Shown here in pieces: positions 1-64,000 of a DNA stretch of 64,000 nt (the first letter of the stretch is position 1; each line of letters starts with the position of its first letter). The DNA is taken from positions 25,048 to 89,047 of IMG/VR virus record IMGVR_UViG_3300035670_000108; one strand, given 5' to 3'. The DNA is from a virus. Below the pieces are notes generated by a model. That model searched no databases, was not told where the DNA came from, and saw only the letters and a list, made by a program, of their open reading frames with translations. The translations under genes and the position numbers were made by a program.

Positions 1-45
1 GGGGTTAATCAGGTATTCCAACAGGAGCTAGGAATATAGCAGGGT

Positions 46-270
46 TTATGGGTTTTGTTGCACGTCTTTTTTGGCAAGTGCCCGGTCTTCTCGGCGCAGG
101 ATAGACAACGCATTCTCCTGCGCGCGGCGGTCGCCCGAGTTGCCGCTGATGGTCACCGGAGCGCAGCCCTTCTTGGTCAGCACCAGGTTGCCCTTGCGGG
201 TCCGTCTGCCGACCTTCCAGCCGTGGGCTTCGACGTACTCGGAGACCTTCTGCATGGACTTGCCGATCAA
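46..270 (-). CDS. HicA-like small protein
   Basis: A 74-residue basic protein. I chose TTG at 270 because it overlaps the upstream gene's stop (TTGA) and has GGAGA about 8 nt before it; ATG at 255 is the alternative. The core (GWKVGRRTRKGNLVLTKKG, then PVTISG and NALSILRR) resembles the small double-stranded-RNA-binding fold of HicA/YcfA toxins. The catalytic GSHH-type histidine of HicA is not present and no HicB antitoxin follows, so toxin activity is not supported. It is the last gene of the leftward cluster in this window. Positions 1-45 beyond it show nothing. Confidence 0.6.
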   Translation of the reverse strand: MIGKSMQKVSEYVEAHGWKVGRRTRKGNLVLTKKGCAPVTISGNSGDRRAQENALSILRREDRALAKKDVQQNP

Positions 271-920
271 GGGGTGGTCTCCACCTTCAGGGTGAAGAAC
301 GGCGTGCCGTCTTCGCGGGCGCCAGGCTGCACGATCAGCTCGCAGCCCTTCGGCAGCTTTTCCCGCAGCTCGCCGAACACCGTGGCCAGGTGCTGGTTGA
401 TCACGGCCTGGGCCTTCACCAGCTGGAAGATGGTCACTTCGTCGCCAAGCCTCAGGCTGCCGCGGATCGCTGCGTCGGCCTCGGCCTTCACCTCGGCGGC
501 GGTAGCCGAATAGACCTCGTCCATGAAGGCGTATTCCTTCTGCAGCTGGTCGCGGCAGAAGGCGTCGATCATCTCCTTCAGCGCGGTTCCCCACTCGACG
601 TCCGACAGGCCATCCTTGCGGAACCAGAGCATCATCGAGAAGTTCAGCCAGTCGATCGGGTCACCCTTGGGCAGGTGAGCCAGAAGCTGGCCCAGCAGCT
701 CCAGCACGTTGGTGCGCTCAGGGTCGTTCCAGCCTTTTCGCCCCTTCGCCTGGGACAGGGCCAGCTTCTGCATCATCCCGCCTGCGGCCTGCAGGACCCC
801 GTCGATGTCAACAGAGCGCTGCAGCGCTTCTTCGCCTTCGTATCCGACCATCTGCGCCTGGCGGCGCAGCTCGGCCAGACTTTCGGCGAGGTGAGGTAGC
901 ACTTTCTTCACAGTCATCAT
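267..920 (-). CDS. Hypothetical phage protein, 217 aa
   Basis: Unrecognised soluble protein, mostly helical by composition, with no membrane segment or clear motif. Its start has AGGAG about 5 nt upstream and two consecutive ATG codons. The stop overlaps the TTG start of the next gene, so the two are probably translationally coupled. It belongs to the leftward early-type cluster downstream of the palindrome at 3302. Confidence 0.8.
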   Translation of the reverse strand: MMTVKKVLPHLAESLAELRRQAQMVGYEGEEALQRSVDIDGVLQAAGGMMQKLALSQAKGRKGWNDPERTNVLELLGQLLAHLPKGDPIDWLNFSMMLWFRKDGLSDVEWGTALKEMIDAFCRDQLQKEYAFMDEVYSATAAEVKAEADAAIRGSLRLGDEVTIFQLVKAQAVINQHLATVFGELREKLPKGCELIVQPGAREDGTPFFTLKVETTP

Positions 921-933
921 CGTCTCCTGGCGG

Positions 934-1143
934 TCAGGCGACCGCCTCCAGTTCAGCTTCCAAAGCCCACAGCGGCACGTTGGCCTTGACGAATGCCTCA
1001 GCCATGCCTGGCGGTACCGAGTTGCCCACCATGCGCACCTGGTCGCCGCCGGCCGTGCGAGAGCCGGGGCAGGTGGTCAGGGCTTCCAGGGACCAGGATC
1101 GTATGCCGTCGAGCTTGCTGGTGGTGCTGATGCGGATTGTCAT
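934..1143 (-). CDS. Orphan motif X fragment of a cytosine-5 DNA methyltransferase
   Basis: A 69-residue protein containing GGDQVRMVGNSVPPGMAEAF, which matches the C-terminal motif X (GNSVPP) of C5-cytosine DNA methyltransferases, where it helps bind S-adenosylmethionine. The catalytic PC (motif IV), ENV (VI) and target-recognition regions are all absent here and in the flanking genes. It is therefore a remnant, or a C-terminal piece used alone. The start overlaps the upstream stop (ATGA), so it still looks translated. Methylase activity from this piece alone is not expected. Confidence 0.7.
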   Translation of the reverse strand: MTIRISTTSKLDGIRSWSLEALTTCPGSRTAGGDQVRMVGNSVPPGMAEAFVKANVPLWALEAELEAVA

Positions 1144-1301
1144 TGTTCTGGCCCGTACTTGCGCTCACCGCAGGCGCAGCGATAGACGCCCCGGCGGGTG
1201 ATCGAGATCGAGCGGAGGGTCTGGGTTTTGGTGGTCACGTTCTTCACGAACACCCATTTGTGGCGCTTGCCCTTGGTGCAGGGCTGGACTTTAAGGGACA
1301 T
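1140..1301 (-). CDS. Small basic protein with CxC, 53 aa
   Basis: Short gene placed exactly between neighbours: its TGA overlaps the next ATG (ATGA at 1140-1143) and it starts 4 nt before the previous stop. The product is basic (MSLKVQPCTKGKRHKW at the start) and ends in YRCACGERKYGPEQ, a possible half zinc site together with Cys8. Function unknown. The exact fit of its ends is the main support. Confidence 0.65.
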   Translation of the reverse strand: MSLKVQPCTKGKRHKWVFVKNVTTKTQTLRSISITRRGVYRCACGERKYGPEQ

Positions 1302-1304
1302 CGG

Positions 1305-1643
1305 TCACTCCTTGGCTTTGTCGATTTCGGTTTGCAGCAGGGTCTGCACGGCTATGCGGGTGGTCCCCTCGCGTAGCTCCGGGTTCAGCTGCTGGGCGAA
1401 CTTCACCAGCAGCTCCTCCACCTCGGTGACGTGGAACAGGCCGACGTTGCGCTTCAGCATCTTGGCCAGGTCGTAGTCGACCGTCTTGGCGGGGACGGTG
1501 CCGATCACCATGGAGATGAACTCCTGGCCCTTCGGCGGCTTGAAGCTCACCTGCAGGTAGTTGCCGTTGTCGCCGCGGCTGAGCTTGTTGAAGGTGGTCG
1601 AATAGGTGCAGTCGCCCAGCGACAGAGTTTGCGGGGTGCTCAT
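1305..1643 (-). CDS. Hypothetical phage protein, 112 aa
   Basis: Unrecognised small soluble protein. The N-terminal half is beta-like (TLSLGDCTYSTTFNKLSRGD) and the C-terminal half helical. The start ATG at 1643 follows a GAGGGC ribosome site. It is packed tightly between genes of the leftward cluster (2-nt gap on its upstream side). No catalytic motif is visible. Confidence 0.75.
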   Translation of the reverse strand: MSTPQTLSLGDCTYSTTFNKLSRGDNGNYLQVSFKPPKGQEFISMVIGTVPAKTVDYDLAKMLKRNVGLFHVTEVEELLVKFAQQLNPELREGTTRIAVQTLLQTEIDKAKE

Positions 1644-1645
1644 GA

Positions 1646-1864
1646 CTATGCCCTCGGGTGGTGGAGGTGGTTGAACAGGCGCCGCCAGAAATAGCTGCGC
1701 ACGATGCTGATGGCGGTGAACAGGGCCACGATCTGCATGTTGTCGTTGAGACTGGCGTGCAGACCGTAGAGCGGGAAGATGACCAGCTGGGCAATCACCG
1801 AGATGATGTAGCCGGTCAGGGTGTTGAGGAACGTCTCCAGGATCGACTGCCAGCGGGTCTGCAT
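1646..1864 (-). CDS. Small two-helix membrane protein
   Basis: A 72-residue protein beginning MQTRWQSILETFLNTLTGY, with two hydrophobic stretches (about residues 15-32 and 36-52) and a basic end. It resembles a common small phage membrane protein family that I recall as DUF7220, whose role is unknown. A longer reading upstream would run into the previous gene, so ATG 1864 is preferred. It starts 2 nt after the preceding stop. Confidence 0.75.
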   Translation of the reverse strand: MQTRWQSILETFLNTLTGYIISVIAQLVIFPLYGLHASLNDNMQIVALFTAISIVRSYFWRRLFNHLHHPRA

Positions 1865-1866
1865 GG

Positions 1867-2307
1867 CTACTCCCCCGTGAAGGCTCGGCGCTGCAGCTCC
1901 TTCATCTTCGCCTTCTTCACCTTCTTGGCGCTGGCCTTCATCCACGGGTTGCGGCCGATGGTGCGCTCCGCCTCGATCTTCACCTGGCGACGCTCGGCCG
2001 CGGCGAAGTCCTCGATGCCCTCCTTGCCGATGACGTGGGTGGCATCCTCTGCCTTGTCCACGACCTCGTAGCCCTTGTCGGTCAGCGCGGTGGCGACGCG
2101 GCGGACAAGGGCGGGGTCCATCCCGTCCCCGATGACGGCGATCTTGACCTTGTCGGGTTGAGCTTCTTGCATGGCTATCTCCTGCTGCTGGAACATGTTT
2201 CGCAGCGCCGGTATCAGTGCTGCGGTTAGGGTGGTCTTGCCGTGGTCGATATGGCCGATGGTGCCGACGTTGACTCGTGGACGGCGGGGTTTGATGGCGT
2301 CAAGCAT
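1867..2307 (-). CDS. Protein with EF-Tu-like P-loop N-terminus
   Basis: 146 residues. Residues 8-30 read almost exactly like the start of bacterial elongation factor Tu ([20 protein letters not shown]), including the GHxDHGKT G1/P-loop. The switch regions, the DxxG and NKxD motifs and domains 2-3 of EF-Tu are absent. The rest is a different sequence ([20 protein letters not shown]) with a lysine-rich end. GTP hydrolysis is therefore unproven. Its ATG overlaps the upstream stop (ATGA). It may mimic or interact with host EF-Tu, which is inference only. Confidence 0.75.
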
Positions 2308-2930
2308 CAGCCCTTTCCCCCGTACAGGTAGTGGTCGAATGGGGTGACGATGTCGGTTCCGGGCTCCTGCTCGGCGATCTGCTGCTGGATCTCGAGCCAC
2401 TCCTTGCGCCAGGCCAGGATGTCGCCGCGTAGCACCTGCACCGTGTCGGTGGGCGGCTTGGGCCAGCCCTCGCGGCGGTTACTCAGTATGCGGTGGAGGT
2501 GGGGCGCCAGGTGGTTCCAGGCCTGCTCCACCAGGGGCAGAGTGTCGCGCGGGCGGTCGCCCTGGCTGAAGGCTTTCACCACCTGGTGCACGGCGTCACC
2601 CAGGCGGTCAGGTTGCTTGGCCAGATAGGCAACAAGGACGGGGTCATTCATCACCAGAGGTTGCGGCTCCTCACCCTTGCCGACCACCCGCAGGATCACG
2701 TCGCCGTGGCACGGCTTCGGCCAGCAGCAGCACACGATGTCCTTGTGCGCCAGCTCGCGGCGCATCATGGTCACCAGGTTTGGGTTGAGGAACAGCCAGT
2801 GCTCGTAGAGCTTGATGCAGCCCTCGCGGCCAAAGGTGCGCTCGTCGAAGGGGTTGCCCCAGGGACCCGGGCGCATGATGTTCACCGCGTCGGCCGGGAT
2901 CTCGCGGTGGCGGACGTTAAACAGTTCCAT
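2307..2930 (-). CDS. DUF4326-like protein
   Basis: 207 residues. The N-terminal ~85 residues carry the DUF4326 pattern: [20 protein letters not shown] near the start, then [17 protein letters not shown]. This domain is common in phages and its biochemical role is unknown; the conserved Cys/His could bind a metal. The C-terminal ~120 residues are helical and unrecognised. It overlaps the upstream gene by 14 nt and the downstream gene by ATGA. Confidence 0.8.
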
Positions 2931-3282
2931 CGTAGGCCACCGGCGATTGCTGGATCAGGCCGATCAGCTTGGTGATCTCCTGGCGGGCGAAGTAGTGAGG
3001 GTCCGGGAAACCGGCCGGGCAGATCTGCTTGATCAGCGCCTCGGCCGCCACGCGGAGGTCGTGGGCATGCAGCTGAGCCTTGAGGTCGGCCATGCTCACC
3101 TGCTTGTTCAGCCAGGCCGCGTCGGTGTTTCGCAGGTGCTGCAGCGGGCCGCTGATTTCCGCGCTGACCAGGCCATAACGGCCCGTCGCCCAGGCACTGC
3201 GCAGATCGGCCTTCCAGAATCGACCGTGGTTCTTCTCCCACGCCACCAGGGCTCGAACAATCTCAATAGGTAGTCGTTTCAT
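2917..3282 (-). CDS. Hypothetical phage protein, 121 aa
   Basis: First gene of a leftward cluster, starting 19 nt downstream of the 29-bp palindrome at 3302-3330. GGAG lies just before the ATG. The product is soluble and helical, with several Trp residues near the N-terminus (MKRLPIEIVRALVAWEKNHG). No known domain seen. Confidence 0.78.
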   Translation of the reverse strand: MKRLPIEIVRALVAWEKNHGRFWKADLRSAWATGRYGLVSAEISGPLQHLRNTDAAWLNKQVSMADLKAQLHAHDLRVAAEALIKQICPAGFPDPHYFARQEITKLIGLIQQSPVAYDGTV

Positions 3283-3301
3283 TTGCTCCTCCAGGAAGCA
3301 A

Positions 3302-3330
3302 CAGACCCTGCAAAGACTTTGCAGGGTCTG
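3302..3330. repeat. Palindrome copy 1 (29 bp, longest)
   Basis: Perfect 29-bp palindrome with 14-bp arms; its core CTGCAAAGACTTTGCAG (3308-3324) is the family motif. It sits between two leftward gene clusters, 19 nt upstream of the start at 3282. Confidence 0.9.
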
Positions 3331-3351
3331 AAGGTTAGACGAATTGGCGGA

Positions 3352-3657
3352 TCAGCGGAAGTCGTACAGTTGCTTGCGCAGTTGCGCTCGCTCCACGTCC
3401 CAGTCCTGGCCGGTGCAATAGGTCATCACCTGGCCCCTCACGTAGAGGCGCTCGATAGCCCAGCGGCCAGGCCACTCCTTCAGGGGGCGGGCGATGTTCT
3501 CGGCGATGACCTGCTTCTTGTCCTGGCGGCAGCGTTTGGTGACCATGTCCAGCAAGGATCGCTGCTGTTTGTCCGTCAACACCTGCTGCGCGTTGGGGTT
3601 TTCTCGTGCGTCTCGCATCATCATCTTCAGCGAGATCTCCTCGTGGGCTGTGCTCAC
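3352..3657 (-). CDS. Hypothetical phage protein, 101 aa
   Basis: Basic, helical, charged protein (MSTAHEEISLKMMMRDAREN at the start) with no membrane segment. Last gene of its cluster; its stop lies 21 nt before the palindrome at 3302. Start overlaps the upstream stop by ATGA. Function not recognised. Confidence 0.75.
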   Translation of the reverse strand: MSTAHEEISLKMMMRDARENPNAQQVLTDKQQRSLLDMVTKRCRQDKKQVIAENIARPLKEWPGRWAIERLYVRGQVMTYCTGQDWDVERAQLRKQLYDFR

Positions 3658-3938
3658 AGTGCGTACTCCCGTTTGATGGCCAGATAGCGGGTGGTGTCGA
3701 CCTTCTGCACCACCCAGTCAGTGGCCTCGGCCTCGTTGTCGCCGCCGGCCGGGTAGACCCCAACGACGGTGGGGATCGAGAAGCTCTGCCCCTTGGCGGT
3801 GACGATGCGGTCGCCGGGCTCGACCTTCATGTCCTCGGGCGCCAGGTAGAAGTAGGAGCGGTTGCCACCGCCACTGAAGATCACGCCGACAACGACGTAG
3901 GGGGTCTTGGGTTTCGGGTCGAGCAAGGGGTGGCTCAT
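3654..3938 (-). CDS. Hypothetical beta-rich protein, 94 aa
   Basis: Small beta-rich protein; PEDMKVEPGDRIVTAKGQSF suggests a short SH3- or OB-like barrel, but no family is recognised. The stop overlaps the next start (ATGA at 3654-3657) and the start overlaps the preceding stop. Confidence 0.75.
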   Translation of the reverse strand: MSHPLLDPKPKTPYVVVGVIFSGGGNRSYFYLAPEDMKVEPGDRIVTAKGQSFSIPTVVGVYPAGGDNEAEATDWVVQKVDTTRYLAIKREYAL

Positions 3939-4438
3939 GGCAGTTGTTCCTCGGGCATTTCCAGGCGGTAGAAGCCCAGCACCTGGGTGCCGTTGACCTC
4001 CTGGACGGTGAAGGTGATCTCGGGGCCGGCGACGTTGTCCAGCTGCTCCATCAGCGAGCTGACGAAGGCGTCGACCTGCGGCGGCTGCAGCTCGTGGTAG
4101 CGGTCGAACAGGCCGTTGTAGCTGGCCGGCGCCACCTGGGCGATCAGGTCGAGCAGGAACTCTGCCGTCTCCTCGTCGGTGTAGCTGGCCGGGCTGACAA
4201 GGTGGGGGCCGCCATCGGCTACCGTCTCGGCCGGCGCGCTGTGCACCTCGAAGACCACCAGGCAGTTGTCACCCTTGAGGCTCGCCAGCGGGTTGCTCTT
4301 GAGGGTGGCTATCGCCTCGTCGACGTCGCGGTTGGTCGGCGCCAGCAGTCGCCGGGCCTCTTCCTCGCTGATGCCGACGTGCTGGGGGCCGACGCGGCGG
4401 GAGAAGTGGCCGGGAATGGTGCGGCGTTGGTAACTCAT
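3935..4438 (-). CDS. Hypothetical phage protein, 167 aa
   Basis: Starts MSYQRRTIPGHFSRRVGPQH at ATG 4438, which overlaps the upstream stop (ATGA); the longer in-frame reading is rejected because it runs through the preceding gene. No recognised domain; predicted soluble and acidic in the middle. Confidence 0.75.
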   Translation of the reverse strand: MSYQRRTIPGHFSRRVGPQHVGISEEEARRLLAPTNRDVDEAIATLKSNPLASLKGDNCLVVFEVHSAPAETVADGGPHLVSPASYTDEETAEFLLDLIAQVAPASYNGLFDRYHELQPPQVDAFVSSLMEQLDNVAGPEITFTVQEVNGTQVLGFYRLEMPEEQLP

Positions 4439-4689
4439 GGGGTGGCTCCTTTGCGTGGTTGACAGTCGGTGTGGTAGGTCGGCTCGGTCTTCCACACCTT
4501 AGAACGAGCGATCAGCTCGTCGAGAATCTGGCGTCGGGTTTTGGCGTTTCCAGCGGCGTCAGTGTTGAACGGGTTGAGGGTCTGCGACTCGGTGAAAGTG
4601 CGCGAGGCCTTCTTGTTGCAGACGGGGCAGATTCCCGACTTCTTGATCGGGTACTTGACCACCTCGAAGTTCACGCGGGTTGTACGCAT
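4435..4689 (-). CDS. Small zinc-finger-like protein, 84 aa
   Basis: Contains CPVCNKKASRTFTES and a distal HTDC, giving a plausible Cys2-HisCys metal site. The rest is basic and helical. Many such CxxC proteins lie in this arm and could bind nucleic acid, but that is inference. Overlaps both neighbours (19 nt upstream, 4 nt downstream). Confidence 0.75.
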   Translation of the reverse strand: MRTTRVNFEVVKYPIKKSGICPVCNKKASRTFTESQTLNPFNTDAAGNAKTRRQILDELIARSKVWKTEPTYHTDCQPRKGATP

Positions 4690-5117
4690 GGCTCACCCTC
4701 CATGCCGCCGGCATAGATCTTCACGTCGTCGCCTAAGTACAGGTCAATCGGTAGGAAGTCGGTGTCGTAGCCGCAGGCCTTAGTCAGGCGCAGCCCGACA
4801 TCGCCCAGGCCACGATCCCAGAACCCGCAGCCGTGACCGTTACGGGTCAGCCAGAGGTCATGACCGGCGTAATCGTAGGCCGTACCCTGGCTAGGGTCAT
4901 AGCTGATCTGGTCGGTGTACAGCTCCAGGTCATCGCGGTAGCGCTCGAAGAACTTGGTGGCCTCGGCCTTCAGGCGCTCTTCCTGGTGCTCCCCCCACTC
5001 GAAGTTGTCCGAGTCGAGGTCAACGTCTTGGCCGGTCTGCGGGTGGGTGCTGGTGCTGCTCCACAGGGCGGCCACCAGGTAGCCGCGCAGGAACTCTTCA
5101 AGGAGTGGGTTACTCAT
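4671..5117 (-). CDS. Hypothetical acidic protein, 148 aa
   Basis: Acidic soluble protein with aromatic-rich patches (SYDPSQGTAYDYAGHDLWLT, then NGHGCGFWDRG). This combination recurs in phage early proteins of unknown role. Start overlaps the upstream gene by 8 nt; its last 19 nt overlap the next gene. Confidence 0.8.
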   Translation of the reverse strand: MSNPLLEEFLRGYLVAALWSSTSTHPQTGQDVDLDSDNFEWGEHQEERLKAEATKFFERYRDDLELYTDQISYDPSQGTAYDYAGHDLWLTRNGHGCGFWDRGLGDVGLRLTKACGYDTDFLPIDLYLGDDVKIYAGGMEGEPCVQPA

Positions 5118-5367
5118 GGGGGAATACCTCGTCGATAATGTGGCGGCAGCGGCGGCACTCTCGCGCGCCAGCCGCCTCGGCGGTGCGGAAGGAGCCGCCG
5201 GTGGAGTACGGCTTGCTGCCGCACATGGCCCCGCCGTCGTGGATAGCGTGGGCGACGCCGGTCTGGTCGTGCCAGCGGTTCAGCGAGGGCGCCCACCACA
5301 CGCCGGTGGCGTCGACAGCCCGGCGGATCTCGGCGAGCCGCCCCTTGCCTGGCTCACAGAGGTTCAT
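5110..5367 (-). CDS. Small Cys-containing protein, 85 aa
   Basis: Ends with ARECRRCRHIIDEVFPHE, a CxxC plus His that may bind zinc with Cys4 or Cys49. No family recognised. Overlaps the upstream gene by 14 nt and the downstream gene by 8 nt, typical of this compressed cluster. Confidence 0.75.
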   Translation of the reverse strand: MNLCEPGKGRLAEIRRAVDATGVWWAPSLNRWHDQTGVAHAIHDGGAMCGSKPYSTGGSFRTAEAAGARECRRCRHIIDEVFPHE

Positions 5368-5974
5368 CGCCTTCCGCCTCCTCGACGAAGGGCACGATGT
5401 CCACGGTGATGTCGAAGGTCTCGTCGATCTGGCCGTCCAGCGGGCCGCCGAACTGATCCAGCTTGAAGCGGCCGGCGTTCAGCACCAGGCACTTGCGCTT
5501 CGGCTCGATGCCGCGATCCCACAGATCGAGCATGTCCTTCACCGCGTTGTGCACCTGCTCGGACAGCTGGCCCATCGGGTCGTCACCGATGTCCGCGTCG
5601 TCCAGCAGGGCACCGGGTTCCAGCATGGCCAGGTTCAACTCTTCGTCAACCTCCAGGGCCGATCCCTCGATGGCGAAACACATGGCGCCGTTGAAGGTGC
5701 AGCCTGGGAAGGCGTTGATCTCTATGCGGATCTGGTTGAGCACCTTCGGCGCCGGCAGCTCGATGCCGTCGTCGTCCCAGGCGGCCGGATGGATGTCCCC
5801 CGGTACCACGCCGATGACCTTGATCTCGGTCTCGCGCATCGACCAGTCAGCGGCGGCCTGGGCACGGCCCTCGACGCCGGCAAGGGTGGCATCCTCCTGC
5901 TCAACCTCGACGGTGCAGATGTGGGTGGTGCCGGCGTCATTGGTTTGGCGGCAGAAAGTGGTGAACTTGAACAT
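5354..5974 (-). CDS. Hypothetical acidic protein, 206 aa
   Basis: ATG at 5974 (MFKFTTFCRQTNDAG) is preferred over the in-frame ATG at 5992 because GAGGAGG lies 5 nt before it. Acidic, beta-rich, without recognised motifs. It starts 14 nt after the stop of a 39-codon gene. Confidence 0.78.
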   Translation of the reverse strand: MFKFTTFCRQTNDAGTTHICTVEVEQEDATLAGVEGRAQAAADWSMRETEIKVIGVVPGDIHPAAWDDDGIELPAPKVLNQIRIEINAFPGCTFNGAMCFAIEGSALEVDEELNLAMLEPGALLDDADIGDDPMGQLSEQVHNAVKDMLDLWDRGIEPKRKCLVLNAGRFKLDQFGGPLDGQIDETFDITVDIVPFVEEAEGDEPL

Positions 5975-5988
5975 GGCGACCTCCTCGG

Positions 5989-6108
5989 TCAAAACCAGAT
6001 ATAGCGGTAGAAGGTGTAGGTGCCGAGCAGGCCTCCCGGTTTGAAGACCTGATACCCAACGTGCACCCCTTGTCGGATGATCATTCGCAGACGGTAGCGT
6101 TGCTTCAC
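5989..6108 (-). CDS. Very small basic protein, 39 aa
   Basis: GTG start at 6108 with GGGAGG 6 nt upstream, overlapping the previous stop (GTGA). The product is basic and aromatic (MKQRYRLRMIIRQGVHVGYQ, ending FYRYIWF). Without it there would be an unusual 130-nt gap in an otherwise gapless cluster. Function unknown. Confidence 0.55.
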   Translation of the reverse strand: MKQRYRLRMIIRQGVHVGYQVFKPGGLLGTYTFYRYIWF

Positions 6109-6362
6109 AGGGAACCTCCCATTGCCTTGATCACCATCGGGGTGATGTCCTTGCGCGAGCCTTCCCAGAAGCGGAACGCCGGAGACCGGCCCACCTCGAA
6201 GTCGACGCGCATCATCAGCCGGCCGCGGCGGTTGGTCACGTAGGCCTGGCCATGCGGTTGCAGCAGATCCGGCTGGAATGTGGCGGCGTTGCGGATTGCC
6301 TCGCGCGCCGCCACCCGCACCTTGGCCAGGAAGGCCTCATTGAGGCTCGTTGGCGTGATCAT
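6105..6362 (-). CDS. Hypothetical phage protein, 85 aa
   Basis: ATG 6362 (MITPTSLNEAFLAKVR) with GAGGG about 8 nt upstream is preferred; an in-frame ATG at 6383 would lengthen the overlap with the preceding gene. Contains VTNRRGRLMMRVDFEVGR, a basic beta hairpin. No family recognised. Confidence 0.7.
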   Translation of the reverse strand: MITPTSLNEAFLAKVRVAAREAIRNAATFQPDLLQPHGQAYVTNRRGRLMMRVDFEVGRSPAFRFWEGSRKDITPMVIKAMGGSL

Positions 6363-6687
6363 GGGAGGTACCCTCGTAGCCAATGGCCAACAGGTTCTGG
6401 ATGGCGGCGTCGATCGCCGTGGCCTTGGCCTGCGCCTCGCCCATGATCTCGTCGCGGGCCTTCTCCATGGCCTTGACTTCCAGGCTGATCATGTCGATCT
6501 CGCCCTCGGGCAGCGGCACTTCCACTTCGTGCTCGCAGATGAAGATCTCGCCGGAGGTGTTGGCCTTCAGCTGCCGGGGGTCCCAGCTTTGCATCGAGAA
6601 GGTGTAAGGCAGTTGCCCTGGTTCGACATAACACCGGCGGCGAGCGACGACATAGAGCTTCTGTTTCAGAGCGGAGGGGAGTTTCAT
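6337..6687 (-). CDS. Hypothetical protein with C-terminal helix, 116 aa
   Basis: N-terminal half beta-like, C-terminal half a long Ala/Glu/Lys helix (MEKARDEIMGEAQAKATAID). First gene downstream of palindrome copy 2, whose edge is only 8 nt before the ATG. Before the SGNH cassette arrived it was probably adjacent to the gene that now ends at 8467. Confidence 0.75.
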   Translation of the reverse strand: MKLPSALKQKLYVVARRRCYVEPGQLPYTFSMQSWDPRQLKANTSGEIFICEHEVEVPLPEGEIDMISLEVKAMEKARDEIMGEAQAKATAIDAAIQNLLAIGYEGTSHDHANEPQ

Positions 6688-6693
6688 GGAGTC

Positions 6694-6717
6694 ACCTACA
6701 AAGGCTTTGCAGCCTGG
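6694..6717. repeat. Left direct repeat of SGNH cassette (palindrome copy 2)
   Basis: 24 bp identical to 8465-8488 and in the same orientation. It contains the variant palindrome CTACAAAGGCTTTGCAG (6696-6712); the GG centre is found only in these two copies, which bracket the two-gene cassette. Confidence 0.9.
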
Positions 6718-6732
6718 CTATTGATGGCGATG

Positions 6733-6762
6733 GAAAAGATGCGGGAGGCCTAAGCCTCCCGC
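6733..6762 (-). terminator. Leftward intrinsic terminator after SGNH gene
   Basis: Stem of 9 bp (GCGGGAGGC/GCCTCCCGC, 6741-6762) with a TTAG loop, followed on the leftward strand by ATCTTTTCC. It lies 18 nt past the SGNH gene stop and would insulate the cassette from downstream genes. Confidence 0.7.
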
Positions 6763-6780
6763 AAATGGTGTTGCTGTCGA

Positions 6781-8112
6781 TCAGGTTGGGATCTGGCCGG
6801 GCACCGGCCTGATCTCCAACCCGGTGATGCGGAAAGTCCCGGTGGGCGGCCCCAGCGTCGACAGATAGCACGCTGCCCTGAGCCGCAGGTCGGTCGCGTC
6901 GGCCGGCATGACGAATCGAGGGGAGCGCGCTATACCCGCATCGGCCACCTGCGGCAGCAGGCTGACGTTGGTGTACTTGTCACCGTCCCAGAGGGAAGTG
7001 GTTCCGCCCGGGGTAATCAGCTGGAAGCCGAACTGCAGCGAAGCGATGTTGTTCACGTCGGCGTCGTGCTCGTACTGGGCCACGACTTCGTAGACTAGGC
7101 CTGGCGTCACCTTGTTTTGCAGGCCGATCTGGCGCATCAGGTCGATCGCCGCCGTCTGCGTCGCGGCCACGCCGCCGACCACGATTTGCTGCCAGGTCTT
7201 GCCATCCTTGGTGACCTTGGAATAGGTTCGGGTCACGCCAGTGGTGCCGGTCGAGTTGCTGCCGCTGTAGCCGGTGGCTAGCTGGCCGGAGCCGCCGCTG
7301 CCGACGGTGCCTGTGGTGCCTGCCGTCAGCGCGTTGCTGCTGGCCGACCCCTGCGGGTTGGTAGTCGCGTTCCACGGATTCTCCACCGTTGCGATGACCG
7401 GGATGGCGGTGAACAGGTTCGCTACCACCTCAGCGGCGGTGATGCCCCAGTAATAGGCGCCAAGGGTCAGCGGGTGCAGGCCGTCGCTGGTGTACCCGTC
7501 CTTGATGTCGTTGACCGTCCCATCCTTGAGCAGGTGGGTGTGGTTGTCCACGACGTAGCAACCGACCCCCGGCAGTTCGGCGAGCATCCGGCTGCGGATG
7601 GTCTGGGCGGTTACCAAATTGGCGCCGGCCAGTCGGGTAGCTGGGTAGATGTCGTTGCCGCGTGGCGCCGGGACGATGAAAATCAGCACCATGCGCGCGG
7701 TCTTCGCCGCGTCCCGCATGCGCTTCATCGACTCCAGCGTCTGGTCGGCAGTCACCCCGGCGTTCGGGTCGTTGGTCCCCACGGCGATGATGCCAAGGCC
7801 GGCGCCGGTGGCTATCATGGCCGTCATCCTCGCCTCGGCCATAAGCGTCGTATCGCCGCCCACGCCGAAGTTCCTATTCGGCGAGAAGTACAGCCGCTGC
7901 CCAGTTCGGCGGTTCATCGAGGTGATGAAGCCGTTGTTCTGGAAGCCGCCCACCGTGGACGAGTTCTGCAGCACTATGCTGTCGCCCAGGATCGCCAGCA
8001 GGTTGTTGCGCGGAGCGCCGTCCCAGGCTGGCGCTCCGCGGGGCGGTGGAGCGTCTTGCAGGTTGCTCGATAGGCTCTGGAACACAGCCCTTGCCAGCTT
8101 GTTCGCCAGCAT
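6781..8112 (-). CDS. SGNH/GDSL-family hydrolase
   Basis: 443 residues. All SGNH blocks are visible: LGDSIVLQNSS (block I nucleophile Ser, about residue 44), FGVGGDTTLM (block II Gly), GTNDPNAG (block III Asn) and DGLHPLT (block V Asp/His). The family includes esterases and deacetylases; in phages it is usually a virion protein acting on O-acetylated surface sugars. A Gly/Ser/Thr-rich linker (residues ~255-300) leads to a beta-rich C-terminal domain of about 145 residues, possibly sugar-binding. Its position inside the early arm, with a structural-looking partner and its own terminator, is unusual. Confidence 0.85.
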   Translation of the reverse strand: MLANKLARAVFQSLSSNLQDAPPPRGAPAWDGAPRNNLLAILGDSIVLQNSSTVGGFQNNGFITSMNRRTGQRLYFSPNRNFGVGGDTTLMAEARMTAMIATGAGLGIIAVGTNDPNAGVTADQTLESMKRMRDAAKTARMVLIFIVPAPRGNDIYPATRLAGANLVTAQTIRSRMLAELPGVGCYVVDNHTHLLKDGTVNDIKDGYTSDGLHPLTLGAYYWGITAAEVVANLFTAIPVIATVENPWNATTNPQGSASSNALTAGTTGTVGSGGSGQLATGYSGSNSTGTTGVTRTYSKVTKDGKTWQQIVVGGVAATQTAAIDLMRQIGLQNKVTPGLVYEVVAQYEHDADVNNIASLQFGFQLITPGGTTSLWDGDKYTNVSLLPQVADAGIARSPRFVMPADATDLRLRAACYLSTLGPPTGTFRITGLEIRPVPGQIPT

Positions 8113-8115
8113 GGC

Positions 8116-8403
8116 TCAGGTCTCCGAAAATACGCCGATGGCCGCGCCGCCGGGCCGGGCCGCTGACCGCATCACACGGTAGGTGCCAGGCCCGAAGATC
8201 TGAACCTGGCGCTGCGCGTCGTTCAGCAGCGCCACGAAGTTATCGGCGCCGGGGGTGTCAATGACCACCTTGATCTGCTGGCTGACCTGGACGTTGGCGC
8301 TGGCGGCGAAGATCCCTACTACGGCTGAGGCCCCCGCGGCGAGCACGACGTCAGTGGACGTCGCAGCCGCCGTTCCTTCGGCCAGAATGGTTGACTGAGG
8401 CAT
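8116..8403 (-). CDS. Small virion-like beta protein, 95 aa
   Basis: Ala/Val-rich beta protein (EGTAAATSTDVVLAAGASAV) ending FGPGTYRVMRSAARPG. It resembles small phage structural proteins encoded beside tail or fibre genes, not early regulators. It is 3 nt upstream of the SGNH gene, so the two form one transcription unit. Start follows GGGAGC. Likely a virion partner of the hydrolase (inference). Confidence 0.65.
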   Translation of the reverse strand: MPQSTILAEGTAAATSTDVVLAAGASAVVGIFAASANVQVSQQIKVVIDTPGADNFVALLNDAQRQVQIFGPGTYRVMRSAARPGGAAIGVFSET

Positions 8404-8464
8404 GGTTAGCTCCCTGCTGGATGAGGCGTGGAAAGTGGCATCAAGACTACACCTGGTCGAAGTG

Positions 8465-8488
8465 ACCTACAAAGGCTTTGCAGCCTGG
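8465..8488. repeat. Right direct repeat of SGNH cassette (palindrome copy 3)
   Basis: Identical to 6694-6717. Variant palindrome at 8467-8483. This copy also encodes the last codons (QAAKPL, stop) of the gene ending at 8467. Confidence 0.9.
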
Positions 8489-9084
8489 AAGAAGTCGTTA
8501 ACGAACTGGCGCGGCACGATGGCGACGTAGCGATGGCCGAGGATCTGCTGGTACTTGACCTGGATCAGGGCGTGGTCGTCGCGCCAGCTGATGTCGAGGT
8601 AGTAATGGTTGGACGGGTTGACCCCTGGCTGGGCGCTGTAAATCATCGTGGCCATCACGTCGATCAGCGCCTGGCTGGGGCGGACGTGGTTGTACAGGTC
8701 GAAGCCGCAGCCTACCGGCAGGCTCACCCACAACATGCCCGGAGGTGTCTCGCCCGCCGCCTTGCCCGTAGAGCGCTCGGTGAACAGCTCAGCCAGGCTC
8801 TCGCGGATCTGAATCGGCATCTTGCGGCGCACCGGTACCCAGGCCAGGGCCACCTGGTTGTCCGGCCAATCCGGGTCGAGATCCTCGAGCATGGCGCAGT
8901 TCGAGCAGATGAACTCGGCAGCGTCAGGTGCCGCCAGGTTCGGGGCGTAGTCGCGGTACCAGCCTACTGCCTGGCCCGCCTCGACGCGCACCTTGGCGTC
9001 GCAGACCAGGCAACACAGGGCCTGGCCCAGGTACTGGCCCCGCATGATGGGGCGCAGCAGTCTAGTGGAGATGGGCTTTAGCAT
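8467..9084 (-). CDS. Zinc-binding hypothetical protein, 205 aa
   Basis: Two CxxC pairs (CCLVCDAKVRV near residue 24 and FICSNCAMLEDLDPDWPDNQ near residue 60) suggest a zinc ribbon in the N-terminal third. The remainder is unrecognised. Its last residues FQAAKPL are encoded by the palindrome repeat at 8465-8488. Start overlaps the upstream gene by 23 nt. Confidence 0.78.
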   Translation of the reverse strand: MLKPISTRLLRPIMRGQYLGQALCCLVCDAKVRVEAGQAVGWYRDYAPNLAAPDAAEFICSNCAMLEDLDPDWPDNQVALAWVPVRRKMPIQIRESLAELFTERSTGKAAGETPPGMLWVSLPVGCGFDLYNHVRPSQALIDVMATMIYSAQPGVNPSNHYYLDISWRDDHALIQVKYQQILGHRYVAIVPRQFVNDFFQAAKPL

Positions 9085-9505
9085 CTTCGTTCACCTCGGT
9101 GTAATGGGCTTCTGGCTGCGGGTCGATGTTGATGGCCATGTGCAGGCCGGTGGGGCGCTGGTAGAACGGCTGGCCATTGCGCGGGTCGAGGACCGTCACC
9201 TGGTCTTGCGACACGTCCATGCGCACCAGCGCGGCGGTGTCCTCGGCAGTCCACACGCGGGCCTTGCCCTCGACGGTCAAGGAGAGGCTGTTGACGCCGT
9301 AGATGATCGGCGTGCACTGCACGGTGCGCCTCTCCAGGGTGGCGCCGGCCGCCAGCTGCAGCTCGTCGGCGGCAGCGCGCAGGATCGCCACGGGGTCGGT
9401 ATGGTTGCCGCTGACGTGGTCATTGAGCGCCACCCGCGCCTTGCTGCGCAGGCCGTCGGCCATCTCCAGCAGGATGTTCTGCAGCTCACGTTCTCGCTTG
9501 CTCAT
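9062..9505 (-). CDS. Hypothetical phage protein, 147 aa
   Basis: Helical N-terminal half (MSKRERELQNILLEMADGLR) and beta-rich C-terminal half. No known domain. ATG is preceded by GAGGCAGACC. Overlaps the next gene by 23 nt. Confidence 0.75.
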   Translation of the reverse strand: MSKRERELQNILLEMADGLRSKARVALNDHVSGNHTDPVAILRAAADELQLAAGATLERRTVQCTPIIYGVNSLSLTVEGKARVWTAEDTAALVRMDVSQDQVTVLDPRNGQPFYQRPTGLHMAINIDPQPEAHYTEVNEDAKAHLH

Positions 9506-9517
9506 GGTCTGCCTCGG

Positions 9518-9943
9518 TCACTTCTTGAAGCGTGAATGGGGGTCGAGATTCTCTTGCCAGTCGTCATCGAGATCGGCACCGCGTAGGCGCATCACGACGC
9601 CGGACAGCGTAGGGAAGTCTCCCGTGGCGCCTCCCACCCCTGTATTGACCAAGTGGCAGTTGTGCAGCTGGCACTCCCCGCCACCGCTGCTCATTTCGAT
9701 GATCAGACTGTCGATCTTGGCTTCCTCGACGATCGGCCGGTTCAGGTAGCGCAAGGCGAGCCGCACCTGCTGGCGCCGCTGCTTGCTGTTGCCGCGCAGG
9801 CAGAGGCTGGTCACCCGCTTTCCCGCGGCATCGAGGATGTAGGTAGTCCAGCGCGAGTGCTGGACGGTGAACGGCTGTTTCCCAACCGAACGCAGGCCGT
9901 CCCAGTAGCGCCGGTAGTGGGGGCCTGGCTGATAGCGCTTCAT
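9518..9943 (-). CDS. Hypothetical basic protein, 141 aa
   Basis: Basic N-terminus (MKRYQPGPHYRRYWDGLRSV), unrecognised. ATG overlaps the upstream stop (ATGA at 9940-9943). No membrane segment. Two Cys close together (SGGGECQLHNCHL) could bind metal. Confidence 0.75.
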   Translation of the reverse strand: MKRYQPGPHYRRYWDGLRSVGKQPFTVQHSRWTTYILDAAGKRVTSLCLRGNSKQRRQQVRLALRYLNRPIVEEAKIDSLIIEMSSGGGECQLHNCHLVNTGVGGATGDFPTLSGVVMRLRGADLDDDWQENLDPHSRFKK

Positions 9944-10119
9944 GGCTGCACTACCTCGTGATACTCGATCACACGGATATGCTCGTGGGTGTCGTACAGC
10001 TTCAAGCGGGCTGCCTCGAAGTCGACCGCGTCCACCTCCTTGGTGAACTGGATGCAGATGCCAATGGCATTATTTTCTCGACCGTAGAAGGTGATCGAGA
10101 AGGTCTTCTCGGTGCTCAT
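9940..10119 (-). CDS. Hypothetical small protein, 59 aa
   Basis: ATG 10119 (MSTEKTFSITFYGRENNAIG) is preferred over an upstream in-frame ATG because GGAGAGA lies just before it; palindrome copy 4 starts 12 nt upstream. Compact alpha/beta protein without recognised motif. First gene of its cluster. Confidence 0.7.
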   Translation of the reverse strand: MSTEKTFSITFYGRENNAIGICIQFTKEVDAVDFEAARLKLYDTHEHIRVIEYHEVVQP

Positions 10120-10131
10120 GATTCTCTCCAG

Positions 10132-10148
10132 CTGCAAAGACTTTGCAG
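10132..10148. repeat. Palindrome copy 4
   Basis: CTGCAAAGACTTTGCAG, perfect, 12 nt upstream of the start at 10119. Confidence 0.9.
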
Positions 10149-10149
10149 A

Positions 10150-10449
10150 TCAGAATGGGTAGTCGCCGGGCACGCCCGGCAGGTCTTCCACGGGCGGCAG
10201 CGGCCCCAGGCACTTCACCCCCTTGCTGGTGCTGCCCATGCGATGGGTGTCCAGGCCGCTAGGCCAGACCCACGCGCCGCAGTTGCACAGCTTGTCGTTC
10301 CAGGGCTTCTTCGCAGCCCAGCGGTCGGGCTTGGCCGTCTTCCCGCAGAACGGACAAGGGTGGTCGTTCAGGGGCACTGCCTTGAACCGGCGGCGGCAGC
10401 CGTCGCTGGTGCAGCGCATGTGCACCTTGGTGTACCGCCGCCGGGCCAT
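10150..10449 (-). CDS. Zinc-finger-rich small protein, 99 aa
   Basis: Three Cys pairs: RCTSDGCRRRF, PCPFCGKTAKPD and LCNCGAWVWPS, giving at least one and perhaps two zinc ribbons. Strongly basic N-terminus (MARRRYTKVHMRC). A nucleic-acid role is likely but not shown. Start overlaps the upstream stop by 1 nt; stop is 1 nt from palindrome copy 4. Confidence 0.78.
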   Translation of the reverse strand: MARRRYTKVHMRCTSDGCRRRFKAVPLNDHPCPFCGKTAKPDRWAAKKPWNDKLCNCGAWVWPSGLDTHRMGSTSKGVKCLGPLPPVEDLPGVPGDYPF

Positions 10450-10889
10450 TACCAGACTCTCTCTGGCGGTGTTTTCACCGCCTTGGTCTCGACCAGGTCG
10501 CCCCAGCAGCCAACCGTCATGCGGCGGCCGGTGAAGATCAGGGTGGTGGCGTAGGTGTCACCGGCGTTCAGGTAGCGCACCGAGCGACCGCTGCGCCGGT
10601 GCTCCCCCAGGTACTCGACGCCGTGGAAGCCGGCGAGGTTGTTCAGCAGCTGGCGCTTGACCTGCAGCAGGTACGGATCTCGCCCGGCGCGACAGGTCGG
10701 CGCCACCTGATCGTAGGCCGTCTGGTAGGCCTCCGGGTGGCCGGCGCGGTCCAGGATGTGCTTGAGGGTGTCCTCGTCCTTCGCGCGCCAGATGTCACGA
10801 ACCAACTGCGGTTCGATGTCCAGACGGATGTTGCGGTGGGCGAGGGTTTCGACGGAAGGGGCGGACCAGGCCGCAGGATCACGCGCCAT
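10449..10889 (-). CDS. Hypothetical phage protein, 146 aa
   Basis: Unrecognised soluble protein. The C-terminal half is beta-rich (YATTLIFTGRRMTVGCWGDL). Its start overlaps the upstream gene by 11 nt; an SD-like GGAGATG precedes the ATG. Confidence 0.75.
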   Translation of the reverse strand: MARDPAAWSAPSVETLAHRNIRLDIEPQLVRDIWRAKDEDTLKHILDRAGHPEAYQTAYDQVAPTCRAGRDPYLLQVKRQLLNNLAGFHGVEYLGEHRRSGRSVRYLNAGDTYATTLIFTGRRMTVGCWGDLVETKAVKTPPERVW

Positions 10890-11427
10890 CGGTCATCTCC
10901 TTCGGGAAGGTCTCGGGGGTGATGCCGATCAGGCGGCAGGCCATGGTGTAGTGGCCGTGCTCGGTGCGCCAGCGCTCCAGCTCGTCTTCCTCGGCGGTAA
11001 TGTCCTGCTGGATGTCGGCGCCCCAGTCTTCCAGCTTGTCGGCCACCAGCACCAGGCAGGCCTTCATGGCCTCCAGTTCCTGCAGGTTGGCGTACAGCTC
11101 CTTCAGCGGGCTTTCGCGTACCGCCTCCAGCTCGGCAAACTCGGCGTCCAGCTCCTCGCGTACCCATTCAGTCAGACGCTGCTCGACCGCGGTGGACTCG
11201 TCATCGTCGCGGTCGATCTTCTCCTTCAGCCAGGCGAGGCGGTCTTCCAGAGGGACTTCGATGGTGCTGCACTCGCCGCCACAGCGGTTGCAGTAGGCCG
11301 CGTCCATGACGCCGGCCAGTTCGTAGGCCTGCAGCGCTGGGTTCCAGGCGGCGTTGGCGTCATGGGTCACATCAGCACTGCGGCAGGTGCTGCAGATCAC
11401 CACAGTGCGGGGTTTTGGCGTAGACAT
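10879..11427 (-). CDS. Zinc ribbon plus coiled-coil protein, 182 aa
   Basis: N-terminal zinc ribbon (VVICSTCRSADV, then AAYCNRCGGECS) followed by about 120 residues of acidic, heptad-like helix (LEDRLAWLKEKIDRDDDEST, continuing to about residue 165). The architecture suggests a dimeric nucleic-acid or protein-binding factor. AGGAGG precedes the ATG closely. Confidence 0.78.
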   Translation of the reverse strand: MSTPKPRTVVICSTCRSADVTHDANAAWNPALQAYELAGVMDAAYCNRCGGECSTIEVPLEDRLAWLKEKIDRDDDESTAVEQRLTEWVREELDAEFAELEAVRESPLKELYANLQELEAMKACLVLVADKLEDWGADIQQDITAEEDELERWRTEHGHYTMACRLIGITPETFPKEMTDGA

Positions 11428-11436
11428 AGGGCCTCC

Positions 11437-11829
11437 TCAAAGGCATAGGTGGTACTGCTCCGGTTCGTCCGGATGGGCGAATAACTCGAGGTTTTCGTAG
11501 GGGTGGCCAGGCCACCACCGGTTGCTCTTGCTCAGGTTGGGGCCGGCGCCGATCACCCGCAGGTTCCACGGCACATGCAGGCCGCAGACCAGATCCGAAC
11601 GGATCGGGACAATGTGATCGACGTGGACGTCCTCCCCCGCTGCCCTGCGGCGCTTCTGCTCGGCGTACACCTTGGCGAAGCCGGGGTGCTCACGGCACCA
11701 CCAGGGCCACGCCTTGTACAGCTGCCGGTAGTAGCGGATCGAGCGCTTGTAGTTCGGGTTGACCTCCGGATCGTCGGGGTCTTGCCGCGCCAGCCAGATC
11801 GGTTTGCCGTAGGACAAGGGGGTGGCCAT
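11437..11829 (-). CDS. HNH endonuclease
   Basis: 130 residues. The HNH core is visible: VHVDHIVPIRSDLVCGLHVP (paired Asp-His) then PWNLRVIG and NLSKSNRW (Asn and metal-side residues). Such small HNH proteins are DNA nickases or homing enzymes, and some act in packaging. This one is in the early arm, far from the terminase, so a homing or host-DNA role is as likely. ATG 11829 shares one base with the upstream stop. Confidence 0.85.
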   Translation of the reverse strand: MATPLSYGKPIWLARQDPDDPEVNPNYKRSIRYYRQLYKAWPWWCREHPGFAKVYAEQKRRRAAGEDVHVDHIVPIRSDLVCGLHVPWNLRVIGAGPNLSKSNRWWPGHPYENLELFAHPDEPEQYHLCL

Positions 11830-12218
11830 TACTTGCTGCACTCGGCTATCAGGTAGTCGAGGAGGCGCAGGCGGGCGGCGCCGTACTTCCCCGCCCAGCG
11901 AGGGTCGAACCCGCCCTCTTCCTTGTCGAGGTCAAAGGCTGCCTCTGCTGACAGCGTCTGGTGGGGGACCGGGTAGCTGGGATTGCCGGAGTATTCCGGC
12001 CAGTTCTGCGCCAGGCACTCCACCAGGTCGTAGGCGTCGATGCTGATCCCGACCAGCTCGTCGACGTCGGTCAAGGCGAAGAGGGCGCCGCAGATCCCTA
12101 CACCCTCCAAGACATTTTGCTCGTCCTCCCCTGTGGCCAGGTACTGCTCGGCCAACTGCTTCAGCTGCTGCAGCCCCGGGACAAACTTGCGCAGGATCTT
12201 CTTCCTCGGGCGGTTCAC
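11829..12218 (-). CDS. Hypothetical phage protein, 129 aa
   Basis: Soluble acidic protein with a basic N-terminus (MNRPRKKILRKFVPG). No domain recognised. Start overlaps the upstream gene by ATGA; stop shares a base with the HNH start. Confidence 0.75.
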   Translation of the reverse strand: MNRPRKKILRKFVPGLQQLKQLAEQYLATGEDEQNVLEGVGICGALFALTDVDELVGISIDAYDLVECLAQNWPEYSGNPSYPVPHQTLSAEAAFDLDKEEGGFDPRWAGKYGAARLRLLDYLIAECSK

Positions 12219-12412
12219 TTCACACCTCCCTGCTGGCGCAGGTTGCGCTGGCGGCGACGCTCGCGCTTGTCCTTGGCCGCCTGGATCTTCTCGTCGTCAG
12301 CCGCGGTGCGAGCACGGCGGGCTTCGGTCTGGTGCTTGGTGCGGATCGGCGGAACCCCGTGGCCCGTCGCTATGGCCAGAGCCAGAGCGATGGCTGAGGA
12401 CAACTTGAACAT
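12215..12412 (-). CDS. Small exported or membrane-anchored basic protein
   Basis: 65 residues: a short hydrophobic N-terminus (SSAIALALAIATGHG) then a very basic, Arg/Lys/Gln-rich helix. It could be a signal peptide or short anchor. First gene of its cluster, with AGGAGG inside a TTGCC..GGCAA inverted repeat and palindrome copy 5 upstream. Confidence 0.7.
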   Translation of the reverse strand: MFKLSSAIALALAIATGHGVPPIRTKHQTEARRARTAADDEKIQAAKDKRERRRQRNLRQQGGVK

Positions 12413-12415
12413 GAT

Positions 12416-12434
12416 TTGCCTCCTATAATGGCAA
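12416..12434 (-). promoter_or_regulatory. RBS-containing inverted repeat TTGCC..GGCAA
   Basis: On the leftward strand: TTGCCATTATAGGAGGCAA. The right arm overlaps the Shine-Dalgarno AGGAGG of the gene at 12412, so pairing could hide or present the ribosome site. Confidence 0.6.
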
Positions 12435-12440
12435 TGGAAC

Positions 12441-12457
12441 CTGCAAAGTCTTTGCAG
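12441..12457. repeat. Palindrome copy 5
   Basis: CTGCAAAGTCTTTGCAG, 28 nt upstream of the start at 12412. Confidence 0.9.
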
Positions 12458-12484
12458 ATCAAAGAGAGTAGCCTATTGGCTAGA

Positions 12485-13798
12485 TTACTCTATTTCACCC
12501 GGAGAGGTAGCCAGCCAGGCGTCAAACACCTGGCGGAATTGTTTCGCCCGGGCCAGCAAACCGGGGCGCGGAGTCTCCTCCTTGATCTCCTCCAGCAGCC
12601 GTTCAGCCAGCAAGCGGATGGCCAGCTGGGGCAGGTCGATATTCTCGTCGTCCTCGTCAAGGAAGACGCGGCACAGCGAGCTGAACTCGTCTACCAGGCC
12701 CTGGCGGGTGGCCACCGTCCACTTCTCGCTGGTGGTGTAGGGGAAGGCATTGTCCTTGCCGCATAGCAGCAGCTCGCTGGCCGGCAGCCAGATCTCGCGG
12801 ATCGCCTGCCAGTCCTCCTGATACACGTGGATGCTGCTGTCCACCTCGCACTCCCAGTACGGGAACACATGGATCGGGCTGCTGCCGTCGTGATGGCTCA
12901 GTACGCAGTACAGACTGGCGTAGCCGTTGGCCTCGACGGTGTAGGCGCCGCGGCTGATGTTGAACTCGCCGTTCACGCGCAGCTTGTCGGCCAGCTCCTT
13001 GGCGTCGTACTTGCACTCGGCGTAGGCGTCCTGGCGGCGCCAGCCGAACTTGCTTACCTCTACCCGCAGGCCGTCCGGCGCCGGCAGGCCCTGCTTGGCC
13101 AGCTCCTGCTTCATCTCGTCGAGCAGGTACTCCAGCTGCTCCTGATACTGCTCCCATTCGTCGTTGTCGCCGGCGTAGCCGTAGGCCTTGGCCGGCGTGT
13201 CAACGGCCTCCTCCCAGATGGGGCGCACGACCCGGTCGCACTGCTCGCAGCGGCAGTACGGCCCGCTCAAGTGGCTGAACTGCTCGGCAGCCTCGATTGC
13301 CTCCTCAGCCGTCTGCTCGCGGATCTCTTCGGTCGCGCCGCACTCCGGGCACTCTAACGTGCTCCACATTTCCAGCTCGCCGCCCAGGTCATCCGGGTCG
13401 TAGCTGAAGCCGCCGCGCTTCACCGCGACGACCTTGCCCTCTTGCATGTAGAACTGCTGGGCCAGGCGCTGGCGATCCAGCACGCCGTCCAGTGCCTGCA
13501 CATCGTAGCCGGAGGCTTTCACCATCTGCCGGGCCCAGAGCGGCGTGCCTCGCTGTCCGCCATGGTGGTGGTAGAGGCGGCGCAGGCGCGCCTTCATCTC
13601 GATCTGCTTGTGCTCACGACTACCGATGATCTGCTTGGCCAGACCCATCAGGGCGGTGTGCAGCAGAAGGGGCTTGGTGACCAGCGCGAAGTCGGTGAGC
13701 TGTTTCAGTTCGCAGTGGTGGAAGTTGAGCAGGGCCGGCAGGTAGTAGTGCTGGGATTCCGGGTCGAAGGAATACAGCGGAGCGTGGAGTTTGGACAT
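12485..13798 (-). CDS. Large hypothetical protein with zinc ribbon, 437 aa
   Basis: Largest leftward protein apart from the SGNH hydrolase. A zinc ribbon is likely in the middle (LECPECGATEEI near residue 145, CRCEQCDRVV near residue 178), followed by an acidic helical region and a Trp-rich beta section. No enzyme family recognised. ATG 13798 is used; a longer in-frame reading has low-complexity basic sequence typical of a shadow frame and lacks a ribosome site. GGAGG precedes the ATG. Confidence 0.8.
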   Translation of the reverse strand: MSKLHAPLYSFDPESQHYYLPALLNFHHCELKQLTDFALVTKPLLLHTALMGLAKQIIGSREHKQIEMKARLRRLYHHHGGQRGTPLWARQMVKASGYDVQALDGVLDRQRLAQQFYMQEGKVVAVKRGGFSYDPDDLGGELEMWSTLECPECGATEEIREQTAEEAIEAAEQFSHLSGPYCRCEQCDRVVRPIWEEAVDTPAKAYGYAGDNDEWEQYQEQLEYLLDEMKQELAKQGLPAPDGLRVEVSKFGWRRQDAYAECKYDAKELADKLRVNGEFNISRGAYTVEANGYASLYCVLSHHDGSSPIHVFPYWECEVDSSIHVYQEDWQAIREIWLPASELLLCGKDNAFPYTTSEKWTVATRQGLVDEFSSLCRVFLDEDDENIDLPQLAIRLLAERLLEEIKEETPRPGLLARAKQFRQVFDAWLATSPGEIE

Positions 13799-13842
13799 AG
13801 CGGGCCTCCTTGAAGGCGTTTCACTTGCGGGGCAAGGGGTGG

Positions 13843-14151
13843 TCAGTAGCTCAGTTGGGCGATGTCGCGGACGTTGCCGGCGGTCGGGGTGGAGCCCTTG
13901 AGCATGGCGTGAAGGAACGAGTGGGCCTTCGGCGTGAAGCGGATCAAGCCCAGCTGCAGCTGCATGACGTCGTCCTCGCTCATGAAGGCGCAACCGCGGC
14001 AGCGACCGTCGCGGACATACTCCACGAACATGGGGCGGGAGGGGTTCGGTGCGTTGACATGCGGCAGCGCGCTGACGTAGCCGTCGTAGGCCAGGTGGAC
14101 GGTGCAGTGGCGCTTGCCGGGCAGGCCGCGCCGTACCAGGGCTTTTTTCAC
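13843..14151 (-). CDS. Hypothetical protein with CxxC, 102 aa
   Basis: Basic start (MKKALVRRGLPGKRHC) and a central RDGRCRGCAFMSEDD, a possible metal site with Cys16 and nearby His. Function unknown. The 61 nt upstream hold only a possible 11-codon leader peptide (MINFREQEDFS) ending at this gene's ATG, which I do not annotate. Confidence 0.7.
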   Translation of the reverse strand: MKKALVRRGLPGKRHCTVHLAYDGYVSALPHVNAPNPSRPMFVEYVRDGRCRGCAFMSEDDVMQLQLGLIRFTPKAHSFLHAMLKGSTPTAGNVRDIAQLSY

Positions 14152-14212
14152 GAGAAGTCCTCCTGCTCGCGGAAGTTGATCATTGCCTATTCCTCTTCTT
14201 CATCCGGGCCAG

Positions 14213-14878
14213 CTAGATCGGTGATGCGTAGAGCTTGGTGCCGGGCGGTAGCGGCTGCGTCAGTTCGACGTGCAGCAGGCTGATTCCGCCGCCAGTCTTT
14301 AGCTGAACCTCACCCACCGCCTCCTGCCCCTTCACCGCGGCCAGCTCGGCGCGCAGGGCGTCGCGTTGTTTCTGCAGGTCAATGGCGTTCTGCCCGTAAG
14401 CGTCGCGCGCCGACTTCGCATCGGCCAGCTCGGCGCGCAGCTTGCCGTTGAGCTGCGCCAGTCCGGCGTTTGCCTGCTCAAGCATTAAGGCGTTGGAGCA
14501 CCACCTCTCCACCTCTGCCGCCATAGCTGCGGTGATGCGCTGTACGTCGGCTAGCTCGGCGCGCTCTTCCAGGGTGGGGCGAGCGCCGAACTTGCAAAGT
14601 TCTTTGCAGCCTCCCTGGTGGATGATCTCGCCCTGGAACTGCCACTTGGGGATGACCAGGACGTTCTTGCCTTCGTGGTAGAAGCCTTCCTGACCAACGA
14701 TGGCCTGGTACTCGTAGCCCTCACGCTCGCGCACCTGATGGCCGTCGAAGATGCCCGCCCCGAAGTTGATGATGATGGTGTCCCCGAGCAGGAAGATGTC
14801 GGCACGCTGGGCGTAGCCGTAGTCCAGCACCAGCACTCGGGCGCCGGTCTTGACGCAGTTTCCGGATTTAACAGGCAT
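14213..14878 (-). CDS. Possible two-part fusion protein, 221 aa
   Basis: Residues 1-88 are a beta-rich domain. Residues ~100-185 form a long coiled coil (AERTx-poor, Ala/Glu/Leu heptads such as LAQLNGKLRAELADAKSARD), and the end is LPPGTKLYASPI, a tail I recall from other Pseudomonas phage coiled-coil proteins. A palindrome copy lies inside the gene (14591-14609) exactly at the domain junction and is translated as GGCKELCKFGA. This suggests joining of two genes at a repeat (inference). Confidence 0.75.
   Translation of the reverse strand: MPVKSGNCVKTGARVLVLDYGYAQRADIFLLGDTIIINFGAGIFDGHQVREREGYEYQAIVGQEGFYHEGKNVLVIPKWQFQGEIIHQGGCKELCKFGARPTLEERAELADVQRITAAMAAEVERWCSNALMLEQANAGLAQLNGKLRAELADAKSARDAYGQNAIDLQKQRDALRAELAAVKGQEAVGEVQLKTGGGISLLHVELTQPLPPGTKLYASPI
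14591..14609. repeat. Palindrome copy 6, intragenic
   Basis: Variant with a 2-nt centre: TGCAAAG-TT-CTTTGCA. It is in frame inside the 221-aa gene at its domain junction. Confidence 0.8.
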
Positions 14879-14880
14879 GG

Positions 14881-15099
14881 CTATTCGTCCACATTGGTGT
14901 TGGTAGGCTCCTCCACCAGCACGTAGCCGGTGAGGGTGTACTGGTCGTTCCAGCTGGCGCCGCAGTCGGAACAGGTGATCTCCTGCCAGGCGATGGCGGA
15001 TTCTGCCGTGAAAGGACCGCCGCTGATTTCGTTGCTATTGCAGCAGGGGCAGAGCTGCCCGGCGCAGGCCACATAGGCCTCGTTCGTTGAATGGGCCAT
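14881..15099 (-). CDS. Zinc-ribbon protein, 72 aa
   Basis: Cys pairs CPCCNSNEI and CSDCGASWNDQYTLTGY make a classic two-knuckle zinc ribbon. The GASWNDQYTLTGY ending is familiar from small phage proteins of unknown role. 2 nt from the next gene and 1 nt from the previous one. Confidence 0.8.
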   Translation of the reverse strand: MAHSTNEAYVACAGQLCPCCNSNEISGGPFTAESAIAWQEITCSDCGASWNDQYTLTGYVLVEEPTNTNVDE

Positions 15100-15100
15100 C

Positions 15101-15631
15101 TCAGTCTCCCAGCGGCTCGATGTCGATCACCGCCATCCAGTTCATGTCGATGCCGAACTCGTTGTCTTGGCGCCCCTGTTCAAGGGTGGCCAGCATGCGG
15201 TCGGCGAGGGCGTCGAGGTTGACCCGGTCCAGCTTGTCGGCGATGGAGTTGGGGATGGCCAGCTCGACGTGGAGGGCGTAGCGGGTCTCGGTGGGGTTGT
15301 GCAGCGGCTCCATCCGTTCGTCCAGCTCGCCGACGGTGGCCAGGGCCAGGATCTCGCCGTCCATGCCCTGCAGCTGGTAGATCGTCCCGGTGTGCACGCC
15401 GAACTTGTACCCCTCCGGCTGCACGCCGTGCTTAACGGCGCCGACCAGCATCAGCGTGCCGACACCGGGGATGAAGCGCTGCAGGATGTAGACGGCGCGG
15501 GCCATGTCGTGAAAGGCGGTGAAGCCGTAGACCTGCGGATCTGCCAGGTTCCAGCTGGCACCGCAGTCACGCCATGGGCGTTCGATCTCGAATCCGTCGT
15601 GGACGAACTTCAGTAGATTGGCGTTGTGCAT
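15101..15631 (-). CDS. Hypothetical phage protein, 176 aa
   Basis: Soluble alpha/beta protein; no domain recognised. ATG at 15631 is preceded by AGGAGG inside a TTGCC..GGCAA inverted repeat, with palindrome copy 7 further upstream: the full module. First gene of a long leftward cluster that runs to 12485. Confidence 0.78.
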   Translation of the reverse strand: MHNANLLKFVHDGFEIERPWRDCGASWNLADPQVYGFTAFHDMARAVYILQRFIPGVGTLMLVGAVKHGVQPEGYKFGVHTGTIYQLQGMDGEILALATVGELDERMEPLHNPTETRYALHVELAIPNSIADKLDRVNLDALADRMLATLEQGRQDNEFGIDMNWMAVIDIEPLGD

Positions 15632-15632
15632 A

Positions 15633-15651
15633 TTGCCTCCTATGCAGGCAA
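15633..15651 (-). promoter_or_regulatory. RBS-containing inverted repeat TTGCC..GGCAA
   Basis: Leftward strand TTGCCTGCATAGGAGGCAA; extends to ATTGCC/GGCAAT. Directly precedes the ATG at 15631. Confidence 0.6.
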
Positions 15652-15658
15652 TCGACAG

Positions 15659-15675
15659 CTACAAAGACTTTGCAG
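15659..15675. repeat. Palindrome copy 7
   Basis: CTACAAAGACTTTGCAG (16 of 17 positions match the perfect form). It encodes the last residues (AAKSL, stop) of the gene ending at 15659 and lies 27 nt upstream of the start at 15631. Confidence 0.9.
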
Positions 15676-16069
15676 CTGAGGCGTACCAGTGGGCTCCACC
15701 GTTGAACTGATTCATGGTGGCGTGAATGTGCGCGGTCATCTCCTGCACCAGGCGACTCCCGTTGGCGAAGGTGATCTGCATGTCGGAGTTGCGCTCGGTC
15801 GGCCCCCAGCGGTTCTTCTGGGGGTCGTAGCCGAAGATGCTGGTGAGCTTGATGTCGCTCATGGTGCCGCGGATCTCGTTGCCCTTATGGGTCGAGCGAT
15901 GCAGCAGCTGGAGCACCAGGCGCTCCCCCTTGGCACGGTCGTCGAAGAACAGCCATAGCTGCTCAACACGCCGGCCGGCACGGATCTCCGGCCGGTAGAT
16001 ATGGCCGATATGGCACTGGCTGAGGTCTAGCGTGCGACTGCCGCCGTCGATGATCAGTAGCTGGGCCAT
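15659..16069 (-). CDS. Hypothetical phage protein, 136 aa
   Basis: ATG 16069 (MAQLLIIDGGSRTLDLSQCH) with AGGAG upstream. Beta-rich N-terminus. The C-terminus SAAKSL is written by palindrome copy 7. No family recognised. It begins 1 nt after the upstream stop. Confidence 0.75.
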   Translation of the reverse strand: MAQLLIIDGGSRTLDLSQCHIGHIYRPEIRAGRRVEQLWLFFDDRAKGERLVLQLLHRSTHKGNEIRGTMSDIKLTSIFGYDPQKNRWGPTERNSDMQITFANGSRLVQEMTAHIHATMNQFNGGAHWYASAAKSL

Positions 16070-16070
16070 G

Positions 16071-16247
16071 TCAGGGCTCCTCTTGTTCGATCTGGTCGGC
16101 GACCCATTGCCAGTATCCCGACTGGATATTTCCTTCGGCGGCTTCCTGCCCCCACTCTCCACGGCTATATACCGGGTGCTCTCCCCAACTTGTCGCCGTG
16201 CCGTATTTGTCAGCTAGCTGCTCCGGTGTGAGGTCACGGTCGCTCAT
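16071..16247 (-). CDS. Hypothetical small protein, 58 aa
   Basis: MSDRDLTPEQLADKYGTATS at the start, Trp-rich, acidic end (QIEQEEP). ATG 16247 is close behind the upstream stop with GGAGGCC before it; an upstream in-frame ATG lacks support. Function unknown. Confidence 0.7.
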   Translation of the reverse strand: MSDRDLTPEQLADKYGTATSWGEHPVYSRGEWGQEAAEGNIQSGYWQWVADQIEQEEP

Positions 16248-16248
16248 G

Positions 16249-16854
16249 TCAGGCCTCCATGAACCAGCGCAGGCCGAAAGCATCCGGCGCCGGCTGGGCA
16301 TCGCGGTCGAACTTCACGGCCTGCACACCCATGCCAAAGGCCGCGCTCAGCACGGCGTAGAGATCCGCGTCGACAAGGGTGGCCATGGCCGTCAACTCGT
16401 CTGGCTGCGGAACACGGATCGCCACGCCTGCTTCATCGCCGACCACGTCGACCATCAGGCTGTAGCCGTCGTGCAGCTGCAGAACCCCATTGATCTCGCC
16501 CTTGAACAGCGACCCGTAGACGCTCTCCGGCAGGTGGTAGGCAGACAGCACCCAGATCCGCTCGATCTCGGCCACCGGCCGTCCAAAGGCCTGGGCGGCC
16601 TTGCGCAGGGCGTCCTCCATCGGGCCGGGGATGATCATTTCCCGGACGTAGTTGCAATTCAGGTACTCGCGGTGCACCGCCGCGTCTTGATCCGCCACCC
16701 ACTGGGGGATACGGACGATATTGCTGACGTTGCGGTCGCCGTCGTAGAAGGCCACCAGGGTGTGGTTGTTGCCCACCTCCCGGGCGATTTCCATGTAGGC
16801 AATGCGCTGCCCTTCGGCGCTGTATTGAGCACCGGTGTTGAATACCTTGATCAT
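16249..16854 (-). CDS. Hypothetical phage protein, 201 aa
   Basis: Alpha/beta protein with MIKVFNTGAQYSAEGQRIAY at the start. No recognised catalytic motif. First gene of its cluster; ribosome site AGGAGG inside an imperfect TTGCC..GGCAG repeat, palindrome copy 8 upstream. Confidence 0.78.
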   Translation of the reverse strand: MIKVFNTGAQYSAEGQRIAYMEIAREVGNNHTLVAFYDGDRNVSNIVRIPQWVADQDAAVHREYLNCNYVREMIIPGPMEDALRKAAQAFGRPVAEIERIWVLSAYHLPESVYGSLFKGEINGVLQLHDGYSLMVDVVGDEAGVAIRVPQPDELTAMATLVDADLYAVLSAAFGMGVQAVKFDRDAQPAPDAFGLRWFMEA

Positions 16855-16857
16855 GAT

Positions 16858-16876
16858 TTGCCTCCTGTGAGGGCAG
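16858..16876 (-). promoter_or_regulatory. RBS-containing inverted repeat (imperfect)
   Basis: Leftward CTGCCCTCACAGGAGGCAA; one arm mismatch. Precedes the ATG at 16854. Confidence 0.45.
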
Positions 16877-16883
16877 TGGGATG

Positions 16884-16900
16884 CTGCAAAGACTTTGCAG
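16884..16900. repeat. Palindrome copy 8
   Basis: CTGCAAAGACTTTGCAG, perfect, abutting the stop of the gene at 16901 and 29 nt upstream of the start at 16854. Confidence 0.9.
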
Positions 16901-17494
16901 CTATTGGACGAGGTCGAGCAGGGTGTAAGTGATCGGCGCCTCAGCGCCTGGCATGATCACCGTGAACCCTGCCTTTGTGCGCTCGGCTCCGCTCATGCTG
17001 AGCAGATCCACCACGTCTTTGTGATACACGAGCTTCTTCTTGACGTCCTCGGCCGTGGCGTTGCCTGGCATCAGCCAGGTGACGCTCAGGTTGATGCGCA
17101 CCATCTGGCTACGCAGGCCTTCTACCTTGGCCTCGTGCTTGCGCAGCGTCGTCATGATCAACATGCCCAGTTGCTGGGTCTGGCCCAGCGCCCCAGCTGG
17201 CAGATTCTGCAGCGCCTCCTCATACTCGAGTGCGAGCTGATCCTGCACGGTGATCCAGGTCATGCCGAGGTTGTCGAACAGCGTCGAACCGCAGCCAGCG
17301 TCGTCACCGATAGAGCGCTCCAACGTCACCACCAGGAAGCGGCCGAGCAGCTCCAGGTGGAAGTGGCCGGCGATGCTGCCGCCTTCGTAGAGGGCCTGCA
17401 AAGACTTTGCAAGCTCCGCTTCGTTATTGACGTCCTCGGGCAGCAGAACAGCCAGGCGGACGGTGTAGCTCTGGTTGAAGGTTGGGGTCAGCAT
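16901..17494 (-). CDS. Hypothetical protein carrying an in-frame palindrome, 197 aa
   Basis: Starts MLTPTFNQSYTVRLAVLLPE at ATG 17494, sharing a base with the upstream stop (GTG 17497 is an alternative). A palindrome copy at 17396-17411 is translated as AKSLQAL near residue 30, so the repeat sits inside the gene. The remainder is alpha/beta and unrecognised. Confidence 0.78.
   Translation of the reverse strand: MLTPTFNQSYTVRLAVLLPEDVNNEAELAKSLQALYEGGSIAGHFHLELLGRFLVVTLERSIGDDAGCGSTLFDNLGMTWITVQDQLALEYEEALQNLPAGALGQTQQLGMLIMTTLRKHEAKVEGLRSQMVRINLSVTWLMPGNATAEDVKKKLVYHKDVVDLLSMSGAERTKAGFTVIMPGAEAPITYTLLDLVQ
17396..17411. repeat. Palindrome copy 9, intragenic
   Basis: CTGCAAAGACTTTGCA, 16 of 17 positions; inside the 197-aa gene. 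Confidence 0.85.
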
Positions 17495-17940
17495 CACTGC
17501 GGCTCTCCTATGACGTGAATGTCGGCCATCACCTTGTGGTTGATGGCCCAGTGGAATTGATCGGCGATGTACTCCTTGATCCCATTGCGGTCGCGGCCAG
17601 TCACCCGGAGCACAGGCCCCAGGAAAGTCGGGGTGACGATCACCTTGTGCTCAGTCCAGCCGGAATAGCCGCCGTGTTCGTCCATGTGGTGGAAGGCTGT
17701 GTCGAACACCAGCATGTGCGGGCAGGCATTGAGGTCGCCGGCCCTCTCGCACATGTCGAAGTTGAGGGTGGTGCCGCGGTCGAAGCCGCTGCCGCTGGGC
17801 AGGTGCTCCTTCACCAGGCGGTCGATCTCGTCTTCCACCGCATCCAGCATGGCTTTCTGCAGGGTGTCGCGGCGGGCCAGGTTCTTGCGGCGCTCCAGCA
17901 GCGTGGCCAGGGCGATGTATAGCGGGATTAGAGAACGCAT
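17494..17940 (-). CDS. Hypothetical phage protein, 148 aa
   Basis: Helical N-terminus (MRSLIPLYIALATLLERRKN) then alpha/beta with several His residues. Function unknown. ATG 17940 directly follows the AGGAGG hairpin; palindrome copy 10 lies 27 nt upstream. Confidence 0.78.
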   Translation of the reverse strand: MRSLIPLYIALATLLERRKNLARRDTLQKAMLDAVEDEIDRLVKEHLPSGSGFDRGTTLNFDMCERAGDLNACPHMLVFDTAFHHMDEHGGYSGWTEHKVIVTPTFLGPVLRVTGRDRNGIKEYIADQFHWAINHKVMADIHVIGEPQ

Positions 17941-17941
17941 G

Positions 17942-17960
17942 TTGCCTCCTATCTAGGCAA
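17942..17960 (-). promoter_or_regulatory. RBS-containing inverted repeat TTGCC..GGCAA
   Basis: Leftward TTGCCTAGATAGGAGGCAA immediately before ATG 17940. Confidence 0.6.
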
Positions 17961-17967
17961 TTGAAAG

Positions 17968-17984
17968 CTACAAAGTCTTTGCAG
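17968..17984. repeat. Palindrome copy 10
   Basis: CTACAAAGTCTTTGCAG. Encodes the C-terminal AAKTL and stop of the gene ending at 17968. Confidence 0.9.
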
Positions 17985-18273
17985 CCTTGGCGGTTAGAGC
18001 TAGCAGGGCCAGTCGATCTTGCCCTGCCGGTGTGTTGAGGTAGCAGCGGGGCAGGTGCATGACGCCGTCCCACTGGCGGGGCAGCAGATCCGGCCCCACC
18101 GAGGCCACACCCATCGCCCAGAGCAGCAGGTCGGCGCGCTTGTCACGGCGCAGCTGCTCGTCGAGCTTGGTCAGCACCGCGCAGCGCACCGCGGCGTCAT
18201 TGGTCAGCAGCTGCTCGGTCGTGTAGCAGAGCACCTGGCTGCCGTCGACAAGGGTGACCAGGAACTTATTCAT
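17968..18273 (-). CDS. Hypothetical phage protein, 101 aa
   Basis: ATG 18273 (MNKFLVTLVDGSQVLCYTTE) overlaps the previous gene by 8 nt; longer in-frame readings are composed of shadow-like basic sequence. Ends KAAKTL, encoded by palindrome copy 10. Unrecognised. Confidence 0.75.
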   Translation of the reverse strand: MNKFLVTLVDGSQVLCYTTEQLLTNDAAVRCAVLTKLDEQLRRDKRADLLLWAMGVASVGPDLLPRQWDGVMHLPRCYLNTPAGQDRLALLALTAKAAKTL

Positions 18274-18751
18274 CGCCGGCAACCATGAAGACGGCCGGGT
18301 AGCCGTCCACCGCATCGGCGCCCTCCTGCAGGATGTCGCAGTCGATGGCGTCAGGGAACGGGCCTGGGGCGGTGCCGATCTTCGAGTACATCCAGCGCCC
18401 CTCCAGGTCATAGACCACGGTGTCCACCTCGGGGAAGAACGTGCGGACGTGCTCCATCGCCTTGGTCACCGCCTCGGGAGCCTCCGGAACCAGCTGGATA
18501 GACGGCGCCCCCTGTTGGCTTGGCACCAGCTCCACGGCTAGCCAGCGTTCGACCAGATTGCGGCCCCGCATGGTCAGAATGTGCTGGCCGTCGACCAGGG
18601 CCAGGAAGCCTTTGTCGCGCCAGAAGAAGTGGCACTCGGCCGAGGCCGGCGAGCTGGGGTTTACCTCGTTCCACTGATCGGCCGAGTAGTAGTAGTGCAA
18701 CAGCACGCGCAGCTGCGCCGGGGATACCTGGCGGTTGGGATTGTTAGGCAT
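18266..18751 (-). CDS. Hypothetical phage protein, 161 aa
   Basis: Soluble protein with aromatic N-terminus (LRVLLHYYYSADQWNEVNPS). No family recognised. First gene of its cluster, with GGAGGG in a TTGCC..GGCAA repeat and palindrome copy 11 upstream. Confidence 0.78.
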   Translation of the reverse strand: MPNNPNRQVSPAQLRVLLHYYYSADQWNEVNPSSPASAECHFFWRDKGFLALVDGQHILTMRGRNLVERWLAVELVPSQQGAPSIQLVPEAPEAVTKAMEHVRTFFPEVDTVVYDLEGRWMYSKIGTAPGPFPDAIDCDILQEGADAVDGYPAVFMVAGDE

Positions 18752-18754
18752 GAT

Positions 18755-18774
18755 TTGCCCTCCTATTCAGGCAA
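18755..18774 (-). promoter_or_regulatory. RBS-containing inverted repeat TTGCC..GGCAA
   Basis: Leftward TTGCCTGAATAGGAGGGCAA before ATG 18751; identical to the copy at 19406-19425. Confidence 0.6.
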
Positions 18775-18780
18775 TGAAAG

Positions 18781-18797
18781 CTGCAAAGTCTTTGTAG
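18781..18797. repeat. Palindrome copy 11
   Basis: CTGCAAAGTCTTTGTAG, 29 nt upstream of the start at 18751 and touching the stop at 18798. Confidence 0.9.
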
Positions 18798-19070
18798 CTA
18801 GCGACCGCAACAACTGCAATTTCGCGCGTCGTGGCCGTACATCTCGGTGTGCTTCGCGCTCAGCTGGCCATCCGAAAGGATCTCGGCGTCGGTATAGCTG
18901 CTGGCGTAGCACCAGGTGATCTCTACCTCTTTGCGCACATGGATGGTCGAGGTGAAGATGACGTGCTTGTTCAGCTCTCCGTCGTTGCCCGTCGGGCGGT
19001 CCTCGATGACCACGGTGTGCCAGTGGCGCAGCTGGCGCCCGCCCAGGTGGTTGTAGACGCGGCGGCTCAT
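18798..19070 (-). CDS. Hypothetical protein with C-terminal Cys cluster, 90 aa
   Basis: Starts MSRRVYNHLGGRQLRHWHTV at ATG 19070, overlapping the upstream stop (ATGA). Ends GHDARNCSCCGR, a compact Cys cluster that with upstream His could bind metal. Unrecognised. Confidence 0.72.
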   Translation of the reverse strand: MSRRVYNHLGGRQLRHWHTVVIEDRPTGNDGELNKHVIFTSTIHVRKEVEITWCYASSYTDAEILSDGQLSAKHTEMYGHDARNCSCCGR

Positions 19071-19402
19071 GGCGTGACTCCGCGGTTCCACTGGTACCAG
19101 TCGACGGTCATGCTGTCCGGATTCTCCAGCTCCAGCATCACCTCCACCTTGAACGCCATGCTGACCTTCACCTCTTCGGTGCCGTCCTCGTCCCAGGTCA
19201 CGGCCATTGCCGAGGCGTAACCATTGACCAGCTCCACCTCCTGATCAGCGAAGTGGTAGTCGGTGTCGTCGACGGACAAACGGGCCAGCATGACCTGCTG
19301 ATCCGGCATGTAGTTGTCGCAGAAGCCAATGGTGTCGATCACCAGGTCATCTACCACGATGGTGTCAGCCCGGTTAATCAGGTCGAAAAGTTTAGCCAGC
19401 AT
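19067..19402 (-). CDS. Hypothetical acidic protein with DWYQWNR tail, 111 aa
   Basis: Acidic beta protein. Its C-terminus SMTVDWYQWNRGVTP is nearly identical to the tail of the gene at 19745, and the DNA encoding it (19083-19115) matches 19770-19802 at 32 of 33 positions. The two genes otherwise differ. Start follows GGAGGG in the hairpin module. Confidence 0.75.
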   Translation of the reverse strand: MLAKLFDLINRADTIVVDDLVIDTIGFCDNYMPDQQVMLARLSVDDTDYHFADQEVELVNGYASAMAVTWDEDGTEEVKVSMAFKVEVMLELENPDSMTVDWYQWNRGVTP

Positions 19403-19748
19403 GATTTGCCCTCCTATTCAGGCAATCGAAAGCTGCAAAGTCTTTGCAGCTGGGGTGTAATCGGGGGAATGACTGTCGTGCGAACTTCTGCACTTCCTCG
19501 GGCAGGTCGTCCCACTTCACTCGACGGCCCAGGTGCCTGCCCGGCGTCGCCGAGACGTGCATGCCGAATCCCTGCGGGTGGAAGGGGCGCTCGCTGGCGC
19601 CGATAGCCGACCAGGTGCCGTCGCGCTCGCGCTCCTCCTTGGCCCAGCGCGGCGGGATGATGGTGTAGCGGTCGAAGGTGCGACCGCCGTTGTCGTAGCA
19701 GCGCAGCGTCGTGCCGTAGCGCTGCAGGATGCCCATGCCCATGCTCAT
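19392..19748 (-). CDS. Hypothetical phage protein, 118 aa
   Basis: ATG 19748 (MSMGMGILQRYGTTLRCYDN) overlaps the upstream stop. Contains GRTFDRYTIIPPRWAKEE and DLPEEVQKFARQSFP, a pattern I recall in small Pseudomonas phage proteins of unknown role. Reading continues through palindrome copy 12 (encoding SCKDFAAF) and the RBS hairpin, and ends 11 nt inside the next gene. So the last ~18 residues are written by regulatory DNA. Confidence 0.7.
   Translation of the reverse strand: MSMGMGILQRYGTTLRCYDNGGRTFDRYTIIPPRWAKEERERDGTWSAIGASERPFHPQGFGMHVSATPGRHLGRRVKWDDLPEEVQKFARQSFPRLHPSCKDFAAFDCLNRRANHAG
19406..19425 (-). promoter_or_regulatory. RBS-containing inverted repeat TTGCC..GGCAA
   Basis: Same 20-nt sequence as 18755-18774, before ATG 19402. 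Confidence 0.6.
19433..19449. repeat. Palindrome copy 12
   Basis: CTGCAAAGTCTTTGCAG, perfect, 30 nt upstream of the start at 19402. Confidence 0.9.
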
Positions 19749-20038
19749 GGCTGGCTCCCCGCCTCCTGCCGGTTCCACTGGTACCAGTCGACGCTCATGC
19801 TGGTCTCCTTCACGTCGTGCAGGCTGGCCTTCATGCTCCCGTTGCGCTCGAAGGCCGGGAGCATGAAGGTGTACCCGCTGGAGTACCCGCTGCGCCGCTC
19901 CAGTTCGGCCATGTAGGGGGCCTGCAAACGCAGGTACAGGTCGAGCAGGCCGACCCGTTCCAGGGTGTCGTGGCTGAGGCTGCAGCGGAGCACCGCCGTC
20001 AAGGCGAAGTGCTCCTCCTTGGTGAGTTCAATTTGCAT
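19745..20038 (-). CDS. Hypothetical protein with DWYQWNR tail, 97 aa
   Basis: ATG 20038 (MQIELTKEEHFALTAVLRCS) follows GGAGGC of the module; an in-frame ATG at 20101 would read through the palindrome and lacks a ribosome site. Helical N-terminus; C-terminal SMSVDWYQWNRQ shared with the gene at 19067. Function unknown. Confidence 0.75.
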   Translation of the reverse strand: MQIELTKEEHFALTAVLRCSLSHDTLERVGLLDLYLRLQAPYMAELERRSGYSSGYTFMLPAFERNGSMKASLHDVKETSMSVDWYQWNRQEAGSQP

Positions 20039-20043
20039 AGCTG

Positions 20044-20063
20044 TTGCCTCCTCTATTGGGCAA
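20044..20063 (-). promoter_or_regulatory. RBS-containing inverted repeat TTGCC..GGCAA
   Basis: Leftward TTGCCCAATAGAGGAGGCAA before ATG 20038. Confidence 0.55.
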
Positions 20064-20070
20064 TCGAAAG

Positions 20071-20087
20071 CTGCAAAGACTTTGCAG
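20071..20087. repeat. Palindrome copy 13
   Basis: CTGCAAAGACTTTGCAG, perfect, 32 nt upstream of the start at 20038. Confidence 0.9.
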
Positions 20088-20097
20088 CTATTGAATT

Positions 20098-20532
20098 TCA
20101 CAGGGTGAAAACCGGCTCCGGCCGAGCAAGGGTGGCCGTGCCCTCGACGTCGTCAGCCGCCGGCCTCACCCACATCTGGGTCTGGTCGTCCCAGATGAAG
20201 CCGGGGATCTCCATGCCGTCGGTCAACGGCTGATCCATGGGGTCGTCGTAGATGGGCGATTCCGCGTCCCCGCCTTTCCACTCGGGCGGCAGCAGAGGCT
20301 CCACGCCCTCCTCCGCCGGGCCGGGGCAGACCGGATAGCCCAGGGCGTCGAGGCGTGGCGTGATCGAGGAGCCGGCGACCAGGTACTCGCAGCCGGTGCC
20401 CTTGTCGACGAACAGGTTGACGGCCGTCGAGGCGGAGGGATGCCGGTCGAAGCCGGCACCTACCTGCGCCACGAAAATGGCGCCAAGACCGATCATCAGG
20501 ATCAAATCGCTCAGCTTGAGGGACGTCGTCAT
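20098..20532 (-). CDS. Small membrane-anchored protein, 144 aa
   Basis: N-terminal hydrophobic segment (LILMIGLGAIFVAQVGAG, residues ~10-28) acts as signal or anchor. The middle has GTGCEYLVAGSSITPRLDAL, resembling a small phage/bacterial domain I recall as DUF6440. The Pro-rich acidic C-terminus contains QMWVRP. It lies next to the 1.1-kb gene-poor control region and has no palindrome close to its start. Confidence 0.75.
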   Translation of the reverse strand: MTTSLKLSDLILMIGLGAIFVAQVGAGFDRHPSASTAVNLFVDKGTGCEYLVAGSSITPRLDALGYPVCPGPAEEGVEPLLPPEWKGGDAESPIYDDPMDQPLTDGMEIPGFIWDDQTQMWVRPAADDVEGTATLARPEPVFTL

Positions 20533-20581
20533 TCTTCTGTGCTCCTAGTGCTGCGTGGGTGAGAGAAAATTTTGTCCTGGC

Positions 20582-21152
20582 TTGCACCGACAAGGGTGGC
20601 GAACCACCCGTCCAAGCTATTGATTTCAAAGGCGGTGTAAAAATTTGGTGTAAAAAGAGGTCACCAGAATGCCAACCGATATAGCTATAGCTCGGTGGGA
20701 ATTATGCTGATCTCTTCGCCGGTGCAACCTGGCTCCAGATTCTCATTTGAGAACTGGCCCCATTAACCTGCCCATTTTCTAGCCCCGATACACTCCTTGG
20801 CACTTCACCAGTCGAAACCACCCCATTCACCTGACTTGCACCTACCTGGCCGTATACCTACAAACACACCAGAAAGCGGGAAATTTTACACAGCCCGTTG
20901 ATCCATTAAGGTTTGAACCTGCAAAGTCTTTGCACCTTCCGCCCTGCAAAAACTAGGCGTTCACTGGGCCTTTTTTACTGCATAAATCAAACAGTGGTTT
21001 TTTCCCGACGAACGGCCCGTTCTCCGTAAATCTTCAGTGAAGATACATAACTGTGGAGAGTTTTGAGTCTAATCACCAGTTACTACCTCCGCTTGCAAAA
21101 AATGGAAGCGCAGTTGCACCGCCTTTTCGGAATGGCCTATACCGCTTGCACC
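20582..21152. repeat. Iterated TTGCACC words
   Basis: TTGCACC at 20582, 20836, 20930, 21114 and 21146, with the inverse GGTGCAA at 20721. Two copies are followed by -10-like hexamers at promoter spacing (TACAAA 17 nt after the copy at 20836; TATACC 18 nt after the copy at 21114). They may be -35 elements, iterons or operator half-sites. Confidence 0.55.
20919..20934. repeat. Palindrome copy 14
   Basis: CTGCAAAGTCTTTGCA followed by C, not G; merges with a TTGCACC word. It is not near a start codon. Confidence 0.8.
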
Positions 21153-21365
21153 TCGACCGTGAGCGATTTTGTCCGTGCAAGCCCGTGGAACATTTTGAGG
21201 GCCGTCGAACGGGTGTTTTAGCGCCGAAACGGGCGCAATGGTCGATGACTATCTGGGGGAATAGTGTGAATTTTGCTGCGAGGGAGGTGCAGAAAATTAC
21301 ACCAGTCGAGAGGACGGGGTGGGTGGTCGAGCAGATCGTTAGCTTGCTCTGTAGTTCCGCCAAAA

Positions 21366-21419
21366 CACCCCCCTATAAAATAAAATAAAACATGAAATTT
21401 TTCTCTCTATATAAGGAAA
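21366..21419. other. AT-rich island
   Basis: Runs of A/T (CTATAAAATAAAATAAAAC, then TTTTTCTCTCTATATAAGG) in otherwise G+C-rich DNA. Could be a DNA-unwinding element or promoter zone next to the TTGCACC cluster. Confidence 0.45.
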
Positions 21420-21512
21420 AACGGGGCTTGCGGCTAGCCACAGAAGAAAAGGGCCGTATAGGAAAGATTGGCCAACAGTGGGTTATGGAACATTCAAAAA
21501 TCGAGGGTAAAA

Positions 21513-21551
21513 CTCGACGGCCGTCTTACAGTGAGTTCGCCAGCCGTCGAG
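21513..21551. repeat. Inverted repeat CTCGACGGC/GCCGTCGAG
   Basis: Perfect 9-bp arms separated by 21 nt, in the gene-poor region. No T-run follows on either strand, so not a clear terminator. Confidence 0.6.
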
Positions 21552-21562
21552 ACCATTGCTCC

Positions 21563-21590
21563 CGCCACCCTTGTGCCCAGCACAGGGCGG
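21563..21590. repeat. 28-bp direct repeat, unit 1
   Basis: Begins CGCCACCCTTGTGCCC; differs from 21621-21648 at 2 of 28 positions, 58-nt period. Each unit contains the octamer CACCCTTG and a short hairpin TGTGC/GCACA. Confidence 0.75.
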
Positions 21591-21617
21591 TCGGAACAGG
21601 GCGCCGGGGATCCAGGC

Positions 21618-21995
21618 TCACGCCACCCTTGTGCCCTGCACAGGCCGGGCTCGATCCGAACGGACGACGTCGCCCAATGCCGAGGCCCAGTTCAACATGG
21701 CTTGGCGCCGGCCTTGTGCGAGGACGTCGTCGCGCTCCAGACCAGGGAGGTACTGCCCGGCCTTGCTCATGGCGACCGCACGGGCCATGACGATGGGCAT
21801 TACGCCGCATCCGGCGGGCAGGATGACGAGGCGGGGCGTACCCTGTACGGGGGTAGCGGCACAGAGGCGCAGGGCGTCTTCCAGGGCCTTCCTGACGGCA
21901 TAGCGGGGCTGCCCCTCGCTGAGTGCGGCCCCTTTTACGACGTGGTTGCGGTCGAGCAGCACGACGGCAAGGCGCAGGTGCAGGGTGTTTTGCAT
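21618..21995 (-). CDS. Hypothetical phage protein, 125 aa
   Basis: ATG 21995 (MQNTLHLRLAVVLLDRNHVV) with AGGAGG in the module. Ala/Val-rich alpha/beta protein with a TPRLVILPAGCGVMPIVMAR core; no family recognised. Its 3' end covers the second 28-bp direct repeat. Confidence 0.7.
   Translation of the reverse strand: MQNTLHLRLAVVLLDRNHVVKGAALSEGQPRYAVRKALEDALRLCAATPVQGTPRLVILPAGCGVMPIVMARAVAMSKAGQYLPGLERDDVLAQGRRQAMLNWASALGDVVRSDRARPVQGTRVA
21621..21648. repeat. 28-bp direct repeat, unit 2
   Basis: Second unit of the pair with 21563-21590; overlaps the 3' end of the leftward gene ending at 21618. Confidence 0.75.
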
Positions 21996-21999
21996 GGTG

Positions 22000-22019
22000 T
22001 TGCCTCCTATTGCGGGCAG
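22000..22019 (-). promoter_or_regulatory. RBS-containing inverted repeat (imperfect)
   Basis: Leftward CTGCCCGCAATAGGAGGCAA before ATG 21995; one arm mismatch. Confidence 0.45.
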
Positions 22020-22025
22020 TGCAAG

Positions 22026-28335: not shown

Positions 28336-30185
28336 GCAACAACAAGCTCCTCGAGGATTTCAAGGGTGGCGCCGTCGGCGCCAACCTGATGGCACAGCTG
28401 CACTCCTCGGTGTACGGCGCCACCGACTTCAGCCAGCTCTCCACATGGCTGGAGCAGAACACCCGCCACCCCTTGCGCCCCAAGCAGAACTGGACGTTTG
28501 CCGAGCACGAGTACCAGATCGACATCCTCAACTCGACCTGGCACGAGGAGTTCTACCAGAAGTGCTCCCAGGTAGGCGCCTCCGAGCTGTTCGTGCGCAT
28601 GAAGCTGGCGATGCTGGGTATCAGCGAGGCCATCACGATCATCTACGTGCTGCCGACCCGCACCTTCGCCCTGCGCTTCGCCAAGGGCCGGGTTGACCCG
28701 GTCATCGAGAGCAGTGACGCGCTCAAGGCCATGCTCAACAAGGACGTCAACTCGTCCGAGATGAAGCAGTTCGGCCACAGCTTCCTGTACATCACCGGCT
28801 CCTTCGGCCAGTCGTCCGCGATCTCGATCCCGGCGCAGGCGCTGTTCTGGGACGAGGTCGACTTCTGCGACCAGCAGAACCTGACCACCTTCCGCAGCCG
28901 GATGGGCCACTCCAAGGAAGACGACCTCTGGTTCGTCCGCGGCTTCAGCACCCCCACGGTCTTCGACTACGGCATCAACGCCTACTACAAGAAGGGCTCC
29001 CAGGCCTTCTACGGCGTGTGGTGCAACCAATGCCGCGACTTCGTCGAGGTGCAGTTCATGCGAGACGTGGTCGTGCCGGGCTTCGACCGCGACATGAAGG
29101 AGTGGGGCAAGGATTGCCTGGACGACCCGGCCCTGGACATCGACGCCACCTTCTTCCGCTGCAACTGCTGCCAGCAGCAGATCCCCTGGAAGAACTTCCT
29201 GGACCCGGCCAAACGCCGCTGGGTGCATACCTTCCCCGAGCGCAAGATCCGCTCGCGCCAGATCAGCCCCTTCGACGTGCCGGAGATCAACAACCCGGCG
29301 CGGACCCTGCGGCACGTCGCCGACTACGAGGTCACGGCCGACTGGGTGAACTTCAAGGTAGGCCTGCCCTTCGAGGACGCCAGCTCCAGCTTCCTGGTGG
29401 AGACGGCAGAGTGGGGCAAGGGATTCCAGATCTCGCCACCCTTGTCCCACCGGGAGCTGGATCAGCTGGTGAAGGAGAAGGGCATGCAGGACAACCTGCC
29501 GGCCTTCCTGGAGTGGCTCTTCGAGCAGCCTCAGATCGCCAGCTCCTGCACCATCGGCATGGACGTGGGCAAGCTCTCCTGGATCACGGTCCAGGCCGTC
29601 GGAGGGGTCGCCCGCCACCTGGTCTTCGCCGAACGCGCCCAGGCTGCCAGCGGTAACCTGCTGTTCCGCTACCTGTATATCTTCCACACCTTCGGCTGCG
29701 TGTTAGGGGTGGTCGACGCTGGCCCAGACTTCACGCTGAGTCAGAGCCTGGTCCGTGCCCTGCCGGGCCGTATCTACGCCTGCTACTACGCTACGGCCAA
29801 GGACAACCAGCTGCAGCGTTTGAAACTCGACCAGGAGCAGGGGATTGTCACTGCATTGCGGACCCGCACCCTGGATATGCTGGTGCGCGCGTTCAATAGC
29901 GGTAAGATTGCGCTGGCCAAGCTGGCCGAAGAGGCGGCGATCAAGTCACACCTGAAGGCCCTGAAGCGTGTCACCGAGATGGAAGACGAGGGCGAAAAGG
30001 GCAACATGGAGAAGGCTAAGTGGGTGTCCACCGGTGACGACCACTTCGGCCACTCCCTGGTTTACTCGAGTATCGCCGCCGACCTGGTGCACAGCATGGA
30101 CGGCCTGGAGGCGCTCGACCGCGCCGGTGGGGCCCACAAGCTCGGTGTGCTGCCGAATGTTGGCAGGTTGAAGATCCACCGCTAG
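28332..30185 (+). CDS. terL: Terminase large subunit
   Basis: 617 residues. ATPase/nuclease motor that packages DNA into the prohead. It resembles GpA-type large terminases: N-terminal ATPase region (VLPTRTFALRFAKG, then ALFWDEVDFCDQQN as the Walker B-like acidic strand), a Cys-rich insert (CNQCRDFVEV and FRCNCCQQQI), and the nuclease core GMDVGKLSWITVQAVG and VVDAGPDFT. Starts with TTG at 28332, overlapping the upstream stop (TTGA), so expression is probably coupled. The end contains a promoter-like sequence. Confidence 0.9.
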   Translation: MSNNKLLEDFKGGAVGANLMAQLHSSVYGATDFSQLSTWLEQNTRHPLRPKQNWTFAEHEYQIDILNSTWHEEFYQKCSQVGASELFVRMKLAMLGISEAITIIYVLPTRTFALRFAKGRVDPVIESSDALKAMLNKDVNSSEMKQFGHSFLYITGSFGQSSAISIPAQALFWDEVDFCDQQNLTTFRSRMGHSKEDDLWFVRGFSTPTVFDYGINAYYKKGSQAFYGVWCNQCRDFVEVQFMRDVVVPGFDRDMKEWGKDCLDDPALDIDATFFRCNCCQQQIPWKNFLDPAKRRWVHTFPERKIRSRQISPFDVPEINNPARTLRHVADYEVTADWVNFKVGLPFEDASSSFLVETAEWGKGFQISPPLSHRELDQLVKEKGMQDNLPAFLEWLFEQPQIASSCTIGMDVGKLSWITVQAVGGVARHLVFAERAQAASGNLLFRYLYIFHTFGCVLGVVDAGPDFTLSQSLVRALPGRIYACYYATAKDNQLQRLKLDQEQGIVTALRTRTLDMLVRAFNSGKIALAKLAEEAAIKSHLKALKRVTEMEDEGEKGNMEKAKWVSTGDDHFGHSLVYSSIAADLVHSMDGLEALDRAGGAHKLGVLPNVGRLKIHR

Positions 30186-30188
30186 AAT
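30160..30188 (+). promoter_or_regulatory. Probable late promoter before portal gene
   Basis: TTGGCA, exactly 17 nt, TAGAAT, overlapping the terL stop and 27 nt before the portal start. A strong sigma-70 match. Confidence 0.6.
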
Positions 30189-30215
30189 CCGCTGCATCCA
30201 TAGGGAGATGGTCAA

Positions 30216-31694
30216 TTGGCCGCACAGAACGGAAAGAGGGGTAGCTCAGGCGCCAGCAGCAAGCTGGCACCGCAGCCTATTCTCCCTCGCAAGCTGGCCA
30301 ACAAGGCTAAATCGGTAGGCGCTGCCAGCGGTACCGACAAAGGCCAGGACATCTCCAACAACCGCACGGTCTACATCAACCAGTCGGTCAAGGCGCTCCG
30401 CGACCAGAACCGGCCGGTGGCCGCCCTCCGGGAGCTGGCCCGGGTAGACGGTACGGTTGGCAGCGCGATCTTCAACTTCGTGGAGATCGCCCACACCTCG
30501 TTCAAGGTCTGGGCCTTCGACGCTGCCACGCACCAGCCGCTGCCAGAGGCCACCATGGTGGCCCGCACCATCCTCTCGCGCTTCGACACCGTCTACGACT
30601 ACACCCTGGGCTTCGCCGACAAACCGACCATCCGCATGGCGCTGGAGCAGATGCTCCTGGAAACCGTGCTGGGTAACGGCTTCGGCTGCGAGCTGGTGCT
30701 GGACAAGTCGCTGTTGCCTGACCGCCTGCAGGTCAGCAACTACGACAGCCTGACCTGGGTCAGCCAGGGCGACGGCCTGCGCTACCCGAAGCAGCAGGGC
30801 AACGACGGCGAGGTGGAGCTGAACATCCCCAACTTCTTCGTGGGTGAGCTGCACCTGTCGCCGGCCTTCGCCTACGCGACGCCCATGCTGGAGCCGGCGA
30901 TCAACGACTCGTTCTTCTTCCGCGAGTTCATCGAGGACATGCGCCGCACGGTTCGCCGCGCCGCCAACCCCCGCCTTGCCGCCAAGCTGATCACCGAGAA
31001 GATCATCGAAGCCTGCCCGCTCGACGTGAAGATGAACCCCACCAAGATGCGTGACTGGCTCGACGCTCGCCGCGCCGAGGTGGAAGCGGTGCTGTCCGAC
31101 CTGGAGCCGGAAGATGCCCTGACCTTCTGGGACTCGGTGGAGATCGACGCGATCAAGATGGCCGGCGAGAAGCAGGACTTCGTGCCGCTGCTCAACGCCA
31201 TCAGCGGCCTGCAGGCGACCAACCTGAAGGCCCCGCCCAGTATCCTGGGCCTGCGCCTGGAGGGCAGCCAGTCGCTGTCCAACACAGAATCCATGGTCTT
31301 CCTGAAGGTCGCGGCCTCCATCCGCAAGCCGGTGGAAGACGTCATGAGCCGCGCCTTGACCCTCGGCGTGCGCCTGTACGGCCAGAACGCCTACGTGGTC
31401 TTCGAGTTCGATCCCATCGACCTCCGCCCCGAGAACGAGGTGGAGGCTTTCCGCGTGATGCGCCAGAGCCGTATACTGGAGCAACTGTCCCTGGGTTTGA
31501 TCAGCGACGACGAGGCATTCATCCAATTGGGCCTCGAGTATTCCCCGGCTGGCTATAAACCGTTATCCGGTACTATGTTTTACAAGGCCGATGCCTCCGC
31601 CGAGCAGGCGAGCAAGGCATCACCCAACAGCGACCCGCAAGGGAAGGCGCTCCAGTCTGACCAGCCGAAGAAGGCTGGCGGGGCGAGCCAGTGA
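30216..31694 (+). CDS. Portal protein
   Basis: 492 residues. Position after terL and before the head protease, and the DUF935-like features (RELARVDGTVGSAIFNFVEI; PPSILGLRLEGSQSLSNTES; SIRKPVEDVMSRAL) support a portal, the 12-mer at the packaging vertex. Lys/Gly/Ser-rich N-terminus and Ser/Pro/Lys-rich C-terminus look flexible. TTG start with AGGGAGA upstream; no in-frame ATG fits. Confidence 0.85.
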   Translation: MAAQNGKRGSSGASSKLAPQPILPRKLANKAKSVGAASGTDKGQDISNNRTVYINQSVKALRDQNRPVAALRELARVDGTVGSAIFNFVEIAHTSFKVWAFDAATHQPLPEATMVARTILSRFDTVYDYTLGFADKPTIRMALEQMLLETVLGNGFGCELVLDKSLLPDRLQVSNYDSLTWVSQGDGLRYPKQQGNDGEVELNIPNFFVGELHLSPAFAYATPMLEPAINDSFFFREFIEDMRRTVRRAANPRLAAKLITEKIIEACPLDVKMNPTKMRDWLDARRAEVEAVLSDLEPEDALTFWDSVEIDAIKMAGEKQDFVPLLNAISGLQATNLKAPPSILGLRLEGSQSLSNTESMVFLKVAASIRKPVEDVMSRALTLGVRLYGQNAYVVFEFDPIDLRPENEVEAFRVMRQSRILEQLSLGLISDDEAFIQLGLEYSPAGYKPLSGTMFYKADASAEQASKASPNSDPQGKALQSDQPKKAGGASQ

Positions 31695-31704
31695 AGGAGC
31701 ACAC

Positions 31705-33261
31705 ATGAGCCGCCAGAGCCATAGCCAAGGGTCTACCCCGCTGTACTGGTACAGCGCGAACGTCCAGTCGTTCAACGACTGGATGGAGTCGCGCAAGCAC
31801 ATTATGGCGATGAACCCTCTGCAGCTGGCCGCTGAGAAGGCCAAGCTGCTGTCCGGTAACCAGGTGCAGATCCGCGGCTCTATCGAAGGCGACTACAAGC
31901 CGGCCTTCGGCGACGGCAGCCAAGACTACATGATGACCCGCTACAAGAACCTGGCGCTGATCAACATCAGCGGCACCCTTGTGGCGTCCGACAACTGGTA
32001 CAACCGCTACTACGGCATGATCTCCTACGCCGAGATCCGCCGCAGCATCCTGATGGCCCTGGAAGACAAGGCTGTCACCGGCATCCTGGCGACCATGAAC
32101 ACCCCCGGCGGTAACGCCAGCGGCGCCGACGCGATGGCCACCTTCTTCAAGAAGACCGACCAGTCCAAGCCGTTCTACGTTTTCGCCGAGACCGAGATGT
32201 GCTCGGGCGGCTACTACCTGGGTGCCCCTGCGCGCGAGGTGTACGCCCAGCGCGCCTCCTTGATCGGCTCCATCGGCGTGATCATGGTGCACATGGACAT
32301 CCTCAACATGTACGAGGAGATGGGCATCAAGCCCACCGTCTTCCGTGCTGGCGAGTTCAAGGCCCTGGGTAGCCCGTATGAGCACCTGGACAAGAAGGCG
32401 CAGGGCGTCATCCAGTCCACCCTGGGCAACTACTTCGACATGTTCAACGACCACGTCGTGGACTGCCGGAGCTACAGCAACGTGGCTGATTTCCGCGCTA
32501 CTGCGGGCGAAGGCCGCGTGTTTATGGCTGAAGAAGCCAAGGAAGTCGGCCTGGTTGACCAGGTCGCTGAGATGGAGGAGGCCCTGGACGAGGTGTCCCA
32601 GAAGTCCAACCGGATCTCCGGGAAGTCCAGTCAATTCGCCGTTACATCGAACCTGAAAGGGACCAAGCTCATGTCTTATGCACAGCTCCTGGCGTTGGCC
32701 GCCTCTGGCGTCCAGCTGACCGCTGAACAGCAAGCCATCCTCGACGCCGGTGATCCGGATGCCCCTGCGGTGGAAGCCGAGGCGGGTGACAACGTGGTCG
32801 AAGATCCGACCAAGCCGGCAGTGGAAGCCACCGCCGAGCCGGTCGTTGAAGAACCAGCGCCTGCAGCCCCGGCTGTAGTCGCCTCCGCTGACCTGAACAA
32901 GGTCATCGAACTGTCTACCGAGCTGGGCCAGGCCAAGGCCACCGTCACCAAGCTGGAAGGTGACCTGTCCAAGCTCCAGACCGAACTCGATGCCTCCAAG
33001 GCGACCATGTCGTCCTTGCAAGCCATCGTGTGCCAGGCCATCTCTCACCGTCAGGTGGCGCTGGGTTACCAGCCGTCCCCTGCCGAGGATATGACGGCCA
33101 GTCAGCAGGTCGAGCTGTTCAACAAGCTCGACGCTGTCTTCAAAGAGCGGATCAAGGCGGGGCAAGTCTCGAAGCCGACGTCAGCACAGCCTAGCGCTTC
33201 TGCTACTCTGTCGCCGACTCCGGTAATGGAAGCTGCCCGCAACCTGACCGGCAAACTCTGA
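31705..33261 (+). CDS. S49-type head maturation protease with scaffold domain
   Basis: 518 residues. Residues ~85-310 are an SppA/ClpP-fold serine peptidase like lambda gpC: INISGTLVASDNWYNRYYGM, MNTPGGNASGADAMATFF, the nucleophile Ser in ETEMCSGGYYLGAPA, and the general-base Lys in FRAGEFKALGSPYE. The C-terminal ~195 residues are Ala/Glu/Pro-rich plus a coiled coil, as in scaffolds. An in-frame start at 32671 would make the scaffold alone. Cleaves scaffold during prohead maturation (family knowledge). Confidence 0.88.
   Translation: MSRQSHSQGSTPLYWYSANVQSFNDWMESRKHIMAMNPLQLAAEKAKLLSGNQVQIRGSIEGDYKPAFGDGSQDYMMTRYKNLALINISGTLVASDNWYNRYYGMISYAEIRRSILMALEDKAVTGILATMNTPGGNASGADAMATFFKKTDQSKPFYVFAETEMCSGGYYLGAPAREVYAQRASLIGSIGVIMVHMDILNMYEEMGIKPTVFRAGEFKALGSPYEHLDKKAQGVIQSTLGNYFDMFNDHVVDCRSYSNVADFRATAGEGRVFMAEEAKEVGLVDQVAEMEEALDEVSQKSNRISGKSSQFAVTSNLKGTKLMSYAQLLALAASGVQLTAEQQAILDAGDPDAPAVEAEAGDNVVEDPTKPAVEATAEPVVEEPAPAAPAVVASADLNKVIELSTELGQAKATVTKLEGDLSKLQTELDASKATMSSLQAIVCQAISHRQVALGYQPSPAEDMTASQQVELFNKLDAVFKERIKAGQVSKPTSAQPSASATLSPTPVMEAARNLTGKL
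32671..33261 (+). CDS. Nested scaffold protein (internal start)
   Basis: In-frame ATG (MSYAQLLALAASGVQLTAEQ) inside the protease gene, with AAAGGGACC about 8 nt before it, gives a 196-residue product of acidic Ala/Glu/Pro sequence followed by a heptad helix (LSTELGQAKATVTKLEGDLS). This mirrors lambda C/Nu3, where the scaffold is made from an internal start of the protease gene. Confidence 0.6.
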   Translation: MSYAQLLALAASGVQLTAEQQAILDAGDPDAPAVEAEAGDNVVEDPTKPAVEATAEPVVEEPAPAAPAVVASADLNKVIELSTELGQAKATVTKLEGDLSKLQTELDASKATMSSLQAIVCQAISHRQVALGYQPSPAEDMTASQQVELFNKLDAVFKERIKAGQVSKPTSAQPSASATLSPTPVMEAARNLTGKL

Positions 33262-33278
33262 TAGGGAGATAGAGACTC

Positions 33279-33770
33279 ATGCCCGCCTACAAACGTGGTT
33301 TGAAAATCGGTTCCGCCTGGAACTACCGTGAAGCTGCCCTCGGCTCCTCTGGCAACAAGGGTACCTTCACCGACAAGGACAAAGGCAAGCCGCTGAAACT
33401 GGCTGCGGACTCCACCTATGATGTCTGCGCCGCCGGTGACGAGATCGAGGAGATCTTCGAGGCCCTGGCCGCCCAACAGTCCACCGTGAACAACGGCTAC
33501 CAGATCGGCACCATCCGCGATGACGGCCAGTTCCTCGGCATCATCGACGACATCACCGAGGCCCCGGCCATCGGCAAGTATGTCGTATCCGGTACCCAGG
33601 CTGCCCTTGGCACCCTGAACGGCCCGGCCGGTAAGGAAACCACCGGTTATGCCAAGGTTCGCTGCATTGCCAACGCCAACCGCGCGGCTGCACTGAACAA
33701 ATGGCGTATCGTGTCGATCCTGTCCGGTAGCGGCGTCGGCGCAGTCGTCCTCTGTGAGCGTGTGCGCTAA
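33279..33770 (+). CDS. Head decoration protein candidate
   Basis: 163-residue beta-rich protein between the protease/scaffold and the major capsid gene, the place of lambda gpD-type decoration proteins. GPAGKETTGYAKVRCIANAN and a hydrophobic end VSILSGSGVGAVVLCERV. GGGAGATAGAGACTC ribosome site upstream. Family not identified from sequence. Confidence 0.7.
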   Translation: MPAYKRGLKIGSAWNYREAALGSSGNKGTFTDKDKGKPLKLAADSTYDVCAAGDEIEEIFEALAAQQSTVNNGYQIGTIRDDGQFLGIIDDITEAPAIGKYVVSGTQAALGTLNGPAGKETTGYAKVRCIANANRAAALNKWRIVSILSGSGVGAVVLCERVR

Positions 33771-33813
33771 GGCGCACTCCCTCACTCACCGGAAACTCTA
33801 GGAGTAGAGAGCA

Positions 33814-35013
33814 ATGGATCTGAACCAAGCCAAAGTAAAAATCCGCGATCAGGCCGGCGCGCTGATGGAGGTCGATCTCGACCTCATGATGTACGACGCT
33901 GCCGCTACCCGCGGCCTGTCCATGAGTCAGCACCTGACCCACCTGTACGGTTCGCAAACCGACGAGGCCAAGTTCGGCAGCGTGATCTCTCAGATCATGC
34001 AGAACAACGGCATTCTGATGGGCTACGACCACGGTACCGGTCTGCGTGCGCCGACCATGTCCGAGGTGCTGAACCATGGCGTGTCCATGGGTGCCATCAC
34101 CAACACCGACGGTAACGATCGTTCCGCCGCCGGCCGCATCCTGTTCCCGGAGATCATCCTGCGGACCATCGAGGCGGAGCTGCGCGAGTCGAAGGACGAC
34201 TACTTCCGCAACTACGAGAACATGGTGGCGATGACCCAGGTCATCAACGGCCCGCGCTTCGAGCAGCCGTCCATCAACGTCAAGTACCCGGAAGAGTCGG
34301 CCAGCAACCGCATCAGCGAACTGGCTGAACCGGACGCGATGGTCAGCATCACCACCAGCTCCGTGACCCGTAAGGTGCCGACCAAGTCCATCGGTCTGAT
34401 GATCTCGGACGAGGCGCTGGCCACCACCACCCTTGACCTGGTGAACATCATCATGACGGCTCAGGCCCGTGGTGAGCGTTACCGCATGGTGCAAGAGCAG
34501 CTGGGCGCCATCCTGAACGGCGATCCGGACTGGGGCGAAGCTGGCCTGAGCGGCTACACTGCCCAGTCCCTGGACTCGGCGATCACCACCGCCGGCACCA
34601 TCACCCACAAGGCCTGGATCAAGTTCCTGCGCAAGGACTTCCGTCGCAAGTCGCTGAACTACGCGATCACCGACCTGGATACCGCCCTCGCGCTGGAAAC
34701 CCGTTCGGGCAAACCGACCCGTGACACCGTCTACTTCGGCGAAGGCTCGAACTTCGCCGTCGACATGACCGTGGACAACCTGAACGCCAAGCAAGTGCCG
34801 GTGTTCCTGGTCGACACCGTGGTCAGCGGCGCCAACACCGTGGTCGCCCTGGATACCCGCTACGGCATCCGCCGCGTGATCAACGTGAGCGCGAACTACA
34901 GCGCGGTCCAGGAGTTCGTCCTGCGTAAGGCCAAGGCCTTCCGTATCGACTACGCCGAGATGGCCCATTCGCTGTACCCGACCGCCTTTGAGAAGATGGC
35001 ACTGACCGTCTAA
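33814..35013 (+). CDS. Major capsid protein
   Basis: 399 residues, after protease and decoration genes and followed at once by an intrinsic terminator, as usual for the most expressed head gene. HK97-fold size range. N-terminal ~60 residues are helical, then FPEIILRTIEAELRESKDDY, YPEESASNRISELAEPDAMV and VPVFLVDTVVSGANTVVALD. Position and composition support the call. No cleavage site can be assigned by eye. Confidence 0.85.
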   Translation: MDLNQAKVKIRDQAGALMEVDLDLMMYDAAATRGLSMSQHLTHLYGSQTDEAKFGSVISQIMQNNGILMGYDHGTGLRAPTMSEVLNHGVSMGAITNTDGNDRSAAGRILFPEIILRTIEAELRESKDDYFRNYENMVAMTQVINGPRFEQPSINVKYPEESASNRISELAEPDAMVSITTSSVTRKVPTKSIGLMISDEALATTTLDLVNIIMTAQARGERYRMVQEQLGAILNGDPDWGEAGLSGYTAQSLDSAITTAGTITHKAWIKFLRKDFRRKSLNYAITDLDTALALETRSGKPTRDTVYFGEGSNFAVDMTVDNLNAKQVPVFLVDTVVSGANTVVALDTRYGIRRVINVSANYSAVQEFVLRKAKAFRIDYAEMAHSLYPTAFEKMALTV

Positions 35014-35026
35014 CTCACAGGTCAAC

Positions 35027-35053
35027 AGGGAGGGCTTCGGCCCTCCTTGTTTC
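35027..35053 (+). terminator. Terminator after major capsid gene
   Basis: Stem AGGGAGGGC/GCCCTCCTT with a TTCG tetraloop, then GTTTC; 14 nt past the capsid stop. Probably partial, allowing reduced read-through. Confidence 0.75.
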
Positions 35054-35081
35054 TCCAGATCAGGTAAAGAGGAATTGGATC

Positions 35082-35672
35082 ATGGCTAAGACCCAGAACC
35101 AGAATCAACAAACCCAGCCGGCTGCTGCCCCGACTCTCGACGAGCTGCGCGAGGCTTCCCGCCTGGCGGCTGAGAAGGCTGCTGCTTCCAAGCTGGAAGC
35201 GGAAAAGCCGGATGCTACCGACGAGGTCAAGGCTCAGGCCAAGACCGACGATGAAGCTGCTGCTGCTGCCTCGGCTGCGCTGACCGAAGCTGAAGCCGCC
35301 GAGGCCGCCGCCAAGGATCAGCAGCAGAACACCGCCCAGGCCAATGCTCAAGCTCAGCTTGACGAGGCTGCTGCCACCGCTGGCCAGGCCCAGAGCCCGA
35401 CCGAAGCTGAAGCCGCTGCCCGCGCCCAGGCCGAGGAAGACGCGCAGTTCGTGCCCATCTTCGTCGACGAGGACGGTGAGAAGATCCCGCGTAAGACCAT
35501 CCTGCGCCTGGTGAGCACCACTGGTCAGAACCTGCGCTCGCTGGACGGTGCGCTGATCACCCCCGAGCCGACCTGCGAGCTGAACGGCTTCGACGTTCGC
35601 CGCGGTGACTGGTACACCGTGCAGTTCGCCGCCGGCCTGATCAAGGTCGACAGCACCAAGAAAGCCAAGTAA
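35082..35672 (+). CDS. Ala/Glu-rich head protein
   Basis: 196 residues: the first ~120 are Ala/Glu/Gln-rich helix of low complexity (EAAAAASAALTEAEAAEAAA), the last ~70 a compact domain (FVPIFVDEDGEKIPRKTILR). Placed like lambda gpFI-type head proteins between capsid and connectors, but no homology is seen. AAGAGG ribosome site. Confidence 0.7.
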   Translation: MAKTQNQNQQTQPAAAPTLDELREASRLAAEKAAASKLEAEKPDATDEVKAQAKTDDEAAAAASAALTEAEAAEAAAKDQQQNTAQANAQAQLDEAAATAGQAQSPTEAEAAARAQAEEDAQFVPIFVDEDGEKIPRKTILRLVSTTGQNLRSLDGALITPEPTCELNGFDVRRGDWYTVQFAAGLIKVDSTKKAK

Positions 35673-35682
35673 GGAGCCGTCC

Positions 35683-36180
35683 ATGGCCCAGATCGGTACC
35701 AACCCGCAGTTCACCACCACGGAAGCCGTTCGCGGCGCTCTGGGGGTGGACTCCACCGACATCGGCGATCAGGCGATGCTCGACGCGGATCTGGCTACCG
35801 AGTTGGGCCTGGACCTGGCCACCTGGTTGCCGTCCTGGGCTGACAAGCTCAGCCCGAGCGGCACGCCAACCCCCGAACAATTGACACTGCAGAAGGCCAT
35901 CCAGACCTACTGCAAATGGTGGTGCGCCGCCGAGTACGCCCGCAAGGTTCTGGCCTTTGCGCAGCTGTACAGCGACGGTAAAGCCGAGCAGCGGCGCTTC
36001 ACCAACTTCGACTGGGAAGCCTTGGCGGCCAACTGCCAGGCCAAGGCTGAATACTACCGCTCCATGGTCGCGGATCTCGACCCTGACATAGACCCGGCCG
36101 CGACCGCTGACGCCTTCACCTTGATCAGCCTCGCCACGCCGACCACTGACCCGGTCACCAACGAAGGCTTCGACACGTAA
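35683..36180 (+). CDS. Head-tail connector (adaptor) candidate
   Basis: 165 residues, helical, with QLTLQKAIQTYCKWWCAAEY resembling the adaptor fold of gp6/gp15-type head completion proteins; position fits. Stop overlaps the next ATG by one base (TAATG). Confidence 0.6.
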   Translation: MAQIGTNPQFTTTEAVRGALGVDSTDIGDQAMLDADLATELGLDLATWLPSWADKLSPSGTPTPEQLTLQKAIQTYCKWWCAAEYARKVLAFAQLYSDGKAEQRRFTNFDWEALAANCQAKAEYYRSMVADLDPDIDPAATADAFTLISLATPTTDPVTNEGFDT

Positions 36181-36788
36181 TGGACCTGCGCAAGTCCTAT
36201 TCCAAGTTCGCTTCGCACGAGCTGCAGAAGTGGAATTGGGCTACCAGCGCATTCGAGCCTACGGGTGTAAAGGGCTCGCTGCAGGTCTACGATCGCTTTA
36301 TCAGCGACCGCGACTTCGGGCAGAAGAAGCGGATATTTCTCTGCCCAGGCGAGTTCGACCTCGACCGCAATCTGGCCGTGCTGCAGATCCCGGGCGTGGA
36401 AGGTGTCTGGCTGATCGAAGGCGAGAACGCTGACGCCGACGCCAGCGGGGTGTACGGTACGCCGGTGGTGCTGCGCGAGGCGCGGTACACGGTCAAGCTC
36501 TACAAGAAGGGAGGCTCCAAGAAGCGCGCCAGCGGTGTCGGTTACACCGACCAAGCAGACGTGCTCATGGGTACCACCTGGGGGGACTTCAGCCGGTACT
36601 CGAGTACCGAATCGCGGGAGCTGCCGGCCGTTGACTACACCATTGGCAGCTGGTATCTGCCGCGCGGGACCGAGGTGGATCTCGACACCATCATCGAAGA
36701 CCAGTACGGTCAGCGCTTCATCGTCCGGGAGGTCAGCTCGTTCCTGGATCTGCTGATGGTACGTGCACAGGAGCGCGAGCAAGCATGA
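36180..36788 (+). CDS. Head completion / neck protein candidate
   Basis: 202 residues, beta-rich (RIFLCPGEFDLDRNLAVLQI; YGQRFIVREVSSFLDLLMVR). Lies between the adaptor and the probable tail terminator, where a stopper or neck protein is expected. No family recognised. Overlaps both neighbours. Confidence 0.55.
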   Translation: MDLRKSYSKFASHELQKWNWATSAFEPTGVKGSLQVYDRFISDRDFGQKKRIFLCPGEFDLDRNLAVLQIPGVEGVWLIEGENADADASGVYGTPVVLREARYTVKLYKKGGSKKRASGVGYTDQADVLMGTTWGDFSRYSSTESRELPAVDYTIGSWYLPRGTEVDLDTIIEDQYGQRFIVREVSSFLDLLMVRAQEREQA

Positions 36789-37264
36789 GCCGCCGCCAGG
36801 TCGAGATGGCCTTCAAGAGCACCCTGGACAAGCTGGTCAACGACCTGGCTGCCGAGCTGTCTGCCGCCGCTCCGAGCGCTAACCCTGTGCGCGCCTTCGA
36901 CCTGGACGACGCCACCAACGAGCGCCAGTGGCAGGCTGGCACCGAGCACGCCCTGGCCTACCAGTACACCCTGCTCAGCGAGGCCCCGCGCCACCCCTTG
37001 TACGACGTCACGTTCCTGGTCGGAGCCAAGACCACAGACGACGCCGGAAACTATGCCATGACCGACCTGATCACTGATCTGGGGGACCTGTTCAAGTCCG
37101 GCGACAGCTTCGAGCTGTTCGACTACAGCGAAGTGGAGGAAGGCCAGGACCCGGGTGAACAGATCGGTGTCCTGGTCATCGGCAGCGTAGATACCGGCCC
37201 GCAGATGTTCGAGAAGCAGAGCGGAATCCGGCTGCTGCAGATCGAAGGCAAGGTCATAGCGTGA
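36785..37264 (+). CDS. Tail terminator (neck) candidate
   Basis: 159-residue alpha/beta protein starting with a long helix (QVEMAFKSTLDKLVNDLAAE) then strands (HALAYQYTLLSEA; YDVTFLVGAKTTDDAGNYAM). Size and order match the tail terminator, which caps the tube and joins it to the head. Assignment by context. Confidence 0.55.
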   Translation: MSRRQVEMAFKSTLDKLVNDLAAELSAAAPSANPVRAFDLDDATNERQWQAGTEHALAYQYTLLSEAPRHPLYDVTFLVGAKTTDDAGNYAMTDLITDLGDLFKSGDSFELFDYSEVEEGQDPGEQIGVLVIGSVDTGPQMFEKQSGIRLLQIEGKVIA

Positions 37265-37267
37265 CGT

Positions 37268-37969
37268 ATGGCTACCACCAAGGTCACCACCCGTAAGGTC
37301 ACCCTCGGCACCGAGGCCATCAAGCGCGCCGCCGCGCGTGACCCGCGGGTGCTCAAGCAGCTGGAGAACCAGTTCCGGCGTTTCACCGGCCGCGAGATGG
37401 CCAACGTGGTCACCGACCACTTCCAGGAAGCTATCGGCCACGCCGCCCGCCTTGTCGATGATGGTGTGCCCGGGGCCGAGAGTGGAGCAGCACCTACCGT
37501 CAGCACGCGCTTCGGAGCGGTGGTCATCAGCTACTGGAGCGCCCTGACCAGCAGGTACAGGGCCTCGAAGAAACGGAATTTTGCAGGAACCGAGGGCCTC
37601 TTTTGGAAGCGCTCGGGAGCCACCGGCAAGTATCTGCTAAAGGTGTCTACCGGCGTGAAGTCGGCTAGGCTATCGAAGGTCAAGGCTGAGCCTAGCTCCG
37701 CCACGGCCCGTGCGCAGGTTCGGGTCAGCTCGACGATCACCACCCCGTTTACGGGTGACCCAGTGATCGACGGCCTGATGCGAAACAGCTTCGTACAAGG
37801 GGAACCAACCTTTGTTCGAGGTTCGGCAGGGAAAAACCTCACGCCCGCTGGTATAGTGGCCGTGATGGAGGCAGGCAAGGGTGGGCAACCTCCGCGCCCG
37901 CTGATCAGCCAGCTTGCAGCGGCCCTGGGAATCAGGGCGCAGCAGGCGTTAAGGAAAATCAAGCAATAG
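37268..37969 (+). CDS. Minor tail / tail completion candidate
   Basis: 233-residue basic protein just upstream of the tail tube gene. GREMANVVTDHFQEAIGHAA helix and RVSSTITTPFTGDPVIDGLM. Such basic proteins are often tail completion proteins of the HK97 gp10 type; similarity is weak. Confidence 0.5.
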   Translation: MATTKVTTRKVTLGTEAIKRAAARDPRVLKQLENQFRRFTGREMANVVTDHFQEAIGHAARLVDDGVPGAESGAAPTVSTRFGAVVISYWSALTSRYRASKKRNFAGTEGLFWKRSGATGKYLLKVSTGVKSARLSKVKAEPSSATARAQVRVSSTITTPFTGDPVIDGLMRNSFVQGEPTFVRGSAGKNLTPAGIVAVMEAGKGGQPPRPLISQLAAALGIRAQQALRKIKQ

Positions 37970-37982
37970 GGAGTGCTGAGCT

Positions 37983-38798
37983 ATGTCTCTTGGCCAAGCA
38001 AAAACCAAGGCGTTCAACCTGGGCACTGCGGAACTCCGCATCATGCCGCTGTCCGCCTCTGGCAAAGCGATGCCCGCTCACTCGGTAGGTCTCGTCGATA
38101 CCGTCACTGTCGAGGTAGCCCAGGAAGCCGTCCGTTTGGAAGGTGGTTTCCCGCGCAAACTCATTGACACTGCAATCGCCAGCCAGACCTCCTCGGTGAC
38201 CGGCGTACTGCGCGAAGTCAGCCGCCGCAACATGCAGGTGCTGCTGGGTCAGGGCGTCGCCGCCTCCAACCCGGCGGATGTCGCAACTACCCTGAGCACC
38301 GCTGCCCTGGTAGGCGCTACCAGCCTGGTAGTGGATTCTGCTGCCGGCATCGTGGCTGGCGACACCCTCGTTGTCTACCCGAAAGGCAAGCCGGAAGAGC
38401 TGTCGGTGGTGATCGTGGATAGCGTCGCTACCAACACCCTCACCCTGAACGCCCAGACCCCGACCCTGCACGCCTACGACCCCGCAGTCAACGTGGTCGA
38501 GGTGTTCAACGCTCAGCCTATCCCGCTCGGCGCTGTGGACTCGGTGAAATACTTCGGTGTGCAGGTGCTGCAGCGCAACTACGCCAACGGTCGCCCGCGC
38601 GTGTTCGACCTGTGGAAGGCTGCCATCTCCTCGGGTATGTCCTACGAGACCAACAACCAGGACTACGGCTCCCAGAACCTCACCATCGAGATCCTGGAAC
38701 CGACTGCCGACGACTACGCCGTTGGCGGCCCCCTGGCACACCTCGCGGGCATCATCCCGAACCACCCGGCTGGCCGGATCTCGTTCGGCGCTCCGTAA
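37983..38798 (+). CDS. Major tail (tube) protein candidate
   Basis: 271 residues, beta-rich, before the terminator, chaperone and tape measure genes, exactly where the tube protein sits. A segment around residues 95-170 (AALVGATSLVVDSAAGIVAG, DTLVVYPKGK) looks like an inserted beta domain. GGGAGTG ribosome site. High-expression context: a strong terminator follows. Confidence 0.8.
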   Translation: MSLGQAKTKAFNLGTAELRIMPLSASGKAMPAHSVGLVDTVTVEVAQEAVRLEGGFPRKLIDTAIASQTSSVTGVLREVSRRNMQVLLGQGVAASNPADVATTLSTAALVGATSLVVDSAAGIVAGDTLVVYPKGKPEELSVVIVDSVATNTLTLNAQTPTLHAYDPAVNVVEVFNAQPIPLGAVDSVKYFGVQVLQRNYANGRPRVFDLWKAAISSGMSYETNNQDYGSQNLTIEILEPTADDYAVGGPLAHLAGIIPNHPAGRISFGAP

Positions 38799-38813
38799 GG
38801 GCGGTAGCAACAC

Positions 38814-38843
38814 AGAAGGCCCGATTCGTCGGGCCTTCTTTTT
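38814..38843 (+). terminator. Strong terminator after tail tube gene
   Basis: 11-bp stem AGAAGGCCCGA/TCGGGCCTTCT with a TTCG loop, followed by TTTT. Confidence 0.92.
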
Positions 38844-38852
38844 GGAGGCGGC

Positions 38853-39428
38853 ATGAGCAGTCTGTTCTTCCAGCTCCACCAGATCGACGCAGAGGGGTCG
38901 CGGTTCACCGCCATGGAGCGGGAGATGCTGCGCCTGACCCTGGAAGCCAACCCTGGGGTGACCCTCGGCGCGGCGGTACAGGACGTTTTCGACTACCTCA
39001 AGATCAAGATCAAGAAGGCCCGCCTGGAGGCCATCTGCGCCAGGCTGATCGCGGAAAACCGCGAGCGCCACCCAGAGAGCGAGGAGCCCGCACAGGCCCC
39101 GCGCAAGAAGCAATCTGCGGCCTTCGGCAAAGAGATGATCGAGTGGATCGAGGGCATGCACGCGGCTGAGCGCCTGCTGGCGGCGGTAGGGTTCAACGCC
39201 ACCCTTGCCCGGCAGATCTACTGCGAGCAGGACTACCTGGTGACCGACAACATCAGCCAGCTGTTCCTGCAGGAGCGCTGGAACAAGAGCCTGATCCAGC
39301 TGCAGGCGGCATCGGCCCCGTGGATGGGTGGCGGCAAAGGTGGTGACACCGAGCTGATCGACCTGAGCCAGGCCTCCGATGACGATCCGGCATGGGCTGA
39401 GCTGGAGAAACTCTTCGGCCCGCGCTGA
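38853..39428 (+). CDS. Tail assembly chaperone candidate
   Basis: 191-residue helical, charged protein between the tube protein and the tape measure, the usual place of gpG/gpGT-type chaperones. I find no clear slippery site or second out-of-frame piece, so the usual frameshifted long form is not supported. Ends WAELEKLFGPR; the gap to 39476 carries only TATATA-rich sequence. Confidence 0.65.
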   Translation: MSSLFFQLHQIDAEGSRFTAMEREMLRLTLEANPGVTLGAAVQDVFDYLKIKIKKARLEAICARLIAENRERHPESEEPAQAPRKKQSAAFGKEMIEWIEGMHAAERLLAAVGFNATLARQIYCEQDYLVTDNISQLFLQERWNKSLIQLQAASAPWMGGGKGGDTELIDLSQASDDDPAWAELEKLFGPR

Positions 39429-39475
39429 TATATACTCCGGCGAGCGCCGCACCCACCCGTCAGGATGACCACCAC

Positions 39476-42400
39476 ATGGCCAAGAAGCCCGAGATCCAGG
39501 CAGACGCCCTACTCAACCTCGTACTGGACGAAGCCACCCTCAAGCAGCAGCTCGCCAAGGCGCTCGGCACCACCATCAAGGAAGCGGCTGGCAACGCCAA
39601 CCTGGGCGATGCCTTGGTCTCTCCGCAGGCCATGTCGAAGATCCGCCGCGAACTGGCCAAAACCTTCAAGGAAGCCGGCAAGGAGCTGGGTCAGGCTCTG
39701 TCGGTAGCTCAGTCCGACGGCCTGGGCGACCTGCTCGATAAAACCCGCCGCGACACCATCAAGAAATTCGACCGCGACATCCAGGACCTGCTTTCGGGAA
39801 AAGGACGCTCGGCCACCCGCTCTTTGCCTGCCTTGCCGCAACTCGGCGAGAAAATGCAGGACGAGCTGCGCACCGCCCTGCGCGTATTCGGCAGGGAATC
39901 GGTGCGCAGCGGCAGTTACAAGCAGCGCGAGCCGCAAATTTCCCAGGCCAACCGGAATGTGGCCGAACTGAACAAGGTTCTGCAGGAGCTGGCCGGGCTG
40001 CCCAGCGTAGCCGCCCGCGACCTGCAGAAGATCCGCTCCCTGGTCAACGACAAGGACACCGGCCGCTACCTGCGCCTGCAGAAGGAAGAGCGTGCCAGCC
40101 TGGTGAAGTCGGGCCAGGCTCTGGGCCTGCAGATCCAGAACCTCAACCGCCTCGCCGGCACCCTGAGCAAGATGGGCTTCGGCGACGCCGCGGCCGAGAT
40201 CAAGGCCGCCAACCAGGCGCGTAAGGCCCTGGTCACCGAGTTCAACCGTCTCTCCTCGCCTGCGCAGGTGGAAGCTCGCGGTCGCATCGAGGAAAAAGCT
40301 GCTGCGCGCCAGCAAAAGCAGTTAGAACAAGCTCAGCGTAAAGCCCTGAAGGCCGAGGCCCGCAGACGCGAGGCAGAGCAAAAGGCTGAGCCCTATCGGA
40401 CGATTTTCGGCATGCGTGGTGGGGCAGGTCTTCGCCCAGGTATAGCCGCAACGATGGACGCATCCGCTCGGGTTAGGGGCGGGTACGGTGACCGTGCCAC
40501 ATTACGCGCCGGTTCCATGCGGAGCCTGCGCCTTTCCCCGGAGGAACGCCGCTACCAGGCCTGGTTCGCCAACGCCGAGACCCGCAGCAGAACCACCCTT
40601 GACCCCCTGGAGCAGGTCCGCCAGGGGATCGCTCGTGGGAGGGCTATTGCCGCCTCCAGGTCACCGCGTGAAACCGCTGAAGACCGCCGCTACCAAGCCT
40701 GGTTCGCCAACGCCGAGACCCGTAGCCGGACCACCCTCGACCCGCTGGAGCAGGTCCGCCAGGGCATCGCTCGCGGCGCGGCGATCAACGCGGAAAAGAC
40801 CAGAGCGGCCAACGAGAAAGCGCTCACCGTGCTGAACGAAGGTATCCGTAAGAACGGCGAGCAGATGCTGCTGATGCAGCAGAAGTTCCTGAAGAGCCAA
40901 AGCGAACTGCAGCAGGCCAGCCTTGACGACCAGAAGAAGGCCTACGAGGCCCAGCAGAAAGCTCGGGCTACGTTCGCTCGGCAGACCGCCAGCTATGCCG
41001 ACGCTCAACGCATCATCGGCGGGGTTGGCGGCATCGGTAACCTCAGCAACGCCATGGACATCGGGATCGTCCGTGGCGGCTTGGGCAGCGCTTACCGCCA
41101 AGGCCAGCAAAGGCTCAACCTGGCAGCCGCCTACGGTACCGACTCTGCGCAGTACCGCGAGGCCCTGGCCAACCTGAACCAGATCCGCGCGCAGCGTGAC
41201 GCTCTGGCTGACCGTATCCGGACAGTGCGCGCTGGCGCTGGCGGTGGCGCTGGCGGTGGTGCTGGCGGCTCTGGCGGCGGCCGTGGCGGCCGTGGCGATG
41301 GCGAGTACAGCGCCGCCGGCAACCTGCTGGGTACCTTCAGCCGGTACGCCATCGGCTACGGCGGTCTGTACCAGGTGCTCAACCTGGTTACCCAGCTGAA
41401 GACCGAGATCATCGAGCTGGACCGTGCCTTCTACTCGATCAAGGCGGTCACCCAGGCCACTGACATCGAGATGAAGGCCATCTCGCGGAGCATCCGCGAG
41501 GTCGCGCTCAACACCAACTTCTCGACCCGCGAGATCGCGGCGGCGGCCGAGATCCTCGGCCAGGCCGGCGTTGCTCCAGCGGAGATGGATTCGGTTCTGT
41601 CCTCTACCGCCCGGTTCGCCTCGGCCACCAACTCCTCCTTGCAGGTCGCCGCCGACCTGTTGACCACCGTCCGCACGGTGTACAAGGAGCTGGAAGACGC
41701 CACCATCGCCGATCAGCTGACCAAGGCGATCAACCTGTCCAAGCTGACGGCCGAGGATCTCAAGACGATCCTGTCTCTGACCAGCCAGACGGCGGCCAGC
41801 TACAACATCGACCTCGAACAGATGCTGGCGGCGGTGACGACCCTGCGGAACGCCGGTGTGAAACCGTCCACCGTGGCTACCGGCCTGCGCCAGGCCATGC
41901 TGGAAGTGTTCAACCCCGACACCGCCACCCTCAAGGCCCTGGGCAGGCGCTACAAGGAGATGGGCGAGAATCTGGGCGCCGATCAGATCCAGCAGCGCTT
42001 CTTCGGCTTCACCAACGCTCAGAACCCGCTGCTGGCGGCGCTGGGCGAGCTGCAGCGCCTGGGCTTCAACGACGAGGGTCAGAAGACCCTGCAGCGCGGC
42101 GTGGACATCCGTGCCTTCAACGCCATCCAGGGCCTGCTCTCCAACTTCAAGGAGCTGGAGGAGGCTGAGAGCAAGATTACCTTCGGCCAGGCCGCGGCCG
42201 AGGGCGCCGAGATCCAGATGCAGTCGTTGGCCGCCTCCCTTGAAAACCTGGGCGCGTCCATCGTGGTGCTGGCCGAGCAGATGTCGAACGGGCTGGTGCG
42301 CCAGCTCGCCGCAGGTGCTCAAGGTGCCACTGACCTGATCGAGAAGCTGGGCGAGCTGGATCTACAGCTGCGGGCCACCGGCGAGGGCAGCCTCAACCAG

Positions 42401-45400
42401 GTGTTCGGTGGCGCCCTGGCTGGCGGTGTGGCTGGTGCGATTTCCGGCAAAGGCTTCCGCGGCAAGGCCATCGGCGCTCTGCTCGGCGGCACGGCCGGCG
42501 GCTACCTGTCTGGCGGCTACCAGTTCGATGACTCCGGCGAGTTCGGCGTGGGCGATGCGGCCGGTATTGCGGCCACCCTGCTGCTGGTGGGCCGCGCCAT
42601 GAAGTGGATCGCGGGTATCAGCAAGGCGGTAGCGCCGGCTGTGGAAGGAGCCAAGGCCCTGGGCATTGGCGGCGGCGCTGCGGCCGGCGTCGGCGGTGCC
42701 ACCGTGGCCAAGACCATCGGCAGCAGATTCATCCCGTTCATTGGCTGGGCGCTGACCGCGATCTCGGTGATAGAGGCCATCACGGACCTGATCCCGGAGG
42801 ACGAGGTCTCGAAGATGAAGTCCCAGGCCGAAGCCGCCAGCGGCCAGGCTGCCAAGATCCGTGACCGCCTGCAGCGCAACACCGAGCTGGTCAACGCCTT
42901 CTCTCCTGACTCCGCCAACCCGGAGCCCGGTACCGCCAGCGCCGGCTTCGCCAAGTACCAGGAGACCCTGGAGAACTACCGGCTTGGCCTCAATGACGTC
43001 TTCGGCGAGCTGACCGAGGAGCAGGCCAAGCAGATCTCCGAGCAGCTGACCCAGTACGCCTCGATGACCTTCACCGAGCGCACCAACTCCGACATTCGCT
43101 CGCAGATCGAGGGAGTGATCGGCGGCCAGCTGGGCGAGGGCGTGACTGACCAGGTGCTGTTCAACTTGGGCAAGCAGCGCGAGCAGGTAGAAGCCACGGT
43201 GGAAGCCTACGTGGACAACACCCGCCAGATGATCACGTCGGTCACCGAGCGCATCCGTGCCGCCAGGGAATCGGGCGACGAGATCAGCGAGAAGGATGCG
43301 GCCATGTCGCAGGCCTTCAGCGAGAACTCTGACGAGCTGCAGAAGATCCTCGACGGCACCAGCGACCTGGACCCGGAGGCGGTGCAGGAACGCCTGAAGG
43401 AGTTCTACGCCCGCTTCGTAGAGCTGGTGGACAAACGCCCAGCGCTGGAGGCCGAGGAGCGCAGCAAGAACATCGAGGCCCTGGCCGCCCAGCTGCAGGC
43501 CGCCCTTGCCTCCTCGGACAACTCGGCGGAGATCGCCCAGGCTGTCAGCCAGATCGGCAACAGCCTGGAGTTCATCAGCCTGACCACGCAAGATCGGTTG
43601 GCCGGCATTCTGGCGGGCCTGGGCGGTTCCCTGGAGTCGGTCGATGCGCAGATCGCTGCGCACCAGGCCGAGCGCCCAGACATCCTGCACCGGGGGACCA
43701 ATGCCCTGTGGCGTGCGCTGGGCTCCCCTAACGAGGTCGGCGAGGCAGCTGAGGCCGAGTGGCAGCGGAAGAACGCCGCGCTTCAGGCCCGCCGCCAGCT
43801 GCTGATAGAGCAGCAGGAGAAGGCGGTCAAGTCCAACTACGACCAGGAGATGAAGCAGCTTCAGGACAACCGCAAGGCCCGTGACAAGGCCGAGGTCGAT
43901 GCCAAGGCCCTGCTCGGCGGCCTGAACGCGCCCGACATCAAGGCGGCCCTGGGCAATGCTCAGACCCTGCGCGACATAGGCCTGAGCCCGGCGCAGATCA
44001 AGCAGCTGCAGGACAATGCCGCTGGCATCTCTAGCAACGACCCAGCGCTGCTGTCCCGCCTTAGCGCGACCACCACCGACGCCAAGGGCAACGTGGTGCC
44101 TTCCAGCGAGTACCAGTCCCTCGACAAGTCGTTCGGCCTGATCGCTGCCAACCTGGCCCGGGTGACCGAGGCCGAGCAGCGCCGCCAGCGCGACGAGAAG
44201 AACCTGGTCGGCATCGACCTGCTCAGCAGCAAGACCGCTGCCGAAACGGCGATCAAGAAGGCCGACTACGGCAACAACTTCGCCCTCCTTGCCAGCAATT
44301 CGCCGAGCAACCCCGTGGTGCAGCTGTTCGACGCCCAACGCCAGATCCTGGAGAAGGAACTGGCCCAGGCCAAGGCCGCGGCTGAGGACGCTGCCGAGGA
44401 TGGCTCGAAGACCTCGGTCAGCAAGCAGCAAGCCGTACTGGAGGCCCAGGCCAAGCTCGACACTCTGGACATGGAGAAGGAGCAGGAGCTGGCCAAATAC
44501 TCGGCCAAGCTGCGCACGGCCGGCGAGAAAGCCCAGCGTGCCGCCGACCAGGAGGCGAAGAAGCAGGCCAAGGTGGCGGTCACCCAGACCGGCATCGAGC
44601 AGCGTAAGGTCAAGCAGGACTTCGACGAGGCTGTCCGCACGGGCGACATCGCCAAGTTCGAGGAGCTGTCGGCCAAGTACACGGCTGTCCAGGAGAAACT
44701 GCGCACCCAGCTGGAAGAGGAGCTGAAGGCCCGTGGCTACACCACCAGCCAGATCATCGACGAGATCAAGCTGCGTGAGGAGCTGAACAAGCCTCTGGCT
44801 GAGCAGGTGGAGAACATCCGCAAGCTGGCGGACCAGCGCCGCCAGCAGCGTGATCTGGAGTACCGCGATATTGGCTCAGGGCCGAAGTTGGGCGACAAGT
44901 TCAACACTGCCTACCTGGGTGCAGACGGCTTCACCACCGAGGAGCAGATCTCGGCGGCCACCCGTGACATCCTCGCGCTGCAGCAGAAGCGGGCTCTGGT
45001 GCAGGCGGATGCCAACAACTCCCTGTTCAAGGGCGACGCCGAGACGGTGCTCAAGCTGAACCAGGAGCTGGACGACCTCGACACCCAGCTCGGGGAGACC
45101 CAGGCCGCCCTTGATAAGATGACCCGCCACCCGGCGGACACCATCTACGCAGCCTTCTCCCCGCGCAACCTGATCATCGAGTTGGAGAACAGCACGCGCA
45201 CCTTCGAGCACCTGGGTGACAACCTGCGGGGCTCCCTGGTGTCGGCGCTCGACGAAGTAGGTGATGGCCTGGCCCGAGCGATCAACGAGGGCGAGGACTT
45301 CGGCGAAGTCCTGCAGAACATCATCAACCAGACCGCCACCAGCATGCTGGGCGACATCTTCTCGACCAACCTGCGCGAGGGGGCGATCGGCCTGATCAAA

Positions 45401-46372
45401 GGCGCCACTGGCCAGGATGGCGGTGGCGGCGGGTTCGGCGGTGTGCTGGGCTCGATCTGGGGCGGCATCAACAACATGTTCGGCTTCGGCGGCCAGGGCA
45501 AGACTGCCGCCGGCACAGAAGGTGGCGGGCAGGGCGGCGGTGGATTCCTGAGTGGAATCCTCGGCATGCTGGGTGGAGGTGGTGGCGCGGGTAACTCCGT
45601 GGCCGGCGGCTCCACCTCGGTCGGCACGATGATGGTACAGGCCGGGTCGGTCACGGTAACCGGTGGCATCCCTGGTTCATCAATGCCTGGCGTTGGCGGC
45701 ATCCCTGGTGCCACCAACGGTGCGCCGGCCGGCGTCCTGGGCGGGGCCACTACCCAGCAAGGTGGCTGGGCTGGCGGCTGGGGCGGTGCTCTGGGTGGTG
45801 CCGGTATTGGCGCTGCGCTTGGCGGAGCCGTCGGCGGCAAGAAGGGTGCTGGTTGGGGTGCGCTGCTGGGCACCCTGGTGGGCGCATATTTCGGCATGCC
45901 TCAGCTGGGCGCGATGGCCGGCAGCAGTTTCGGCATGGCGGGCGGTGGCCACATCACCAAATCCGGCCTTGTCCGCGGCTCCGGCCCGAAAGGCGTGGAC
46001 AGTGTCCCGGTCAAGGTGAGTGGCTCCGGCCGCCTTGGCATGCTGGCGCCTGGCGAAGGCGTGTTGAACACCAAGGCCATGGACGCTCTGGGCACCAACT
46101 GGTTGAATGCCGCAAATAGCGGCAAGTTGTTTGCTCGGGCCGTTGGCGGGGTGGTGGACGAAAGCTACAATGCCACGCAACGGGCGCAGGCGTCGGCGGC
46201 CAACAGCGTCGCCAAATCCGGCGGCCAGGGCAATAGTCCCGTGACAGTGAACCTGAAGAACGTCAACATCACCGACAAATCGCAGGTCTACGCCGCCATG
46301 CAGACGCGCGAGGGCGAGGATCTGATGATCAACCGTCTGAAGGCTCGGGGCGCTCTGGGCAACAGCAACTAA
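39476..46372 (+). CDS. Tail tape measure protein
   Basis: 2298 residues. Sets tail length and is threaded through the tube. Features in order: helical N-terminus; exact tandem repeat (residues ~358-449, period 46); Gly-rich linker (~585-610); TP901-type tape measure core (~628-820: NFSTREIAAAAEILGQAGVA, AINLSKLTAEDLKTILSLTS); Gly/Ala hydrophobic stretches (~975-1015 and ~1075-1110) fit for membrane contact; long coiled coils (~1400-1900); Gly-rich region (~1980-2160); a C-terminal basic helix. At about 0.15 nm per residue a tail near 340 nm is expected. Confidence 0.95.
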   Translation: MAKKPEIQADALLNLVLDEATLKQQLAKALGTTIKEAAGNANLGDALVSPQAMSKIRRELAKTFKEAGKELGQALSVAQSDGLGDLLDKTRRDTIKKFDRDIQDLLSGKGRSATRSLPALPQLGEKMQDELRTALRVFGRESVRSGSYKQREPQISQANRNVAELNKVLQELAGLPSVAARDLQKIRSLVNDKDTGRYLRLQKEERASLVKSGQALGLQIQNLNRLAGTLSKMGFGDAAAEIKAANQARKALVTEFNRLSSPAQVEARGRIEEKAAARQQKQLEQAQRKALKAEARRREAEQKAEPYRTIFGMRGGAGLRPGIAATMDASARVRGGYGDRATLRAGSMRSLRLSPEERRYQAWFANAETRSRTTLDPLEQVRQGIARGRAIAASRSPRETAEDRRYQAWFANAETRSRTTLDPLEQVRQGIARGAAINAEKTRAANEKALTVLNEGIRKNGEQMLLMQQKFLKSQSELQQASLDDQKKAYEAQQKARATFARQTASYADAQRIIGGVGGIGNLSNAMDIGIVRGGLGSAYRQGQQRLNLAAAYGTDSAQYREALANLNQIRAQRDALADRIRTVRAGAGGGAGGGAGGSGGGRGGRGDGEYSAAGNLLGTFSRYAIGYGGLYQVLNLVTQLKTEIIELDRAFYSIKAVTQATDIEMKAISRSIREVALNTNFSTREIAAAAEILGQAGVAPAEMDSVLSSTARFASATNSSLQVAADLLTTVRTVYKELEDATIADQLTKAINLSKLTAEDLKTILSLTSQTAASYNIDLEQMLAAVTTLRNAGVKPSTVATGLRQAMLEVFNPDTATLKALGRRYKEMGENLGADQIQQRFFGFTNAQNPLLAALGELQRLGFNDEGQKTLQRGVDIRAFNAIQGLLSNFKELEEAESKITFGQAAAEGAEIQMQSLAASLENLGASIVVLAEQMSNGLVRQLAAGAQGATDLIEKLGELDLQLRATGEGSLNQVFGGALAGGVAGAISGKGFRGKAIGALLGGTAGGYLSGGYQFDDSGEFGVGDAAGIAATLLLVGRAMKWIAGISKAVAPAVEGAKALGIGGGAAAGVGGATVAKTIGSRFIPFIGWALTAISVIEAITDLIPEDEVSKMKSQAEAASGQAAKIRDRLQRNTELVNAFSPDSANPEPGTASAGFAKYQETLENYRLGLNDVFGELTEEQAKQISEQLTQYASMTFTERTNSDIRSQIEGVIGGQLGEGVTDQVLFNLGKQREQVEATVEAYVDNTRQMITSVTERIRAARESGDEISEKDAAMSQAFSENSDELQKILDGTSDLDPEAVQERLKEFYARFVELVDKRPALEAEERSKNIEALAAQLQAALASSDNSAEIAQAVSQIGNSLEFISLTTQDRLAGILAGLGGSLESVDAQIAAHQAERPDILHRGTNALWRALGSPNEVGEAAEAEWQRKNAALQARRQLLIEQQEKAVKSNYDQEMKQLQDNRKARDKAEVDAKALLGGLNAPDIKAALGNAQTLRDIGLSPAQIKQLQDNAAGISSNDPALLSRLSATTTDAKGNVVPSSEYQSLDKSFGLIAANLARVTEAEQRRQRDEKNLVGIDLLSSKTAAETAIKKADYGNNFALLASNSPSNPVVQLFDAQRQILEKELAQAKAAAEDAAEDGSKTSVSKQQAVLEAQAKLDTLDMEKEQELAKYSAKLRTAGEKAQRAADQEAKKQAKVAVTQTGIEQRKVKQDFDEAVRTGDIAKFEELSAKYTAVQEKLRTQLEEELKARGYTTSQIIDEIKLREELNKPLAEQVENIRKLADQRRQQRDLEYRDIGSGPKLGDKFNTAYLGADGFTTEEQISAATRDILALQQKRALVQADANNSLFKGDAETVLKLNQELDDLDTQLGETQAALDKMTRHPADTIYAAFSPRNLIIELENSTRTFEHLGDNLRGSLVSALDEVGDGLARAINEGEDFGEVLQNIINQTATSMLGDIFSTNLREGAIGLIKGATGQDGGGGGFGGVLGSIWGGINNMFGFGGQGKTAAGTEGGGQGGGGFLSGILGMLGGGGGAGNSVAGGSTSVGTMMVQAGSVTVTGGIPGSSMPGVGGIPGATNGAPAGVLGGATTQQGGWAGGWGGALGGAGIGAALGGAVGGKKGAGWGALLGTLVGAYFGMPQLGAMAGSSFGMAGGGHITKSGLVRGSGPKGVDSVPVKVSGSGRLGMLAPGEGVLNTKAMDALGTNWLNAANSGKLFARAVGGVVDESYNATQRAQASAANSVAKSGGQGNSPVTVNLKNVNITDKSQVYAAMQTREGEDLMINRLKARGALGNSN
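40547..40822 (+). repeat. Tandem 46-codon duplication in tape measure gene
   Basis: Two units of 138 nt (40547-40684, 40685-40822). 31 residues starting RRYQAWFANAETRSRTT are identical; the DNA differs only at mostly silent sites, so the duplication is old and kept. Confidence 0.9.
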
Positions 46373-46382
46373 GGGGAAGGGA

Positions 46383-47918
46383 ATGCCTTTCATCGTCGGC
46401 CGCGCGGCCAGGGAATACGACCTCTACCAACGGGTGAAGAACTTCGTCACCGGCGTCGGGAGTGTCGGTCGGGCCTACTACACCGGCTCCGGCAATGGGA
46501 AGCTCCTGGACATCCAGCTGCCGGCCGGCGGCCTGACTGGCGAGAGCTACACCATCACCTGCGAAGCCGCCGCCTCTCGCGGCGGGGGCTTCGGGGTGGT
46601 GTCCTCCCTGCGCGGGGTGCTGGCCGACGCCACCGTCAACCAGGTGTACCTGGACTCGCAGGTGCAGTTCTACCTGGACTTCGGCACCACCGACTATGCG
46701 CCGGGCGATGAATACCAGCTGAAGATCGTGGACTACAGCGCCCCGGCCAAGCCTAAGCTGACCGCCGTAGCGGGCAAGGTGAACACCCAGACCGAGACCA
46801 TCACCCTGACCTGTACCACAGCAGGCCAGGCCCTGATCCCGAGCGTGCAGCCGGAGATCCCGGCGGTCTTCTCCGTGGTCGGCAGCGTCTCCGGCGCCCA
46901 TGGTGACTACACCCAGGGCACCGTGCTCGACATCCCAGTGCTGAGCCTCACCCTTGCCCGCGGCGACACGTCCAACGCCGGCCAGCAGTTCGCCCTGGGC
47001 GACACCGTGGTGGTACACACCACCCGCAACCCGCTGCGGGCGCTCAACCAGCACTGGGTCACCAAGCGCGACCCGAAGATGGCCGCCAGCAACCAGTTCG
47101 GCACGCCGATCCCGGAGAGCGACAGCGAGTGGATCTTCCAAGGCCCAGGCCTGGCCGGCACCGACGAGATTATGTGTGGCATCCGCCGCAGCTGGAACAA
47201 CGGCGCCTCGACCGCTGCCTGGGAGCTGGCGGGTATGCGCGGCTATGCCGCCGGCCTGACCTACGACGAGCAGCCGAACATTCTGGTGGCGAACAAGCGC
47301 CCCTACCTGCTGCTGTGGTCGGGTGAGATCTCCTACTGGCTGTCCGTCACCGGCCGCAAGATCACCCTCAAGGTGCGGAACAACAACTACTACATGGACA
47401 TGTTCCTCGGCCTCGGCGCGCCGTGGGGCTCGCCCAAGTACCAGCCCTACTTCCTCCTGTGCGGCGGATCTGCCGGCAACTCGGAGACCAACTGGTCGAG
47501 CCTGTCGGTGGCCAACTCCAACTTCTGGGCGGCCCGCGCAGGCGACCCCGAGCGCTCCCCGATGATGGCGCTCAACCGTGACGGCTACTGGCAGGGCCAC
47601 GTCGTGCGCACGAACAACTCACGCCAGGATTCCTGGAACGGTGGCGGCTGGATGAACAGCAACCTCAACTCAATCTGGCCGTACCGCGGTAACGGCATGC
47701 AGCGCGTGCGGGAGAACCTCGACGGCAGTACCCCGCTGCTGCCTGTCACCTTGACCCCCGACCTGGGTGAGGTGGACGGCTACCTGGCTTTCTCCGGTTA
47801 CGGTAACGTGCAGCCCGAGGACATCATCATTCACACCGATACGGGCAAGCGCTATGTTGCGGGGACCAACGTCTACCGCAGCTCGCCCGAGGACTTCGCC
47901 GGCATGGAGCTGCTCTGA
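46383..47918 (+). CDS. Distal tail protein, 511 aa
   Basis: Beta-rich virion protein directly after the tape measure. N-terminal ~200 residues resemble stacked beta domains (TNVYRSSPEDFAGMELL at the end); a Trp/Asn/Gly-rich C-terminal half (SWNGGGWMNSNLNSIWPYRG) suggests a carbohydrate-contact surface. Distal-tail position; family not identified. Stop overlaps the next ATG. Confidence 0.75.
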   Translation: MPFIVGRAAREYDLYQRVKNFVTGVGSVGRAYYTGSGNGKLLDIQLPAGGLTGESYTITCEAAASRGGGFGVVSSLRGVLADATVNQVYLDSQVQFYLDFGTTDYAPGDEYQLKIVDYSAPAKPKLTAVAGKVNTQTETITLTCTTAGQALIPSVQPEIPAVFSVVGSVSGAHGDYTQGTVLDIPVLSLTLARGDTSNAGQQFALGDTVVVHTTRNPLRALNQHWVTKRDPKMAASNQFGTPIPESDSEWIFQGPGLAGTDEIMCGIRRSWNNGASTAAWELAGMRGYAAGLTYDEQPNILVANKRPYLLLWSGEISYWLSVTGRKITLKVRNNNYYMDMFLGLGAPWGSPKYQPYFLLCGGSAGNSETNWSSLSVANSNFWAARAGDPERSPMMALNRDGYWQGHVVRTNNSRQDSWNGGGWMNSNLNSIWPYRGNGMQRVRENLDGSTPLLPVTLTPDLGEVDGYLAFSGYGNVQPEDIIIHTDTGKRYVAGTNVYRSSPEDFAGMELL

Positions 47919-49051
47919 TGGCGCACTACGAGGAAGGCTCCGCCCCGGACGTCAACAACATGCTGGGCAAGCTGCGCACGGCGATGGCGGCCCAGGGCTG
48001 GACAGTCAACTACAACGATAACGAGGGTAGCTCTGGCGGCGTGCGCTGCCACATGAGCAAGGGTGGCCTGACCGTCAACCTGCGCACCGGCTTCAACAAC
48101 GAAGTGCCAGTCGCCCTTGCCGCTGAGCGCTCCGCGCGCCAGGGTACCTGGAACTGGAACTATACCTACGGCAACCCCACGCAGACCTGGCGTCCAAATT
48201 GGATCGCCATGAACTGCGGCACCGGCGTGAACATGTCCCGTTCCTGGCACAACCAACCAGGTGCGCCAGGCTCAACCGAGCTGAAGGGTCTCGCCTCGAT
48301 GATCACCGCGCCCGGCGCCATCTCGCGCTACTGGCTGTTCATCCTGGACGACCCGACGGCGGTTTTCCTGATCATGGAGACCTCGGCCAACAAGTTCCAG
48401 TGGCTGGCCTTCGGCAACCTGGAAATGTGCCAGGAGGTGCAGGCTGGCGGCCAGTTCTTCTTCGGTAGCCGCTCGTTCAACAAGAGCTACGGGGAGCCAC
48501 AGGAGGCGCTGTTCGGCACCATCCCGATCCCGAACGCCTCGTACATCAGCAACGACTGCGCTACCTGCTTTGTGCGTCTGGTGGACACCCGCTGGACCGC
48601 CAGCGACCAGCTCGACGGCTGGAACCACACGATGATGACTCCTGGCGCGGTGAACAGCTACGGCAACGGCAACTACTGGGCCAACCTGGGCCTGCCGGTG
48701 CCAGACTCCACCTATGGCAACCCGGCGGTGAGTGGTTTCCTCAACTTGACCAACGTCTCGTACCTGGAGCAGGAGGGCCGCACGGTGCTGTGGCCCATCG
48801 GCGCCTACAAGGCGATGGGTGAGGGCGCCGGCTACGAGCTGATCGGTTTCATCCCGCATGTCGGCAGGCTCAGCCTGAAGGCCTATGCTGCTGGTGACCA
48901 GGTGGCCGGGGTGGGCGATACCTACCAGGCCTTCCCCTCGCACCACCGGATCTCGCCGTTCAACATCTACAACTACGGCACGCTGGCGAACAACCCGGCT
49001 GACGAGAGCTTCAACTACTACGGTACAGGTGTCGCGGTAAGGAGACAGTAA
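47918..49051 (+). CDS. Tail tip protein, 377 aa
   Basis: Aromatic and Asn/Gly-rich beta protein (TWNWNYTYGNPTQTWRPNWI; NYWANLGLPVPDSTYGNPAV). Overlaps both neighbours by 1 nt, so co-translated with the tail tip genes. Shares the composition of the 511-aa protein before it. Not recognised as a named family. Confidence 0.75.
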   Translation: MAHYEEGSAPDVNNMLGKLRTAMAAQGWTVNYNDNEGSSGGVRCHMSKGGLTVNLRTGFNNEVPVALAAERSARQGTWNWNYTYGNPTQTWRPNWIAMNCGTGVNMSRSWHNQPGAPGSTELKGLASMITAPGAISRYWLFILDDPTAVFLIMETSANKFQWLAFGNLEMCQEVQAGGQFFFGSRSFNKSYGEPQEALFGTIPIPNASYISNDCATCFVRLVDTRWTASDQLDGWNHTMMTPGAVNSYGNGNYWANLGLPVPDSTYGNPAVSGFLNLTNVSYLEQEGRTVLWPIGAYKAMGEGAGYELIGFIPHVGRLSLKAYAAGDQVAGVGDTYQAFPSHHRISPFNIYNYGTLANNPADESFNYYGTGVAVRRQ

Positions 49052-50808
49052 TGGCGGTCAAGGAGACCTCGGCGCACATCCTGCCGCCGCGCAGCGCGTA
49101 CACCGACCCTATCCGCCCCGATGTCGACTGGGTCGACATCATGGACACCAACCGGTACGACCGGAACACCTGGTTTTACCCGTGGCAAGGGTTCGGCCTG
49201 TACCGCGTAGCCACGTTCAACAACGGCCCCGGCTACGACCTCCGCAGGATCAACACCCGGCGCACCTTGCAGGGCGTGCCGAAGGTAGTGGTGTGCCCGC
49301 GCCGGCGGGGTATGACCTTCACGGACCTGCTCTACGGCAAGCTGCAACTCAACCCCAGCCTGCTGAACATGGGCAACGTCCTGAACAGCCAGACCCGCCA
49401 GGTAGAGCTGTGGAACTCCAGCTTCACGGCGGTGACCGTGCAGCAGATCACCCGCACCAACGACGACGGCGTGGATCTCAACGTGCCGGCCACGCCGTTC
49501 GTGCTGCAGCCGCTGCAGGCCCTGACCATCGACGTGAGCGTGGCCACCACCGGACCCACCAACATCGACGCGCGCTTCCTGTTCGACGCCGTGGGCGTGA
49601 AGGACGTGTCCCTGCAGGTCACCGGCATTCGCTCGGTGGTGTTCAGCCTGATGCCGGACACCTCGAAGAGCTACATCGAGAAGCTGTCCTGGGTGTCCGA
49701 CATCATCACCTCGAAGGATGGCACCGAACAGCGCATGGCCCTCAACGAGTGGCCTGACACCACGCTGTCGATGACCGTGCAGCAGCACTCGGACAAGCTG
49801 CACAATCTGTCCAGCCTGCTGTGGGGCTGGCAGCACCGCATCTACCAGCTCCCCTTGTGGCACCGTCACGACAACCTGACAGAGCCGGCCTACCCGGGTC
49901 TCAACACGGTCATGTGCCAAACGGCCTATGCCGGCTTCCGCGTGGGCGGGATGGCTGTGCTCTGGGCCGGGTTCGACTACTTCGAGACCGTGGAGGTGGA
50001 GCAGATCCTCGCCGACCGGATCATCACCAAGCGCCCGCTCATGCAGGGCTGGGGCAAGGGCACGCTGGTCGCTGCCTGCCGGGCCGCCCGCCTGCCGCAG
50101 GAAACCAGCAGCACCTGGACCCATGCCGACCTGGCCGAGGTGAAGCTGGACTTCGTGCTGACCGACGTAGAGGTGGAGACCCCGTTCGAGTTCCCTGGCA
50201 CCTACCGTGGATCGCCCTTGCTGCTGATCGCGCCGAACTGGGTGAGCGCCCTGGACGAGCGGAACATCCGCAACCTGGACATCTTCGAGACCGAGCTGAA
50301 GTCGCGCTTCACCGTGCTGAACAACGACGTCCCGAACATCGTCCGCACGCACGCCTGGTTCCTGAACAGCAAGCAGCGCATCCACCAGTTCCGGTGCTGG
50401 CTGTACAGCCGGCGCGGGCGCGTGGTGCCGTTCTGGTCGCCGAGCTGGAAGAACGATTTCACCTTGGTGGCCAAGGTGGAGGTGGGCAACACCTCCATCG
50501 AAGTGAAGAACATCGGGTACCGCAACTTCTACCAGACCCGCTACGGGCGCCAGGATCTGATCATGTTCCTGCGTGACGGCAGCCGCATCATGCGCCGGAT
50601 CACAACGGCTGCAGCAGGCCCCACCAGTGCGACCGAGATCCTGGGGCTCGACCAGGAAATTTCACGGGTGATCGAGCCGCGGGACGTGGAGATGGTATCG
50701 TTCCTGGGGGAGCATCGCCTGGATGCGGATGACATCGAACTGGACTGGCGCAGCGACAAGCTGGTGCTGGCCAACCAGAATATGAGGCTGCTGACGGATG
50801 GCGTTTGA
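49051..50808 (+). CDS. Tail tip protein, 585 aa
   Basis: Beta-rich protein with a central jelly-roll-like stretch (TNIDARFLFDAVGVKDVSLQ) and a C-terminal region with GSRIMRRITTAAAGPTSATE and DVEMVSFLGEHRLDADDIEL. The C-terminal layout resembles phage tail proteins whose end recurs in baseplate hub assemblies (DUF2460-like order), but I cannot assign it. Overlaps the hub gene by 11 nt. Confidence 0.72.
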   Translation: MAVKETSAHILPPRSAYTDPIRPDVDWVDIMDTNRYDRNTWFYPWQGFGLYRVATFNNGPGYDLRRINTRRTLQGVPKVVVCPRRRGMTFTDLLYGKLQLNPSLLNMGNVLNSQTRQVELWNSSFTAVTVQQITRTNDDGVDLNVPATPFVLQPLQALTIDVSVATTGPTNIDARFLFDAVGVKDVSLQVTGIRSVVFSLMPDTSKSYIEKLSWVSDIITSKDGTEQRMALNEWPDTTLSMTVQQHSDKLHNLSSLLWGWQHRIYQLPLWHRHDNLTEPAYPGLNTVMCQTAYAGFRVGGMAVLWAGFDYFETVEVEQILADRIITKRPLMQGWGKGTLVAACRAARLPQETSSTWTHADLAEVKLDFVLTDVEVETPFEFPGTYRGSPLLLIAPNWVSALDERNIRNLDIFETELKSRFTVLNNDVPNIVRTHAWFLNSKQRIHQFRCWLYSRRGRVVPFWSPSWKNDFTLVAKVEVGNTSIEVKNIGYRNFYQTRYGRQDLIMFLRDGSRIMRRITTAAAGPTSATEILGLDQEISRVIEPRDVEMVSFLGEHRLDADDIELDWRSDKLVLANQNMRLLTDGV

Positions 50809-51601
50809 TGACAAGGAGCGGAGCGCCTGGAGAGGCCGCCCCGAGGAGTTCTACCAGTTCCACATCGTGGGCGGGGAAACCTACCGCTATACCCCCATGC
50901 GCCTCCCCTTGACCTACCAGGGTTTCGAGTACACCCCCAAGGTCATGGAGCGCGGTGACTTCACCTTCAAGAAGGACTTCTCCGGCGAGGACACCCTGGA
51001 GATCGGGGTGCAGGCCGACCTGGACATCCTCTCGAACTTCAAGATCATCGTCCCGCGCCGCTCGATGCTGATCACTGTATTCCGCCGGCACCGGGGAGAT
51101 AGCGACCTCGATGTCTACCCGGTGTTCTTCGGCCGGGTGCGCGGATGCTCCTGGGAGGGAGCCAAGGCGGTTCTCTCCTGCGACAGCATGTATGCCATGA
51201 CCAAGCGCGGCGGGCTGAACGTCTGGTACCAGGTGCAGTGCAACCACTTCGTCTACGATGCCGGCTGCACGCTGCAGAAGACCGACTGGCGGGTTACTGG
51301 CACCCTGCAGGCTATCAACGGCACCAATATCTCCTCCGGAGCATTCGGCACCAAGCCCAACGGCTATTTCAAGTATGGCTTCATAGAGGTAGGCAACGCG
51401 GCCTACTTCGTGATCGACCACGTCGGGGACACGGTGACCCTGATGCACGGCATGGAAGGGGTGGCACTGGGTAGCATGGTCTCCGCCTACGCTGGCTGCG
51501 ATCGCACCTTGAACACCTGCTGGGATAAGTTCGGCAACGGCCTGAACCACCTCGGGTTCACCTGGTCGCCGGCTGACAACGTCTTCGTGGATGGGATCTG
51601 A
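50798..51601 (+). CDS. BR0599/DUF2163-like tail hub protein
   Basis: 267 residues. The C-terminal region has the BR0599 signature AGCDRTLNTCWDKFGNGLNH with HLGFTWSPADN; the N-terminal region (YTPMRLPLTYQGFEYTPKVM) matches DUF2163. In gene-transfer agents and related siphophages this is a distal-tail hub component near a peptidase. Conserved Cys pairs are present (CDRTLNTC). Good match. Confidence 0.85.
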   Translation: MAFDDKERSAWRGRPEEFYQFHIVGGETYRYTPMRLPLTYQGFEYTPKVMERGDFTFKKDFSGEDTLEIGVQADLDILSNFKIIVPRRSMLITVFRRHRGDSDLDVYPVFFGRVRGCSWEGAKAVLSCDSMYAMTKRGGLNVWYQVQCNHFVYDAGCTLQKTDWRVTGTLQAINGTNISSGAFGTKPNGYFKYGFIEVGNAAYFVIDHVGDTVTLMHGMEGVALGSMVSAYAGCDRTLNTCWDKFGNGLNHLGFTWSPADNVFVDGI

Positions 51602-51604
51602 CCT

Positions 51605-54121
51605 ATGCAATACATCATCATCCTGATCCTGATGATCATCATGGAGGTGACCCGGCCGGTGCCGAAGCCTCCGAAGAAGCCAGGCCTGGGCGACTTCAAC
51701 GTCCCGACTGCTGAGCAGGATCGGCCTGTGCCTGTATTCTGGGGCAAACCATGGCTTGATGGTCCCAACCTGGTTTGGTACGGCGATCTGAAAATTTCCA
51801 AGATCAAGAAGAAGATCAAGGGCATGTTCGTCTCGAAGACGCAGGTGATCGGCTACAAGTATTCCCTCGGCTTCCACCTGGTCTTCGGCTACGGCGACGA
51901 CAACACCATCCTCAAGAAGATCGCCGTCGCTGGCTCCAACGGCTCGGCCGAGATCGTCTGGTCCGGCTCCCTTGCAGGCGGCAACGGCTCGATCAGCAGG
52001 GGTGATCTGTGGGGCGGGGAGGAAGAAGGCGGCGGCATGGTCGGCACCTTCACCTTCATGAGCGGTGCTCGCGCGCAGGGCCAGAACAGCTACCTGCGCA
52101 GCAAGCTCGGCTCCCGCATGCCGGCCTATCGCGGCGTCTGCGGCGTCTCCTGGAACCGGGGCTACCACGGCACCCAGACCGTCCTGCAGAACTGGATCGC
52201 CCAGATCGAGCGCCTGCCTCGCGGCCTGTCCACCGTCTACTACAACATCAACGGCGAGGCCAACGCCGCCGAGATCCAGTACGAGCTGCTGACCAACAGC
52301 GCCTTCGGCATGGGCCTTACCGCTGACGAGATCGACGTGGCCAGCTTCCGCAGCTGCGCCGAGAAGATACACGGCGAGGGCCTGGGCATCTCGATGGTGT
52401 GGGACAACACCAAATCCCTCGAGGATATGCTCAAGGAGATCGACCGCCATGTGGAGTCGATCACCTTCATCAACCCCACCAACGGCAAATGGACGATGCG
52501 GCTGATCCGGGCCGACTACGACATCGACACCCTGCCGCGCGTCAACAAGAAGAATGCCCAGCTGATCAAGTTCACCCGGCCGACGGCCGACGAGCTGGTC
52601 AACGAGATGATCGTCACCTACTCCTCGGAGGAGTACCAGGGCAAGAACCTGCCGGTGCGCGTGCAGGACACCGCTGCCTTCCAGAACCGCGACAACCAGC
52701 GGGTAACCGTCACGGCCGCCTACCCTGGTTTCACCCAGCCCCACCTGGCGAAGACCGTCTGCACCAGGGACATGCGCTCGCTCAGCTACCCTTACGCCCG
52801 CGTGCAGCTGGAGCTGGACCGCAGCTTCTACGATCTGGCGCCGGTGGATCGGCTGGTATTCGACTGGGAGTTCCCGGACGGCAACATCGAGAACATGCCG
52901 ATGATCGTCATGGAGCGGAGCATTGGCTCGTTCAAAGACGGTAAGATCGTGGTCACCTGCGCCCAGGACGTGTTCGGCCTGGGCGAAGCGCTGTACACCG
53001 AGGGTGGTGGCAGCGGCTGGACGCCGATCAACAAGACCGCGCTGCCGCCCACTGCCTACCGCATGGAGTTCAGCCCGTACTGGATCTTGAAGCAGGACCC
53101 TGACGTGCCGGGCCCTCTGGCGGCAGTACCGATGCTGATGGTGGAGGAGCCCAACGCGGCCCACCTGTCCTACGACGTGCAGTACACCGACCCCTCCCTT
53201 GGCGGCCAATACCTGCCTGCTCCGGACAGCCAGCCTTTCACCCCGACCGGAAAGCTGCTCTATGACTACCTGGAGAGCGCCGGCCAGGACGCCAGCGGCA
53301 GCCTGATCCTGACCGACCTGACGGGCCTCACCGAAGTGCCGGTGGGCACGGCCAACGACCTGCGCTACCTGGGCGCCGGCATGGTGGTCGTCGACAACGA
53401 GATCATGGGGTTCACCGCAGCGGTGCAGCGGCTGGATGGCACCTGGGCCATCACCGGCGTAAAGCGGGCTCTGCTCGACACAACCGCCGAGCGCCACCTG
53501 GCCGGCGCCAGGGTCTGGTTCATGGCCGATGCCCTGGGTCGCACGCCGACCCAGCTGCTGCCGTTCGCCAGCGGCACCTACAAGGCCAAGCTGATCACCC
53601 GGGCCATGGCCGGCACCCTGGACCCGCTCAGCGCCCCGGTCGTGACCCTGACCACCAACGGCAGCACCACGAACGCCCGCCCCTTGTACGCCTACCCGGT
53701 GCGCAACCTGAAGGTCAACGGCAGCACAGTGCCCGGCAAGGTGCCGGCCAACGAGATCGCGGTCACCTGGAACCACTCCAACAAGGAGCAGGAGGATTAC
53801 ATCTACTTCCAGGACGACACGCCGCTGGCCAAGCCTGGCGATACCACCTACCGTGTCTATCTTTACGATGACACCGGTGCCCAGAAGGCGGTGTCCGGAA
53901 CCATCGTCGGCAACTCCTACACCTTCGCCGTGGGCGACGTGGTCGGCGGGCTGCCGACCTCTGGATACGTGCAGGTTGTGACCCTGAATGCCACAGGGCA
54001 GAGCAATAGGGCTACTCTGTGGTTCGGCCGGCAGGTAGACTACGCCAGCACGCAGGACGCTGGCCCGCAGCGCCTGCTGGACGAGGCGGTACCATGGAGC
54101 TTCATAAGGATGGCTGACTGA
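51605..54121 (+). CDS. Central tail fibre / tip (megatron-like) protein, 838 aa
   Basis: Follows the BR0599-like hub protein, as in GTA-type tail tips. Short hydrophobic N-terminus (MQYIIILILMIIMEVTRPVP), then VPVFWGKPWLDGPNLVWYGD as in phage central-tip proteins. Middle: YNINGEANAAEIQYELLTNS and SAFGMGLTADEIDVASFRSC. Fibronectin-type repeats at the C-terminal end (ITGVKRALLDTTAERHLAGA; EIAVTWNHSNKEQED). Likely host-contact platform. Confidence 0.75.
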   Translation: MQYIIILILMIIMEVTRPVPKPPKKPGLGDFNVPTAEQDRPVPVFWGKPWLDGPNLVWYGDLKISKIKKKIKGMFVSKTQVIGYKYSLGFHLVFGYGDDNTILKKIAVAGSNGSAEIVWSGSLAGGNGSISRGDLWGGEEEGGGMVGTFTFMSGARAQGQNSYLRSKLGSRMPAYRGVCGVSWNRGYHGTQTVLQNWIAQIERLPRGLSTVYYNINGEANAAEIQYELLTNSAFGMGLTADEIDVASFRSCAEKIHGEGLGISMVWDNTKSLEDMLKEIDRHVESITFINPTNGKWTMRLIRADYDIDTLPRVNKKNAQLIKFTRPTADELVNEMIVTYSSEEYQGKNLPVRVQDTAAFQNRDNQRVTVTAAYPGFTQPHLAKTVCTRDMRSLSYPYARVQLELDRSFYDLAPVDRLVFDWEFPDGNIENMPMIVMERSIGSFKDGKIVVTCAQDVFGLGEALYTEGGGSGWTPINKTALPPTAYRMEFSPYWILKQDPDVPGPLAAVPMLMVEEPNAAHLSYDVQYTDPSLGGQYLPAPDSQPFTPTGKLLYDYLESAGQDASGSLILTDLTGLTEVPVGTANDLRYLGAGMVVVDNEIMGFTAAVQRLDGTWAITGVKRALLDTTAERHLAGARVWFMADALGRTPTQLLPFASGTYKAKLITRAMAGTLDPLSAPVVTLTTNGSTTNARPLYAYPVRNLKVNGSTVPGKVPANEIAVTWNHSNKEQEDYIYFQDDTPLAKPGDTTYRVYLYDDTGAQKAVSGTIVGNSYTFAVGDVVGGLPTSGYVQVVTLNATGQSNRATLWFGRQVDYASTQDAGPQRLLDEAVPWSFIRMAD

Positions 54122-57100
54122 TGCCTGCGCGCGTCGCACTCTCTTCTGTAGGCCAGAACGGCCAATACGTCGGCACCACCAGGGTGCCGACGCCGACGGC
54201 CTCACCCGGCTCCGCCACCTGCCGCAACTTCAACGGTACCTCCGACCGCCTGGTGCTCGGCCAGGGTACCAGCCTGGGCGCCAACTTCCTCGCGCTGATG
54301 ACCTTCTGGCGTGCGGACGGTTCGGTGCTCGCCGACAACTCCACGGCGGCCCGCCTGTTCACCCAGTATTGCGTCGGCGGCACCCGGGTGGCCGCCGGCC
54401 TCAACCGCAGCTTCCTGTCCCTGACCTACACCGACTCCAGCGGCAACACCGTGACCGTGGAGACGAAGGTGCGCGTGCTCGACACCGCCCGCCACTTCCT
54501 GGCGCTGGAAGTCACAGCCACTGCCATCCGCCTGTTTCTTGATGGGCGCCTGGCGGCCAAGGTGACGGCCACCCTTGCCGCCCCAGACTTGGCCCGCGTG
54601 TGCATCGCTGCCGATGCCAACTCCCGCTTCTTCCGTGGCCAGATTGACGACCTGGCGATCTTCCAGACCTACCCCGGCAAGACCCAGAACTGGCTGCGGT
54701 ACTACCGCGAGCTGGTGCGTGGCAACTTCAGCTGCGACTACCAGGCGACGGCGTTTGGCGCCGGCTACAACGCGGTGACGCTCACCGAGGACGGCTACAG
54801 CGCCAGCGGCTTCACCGTGGCGCCAAGCTCGCGCGTGCCGCTGGCCCATCCGCTGCGTACCGAGGCCGAGCTGGCCCAGCAATTCCTCGAGTTCCGCTTC
54901 AGCGTCGGCGGCAGCGGGACCATGCGCCTGGGGGTGTTCAATACCTCCCACGATCTGGCCGCCGACGACATCGGCGACTCGCCGAACAGCTACGCCTTCA
55001 CCGCTGATGGTATGGTGCTGCACGACAGCGATTCGATCTACGGGTCGGTGCCGGTATGGGGCGAGAACAACATCGTGGCGCTCGGCTGGACGCCGGCCAC
55101 CCGCAAGCTGGCCCTGTGGATCGACGGCGTGCACCAGTGGGAGATCACCCTGCCGGCCGGAACCTGGACGCCGGCTATCTCGCTGGGCGCCCACACCGTG
55201 TTCCTGAACAGCGGGCAGAGCGTCCCCCTCTCCTTGCCCACGGATACGCCGGGCTTGCCGAGCAAGGTGTGGTCGAAGCTGACCACCGAGTTCCGTCAGA
55301 TGAAGCTGGCCGAGGTGAATGCCCCGCTGGACGACGCCGACGAGATCGTGCGCGACGCCTACAGCGACGCCGCCGTCGGCCTGTACACCGCGCCGCTGCC
55401 GCTGGAGCCGGGCTTCACCGTCGATAGCTTCGACTTCTCCCGCCGCGTGGGCGGCGGTATCAGGATCAACTTCGGGCCGTACTCGGCGGCCGACGACGAC
55501 TTCTTCTTCGCCATCGCCTTCTCGCCGGAGGCGGCGGATCTCACCGGCGAGGTGGTGCTGCTGGAGTCGCCCACTAAGTGGGGCTTGCGGATCATCGACG
55601 GGCGCCTCAATGCTTGGGTTGGCGACGTGCAGGTGGGCTCCGTCAACGAGCCGTTCACGCCTGGTGAGCGCTACATCCTCGGCATCACCCGCAGCGGCAC
55701 CGGCAAGCTGCTGGTCTGGACGTACATCGGCTACGTGCTGCAGAGCGGCGACAACACCGTGGCCCAGACCGCCACCGACGTGTGGGTTGGCTCGGCCGCC
55801 GACGGCAGCAAGGCCTTTGCCGGCCGCCTGTCTCACCTGGTGCTCAGCAGCAAGCTGCCGGCCGCCTGGAAGATGAACCGGCTGAAGTCGGTCTACACCT
55901 GGGACCTGCCCGACATCGCCGGCATGATCCCGAACCCGGCCGACGTGCGCCAGGTGTTCGAGCTGTCCTGGCGCGACGTCATCGCCCTGGGTATATCGGC
56001 CACGCCGACCGCCACCCACTGCTATGTCGGCACCGTGGGCAAGCAGCCGGATGCGATCGCCATTGAATACCGACCGGTGGACCGGGAGAACGCCGGCTCC
56101 TTCACCGGCACCGAGATCTCCAGCTGGGCGCCGGTGGGCACCCTGCTGCAATACACCGACAAGGTGACCGACCAGTTCCTGCTGGCCTCGGCCGCGGATC
56201 TCGACACGGTCACGGTAGGCACCGCCCTCCTTGTCGGCGAAGAGATCTGCAAGGTGACGGCCATCAACCTGACCCTGCTGATCGTGACGGTAGAGCGCGC
56301 GTGCGCGGACACCTCGCCGGCCGTGCATGGCGCCGGCAGCCTGGTCTGGTTCTACGATGGCCACCTGGGCTCGGCCCGCAACAACTACGAGGTGCTGGAC
56401 AGCGTCGACGTGAAGATGCTCAGCCGCAGCTCGCTGGCGGAGATGGGTGAGGAGTTCGCGCCGACCGATACCGTCGCCATGCGCGGCCGACTGGCCCGCC
56501 CCTACCCGCCGGCCAACGTCCGGATCAACGAGCAGTATTCTCCCGAGGCTCTCACCGGCACCGTCTACATCCAGTGGAACCACCGTAACAAGGTCGTCCA
56601 AGGCTCGACGCTCACTGGGTGGTATGTGCCTGGGGCCTTCACCGCGCCGGCCGGCGTCACCTACCTGGTGCGCGCGTATAACGCCGACACCGGCGAGCTG
56701 GTGCATGAGTCCTCGGCGATCCCCGGCACCGACACCGACTACAACCTCTACATCCAGAACTACCTCGGCAACCTGCGGGTCGACCTGGTGTCGGTCAGCG
56801 GCGGCGTGGAGTGTCTGTTCATCCCGTCGCTGGAGTTCGCCTACGACGCCGAGGTGACCACGCTGATCACCACCGAGGAAGAGGAGCCGCTCAGCACCGA
56901 AGACGGTGAGGGCGCTATCGAAGCCGAGCGCATGACTCGCCTGCTGGCCAACAGCTTCAGCGGCGAGCTGCCGGACGACTGGGAGGGCTTCGAGGAGGAG
57001 GAAGAGGAGGAAGAGGGTCAGTTCCTGGGCATCCCAATCTCGGAGTTCCCGCCGCTCCCCTTGACCCCCACCGGCGACGAGATTATCCCGGTGGTCATCA

Positions 57101-57603
57101 ACGGCACCAACTACAGCATCACCTTCACCCGCTACCTGGAGTGGCTGCTGGGCAACATCCCCGCCGCGGCCGACGGGAAGGACGCCTACGAGCTGTGGCT
57201 GGAAGAAGGAAATGTCGGCAGTCTGGAGGACTTCTTCGAGGCCTACCGCGGCTACCGCGGCTTGAACTCAAACCAGGCGCGCCGTATCCAGACCATCTCC
57301 TCGGCCAGCGGCGCCATCATCTGCAACTGGGAAAACTACGACGAGATCCGCCTGCGCCTCACCGGCGACGTGATCCTCACCTTCCAGGGGCCGAAGGACG
57401 GGCAGGGCTGCCTGCTGAAGATCACCCAGGACTCTGTGGGCAGCCATGGCGTCACCCTGCCCGCCAGCGTGCGGTACAACAACCTGGTGCAGGGCTACAC
57501 GCCCACACCCACCCCTGGCCTGTCCGATAAGGTCGGTTTCATCTACGATAGTGGCGATGCGACCTACGATTTCGTGACCTTCGTGCCCGGGTTCAGCAGC
57601 TAA
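54121..57603 (+). CDS. Large tail fibre with LamG-like domains
   Basis: 1160 residues. At least two concanavalin-like (LamG) domains are visible: residues ~35-190 (CRNFNGTSDRLVLGQG, IRLFLDGRLAAKV, RGQIDDLAIFQTYPG) and ~430-590 (FAIAFSPEAADLTGEVVLLE, FAGRLSHLVLSS). An acidic run (FEEEEEEEEGQ) near residue 957, then DGKDAYELWLEEGNVGSLED, a motif common before phage fibre tips. C-terminal beta domain ends in FVTFVPGF. Probable receptor-contact fibre. ATG overlaps the upstream stop (TGATG). Confidence 0.82.
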   Translation: MPARVALSSVGQNGQYVGTTRVPTPTASPGSATCRNFNGTSDRLVLGQGTSLGANFLALMTFWRADGSVLADNSTAARLFTQYCVGGTRVAAGLNRSFLSLTYTDSSGNTVTVETKVRVLDTARHFLALEVTATAIRLFLDGRLAAKVTATLAAPDLARVCIAADANSRFFRGQIDDLAIFQTYPGKTQNWLRYYRELVRGNFSCDYQATAFGAGYNAVTLTEDGYSASGFTVAPSSRVPLAHPLRTEAELAQQFLEFRFSVGGSGTMRLGVFNTSHDLAADDIGDSPNSYAFTADGMVLHDSDSIYGSVPVWGENNIVALGWTPATRKLALWIDGVHQWEITLPAGTWTPAISLGAHTVFLNSGQSVPLSLPTDTPGLPSKVWSKLTTEFRQMKLAEVNAPLDDADEIVRDAYSDAAVGLYTAPLPLEPGFTVDSFDFSRRVGGGIRINFGPYSAADDDFFFAIAFSPEAADLTGEVVLLESPTKWGLRIIDGRLNAWVGDVQVGSVNEPFTPGERYILGITRSGTGKLLVWTYIGYVLQSGDNTVAQTATDVWVGSAADGSKAFAGRLSHLVLSSKLPAAWKMNRLKSVYTWDLPDIAGMIPNPADVRQVFELSWRDVIALGISATPTATHCYVGTVGKQPDAIAIEYRPVDRENAGSFTGTEISSWAPVGTLLQYTDKVTDQFLLASAADLDTVTVGTALLVGEEICKVTAINLTLLIVTVERACADTSPAVHGAGSLVWFYDGHLGSARNNYEVLDSVDVKMLSRSSLAEMGEEFAPTDTVAMRGRLARPYPPANVRINEQYSPEALTGTVYIQWNHRNKVVQGSTLTGWYVPGAFTAPAGVTYLVRAYNADTGELVHESSAIPGTDTDYNLYIQNYLGNLRVDLVSVSGGVECLFIPSLEFAYDAEVTTLITTEEEEPLSTEDGEGAIEAERMTRLLANSFSGELPDDWEGFEEEEEEEEGQFLGIPISEFPPLPLTPTGDEIIPVVINGTNYSITFTRYLEWLLGNIPAAADGKDAYELWLEEGNVGSLEDFFEAYRGYRGLNSNQARRIQTISSASGAIICNWENYDEIRLRLTGDVILTFQGPKDGQGCLLKITQDSVGSHGVTLPASVRYNNLVQGYTPTPTPGLSDKVGFIYDSGDATYDFVTFVPGFSS

Positions 57604-57615
57604 AGGGAGAGACAG

Positions 57616-58020
57616 ATGGCAAGCAGCCTGTATGACAAGGGGCGCGAGAAGTTCGCCAAGGCCCAGATCAACTGGGAGACCGACACCGTCAAGGCGGTCC
57701 TGGTCGACACCGGCGCCTATACCTTCAGCCAGACCCACGAGTTCCTGTCCGACGTGGCCGGCGCCGCGCGGATCTCCACCCTGGTGGCGCTGGCCGGCAA
57801 GACGGCAACTGGCGGCGCGTGCGACGCGAACGACCTGACTTTCCCGGCGGTCAGCGGCACGAGCATCGAGGCGATCATCATCTACAAGGAGGGGGCCAGC
57901 GACGCCGCCAGCCCCCTCCTTGCCTTCATCGACACGGCCACCGGCCTGCCGATCACGCCGAACACTGGTGACATCATCGTCAACTGGGACAACGGCGCCA
58001 ACAAGATCTTCAAGCTCTGA
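57616..58020 (+). CDS. Tail fibre accessory protein, 134 aa
   Basis: Beta protein of a recurrent phage type: starts SSLYDKGREKFAKAQINWET, then VLVDTGAYTFSQTHEFLSDV, ending NWDNGANKIFKL. Usually encoded beside receptor-binding genes; exact role unknown. GGGAGAGAC ribosome site 13 nt after the fibre stop. Confidence 0.78.
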   Translation: MASSLYDKGREKFAKAQINWETDTVKAVLVDTGAYTFSQTHEFLSDVAGAARISTLVALAGKTATGGACDANDLTFPAVSGTSIEAIIIYKEGASDAASPLLAFIDTATGLPITPNTGDIIVNWDNGANKIFKL

Positions 58021-58029
58021 GGCCAGGAC

Positions 58030-59040
58030 ATGCCGAAGACGACGTTCAGCTACGCTCCTGCCTACTACGGCAACCCCTCTAGCGGGGCCGTCGCTCTACC
58101 TGCCCAAAAGGCGGCTATGACCGCCATCCACAACGGGCTGTTGGCGATTGGTTTGACTCAGCTTAGCGACACCGGTCAGCTCGACATCGACGCCATGCCG
58201 GCCATGACTACTTCAGGCTTGACGGAAAACGTGGCCGGGTTCCGACTGTACGAGATGGTTGACGATCTTACGCCAACTCTGCGGGTAATCATCAAGGTAG
58301 AGTTCTGCCGCCCGCCGCTGGGTCACCTCCCACAGCACGCGGAGGTGATGCTGAACATTTCCGTCGGCCACAACACCGACGGTGCCGGGGCTTTCGTGGG
58401 CGGATCGGTGGTCGTCAGCAAGCAGGTGCTGTCAACTTCCAGCTCCATGCAGGCGCGTGCTCCCAGTGTGCAGTCTTTCATGTGTGTTAAAGATCACACC
58501 ATCCTGTTAGCTGTAGGCCTCTCGATAGCGACGGTCAGCACAGTACCCCCAACTCCCATTATCGCCGGTTTTGCCGTGATTGGCCGCACCAGAGATGCAG
58601 ACGGTTTGGCGGACGGCAGAGGGGTGGTAGGGTTTGGTTCGGCGGATGATGCGGCTATAACCATTCTCGACCACAGAATGGTGATGTCACTGTCAGTTCC
58701 CTCTGCCAGCATAGCCGTGAAGAACATCAAAGATTCACCTGGATTGATGGGCGCTTATTTAGCAATGGCTTCAGTAAGTGGTGCTCCACAAGTTCAGTTC
58801 CCTATGGCTGCGGTTCCTCGCATGTATCCGTTTACCCAATTGGGCATGACCCAGGTAGGCGGGGCTCTGTCGGTGGGAGATATAATCGAGTTGAATGTAG
58901 ACGGAGCAGTTAGGCAATACGTTGCTCTTAGCCCATTTAATATTTGGCCAAATGTTATAGGGCGGACAATCAGCATTAATGGACGCCCAGCCGACGACAT
59001 GTTCTTCGACTGCGGTTTCTCCATGCTTTATGAGACCTGA
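58030..59040 (+). CDS. Fibre/adhesin protein A1, 336 aa
   Basis: Beta-rich protein, paralogue of the gene at 59412 (same length; shared NTDGAGAFVGGSVVVSKQ versus ATDGAGNFTGPTKEVVSS; shared GFAVIGRTRD versus WFVVERTRD). G+C is visibly lower in the second half (58480-59040) than in flanking genes, a sign of recent module exchange. Likely a tip adhesin. Followed by a small beta-sandwich partner. Confidence 0.75.
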   Translation: MPKTTFSYAPAYYGNPSSGAVALPAQKAAMTAIHNGLLAIGLTQLSDTGQLDIDAMPAMTTSGLTENVAGFRLYEMVDDLTPTLRVIIKVEFCRPPLGHLPQHAEVMLNISVGHNTDGAGAFVGGSVVVSKQVLSTSSSMQARAPSVQSFMCVKDHTILLAVGLSIATVSTVPPTPIIAGFAVIGRTRDADGLADGRGVVGFGSADDAAITILDHRMVMSLSVPSASIAVKNIKDSPGLMGAYLAMASVSGAPQVQFPMAAVPRMYPFTQLGMTQVGGALSVGDIIELNVDGAVRQYVALSPFNIWPNVIGRTISINGRPADDMFFDCGFSMLYET

Positions 59041-59042
59041 CC

Positions 59043-59402
59043 ATGGCCACAGTAACCGGTGTCTGCAGCAGCGAGCCTAGAGCGGCTCTTTGCCCCAAGG
59101 CACAGAACATCCTGTTGCGGAAGGCCTACGTGAAGCCCCCGCGCGGCAACGGCTACATCGCCGGCACCTTCCCGTCCGGTCTGACCCAGGTGGACGGGGT
59201 TCCGACAGCGGCCACGGTGCGCGTCCTGCACCGCCCCTTGTCGGGCGGGTTCGCCGATGGCGTGGTGGTTGCGGAGGTTGAGTCGGCGCCAGACGGCACC
59301 TACCTGGTGGAGGGCCTGGACCCGACGCTGAAGTTCGACGTGGTAGGCCGCAAGGATGGCTACGCTGACGTGATAGTGTCCAACGTGACACCCAAGGTTT
59401 AA
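59043..59402 (+). CDS. Fibre partner with transthyretin-like domain, 119 aa
   Basis: VDGVPTAATVRVLHRPL, then SAPDGTYLVEGLDPTLKFDV and GYADVIVSNVTPKV: the carboxypeptidase-regulatory/transthyretin-like beta-sandwich pattern. The same domain forms the N-terminal part of the 417-aa protein at 60422. 2 nt after the 336-aa gene, so the pair is a unit. Confidence 0.75.
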   Translation: MATVTGVCSSEPRAALCPKAQNILLRKAYVKPPRGNGYIAGTFPSGLTQVDGVPTAATVRVLHRPLSGGFADGVVVAEVESAPDGTYLVEGLDPTLKFDVVGRKDGYADVIVSNVTPKV

Positions 59403-59411
59403 GGAGAAGGT

Positions 59412-60422
59412 ATGGCAGCGGTAGCGTGGCAGGAAACTTGTGGGGCGGCCCAGGCCAGCTATCGCCTAATGGCTCAGGCTCTGTTGACCAATATGTTGGC
59501 TGCTGGGTTTGTGCAGACCTCTGACGCCGGTCAGGTAAACCCTTCCACTATTGTCGTGGCCACCGCGAGCGGTTCTGGAGGAACTTTCGGTGACGACTAC
59601 GGTTACCTTATGTTCCGCATGAACGACAGCCTGGCGGCTACCCTGCCGGTATACATAAAGTTCATTTTCGGTTCTTACTTCGTATCTTCTAACACCGTCC
59701 GCCGTTGCGCTGTGCGTATCATCTTCGGATTCGCTACAGACGGCGCTGGCAACTTTACCGGGCCAACTAAGGAAGTTGTATCATCCGGGGTTGCCGGTAC
59801 TTATAGCAACATTGAGTTGGCCGGCCCTCACTCCTCCTGGTGCCACCACAAGGAGGGTCTGGCCGCGTTGTTCGCCTACCGCGCGTACTATCAGACCTCC
59901 AACTCCCCCAACGTCACGATGGTCAACCCGATGGCGTGGTTCGTCGTTGAGCGGACACGCGACAGCTCTGGAAATCCAACAGCCGATGGCATCTACATAT
60001 TCCACCGTGGTATCGCCACTGCGGCTTCCCGGATGGGTGACCAGACCATCGCCTCGCTTAACTATGCAAACGCTTACACTCCTCAGCCGCACACTACTTT
60101 CATGTCTCCGAGCGTTACCGCTGTCTCTAAGTTTGGAGCACTGTGGCTGGGCGAGAATTACACCAACTCTAAAGCAGGGGCGGTACAACTTCAGGACATC
60201 TGGGCTCCGCACAGCGGCGGCACCCCATTCAAGTCGGTGAAACTGTATAAGAACTCTATGGCGGCGGTAGGCGACACTACCAACTTCACTCAGGACGGCG
60301 TAACTAAGCCGTTCATCATGCTGGGCAGTTGGGCGATCGCCAGTGATCTGTATCTCGCGGATGCCTCCGATGGCGTTACGGCGTACCAGACGATCGGCAT
60401 CGCTCTGGAGTGGGCCGCCTGA
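59412..60422 (+). CDS. Fibre/adhesin protein A2, 336 aa
   Basis: Paralogue of the 336-aa gene at 58030, with lower G+C than flanking genes. N-terminal SYRLMAQALLTNMLAAGFVQ matches the counterpart's helix; middle strand pattern conserved; the C-terminal part differs, fitting diversified receptor contact. AAGGAGAAGG precedes the ATG. Stop overlaps the next ATG (TGATG). Confidence 0.75.
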   Translation: MAAVAWQETCGAAQASYRLMAQALLTNMLAAGFVQTSDAGQVNPSTIVVATASGSGGTFGDDYGYLMFRMNDSLAATLPVYIKFIFGSYFVSSNTVRRCAVRIIFGFATDGAGNFTGPTKEVVSSGVAGTYSNIELAGPHSSWCHHKEGLAALFAYRAYYQTSNSPNVTMVNPMAWFVVERTRDSSGNPTADGIYIFHRGIATAASRMGDQTIASLNYANAYTPQPHTTFMSPSVTAVSKFGALWLGENYTNSKAGAVQLQDIWAPHSGGTPFKSVKLYKNSMAAVGDTTNFTQDGVTKPFIMLGSWAIASDLYLADASDGVTAYQTIGIALEWAA

Positions 60423-61675
60423 TGGCCGCCATCACCACAGCCCATCGTCCACTAGGCCGGGTCGACTCTGGCACCCAGGCTCAGCACATGAGCCGGGAAG
60501 GCCCCATATGCCCGCTTGGCCACGGATACCTGGCAGGGGCTGGCGAGGGTGGCGTTACTAAGATCGAGGGCGTACCCGCCAGCGCTGAGGTGAGAATCAT
60601 CGACCGCGCCACCGGGCGCCTGGTAGATAGCTTTGACTCCGAGGCGGACGGCACCTGGCGCCGTGAGCGCCTGGAAATAGGCCGTCAGTTCGACGTTGTG
60701 GTCCGCTCCCCGGGCTACAACGACGGCATCGTCTCTCAGCTGGTCGCGGCCGACGCCCCGCGCCTGACGATCTCAGGCACCTTCCTGCTGTCGGCCGACG
60801 CCTCCCAACTGACCGGCACGCTGACCGTTTCCGGCGGCACTGGCCCCTACTCCGTGGACGTTGTCGAAGGCCTGGCGCCAGTCGGCATCGGTTTCAGCAT
60901 GTCCGGCTCCACCTTGTCCGCCAACGGGCGCGTGCAGCGGGATGGCAGCTACAGCTGGACGCTGAAGGTCACCGACGTGACCAGCGGCCGGTACCAGACC
61001 CGCCAGGTGACCATGACCAACATGGTTTCGCCGGATCTAGCCTGGCCCAGCAACACGAACATCATCCTGCCGAATGCTGCCGACTTCAACGACCAGGTCC
61101 AAGCAGCGCCTTGGTCGGAGTATGAGGGCTACGCGCTGCCGACCATCGACAGTTCGATCAGCGCCATGGGCCGCAGCCTGCGCTTCGTGAGCGCTTCCTC
61201 CCAGTGCCTCGGGTCGCCGAACACCGACCTGACCTTCAGCGCCGCAGCCAACGCCGAGATGACGGTCGAGTTCTGGTTCTACGCCACGGCCAACCTGGGT
61301 GTAACCACCAACATGGTGTCTTTCTACAACACCACCGTTCGCTGGGCCTTCTACTGGTTCAGCGGCAACAAGGTGGCCGCCTACAACCAGACCAACAGCC
61401 GTTACCTAGAAGGCACCACCACCCTTGCGCTCAATACCAGGTACCATTACGCCTGGGTGCGTGACGCCAACGGCGACCGTCTCTATCTGAACGGTAAGTT
61501 GGAAGCGAGCAGCGGGCAGAGGGTTGCCTGCCCGGCCTCTAGGATTATCCTCGGCGGCAGTGGGGTGACCTCCGGCATGCAGTCCTTCGACGGCCTCATT
61601 CAGGGCTTGCGGATCTCTCGCGTGGCCCGCTACCGGAACAACTTCGTCCCGCCGCAGAGCTTGAAGGCGGCGTAA
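60422..61675 (+). CDS. Fibre protein with transthyretin- and LamG-like domains, 417 aa
   Basis: ATG 60422 chosen (GTG 60410 also open). Residues ~35-110 are the transthyretin-like domain also found in the 119-aa protein (VPASAEVRIIDRATGRLVDS; PGYNDGIVSQLV). Residues ~115-200 are an Ig-like region (GTLTVSGGTGPYSVDVVEGL). Residues ~235-410 are a LamG-like sandwich (SLRFVSASSQCLGSP; EFWFYATANLG; DRLYLNGKLEASSG; DGLIQGLRISRVARY). Probable sugar-binding tip. Confidence 0.8.
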   Translation: MAAITTAHRPLGRVDSGTQAQHMSREGPICPLGHGYLAGAGEGGVTKIEGVPASAEVRIIDRATGRLVDSFDSEADGTWRRERLEIGRQFDVVVRSPGYNDGIVSQLVAADAPRLTISGTFLLSADASQLTGTLTVSGGTGPYSVDVVEGLAPVGIGFSMSGSTLSANGRVQRDGSYSWTLKVTDVTSGRYQTRQVTMTNMVSPDLAWPSNTNIILPNAADFNDQVQAAPWSEYEGYALPTIDSSISAMGRSLRFVSASSQCLGSPNTDLTFSAAANAEMTVEFWFYATANLGVTTNMVSFYNTTVRWAFYWFSGNKVAAYNQTNSRYLEGTTTLALNTRYHYAWVRDANGDRLYLNGKLEASSGQRVACPASRIILGGSGVTSGMQSFDGLIQGLRISRVARYRNNFVPPQSLKAA

Positions 61676-61699
61676 CCAGCGCAAGGAGGGCGCCAGGCC

Positions 61700-62575
61700 A
61701 TGCCGTACACACCGCCGGCCGGCTCCTCGGCAGGGTTCAACTTCCGCCTTGTCTACACCCCGCCCAGCGGCAGCTCGGCCGGCTACGACTTCCGCGAGAA
61801 CCCGGGCTACCAGCCACCCGCTGGCGACGAAGTCGCGCTGATCTTCCGCCCACCGGTGGGCGGTGGCGTCTACGTGCCGCCCGATGGCGACCAGGTGCAG
61901 CTGGAGTTTGCGCCGAGCATCCTACCGCCGGCCGACGCGCAGTACATCTTCCCGGCGGGGATCTCGGCTCCCGATCTGGGCACGCCCAGCGTCTTCCAGC
62001 CGCTGCAGTACATCGCCCCGGTGGGCGTCTACTCCGGCTTCATCGGCGTTCCCACGCTCTACAACTACAGCCGCTACCTGTCGCCGCCGGGGATCTCCCC
62101 GCCGAGCATCCCGGTACCGAGGATCTCCAACTTCATCCGCAACCTGCAGCCGGCCGGCATCGCTCCGCCGGCTATGGGCGTGCCGACCGTGGTGCTGTTC
62201 AACCGGTTCATTTATCCGGTCGGTATCAACGGCGGCGGCATCGGCACGCCTACCGTTCAGCTGAAAAATCGCACCATCGCACCTGGTGGTATTGCCCCGC
62301 CGGGCATGGGCACGCCGACGGTGCAGAACGCCGCCCAGTCCTTCCGCCCGACCGGAATTGCCCCGCCACCCCTTGGCTTCCCGACGATTGGCATGGGCCG
62401 CCGCTTCCTCGCTCCAGTGGGCATCGCGCCACCTGCCATGGGGCTTCCGTGGGTTTCGCTGAAGACCCGCTACCTGCAGGTGCCCGGCTTTGTGGCCACC
62501 GAATACGGCAAGCCTTGGGTCAAATGGGAGGATGACGCTAAACTCACCAACTACGCGCTCTTACTGACTATGTAA
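61700..62575 (+). CDS. Protein of nine exact 22-residue repeats, 291 aa
   Basis: Residues 1-75 hold four YTPPxGxxxxxxF-type repeats (YTPPAGSSAGFNF, YTPPSGSSAGYDF, YQPPAGDEVALIF, YVPPDGDQVQLEF), a form seen in other phage tail proteins. Residues 82-279 are nine ungapped 22-residue repeats with consensus P-x-GI-x-PP-x-MG-x-PTV, which should fold as a regular beta solenoid or prism. Last gene of the fibre locus, AAGGAGG ribosome site. Function unknown; likely an elongated virion part. Confidence 0.8.
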   Translation: MPYTPPAGSSAGFNFRLVYTPPSGSSAGYDFRENPGYQPPAGDEVALIFRPPVGGGVYVPPDGDQVQLEFAPSILPPADAQYIFPAGISAPDLGTPSVFQPLQYIAPVGVYSGFIGVPTLYNYSRYLSPPGISPPSIPVPRISNFIRNLQPAGIAPPAMGVPTVVLFNRFIYPVGINGGGIGTPTVQLKNRTIAPGGIAPPGMGTPTVQNAAQSFRPTGIAPPPLGFPTIGMGRRFLAPVGIAPPAMGLPWVSLKTRYLQVPGFVATEYGKPWVKWEDDAKLTNYALLLTM

Positions 62576-62627
62576 ACGACGGGCTCAGTTCCTACTCAAT
62601 AACTGCCCCTCACCGCGGTCACTTTCC

Positions 62628-62655
62628 TTCAAGGGATCGAGAGGGCTGATACAAT
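62628..62655 (+). promoter_or_regulatory. Probable lysis promoter (extended -10)
   Basis: TTCAAG, 16-nt spacer, TACAAT with TGA in front (extended -10 TGnTACAAT), about 70 nt before the holin-like gene. Confidence 0.5.
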
Positions 62656-62725
62656 GTTGGCAAAACAACAGCACCACGCTACGAACATCGTTAACTTTCG
62701 GTCGGCAAGGGAAAGGAGAGTTCTT

Positions 62726-63142
62726 ATGCACGGAGCGCCCGTTGCAACCACGGAAGATCAGGAGGCCCCCGTGCCGGCAGCTACCAACCCCGAAGATCGC
62801 GTCAGTCACTGGATCAACAAAGGCTTCCTGGCCTTGGTCGCAACGGGCGCCACACTGCTCCTTGCCTTCGGCGGCTGGATCATCTCCAGTCTCAACGAGA
62901 TCAACACTTCCACCCGCGTCGTCGCTGTCGAGTTCGCCGCCACCAAGCAGGACATAGGCGAGCTGAAAAGCTCAGTCGACAGCCTCCGGCTCAGAGGCGA
63001 AAGCTGGGCCACCAAGGACTCCTTGAACGCCTCGAAAGAGGTCATCCTCGACCAGATCTCCAAGCTGAAAGACCAGGTCAACGTACTCGAGTTGCGGGTC
63101 CAGCGGCTGGAGCCTCTCCCTCCCTCACCGCGCACCCGTTAA
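62726..63142 (+). CDS. Holin-like membrane protein, 138 aa
   Basis: ATG 62726 is chosen (AAAGGAGA 6 nt upstream); an in-frame ATG at 62654 lies at the promoter and lacks a ribosome site. One membrane helix (FLALVATGATLLLAFGGWII, residues ~34-55) then a coiled coil (LKSSVDSLRLRG; ISKLKDQVNVLELRVQRLE). Directly upstream of the endolysin, so a holin or holin regulator is likely by context; a single helix plus coiled coil also occurs in other phage membrane proteins. Confidence 0.65.
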   Translation: MHGAPVATTEDQEAPVPAATNPEDRVSHWINKGFLALVATGATLLLAFGGWIISSLNEINTSTRVVAVEFAATKQDIGELKSSVDSLRLRGESWATKDSLNASKEVILDQISKLKDQVNVLELRVQRLEPLPPSPRTR

Positions 63143-63154
63143 GGAGATCGCACC

Positions 63155-63862
63155 ATGGCAAAGGAACCGCCAATCGGCGTCCGGCTGAACAACCCTGGCA
63201 ACCTGCTCTGGGGCTCGCCCTGGGAAGGGTTGGTACCGCGCGAGCAGTCGCGGTACTACAAGTCCGGCACAGCGCAACAGCAGCGCTTCTGCCAATTCAA
63301 GGACGCAGCCAGCGGCATTCGCGCCATCGCCCGCACCTTGATCACCTACGCCGATAAGCGTGTGGCCGCCGACGGCTCTGCCATCGACACGGTGCGCGAA
63401 GTGATCCATCGCTGGGCGCCTCCCAACGAGAACGACACCGGGGCTTACGCCCGCGCCGTGGCTCGCCATCTCGGCCTGGAGCCGGGCGAAGTGATCGACG
63501 TGAAGGACTACGACACCATGAAGGGCCTGGTCGTAGGCATAATCGCGCACGAAAACGCCGGCTACGCCTACCCTGACGCGGTGATCGAGGAGGGCCTGCG
63601 CCGCGCGGGCATGGTCCGCAAGGTGAAGACGGCGCCGGTACCGGCGAACGCCTCCACCATCGCAGGCGCAGCTGCACCAGCCGCCAGCGGCATCGCCCTC
63701 CTTGCACCTCTGGCCCAGCCTCTGGCTGAGACCCTGCGCGACCAGCAGGAGAACCTCACCAGCGGCCAGTGGCTGCGCGTGAGCATCGCCGTGGTGCTGG
63801 TGGTGAGCGCCCTGGTGGTGGTCTACAGCCAGATCCGGAAACGGCAGGCTGGTGCCGCGTGA
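63155..63862 (+). CDS. Endolysin with C-terminal membrane helix
   Basis: 235 residues. N-terminal LNNPGNLLWGSPWEG and FKDAASGIRAIARTLITYAD, plus WAPPNENDTGAYARAV, match the P5-type phage peptidoglycan-lytic domain (lysozyme-like superfamily). An Ala-rich linker leads to a C-terminal helix (VSIAVVLVVSALVVVYSQIR, residues ~207-227) and a basic end. A membrane-tethered endolysin is unusual; with the holin-like gene it forms the lysis cassette. Stop overlaps the spanin start (TGATG). Confidence 0.82.
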   Translation: MAKEPPIGVRLNNPGNLLWGSPWEGLVPREQSRYYKSGTAQQQRFCQFKDAASGIRAIARTLITYADKRVAADGSAIDTVREVIHRWAPPNENDTGAYARAVARHLGLEPGEVIDVKDYDTMKGLVVGIIAHENAGYAYPDAVIEEGLRRAGMVRKVKTAPVPANASTIAGAAAPAASGIALLAPLAQPLAETLRDQQENLTSGQWLRVSIAVVLVVSALVVVYSQIRKRQAGAA

Positions 63863-64000
63863 TGGCGCGCATTTGGGCGGGGCTCGCTGCGGCGGGCCTC
63901 TTCCTTTTGGCCGTCCTGGGTATCTACAGCAAGGGGCGCAGTGATGCACGCGCCTCGGCTGACAAGGAGCGCCTGGAAGACCGGGTCGATCAGCAGGCCG
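63862..64000 (+). CDS. Rz-like inner-membrane spanin (partial)
   Basis: Runs off the window end. Visible 46 residues: membrane helix (LAAAGLFLLAVLGIYSKGRS) then a charged heptad-like helix (ADKERLEDRVDQQA), the form of an i-spanin, which fuses inner and outer membranes in the last step of lysis. ATG overlaps the endolysin stop. Confidence 0.7.
   Translation, partial: MARIWAGLAAAGLFLLAVLGIYSKGRSDARASADKERLEDRVDQQA

Follow-up and report, generated by a model that had tools for sequence, protein, structure and literature searches.

Results

Gene Content of the Locus

The window analyzed here is a 64,000-nucleotide stretch corresponding to positions 25048–89047 of an 89,047-bp virus record. Two copies of ACCTACAAAGGCTTTGCAGCCTGG, exact 24-bp direct repeats at 6694–6717 and 8465–8488, lie in its leftward early arm, and the first-pass annotation had described a cassette of two genes and a terminator between them. 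The identical repeats were recovered at these positions, and so were an SGNH gene, a 95-aa partner gene and a T-tailed hairpin, all on the minus strand.

The larger gene (6781–8112) encodes an SGNH/GDSL esterase of 443 aa (phrog_6102, E = 1.2e-48; PF13472, E = 7e-13, above the cut-off), an assignment based on alignments, a structural model and PDB fold matches. The GDS serine block, the block II Gly, the block III Asn and the block V DxxH of the family are all present, with the catalytic motif residues S45, G86, N114, D210 and H213 conserved in the alignments. An N-terminal helix (residues 3–17) is followed by the SGNH domain (about 38–235) and a C-terminal beta domain (about 290–437); the mean pLDDT of this model is only 73, and residues 1–27 are poorly modeled. 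Its fold matches in the PDB are GDSL esterases, the top ones including entries for phage Moo19 Gp82 and B2 Gp48/49. Relatives of the protein occur at many different loci with swapped N-termini. It had been argued that virion-type genes are out of place in an early arm, an argument that carries little weight here: several phages carry members of the SGNH family of the 443-aa protein away from virion modules, and the PHROGs category of phrog_6102 is “moron, auxiliary metabolic gene and host takeover.”

The partner gene (8116–8403) encodes a small all-beta protein of 95 aa, as judged from its family match (phrog_34273, E = 6.3e-20), its neighbors in other genomes and a model (pLDDT 87) in the form of a small beta-sandwich. 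Fold searches with this model returned only generic beta-sandwich matches in the PDB and were uninformative in BFVD. Upstream of the partner, the cassette leader (8404–8464) carries an AGGGAG ribosome-binding sequence ahead of the partner ATG, and a search for sigma-70-type promoters found none on the minus strand of 8404–8464. Downstream of the SGNH gene, an intrinsic-terminator-like hairpin with a T-rich tail occupies 6740–6763 (folding z = -3.65). The base composition of the cassette resembles that of its surroundings and does not mark it as foreign; in atypicality of codon usage the partner ranks 6 of 89 and the SGNH gene ranks 19.

The cassette is flanked upstream by gene X (8467–9084, minus strand; 205 aa, without a known family), whose stop codon lies within repeat copy 2, and downstream by gene Y (6337–6687, minus strand; 116 aa, phrog_2479, function unknown), the start codon of which lies 11 nt away from the core palindrome in copy 1.

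The Partner and Esterase Genes Elsewhere

Relatives of the partner lie directly before an SGNH gene in L031, where a portal-like gene comes first (portal-partner-SGNH), and in L032/L034/L035/L036; in PSTNGR1 and L033 they directly follow one. In KLEP17-4 the relative precedes a fiber with a weak SASA-esterase match, and further relatives reside in Halomonas phages and prophages, within clusters of head-tail genes. Judged from these gene orders, partner and esterase recur together as a module in unrelated phages and at unrelated loci.

The proteins encoded beside the partner are alike over their first ~20 residues and differ in their bodies. When anchored at the N-terminus they scored -30, where random N-termini averaged -182 (sd 35), and P was 0.0014 against shuffles, in a test that was devised after the pattern had been seen and for which the start codon in L031 was picked to fit. 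Together, the partner and the shared N-terminus would serve to attach an exchangeable enzyme that is probably virion-borne. We also observed phrog_34273 beside esterases of different architectures (L031–L036, L017, and L019) whose N-termini are alike. The family is possibly a portable attachment module, one not described in the literature examined. Separately, one locus (L050:3716–6866) holds two tandem SGNH-type genes with a near-identical N-terminal start (KPxIRKRQVVLT), the first of which was confirmed as SGNH.

A Family of Palindromes in the Early Arm

Each repeat copy contains one member of a palindrome family, CTGCAAAG-N-CTTTGCAG, with 17 sites in the leftward early arm. Exact matches to CAAAGNCTTTG number 17 in the window, all of them within 3311–22724, and the whole 89,047-bp record holds the same 17. 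A search allowing one mismatch gave 19 matches where about 1.3 were expected, and the family as a whole is far beyond chance. Most sites lie just before minus-strand start codons, at a distance of 10–35 nt, and several have a common leader towards ...TAGGAGGCAAATCATG; flanks shared by other pairs of sites reach into the ribosome-binding leader, with 20–27 bp in common for several pairs. Two palindromes are in tandem at 22688–22724, 26 bp apart with 27 bp in common. The palindrome at 3311–3321 sits inside an extended palindrome of ~29 bp (CAGACCCTGCAAAGTCTTTGCAGGGTCTG; RNA folding z = -5.5).

In G002, one of three related contigs described below, the same half-site flanks a 2-nt center: CAAAG-NN-CTTTG occurs ten times, and all but one of these sites are in the early arm. 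One of the ten precedes a gene that corresponds to window positions 22814–23566 by position and sequence, as seen without a scored alignment. The presence of an equivalent early-arm array with a different center suggests that the palindrome family has a regulatory function or acts as a leader. The G002 array falls within L026 (G002 12001–24018), and at G002 17227 one palindrome lies inside a perfect terminator-like hairpin. Covariation supporting an RNA hairpin in the outer arms of the palindromes was not significant, so that both a hairpin reading and a protein-site reading are compatible with the data. An Rfam search returned nothing credible, and a single unrelated IMG/VR contig that matched the consensus palindrome was judged a chance match.

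The Repeat Pair and the Orphan Stop Codon

Copy 1 (core 6699–6709) and copy 2 (core 8470–8480) are identical over 24 bp and, with mismatches allowed, match at 28 of 30 bp (6688–6717 vs. 8459–8488). The third-best match to ACCTACAAAGGCTTTGCAGCCTGG in the window, at 17966, has 3 mismatches; no other site has fewer than 3, and shuffled sequences gave none. A G at the center (C on the minus strand) occurs only at 6699 and 8470 among the 17 palindromes, the other 15 having A or T, so that the first-pass view of a center unique to these two sites is borne out for the window and for the full record alike. The length of the identity (at least 24 bp) has no diagnostic value for this pair, because the sites at 16887 and 20074 are also identical over 24 bp and those at 22688 and 22714 over 27 bp, although nothing implies an insertion at those pairs. 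What distinguishes the 6699/8470 pair is the letters that are shared. If letters are sampled from the remaining 15 sites, an independent site has a probability of ~1e-6 per pair (136 pairs) of reproducing the 24-mer; the shared-rare-letter coincidence has log10 P = -6.06 for this pair and -4.1 to -4.6 for the next pairs, and an identical pair with a C/G center arose in none of 4000 simulated arrays. The two copies are therefore probably related by duplication.

The copies differ in what they do for the adjoining genes. Copy 1 holds the AGGTGA ribosome-binding sequence of the gene starting at 6687, and its TAG terminates no gene; copy 2 codes for the final residues AAKPL and the TAG stop of gene X, and in it AGGTGA is replaced by AGGTCA. 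On the minus strand the palindromes continue as CTTTG-CAG at 13 of the 17 sites and as CTTTG-TAG at four. At three of these four the TAG closes an extended open frame, of 203 codons in the case of gene X (8470), of 180 at 15662–15672, where it is the stop codon of the upstream ORF (AAKSL*), and of 161 at 17971–17981, with which it is in frame. The TAG at 6699 follows just 13 open codons and is the end of no gene. Since the TAG has nothing to stop at 6699 and is a stop codon at the other three sites, the sequence suggests that copy 6699 was derived, by duplication, from a site at the end of a gene, 8470 being one such site.

When the flanks are joined through a single copy, the result is gene X-TAG-GTGACTCC-ATG-gene Y, a tight and ordinary junction in which no gene is truncated; the 28/30-bp similarity takes in the AGGTGA ribosome-binding motif ahead of the gene Y ATG. 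The orphan TAG and this clean joined junction are the strongest support for an insertion, and they support it indirectly.

Search for Relatives and for an Empty Site

At the sensitivity used, genes X and Y had no relatives in named phages or in IMG/VR, collections that may omit records very near the window, and no empty site was seen. A megablast of 5000–10000 against phages gave no match, distant blastn of 2000–9999 gave only matches of ~60–100 bp among the matches listed, and alignment of the portal in GTDB genomes gave no relatives. Three IMG/VR contigs are related to the window through the terminase (69–71%) and other late genes; gene X, gene Y and the cassette are absent from all three, which are fragments, so this absence says little.

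A difference between G002 and its 98% identical relative G003 was considered as a parallel cassette and rejected: it is an IS200/IS605-like insertion present in G003 only, away from the palindromes, and it shows that gene gain in this related phage group is not confined to palindromes. The insertion (L027:413–2259) encodes a TnpA-like protein of 150 aa and a TnpB-like protein of 453 aa, both recognized by eye from their sequences, with no family search. In both G002 and G003, head-decoration or fiber-type genes lie in late orientation where the early and late regions meet (L026:1426–3057).

Discussion

Origin of the Cassette

With a little better than even confidence, we read the locus as the moron-like gain of a probably virion-borne esterase module between genes X and Y, in the course of which the element at their junction was duplicated; an insertion with duplication of the element is, taken by itself, fairly likely. 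Before the event we infer, one palindromic junction element of ~30 bp would have served both genes, supplying gene X with its final codons and stop and gene Y with its ribosome-binding site, and forming the palindrome. The two-gene module with its terminator would then have entered the X-Y junction and left one copy of the element on each side. Copy 8470 would still form the end of gene X and would have lost the ribosome-binding motif, and copy 6699 would still serve gene Y and would have kept a stop codon that ends nothing.

A scan of 55 early and adjacent proteins found no site-specific recombinase among the best 25 families listed for each of Pfam and PHROG, and the same 55 proteins include a DNA polymerase, a ligase, an SbcC-like subunit and an RdgC-like exonuclease. 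We therefore prefer general recombination or template switching over a dedicated recombinase as the presumed route. The module may have arrived by Campbell-type insertion of a cassette carrying one copy of the element at matching short homology, or by template switching during recombination-dependent replication.

The same features can be read in other ways. We regard as doubtful, if still a sizeable possibility, that gene Y and the cassette each have an independent regulatory site, the two being alike through shared function or gene conversion, with no insertion having taken place. The placement of most of the 17 sites ahead of minus-strand starts, the common leader and the ability of functional sites in the array to share 24 bp all agree with this reading, but it leaves the rare letters common to the 6699/8470 pair only and the orphan TAG at 6699 without a place, and copy 8470 lies 66 nt from the start of the cassette and has no leader of the usual kind. 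A mobile element that inserted the module with a target duplication of 24–30 bp and was then lost seems very improbable. Usual target duplications are shorter than this, the repeat coincides with an element of the palindrome family and there is no transposase gene between the copies, even though both ends carry direct repeats and an IS200/IS605-like insertion is known in the relative G003.

The first-pass annotation went further than insertion and proposed that the repeats make up a cassette-exchange system. On such a reading the palindromes would be recurrent exchange points at which early-arm genes are shuffled as palindrome-bounded cassettes, the 6699/8470 pair marking the latest exchange, and it is true that gene junctions host most palindromes, that several pairs of sites have 20–27 bp in common and that RdgC-like and SbcC-like recombination proteins are encoded in the genome. 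We nevertheless think it unlikely: the best family matches include no recombinase, a foreign-looking module is bracketed by one pair only, the flanks shared elsewhere run into the ribosome-binding leader as those of a functional leader would, and the G002 array has another center length, as expected for a regulatory element. A milder form, in which the palindromic leaders are control sites and also preferred points of gene gain and loss, each gene having its own palindrome and ribosome-binding leader and the esterase being the latest to arrive, also strikes us as improbable. An exchange system is conceivable but unsupported, with no recombinase among the families listed for the 55 scanned proteins, no second bracketed cassette, no empty site in the collections searched and, in the relatives, one gain through a transposon-like element away from the palindromes; the part of the earlier interpretation that we keep is an insertion duplicating the bracketing element, for which the orphan TAG, the clean junction and the recurrent module argue.

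Comparison with Known Systems

Our preferred reading, the gain of a module between genes X and Y, recalls phage morons in that an extra module with its own terminator lies between two genes of a compact arm. It differs from them in that a palindromic element occurring genome-wide has a copy on either side of the module and that no promoter of its own was recognized for the module.

Virion SGNH deacetylases are known from the Schitoviridae. They include Possum gp66 and G7C gp63.1, a separate adapter protein having been proposed for Possum (PMC9569702), and the tailspikes of Moo19 and B2, which are described as having esterase activity (PMC11654681). The protein described here likewise combines an SGNH domain with further beta domains, and the Moo19 and B2 entries are among its fold matches, whereas its length of 443 aa, its short helical N-terminus and the position of its genes in the early arm set it apart, and the partner matches no attachment protein of solved structure by sequence. 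Most likely the two genes would encode a deacetylase acting on surface polysaccharide, which the virion probably carries and for which the N-terminal helix and the partner would provide the attachment part; the enzyme activity, the substrate and the virion location are all inferred.

The palindromes invite comparison with the start-associated repeats (SAS/ESAS) of cluster K mycobacteriophages, which are confined to the non-structural half of the genome. These comprise a 13-bp sequence, GGGATAGGAGCCC, and, upstream of about half of them, 17-bp inverted repeats with a 4–13 bp spacer, the consensus of the inverted repeats varying between subclusters (PMC3203893). Similarly, all 17 sites described here lie in a non-structural arm (3311–22724) and most are upstream of start codons. 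Their sequence is different, however, and each forms a near-gapless palindrome of 17–21 bp with a 1-nt center (2 nt in G002); by sequence and geometry, therefore, they are SAS/ESAS-like in placement and not members of SAS/ESAS. The SPBRE operators of SPbeta, a 15-bp motif at prophage promoters bound by the repressor MrpR (PMC10516654), are similarly short elements at many intergenic places of one phage and provide a precedent for a repressor-bound array; the binding protein is known there, whereas none is known for the palindromes described here.

Significance

The locus offers a sequence-level case of how a probable host-range gene would enter a phage genome, with a short regulatory repeat that had marked a gene junction coming to border the insert at either end. 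Should repeats of this type commonly act as landing points, there would be a concrete substrate for the mosaicism of phages at gene boundaries. In addition, partner and esterase are paired at loci that are unrelated, which suggests that they are a portable unit of attachment and enzyme, one worth naming.
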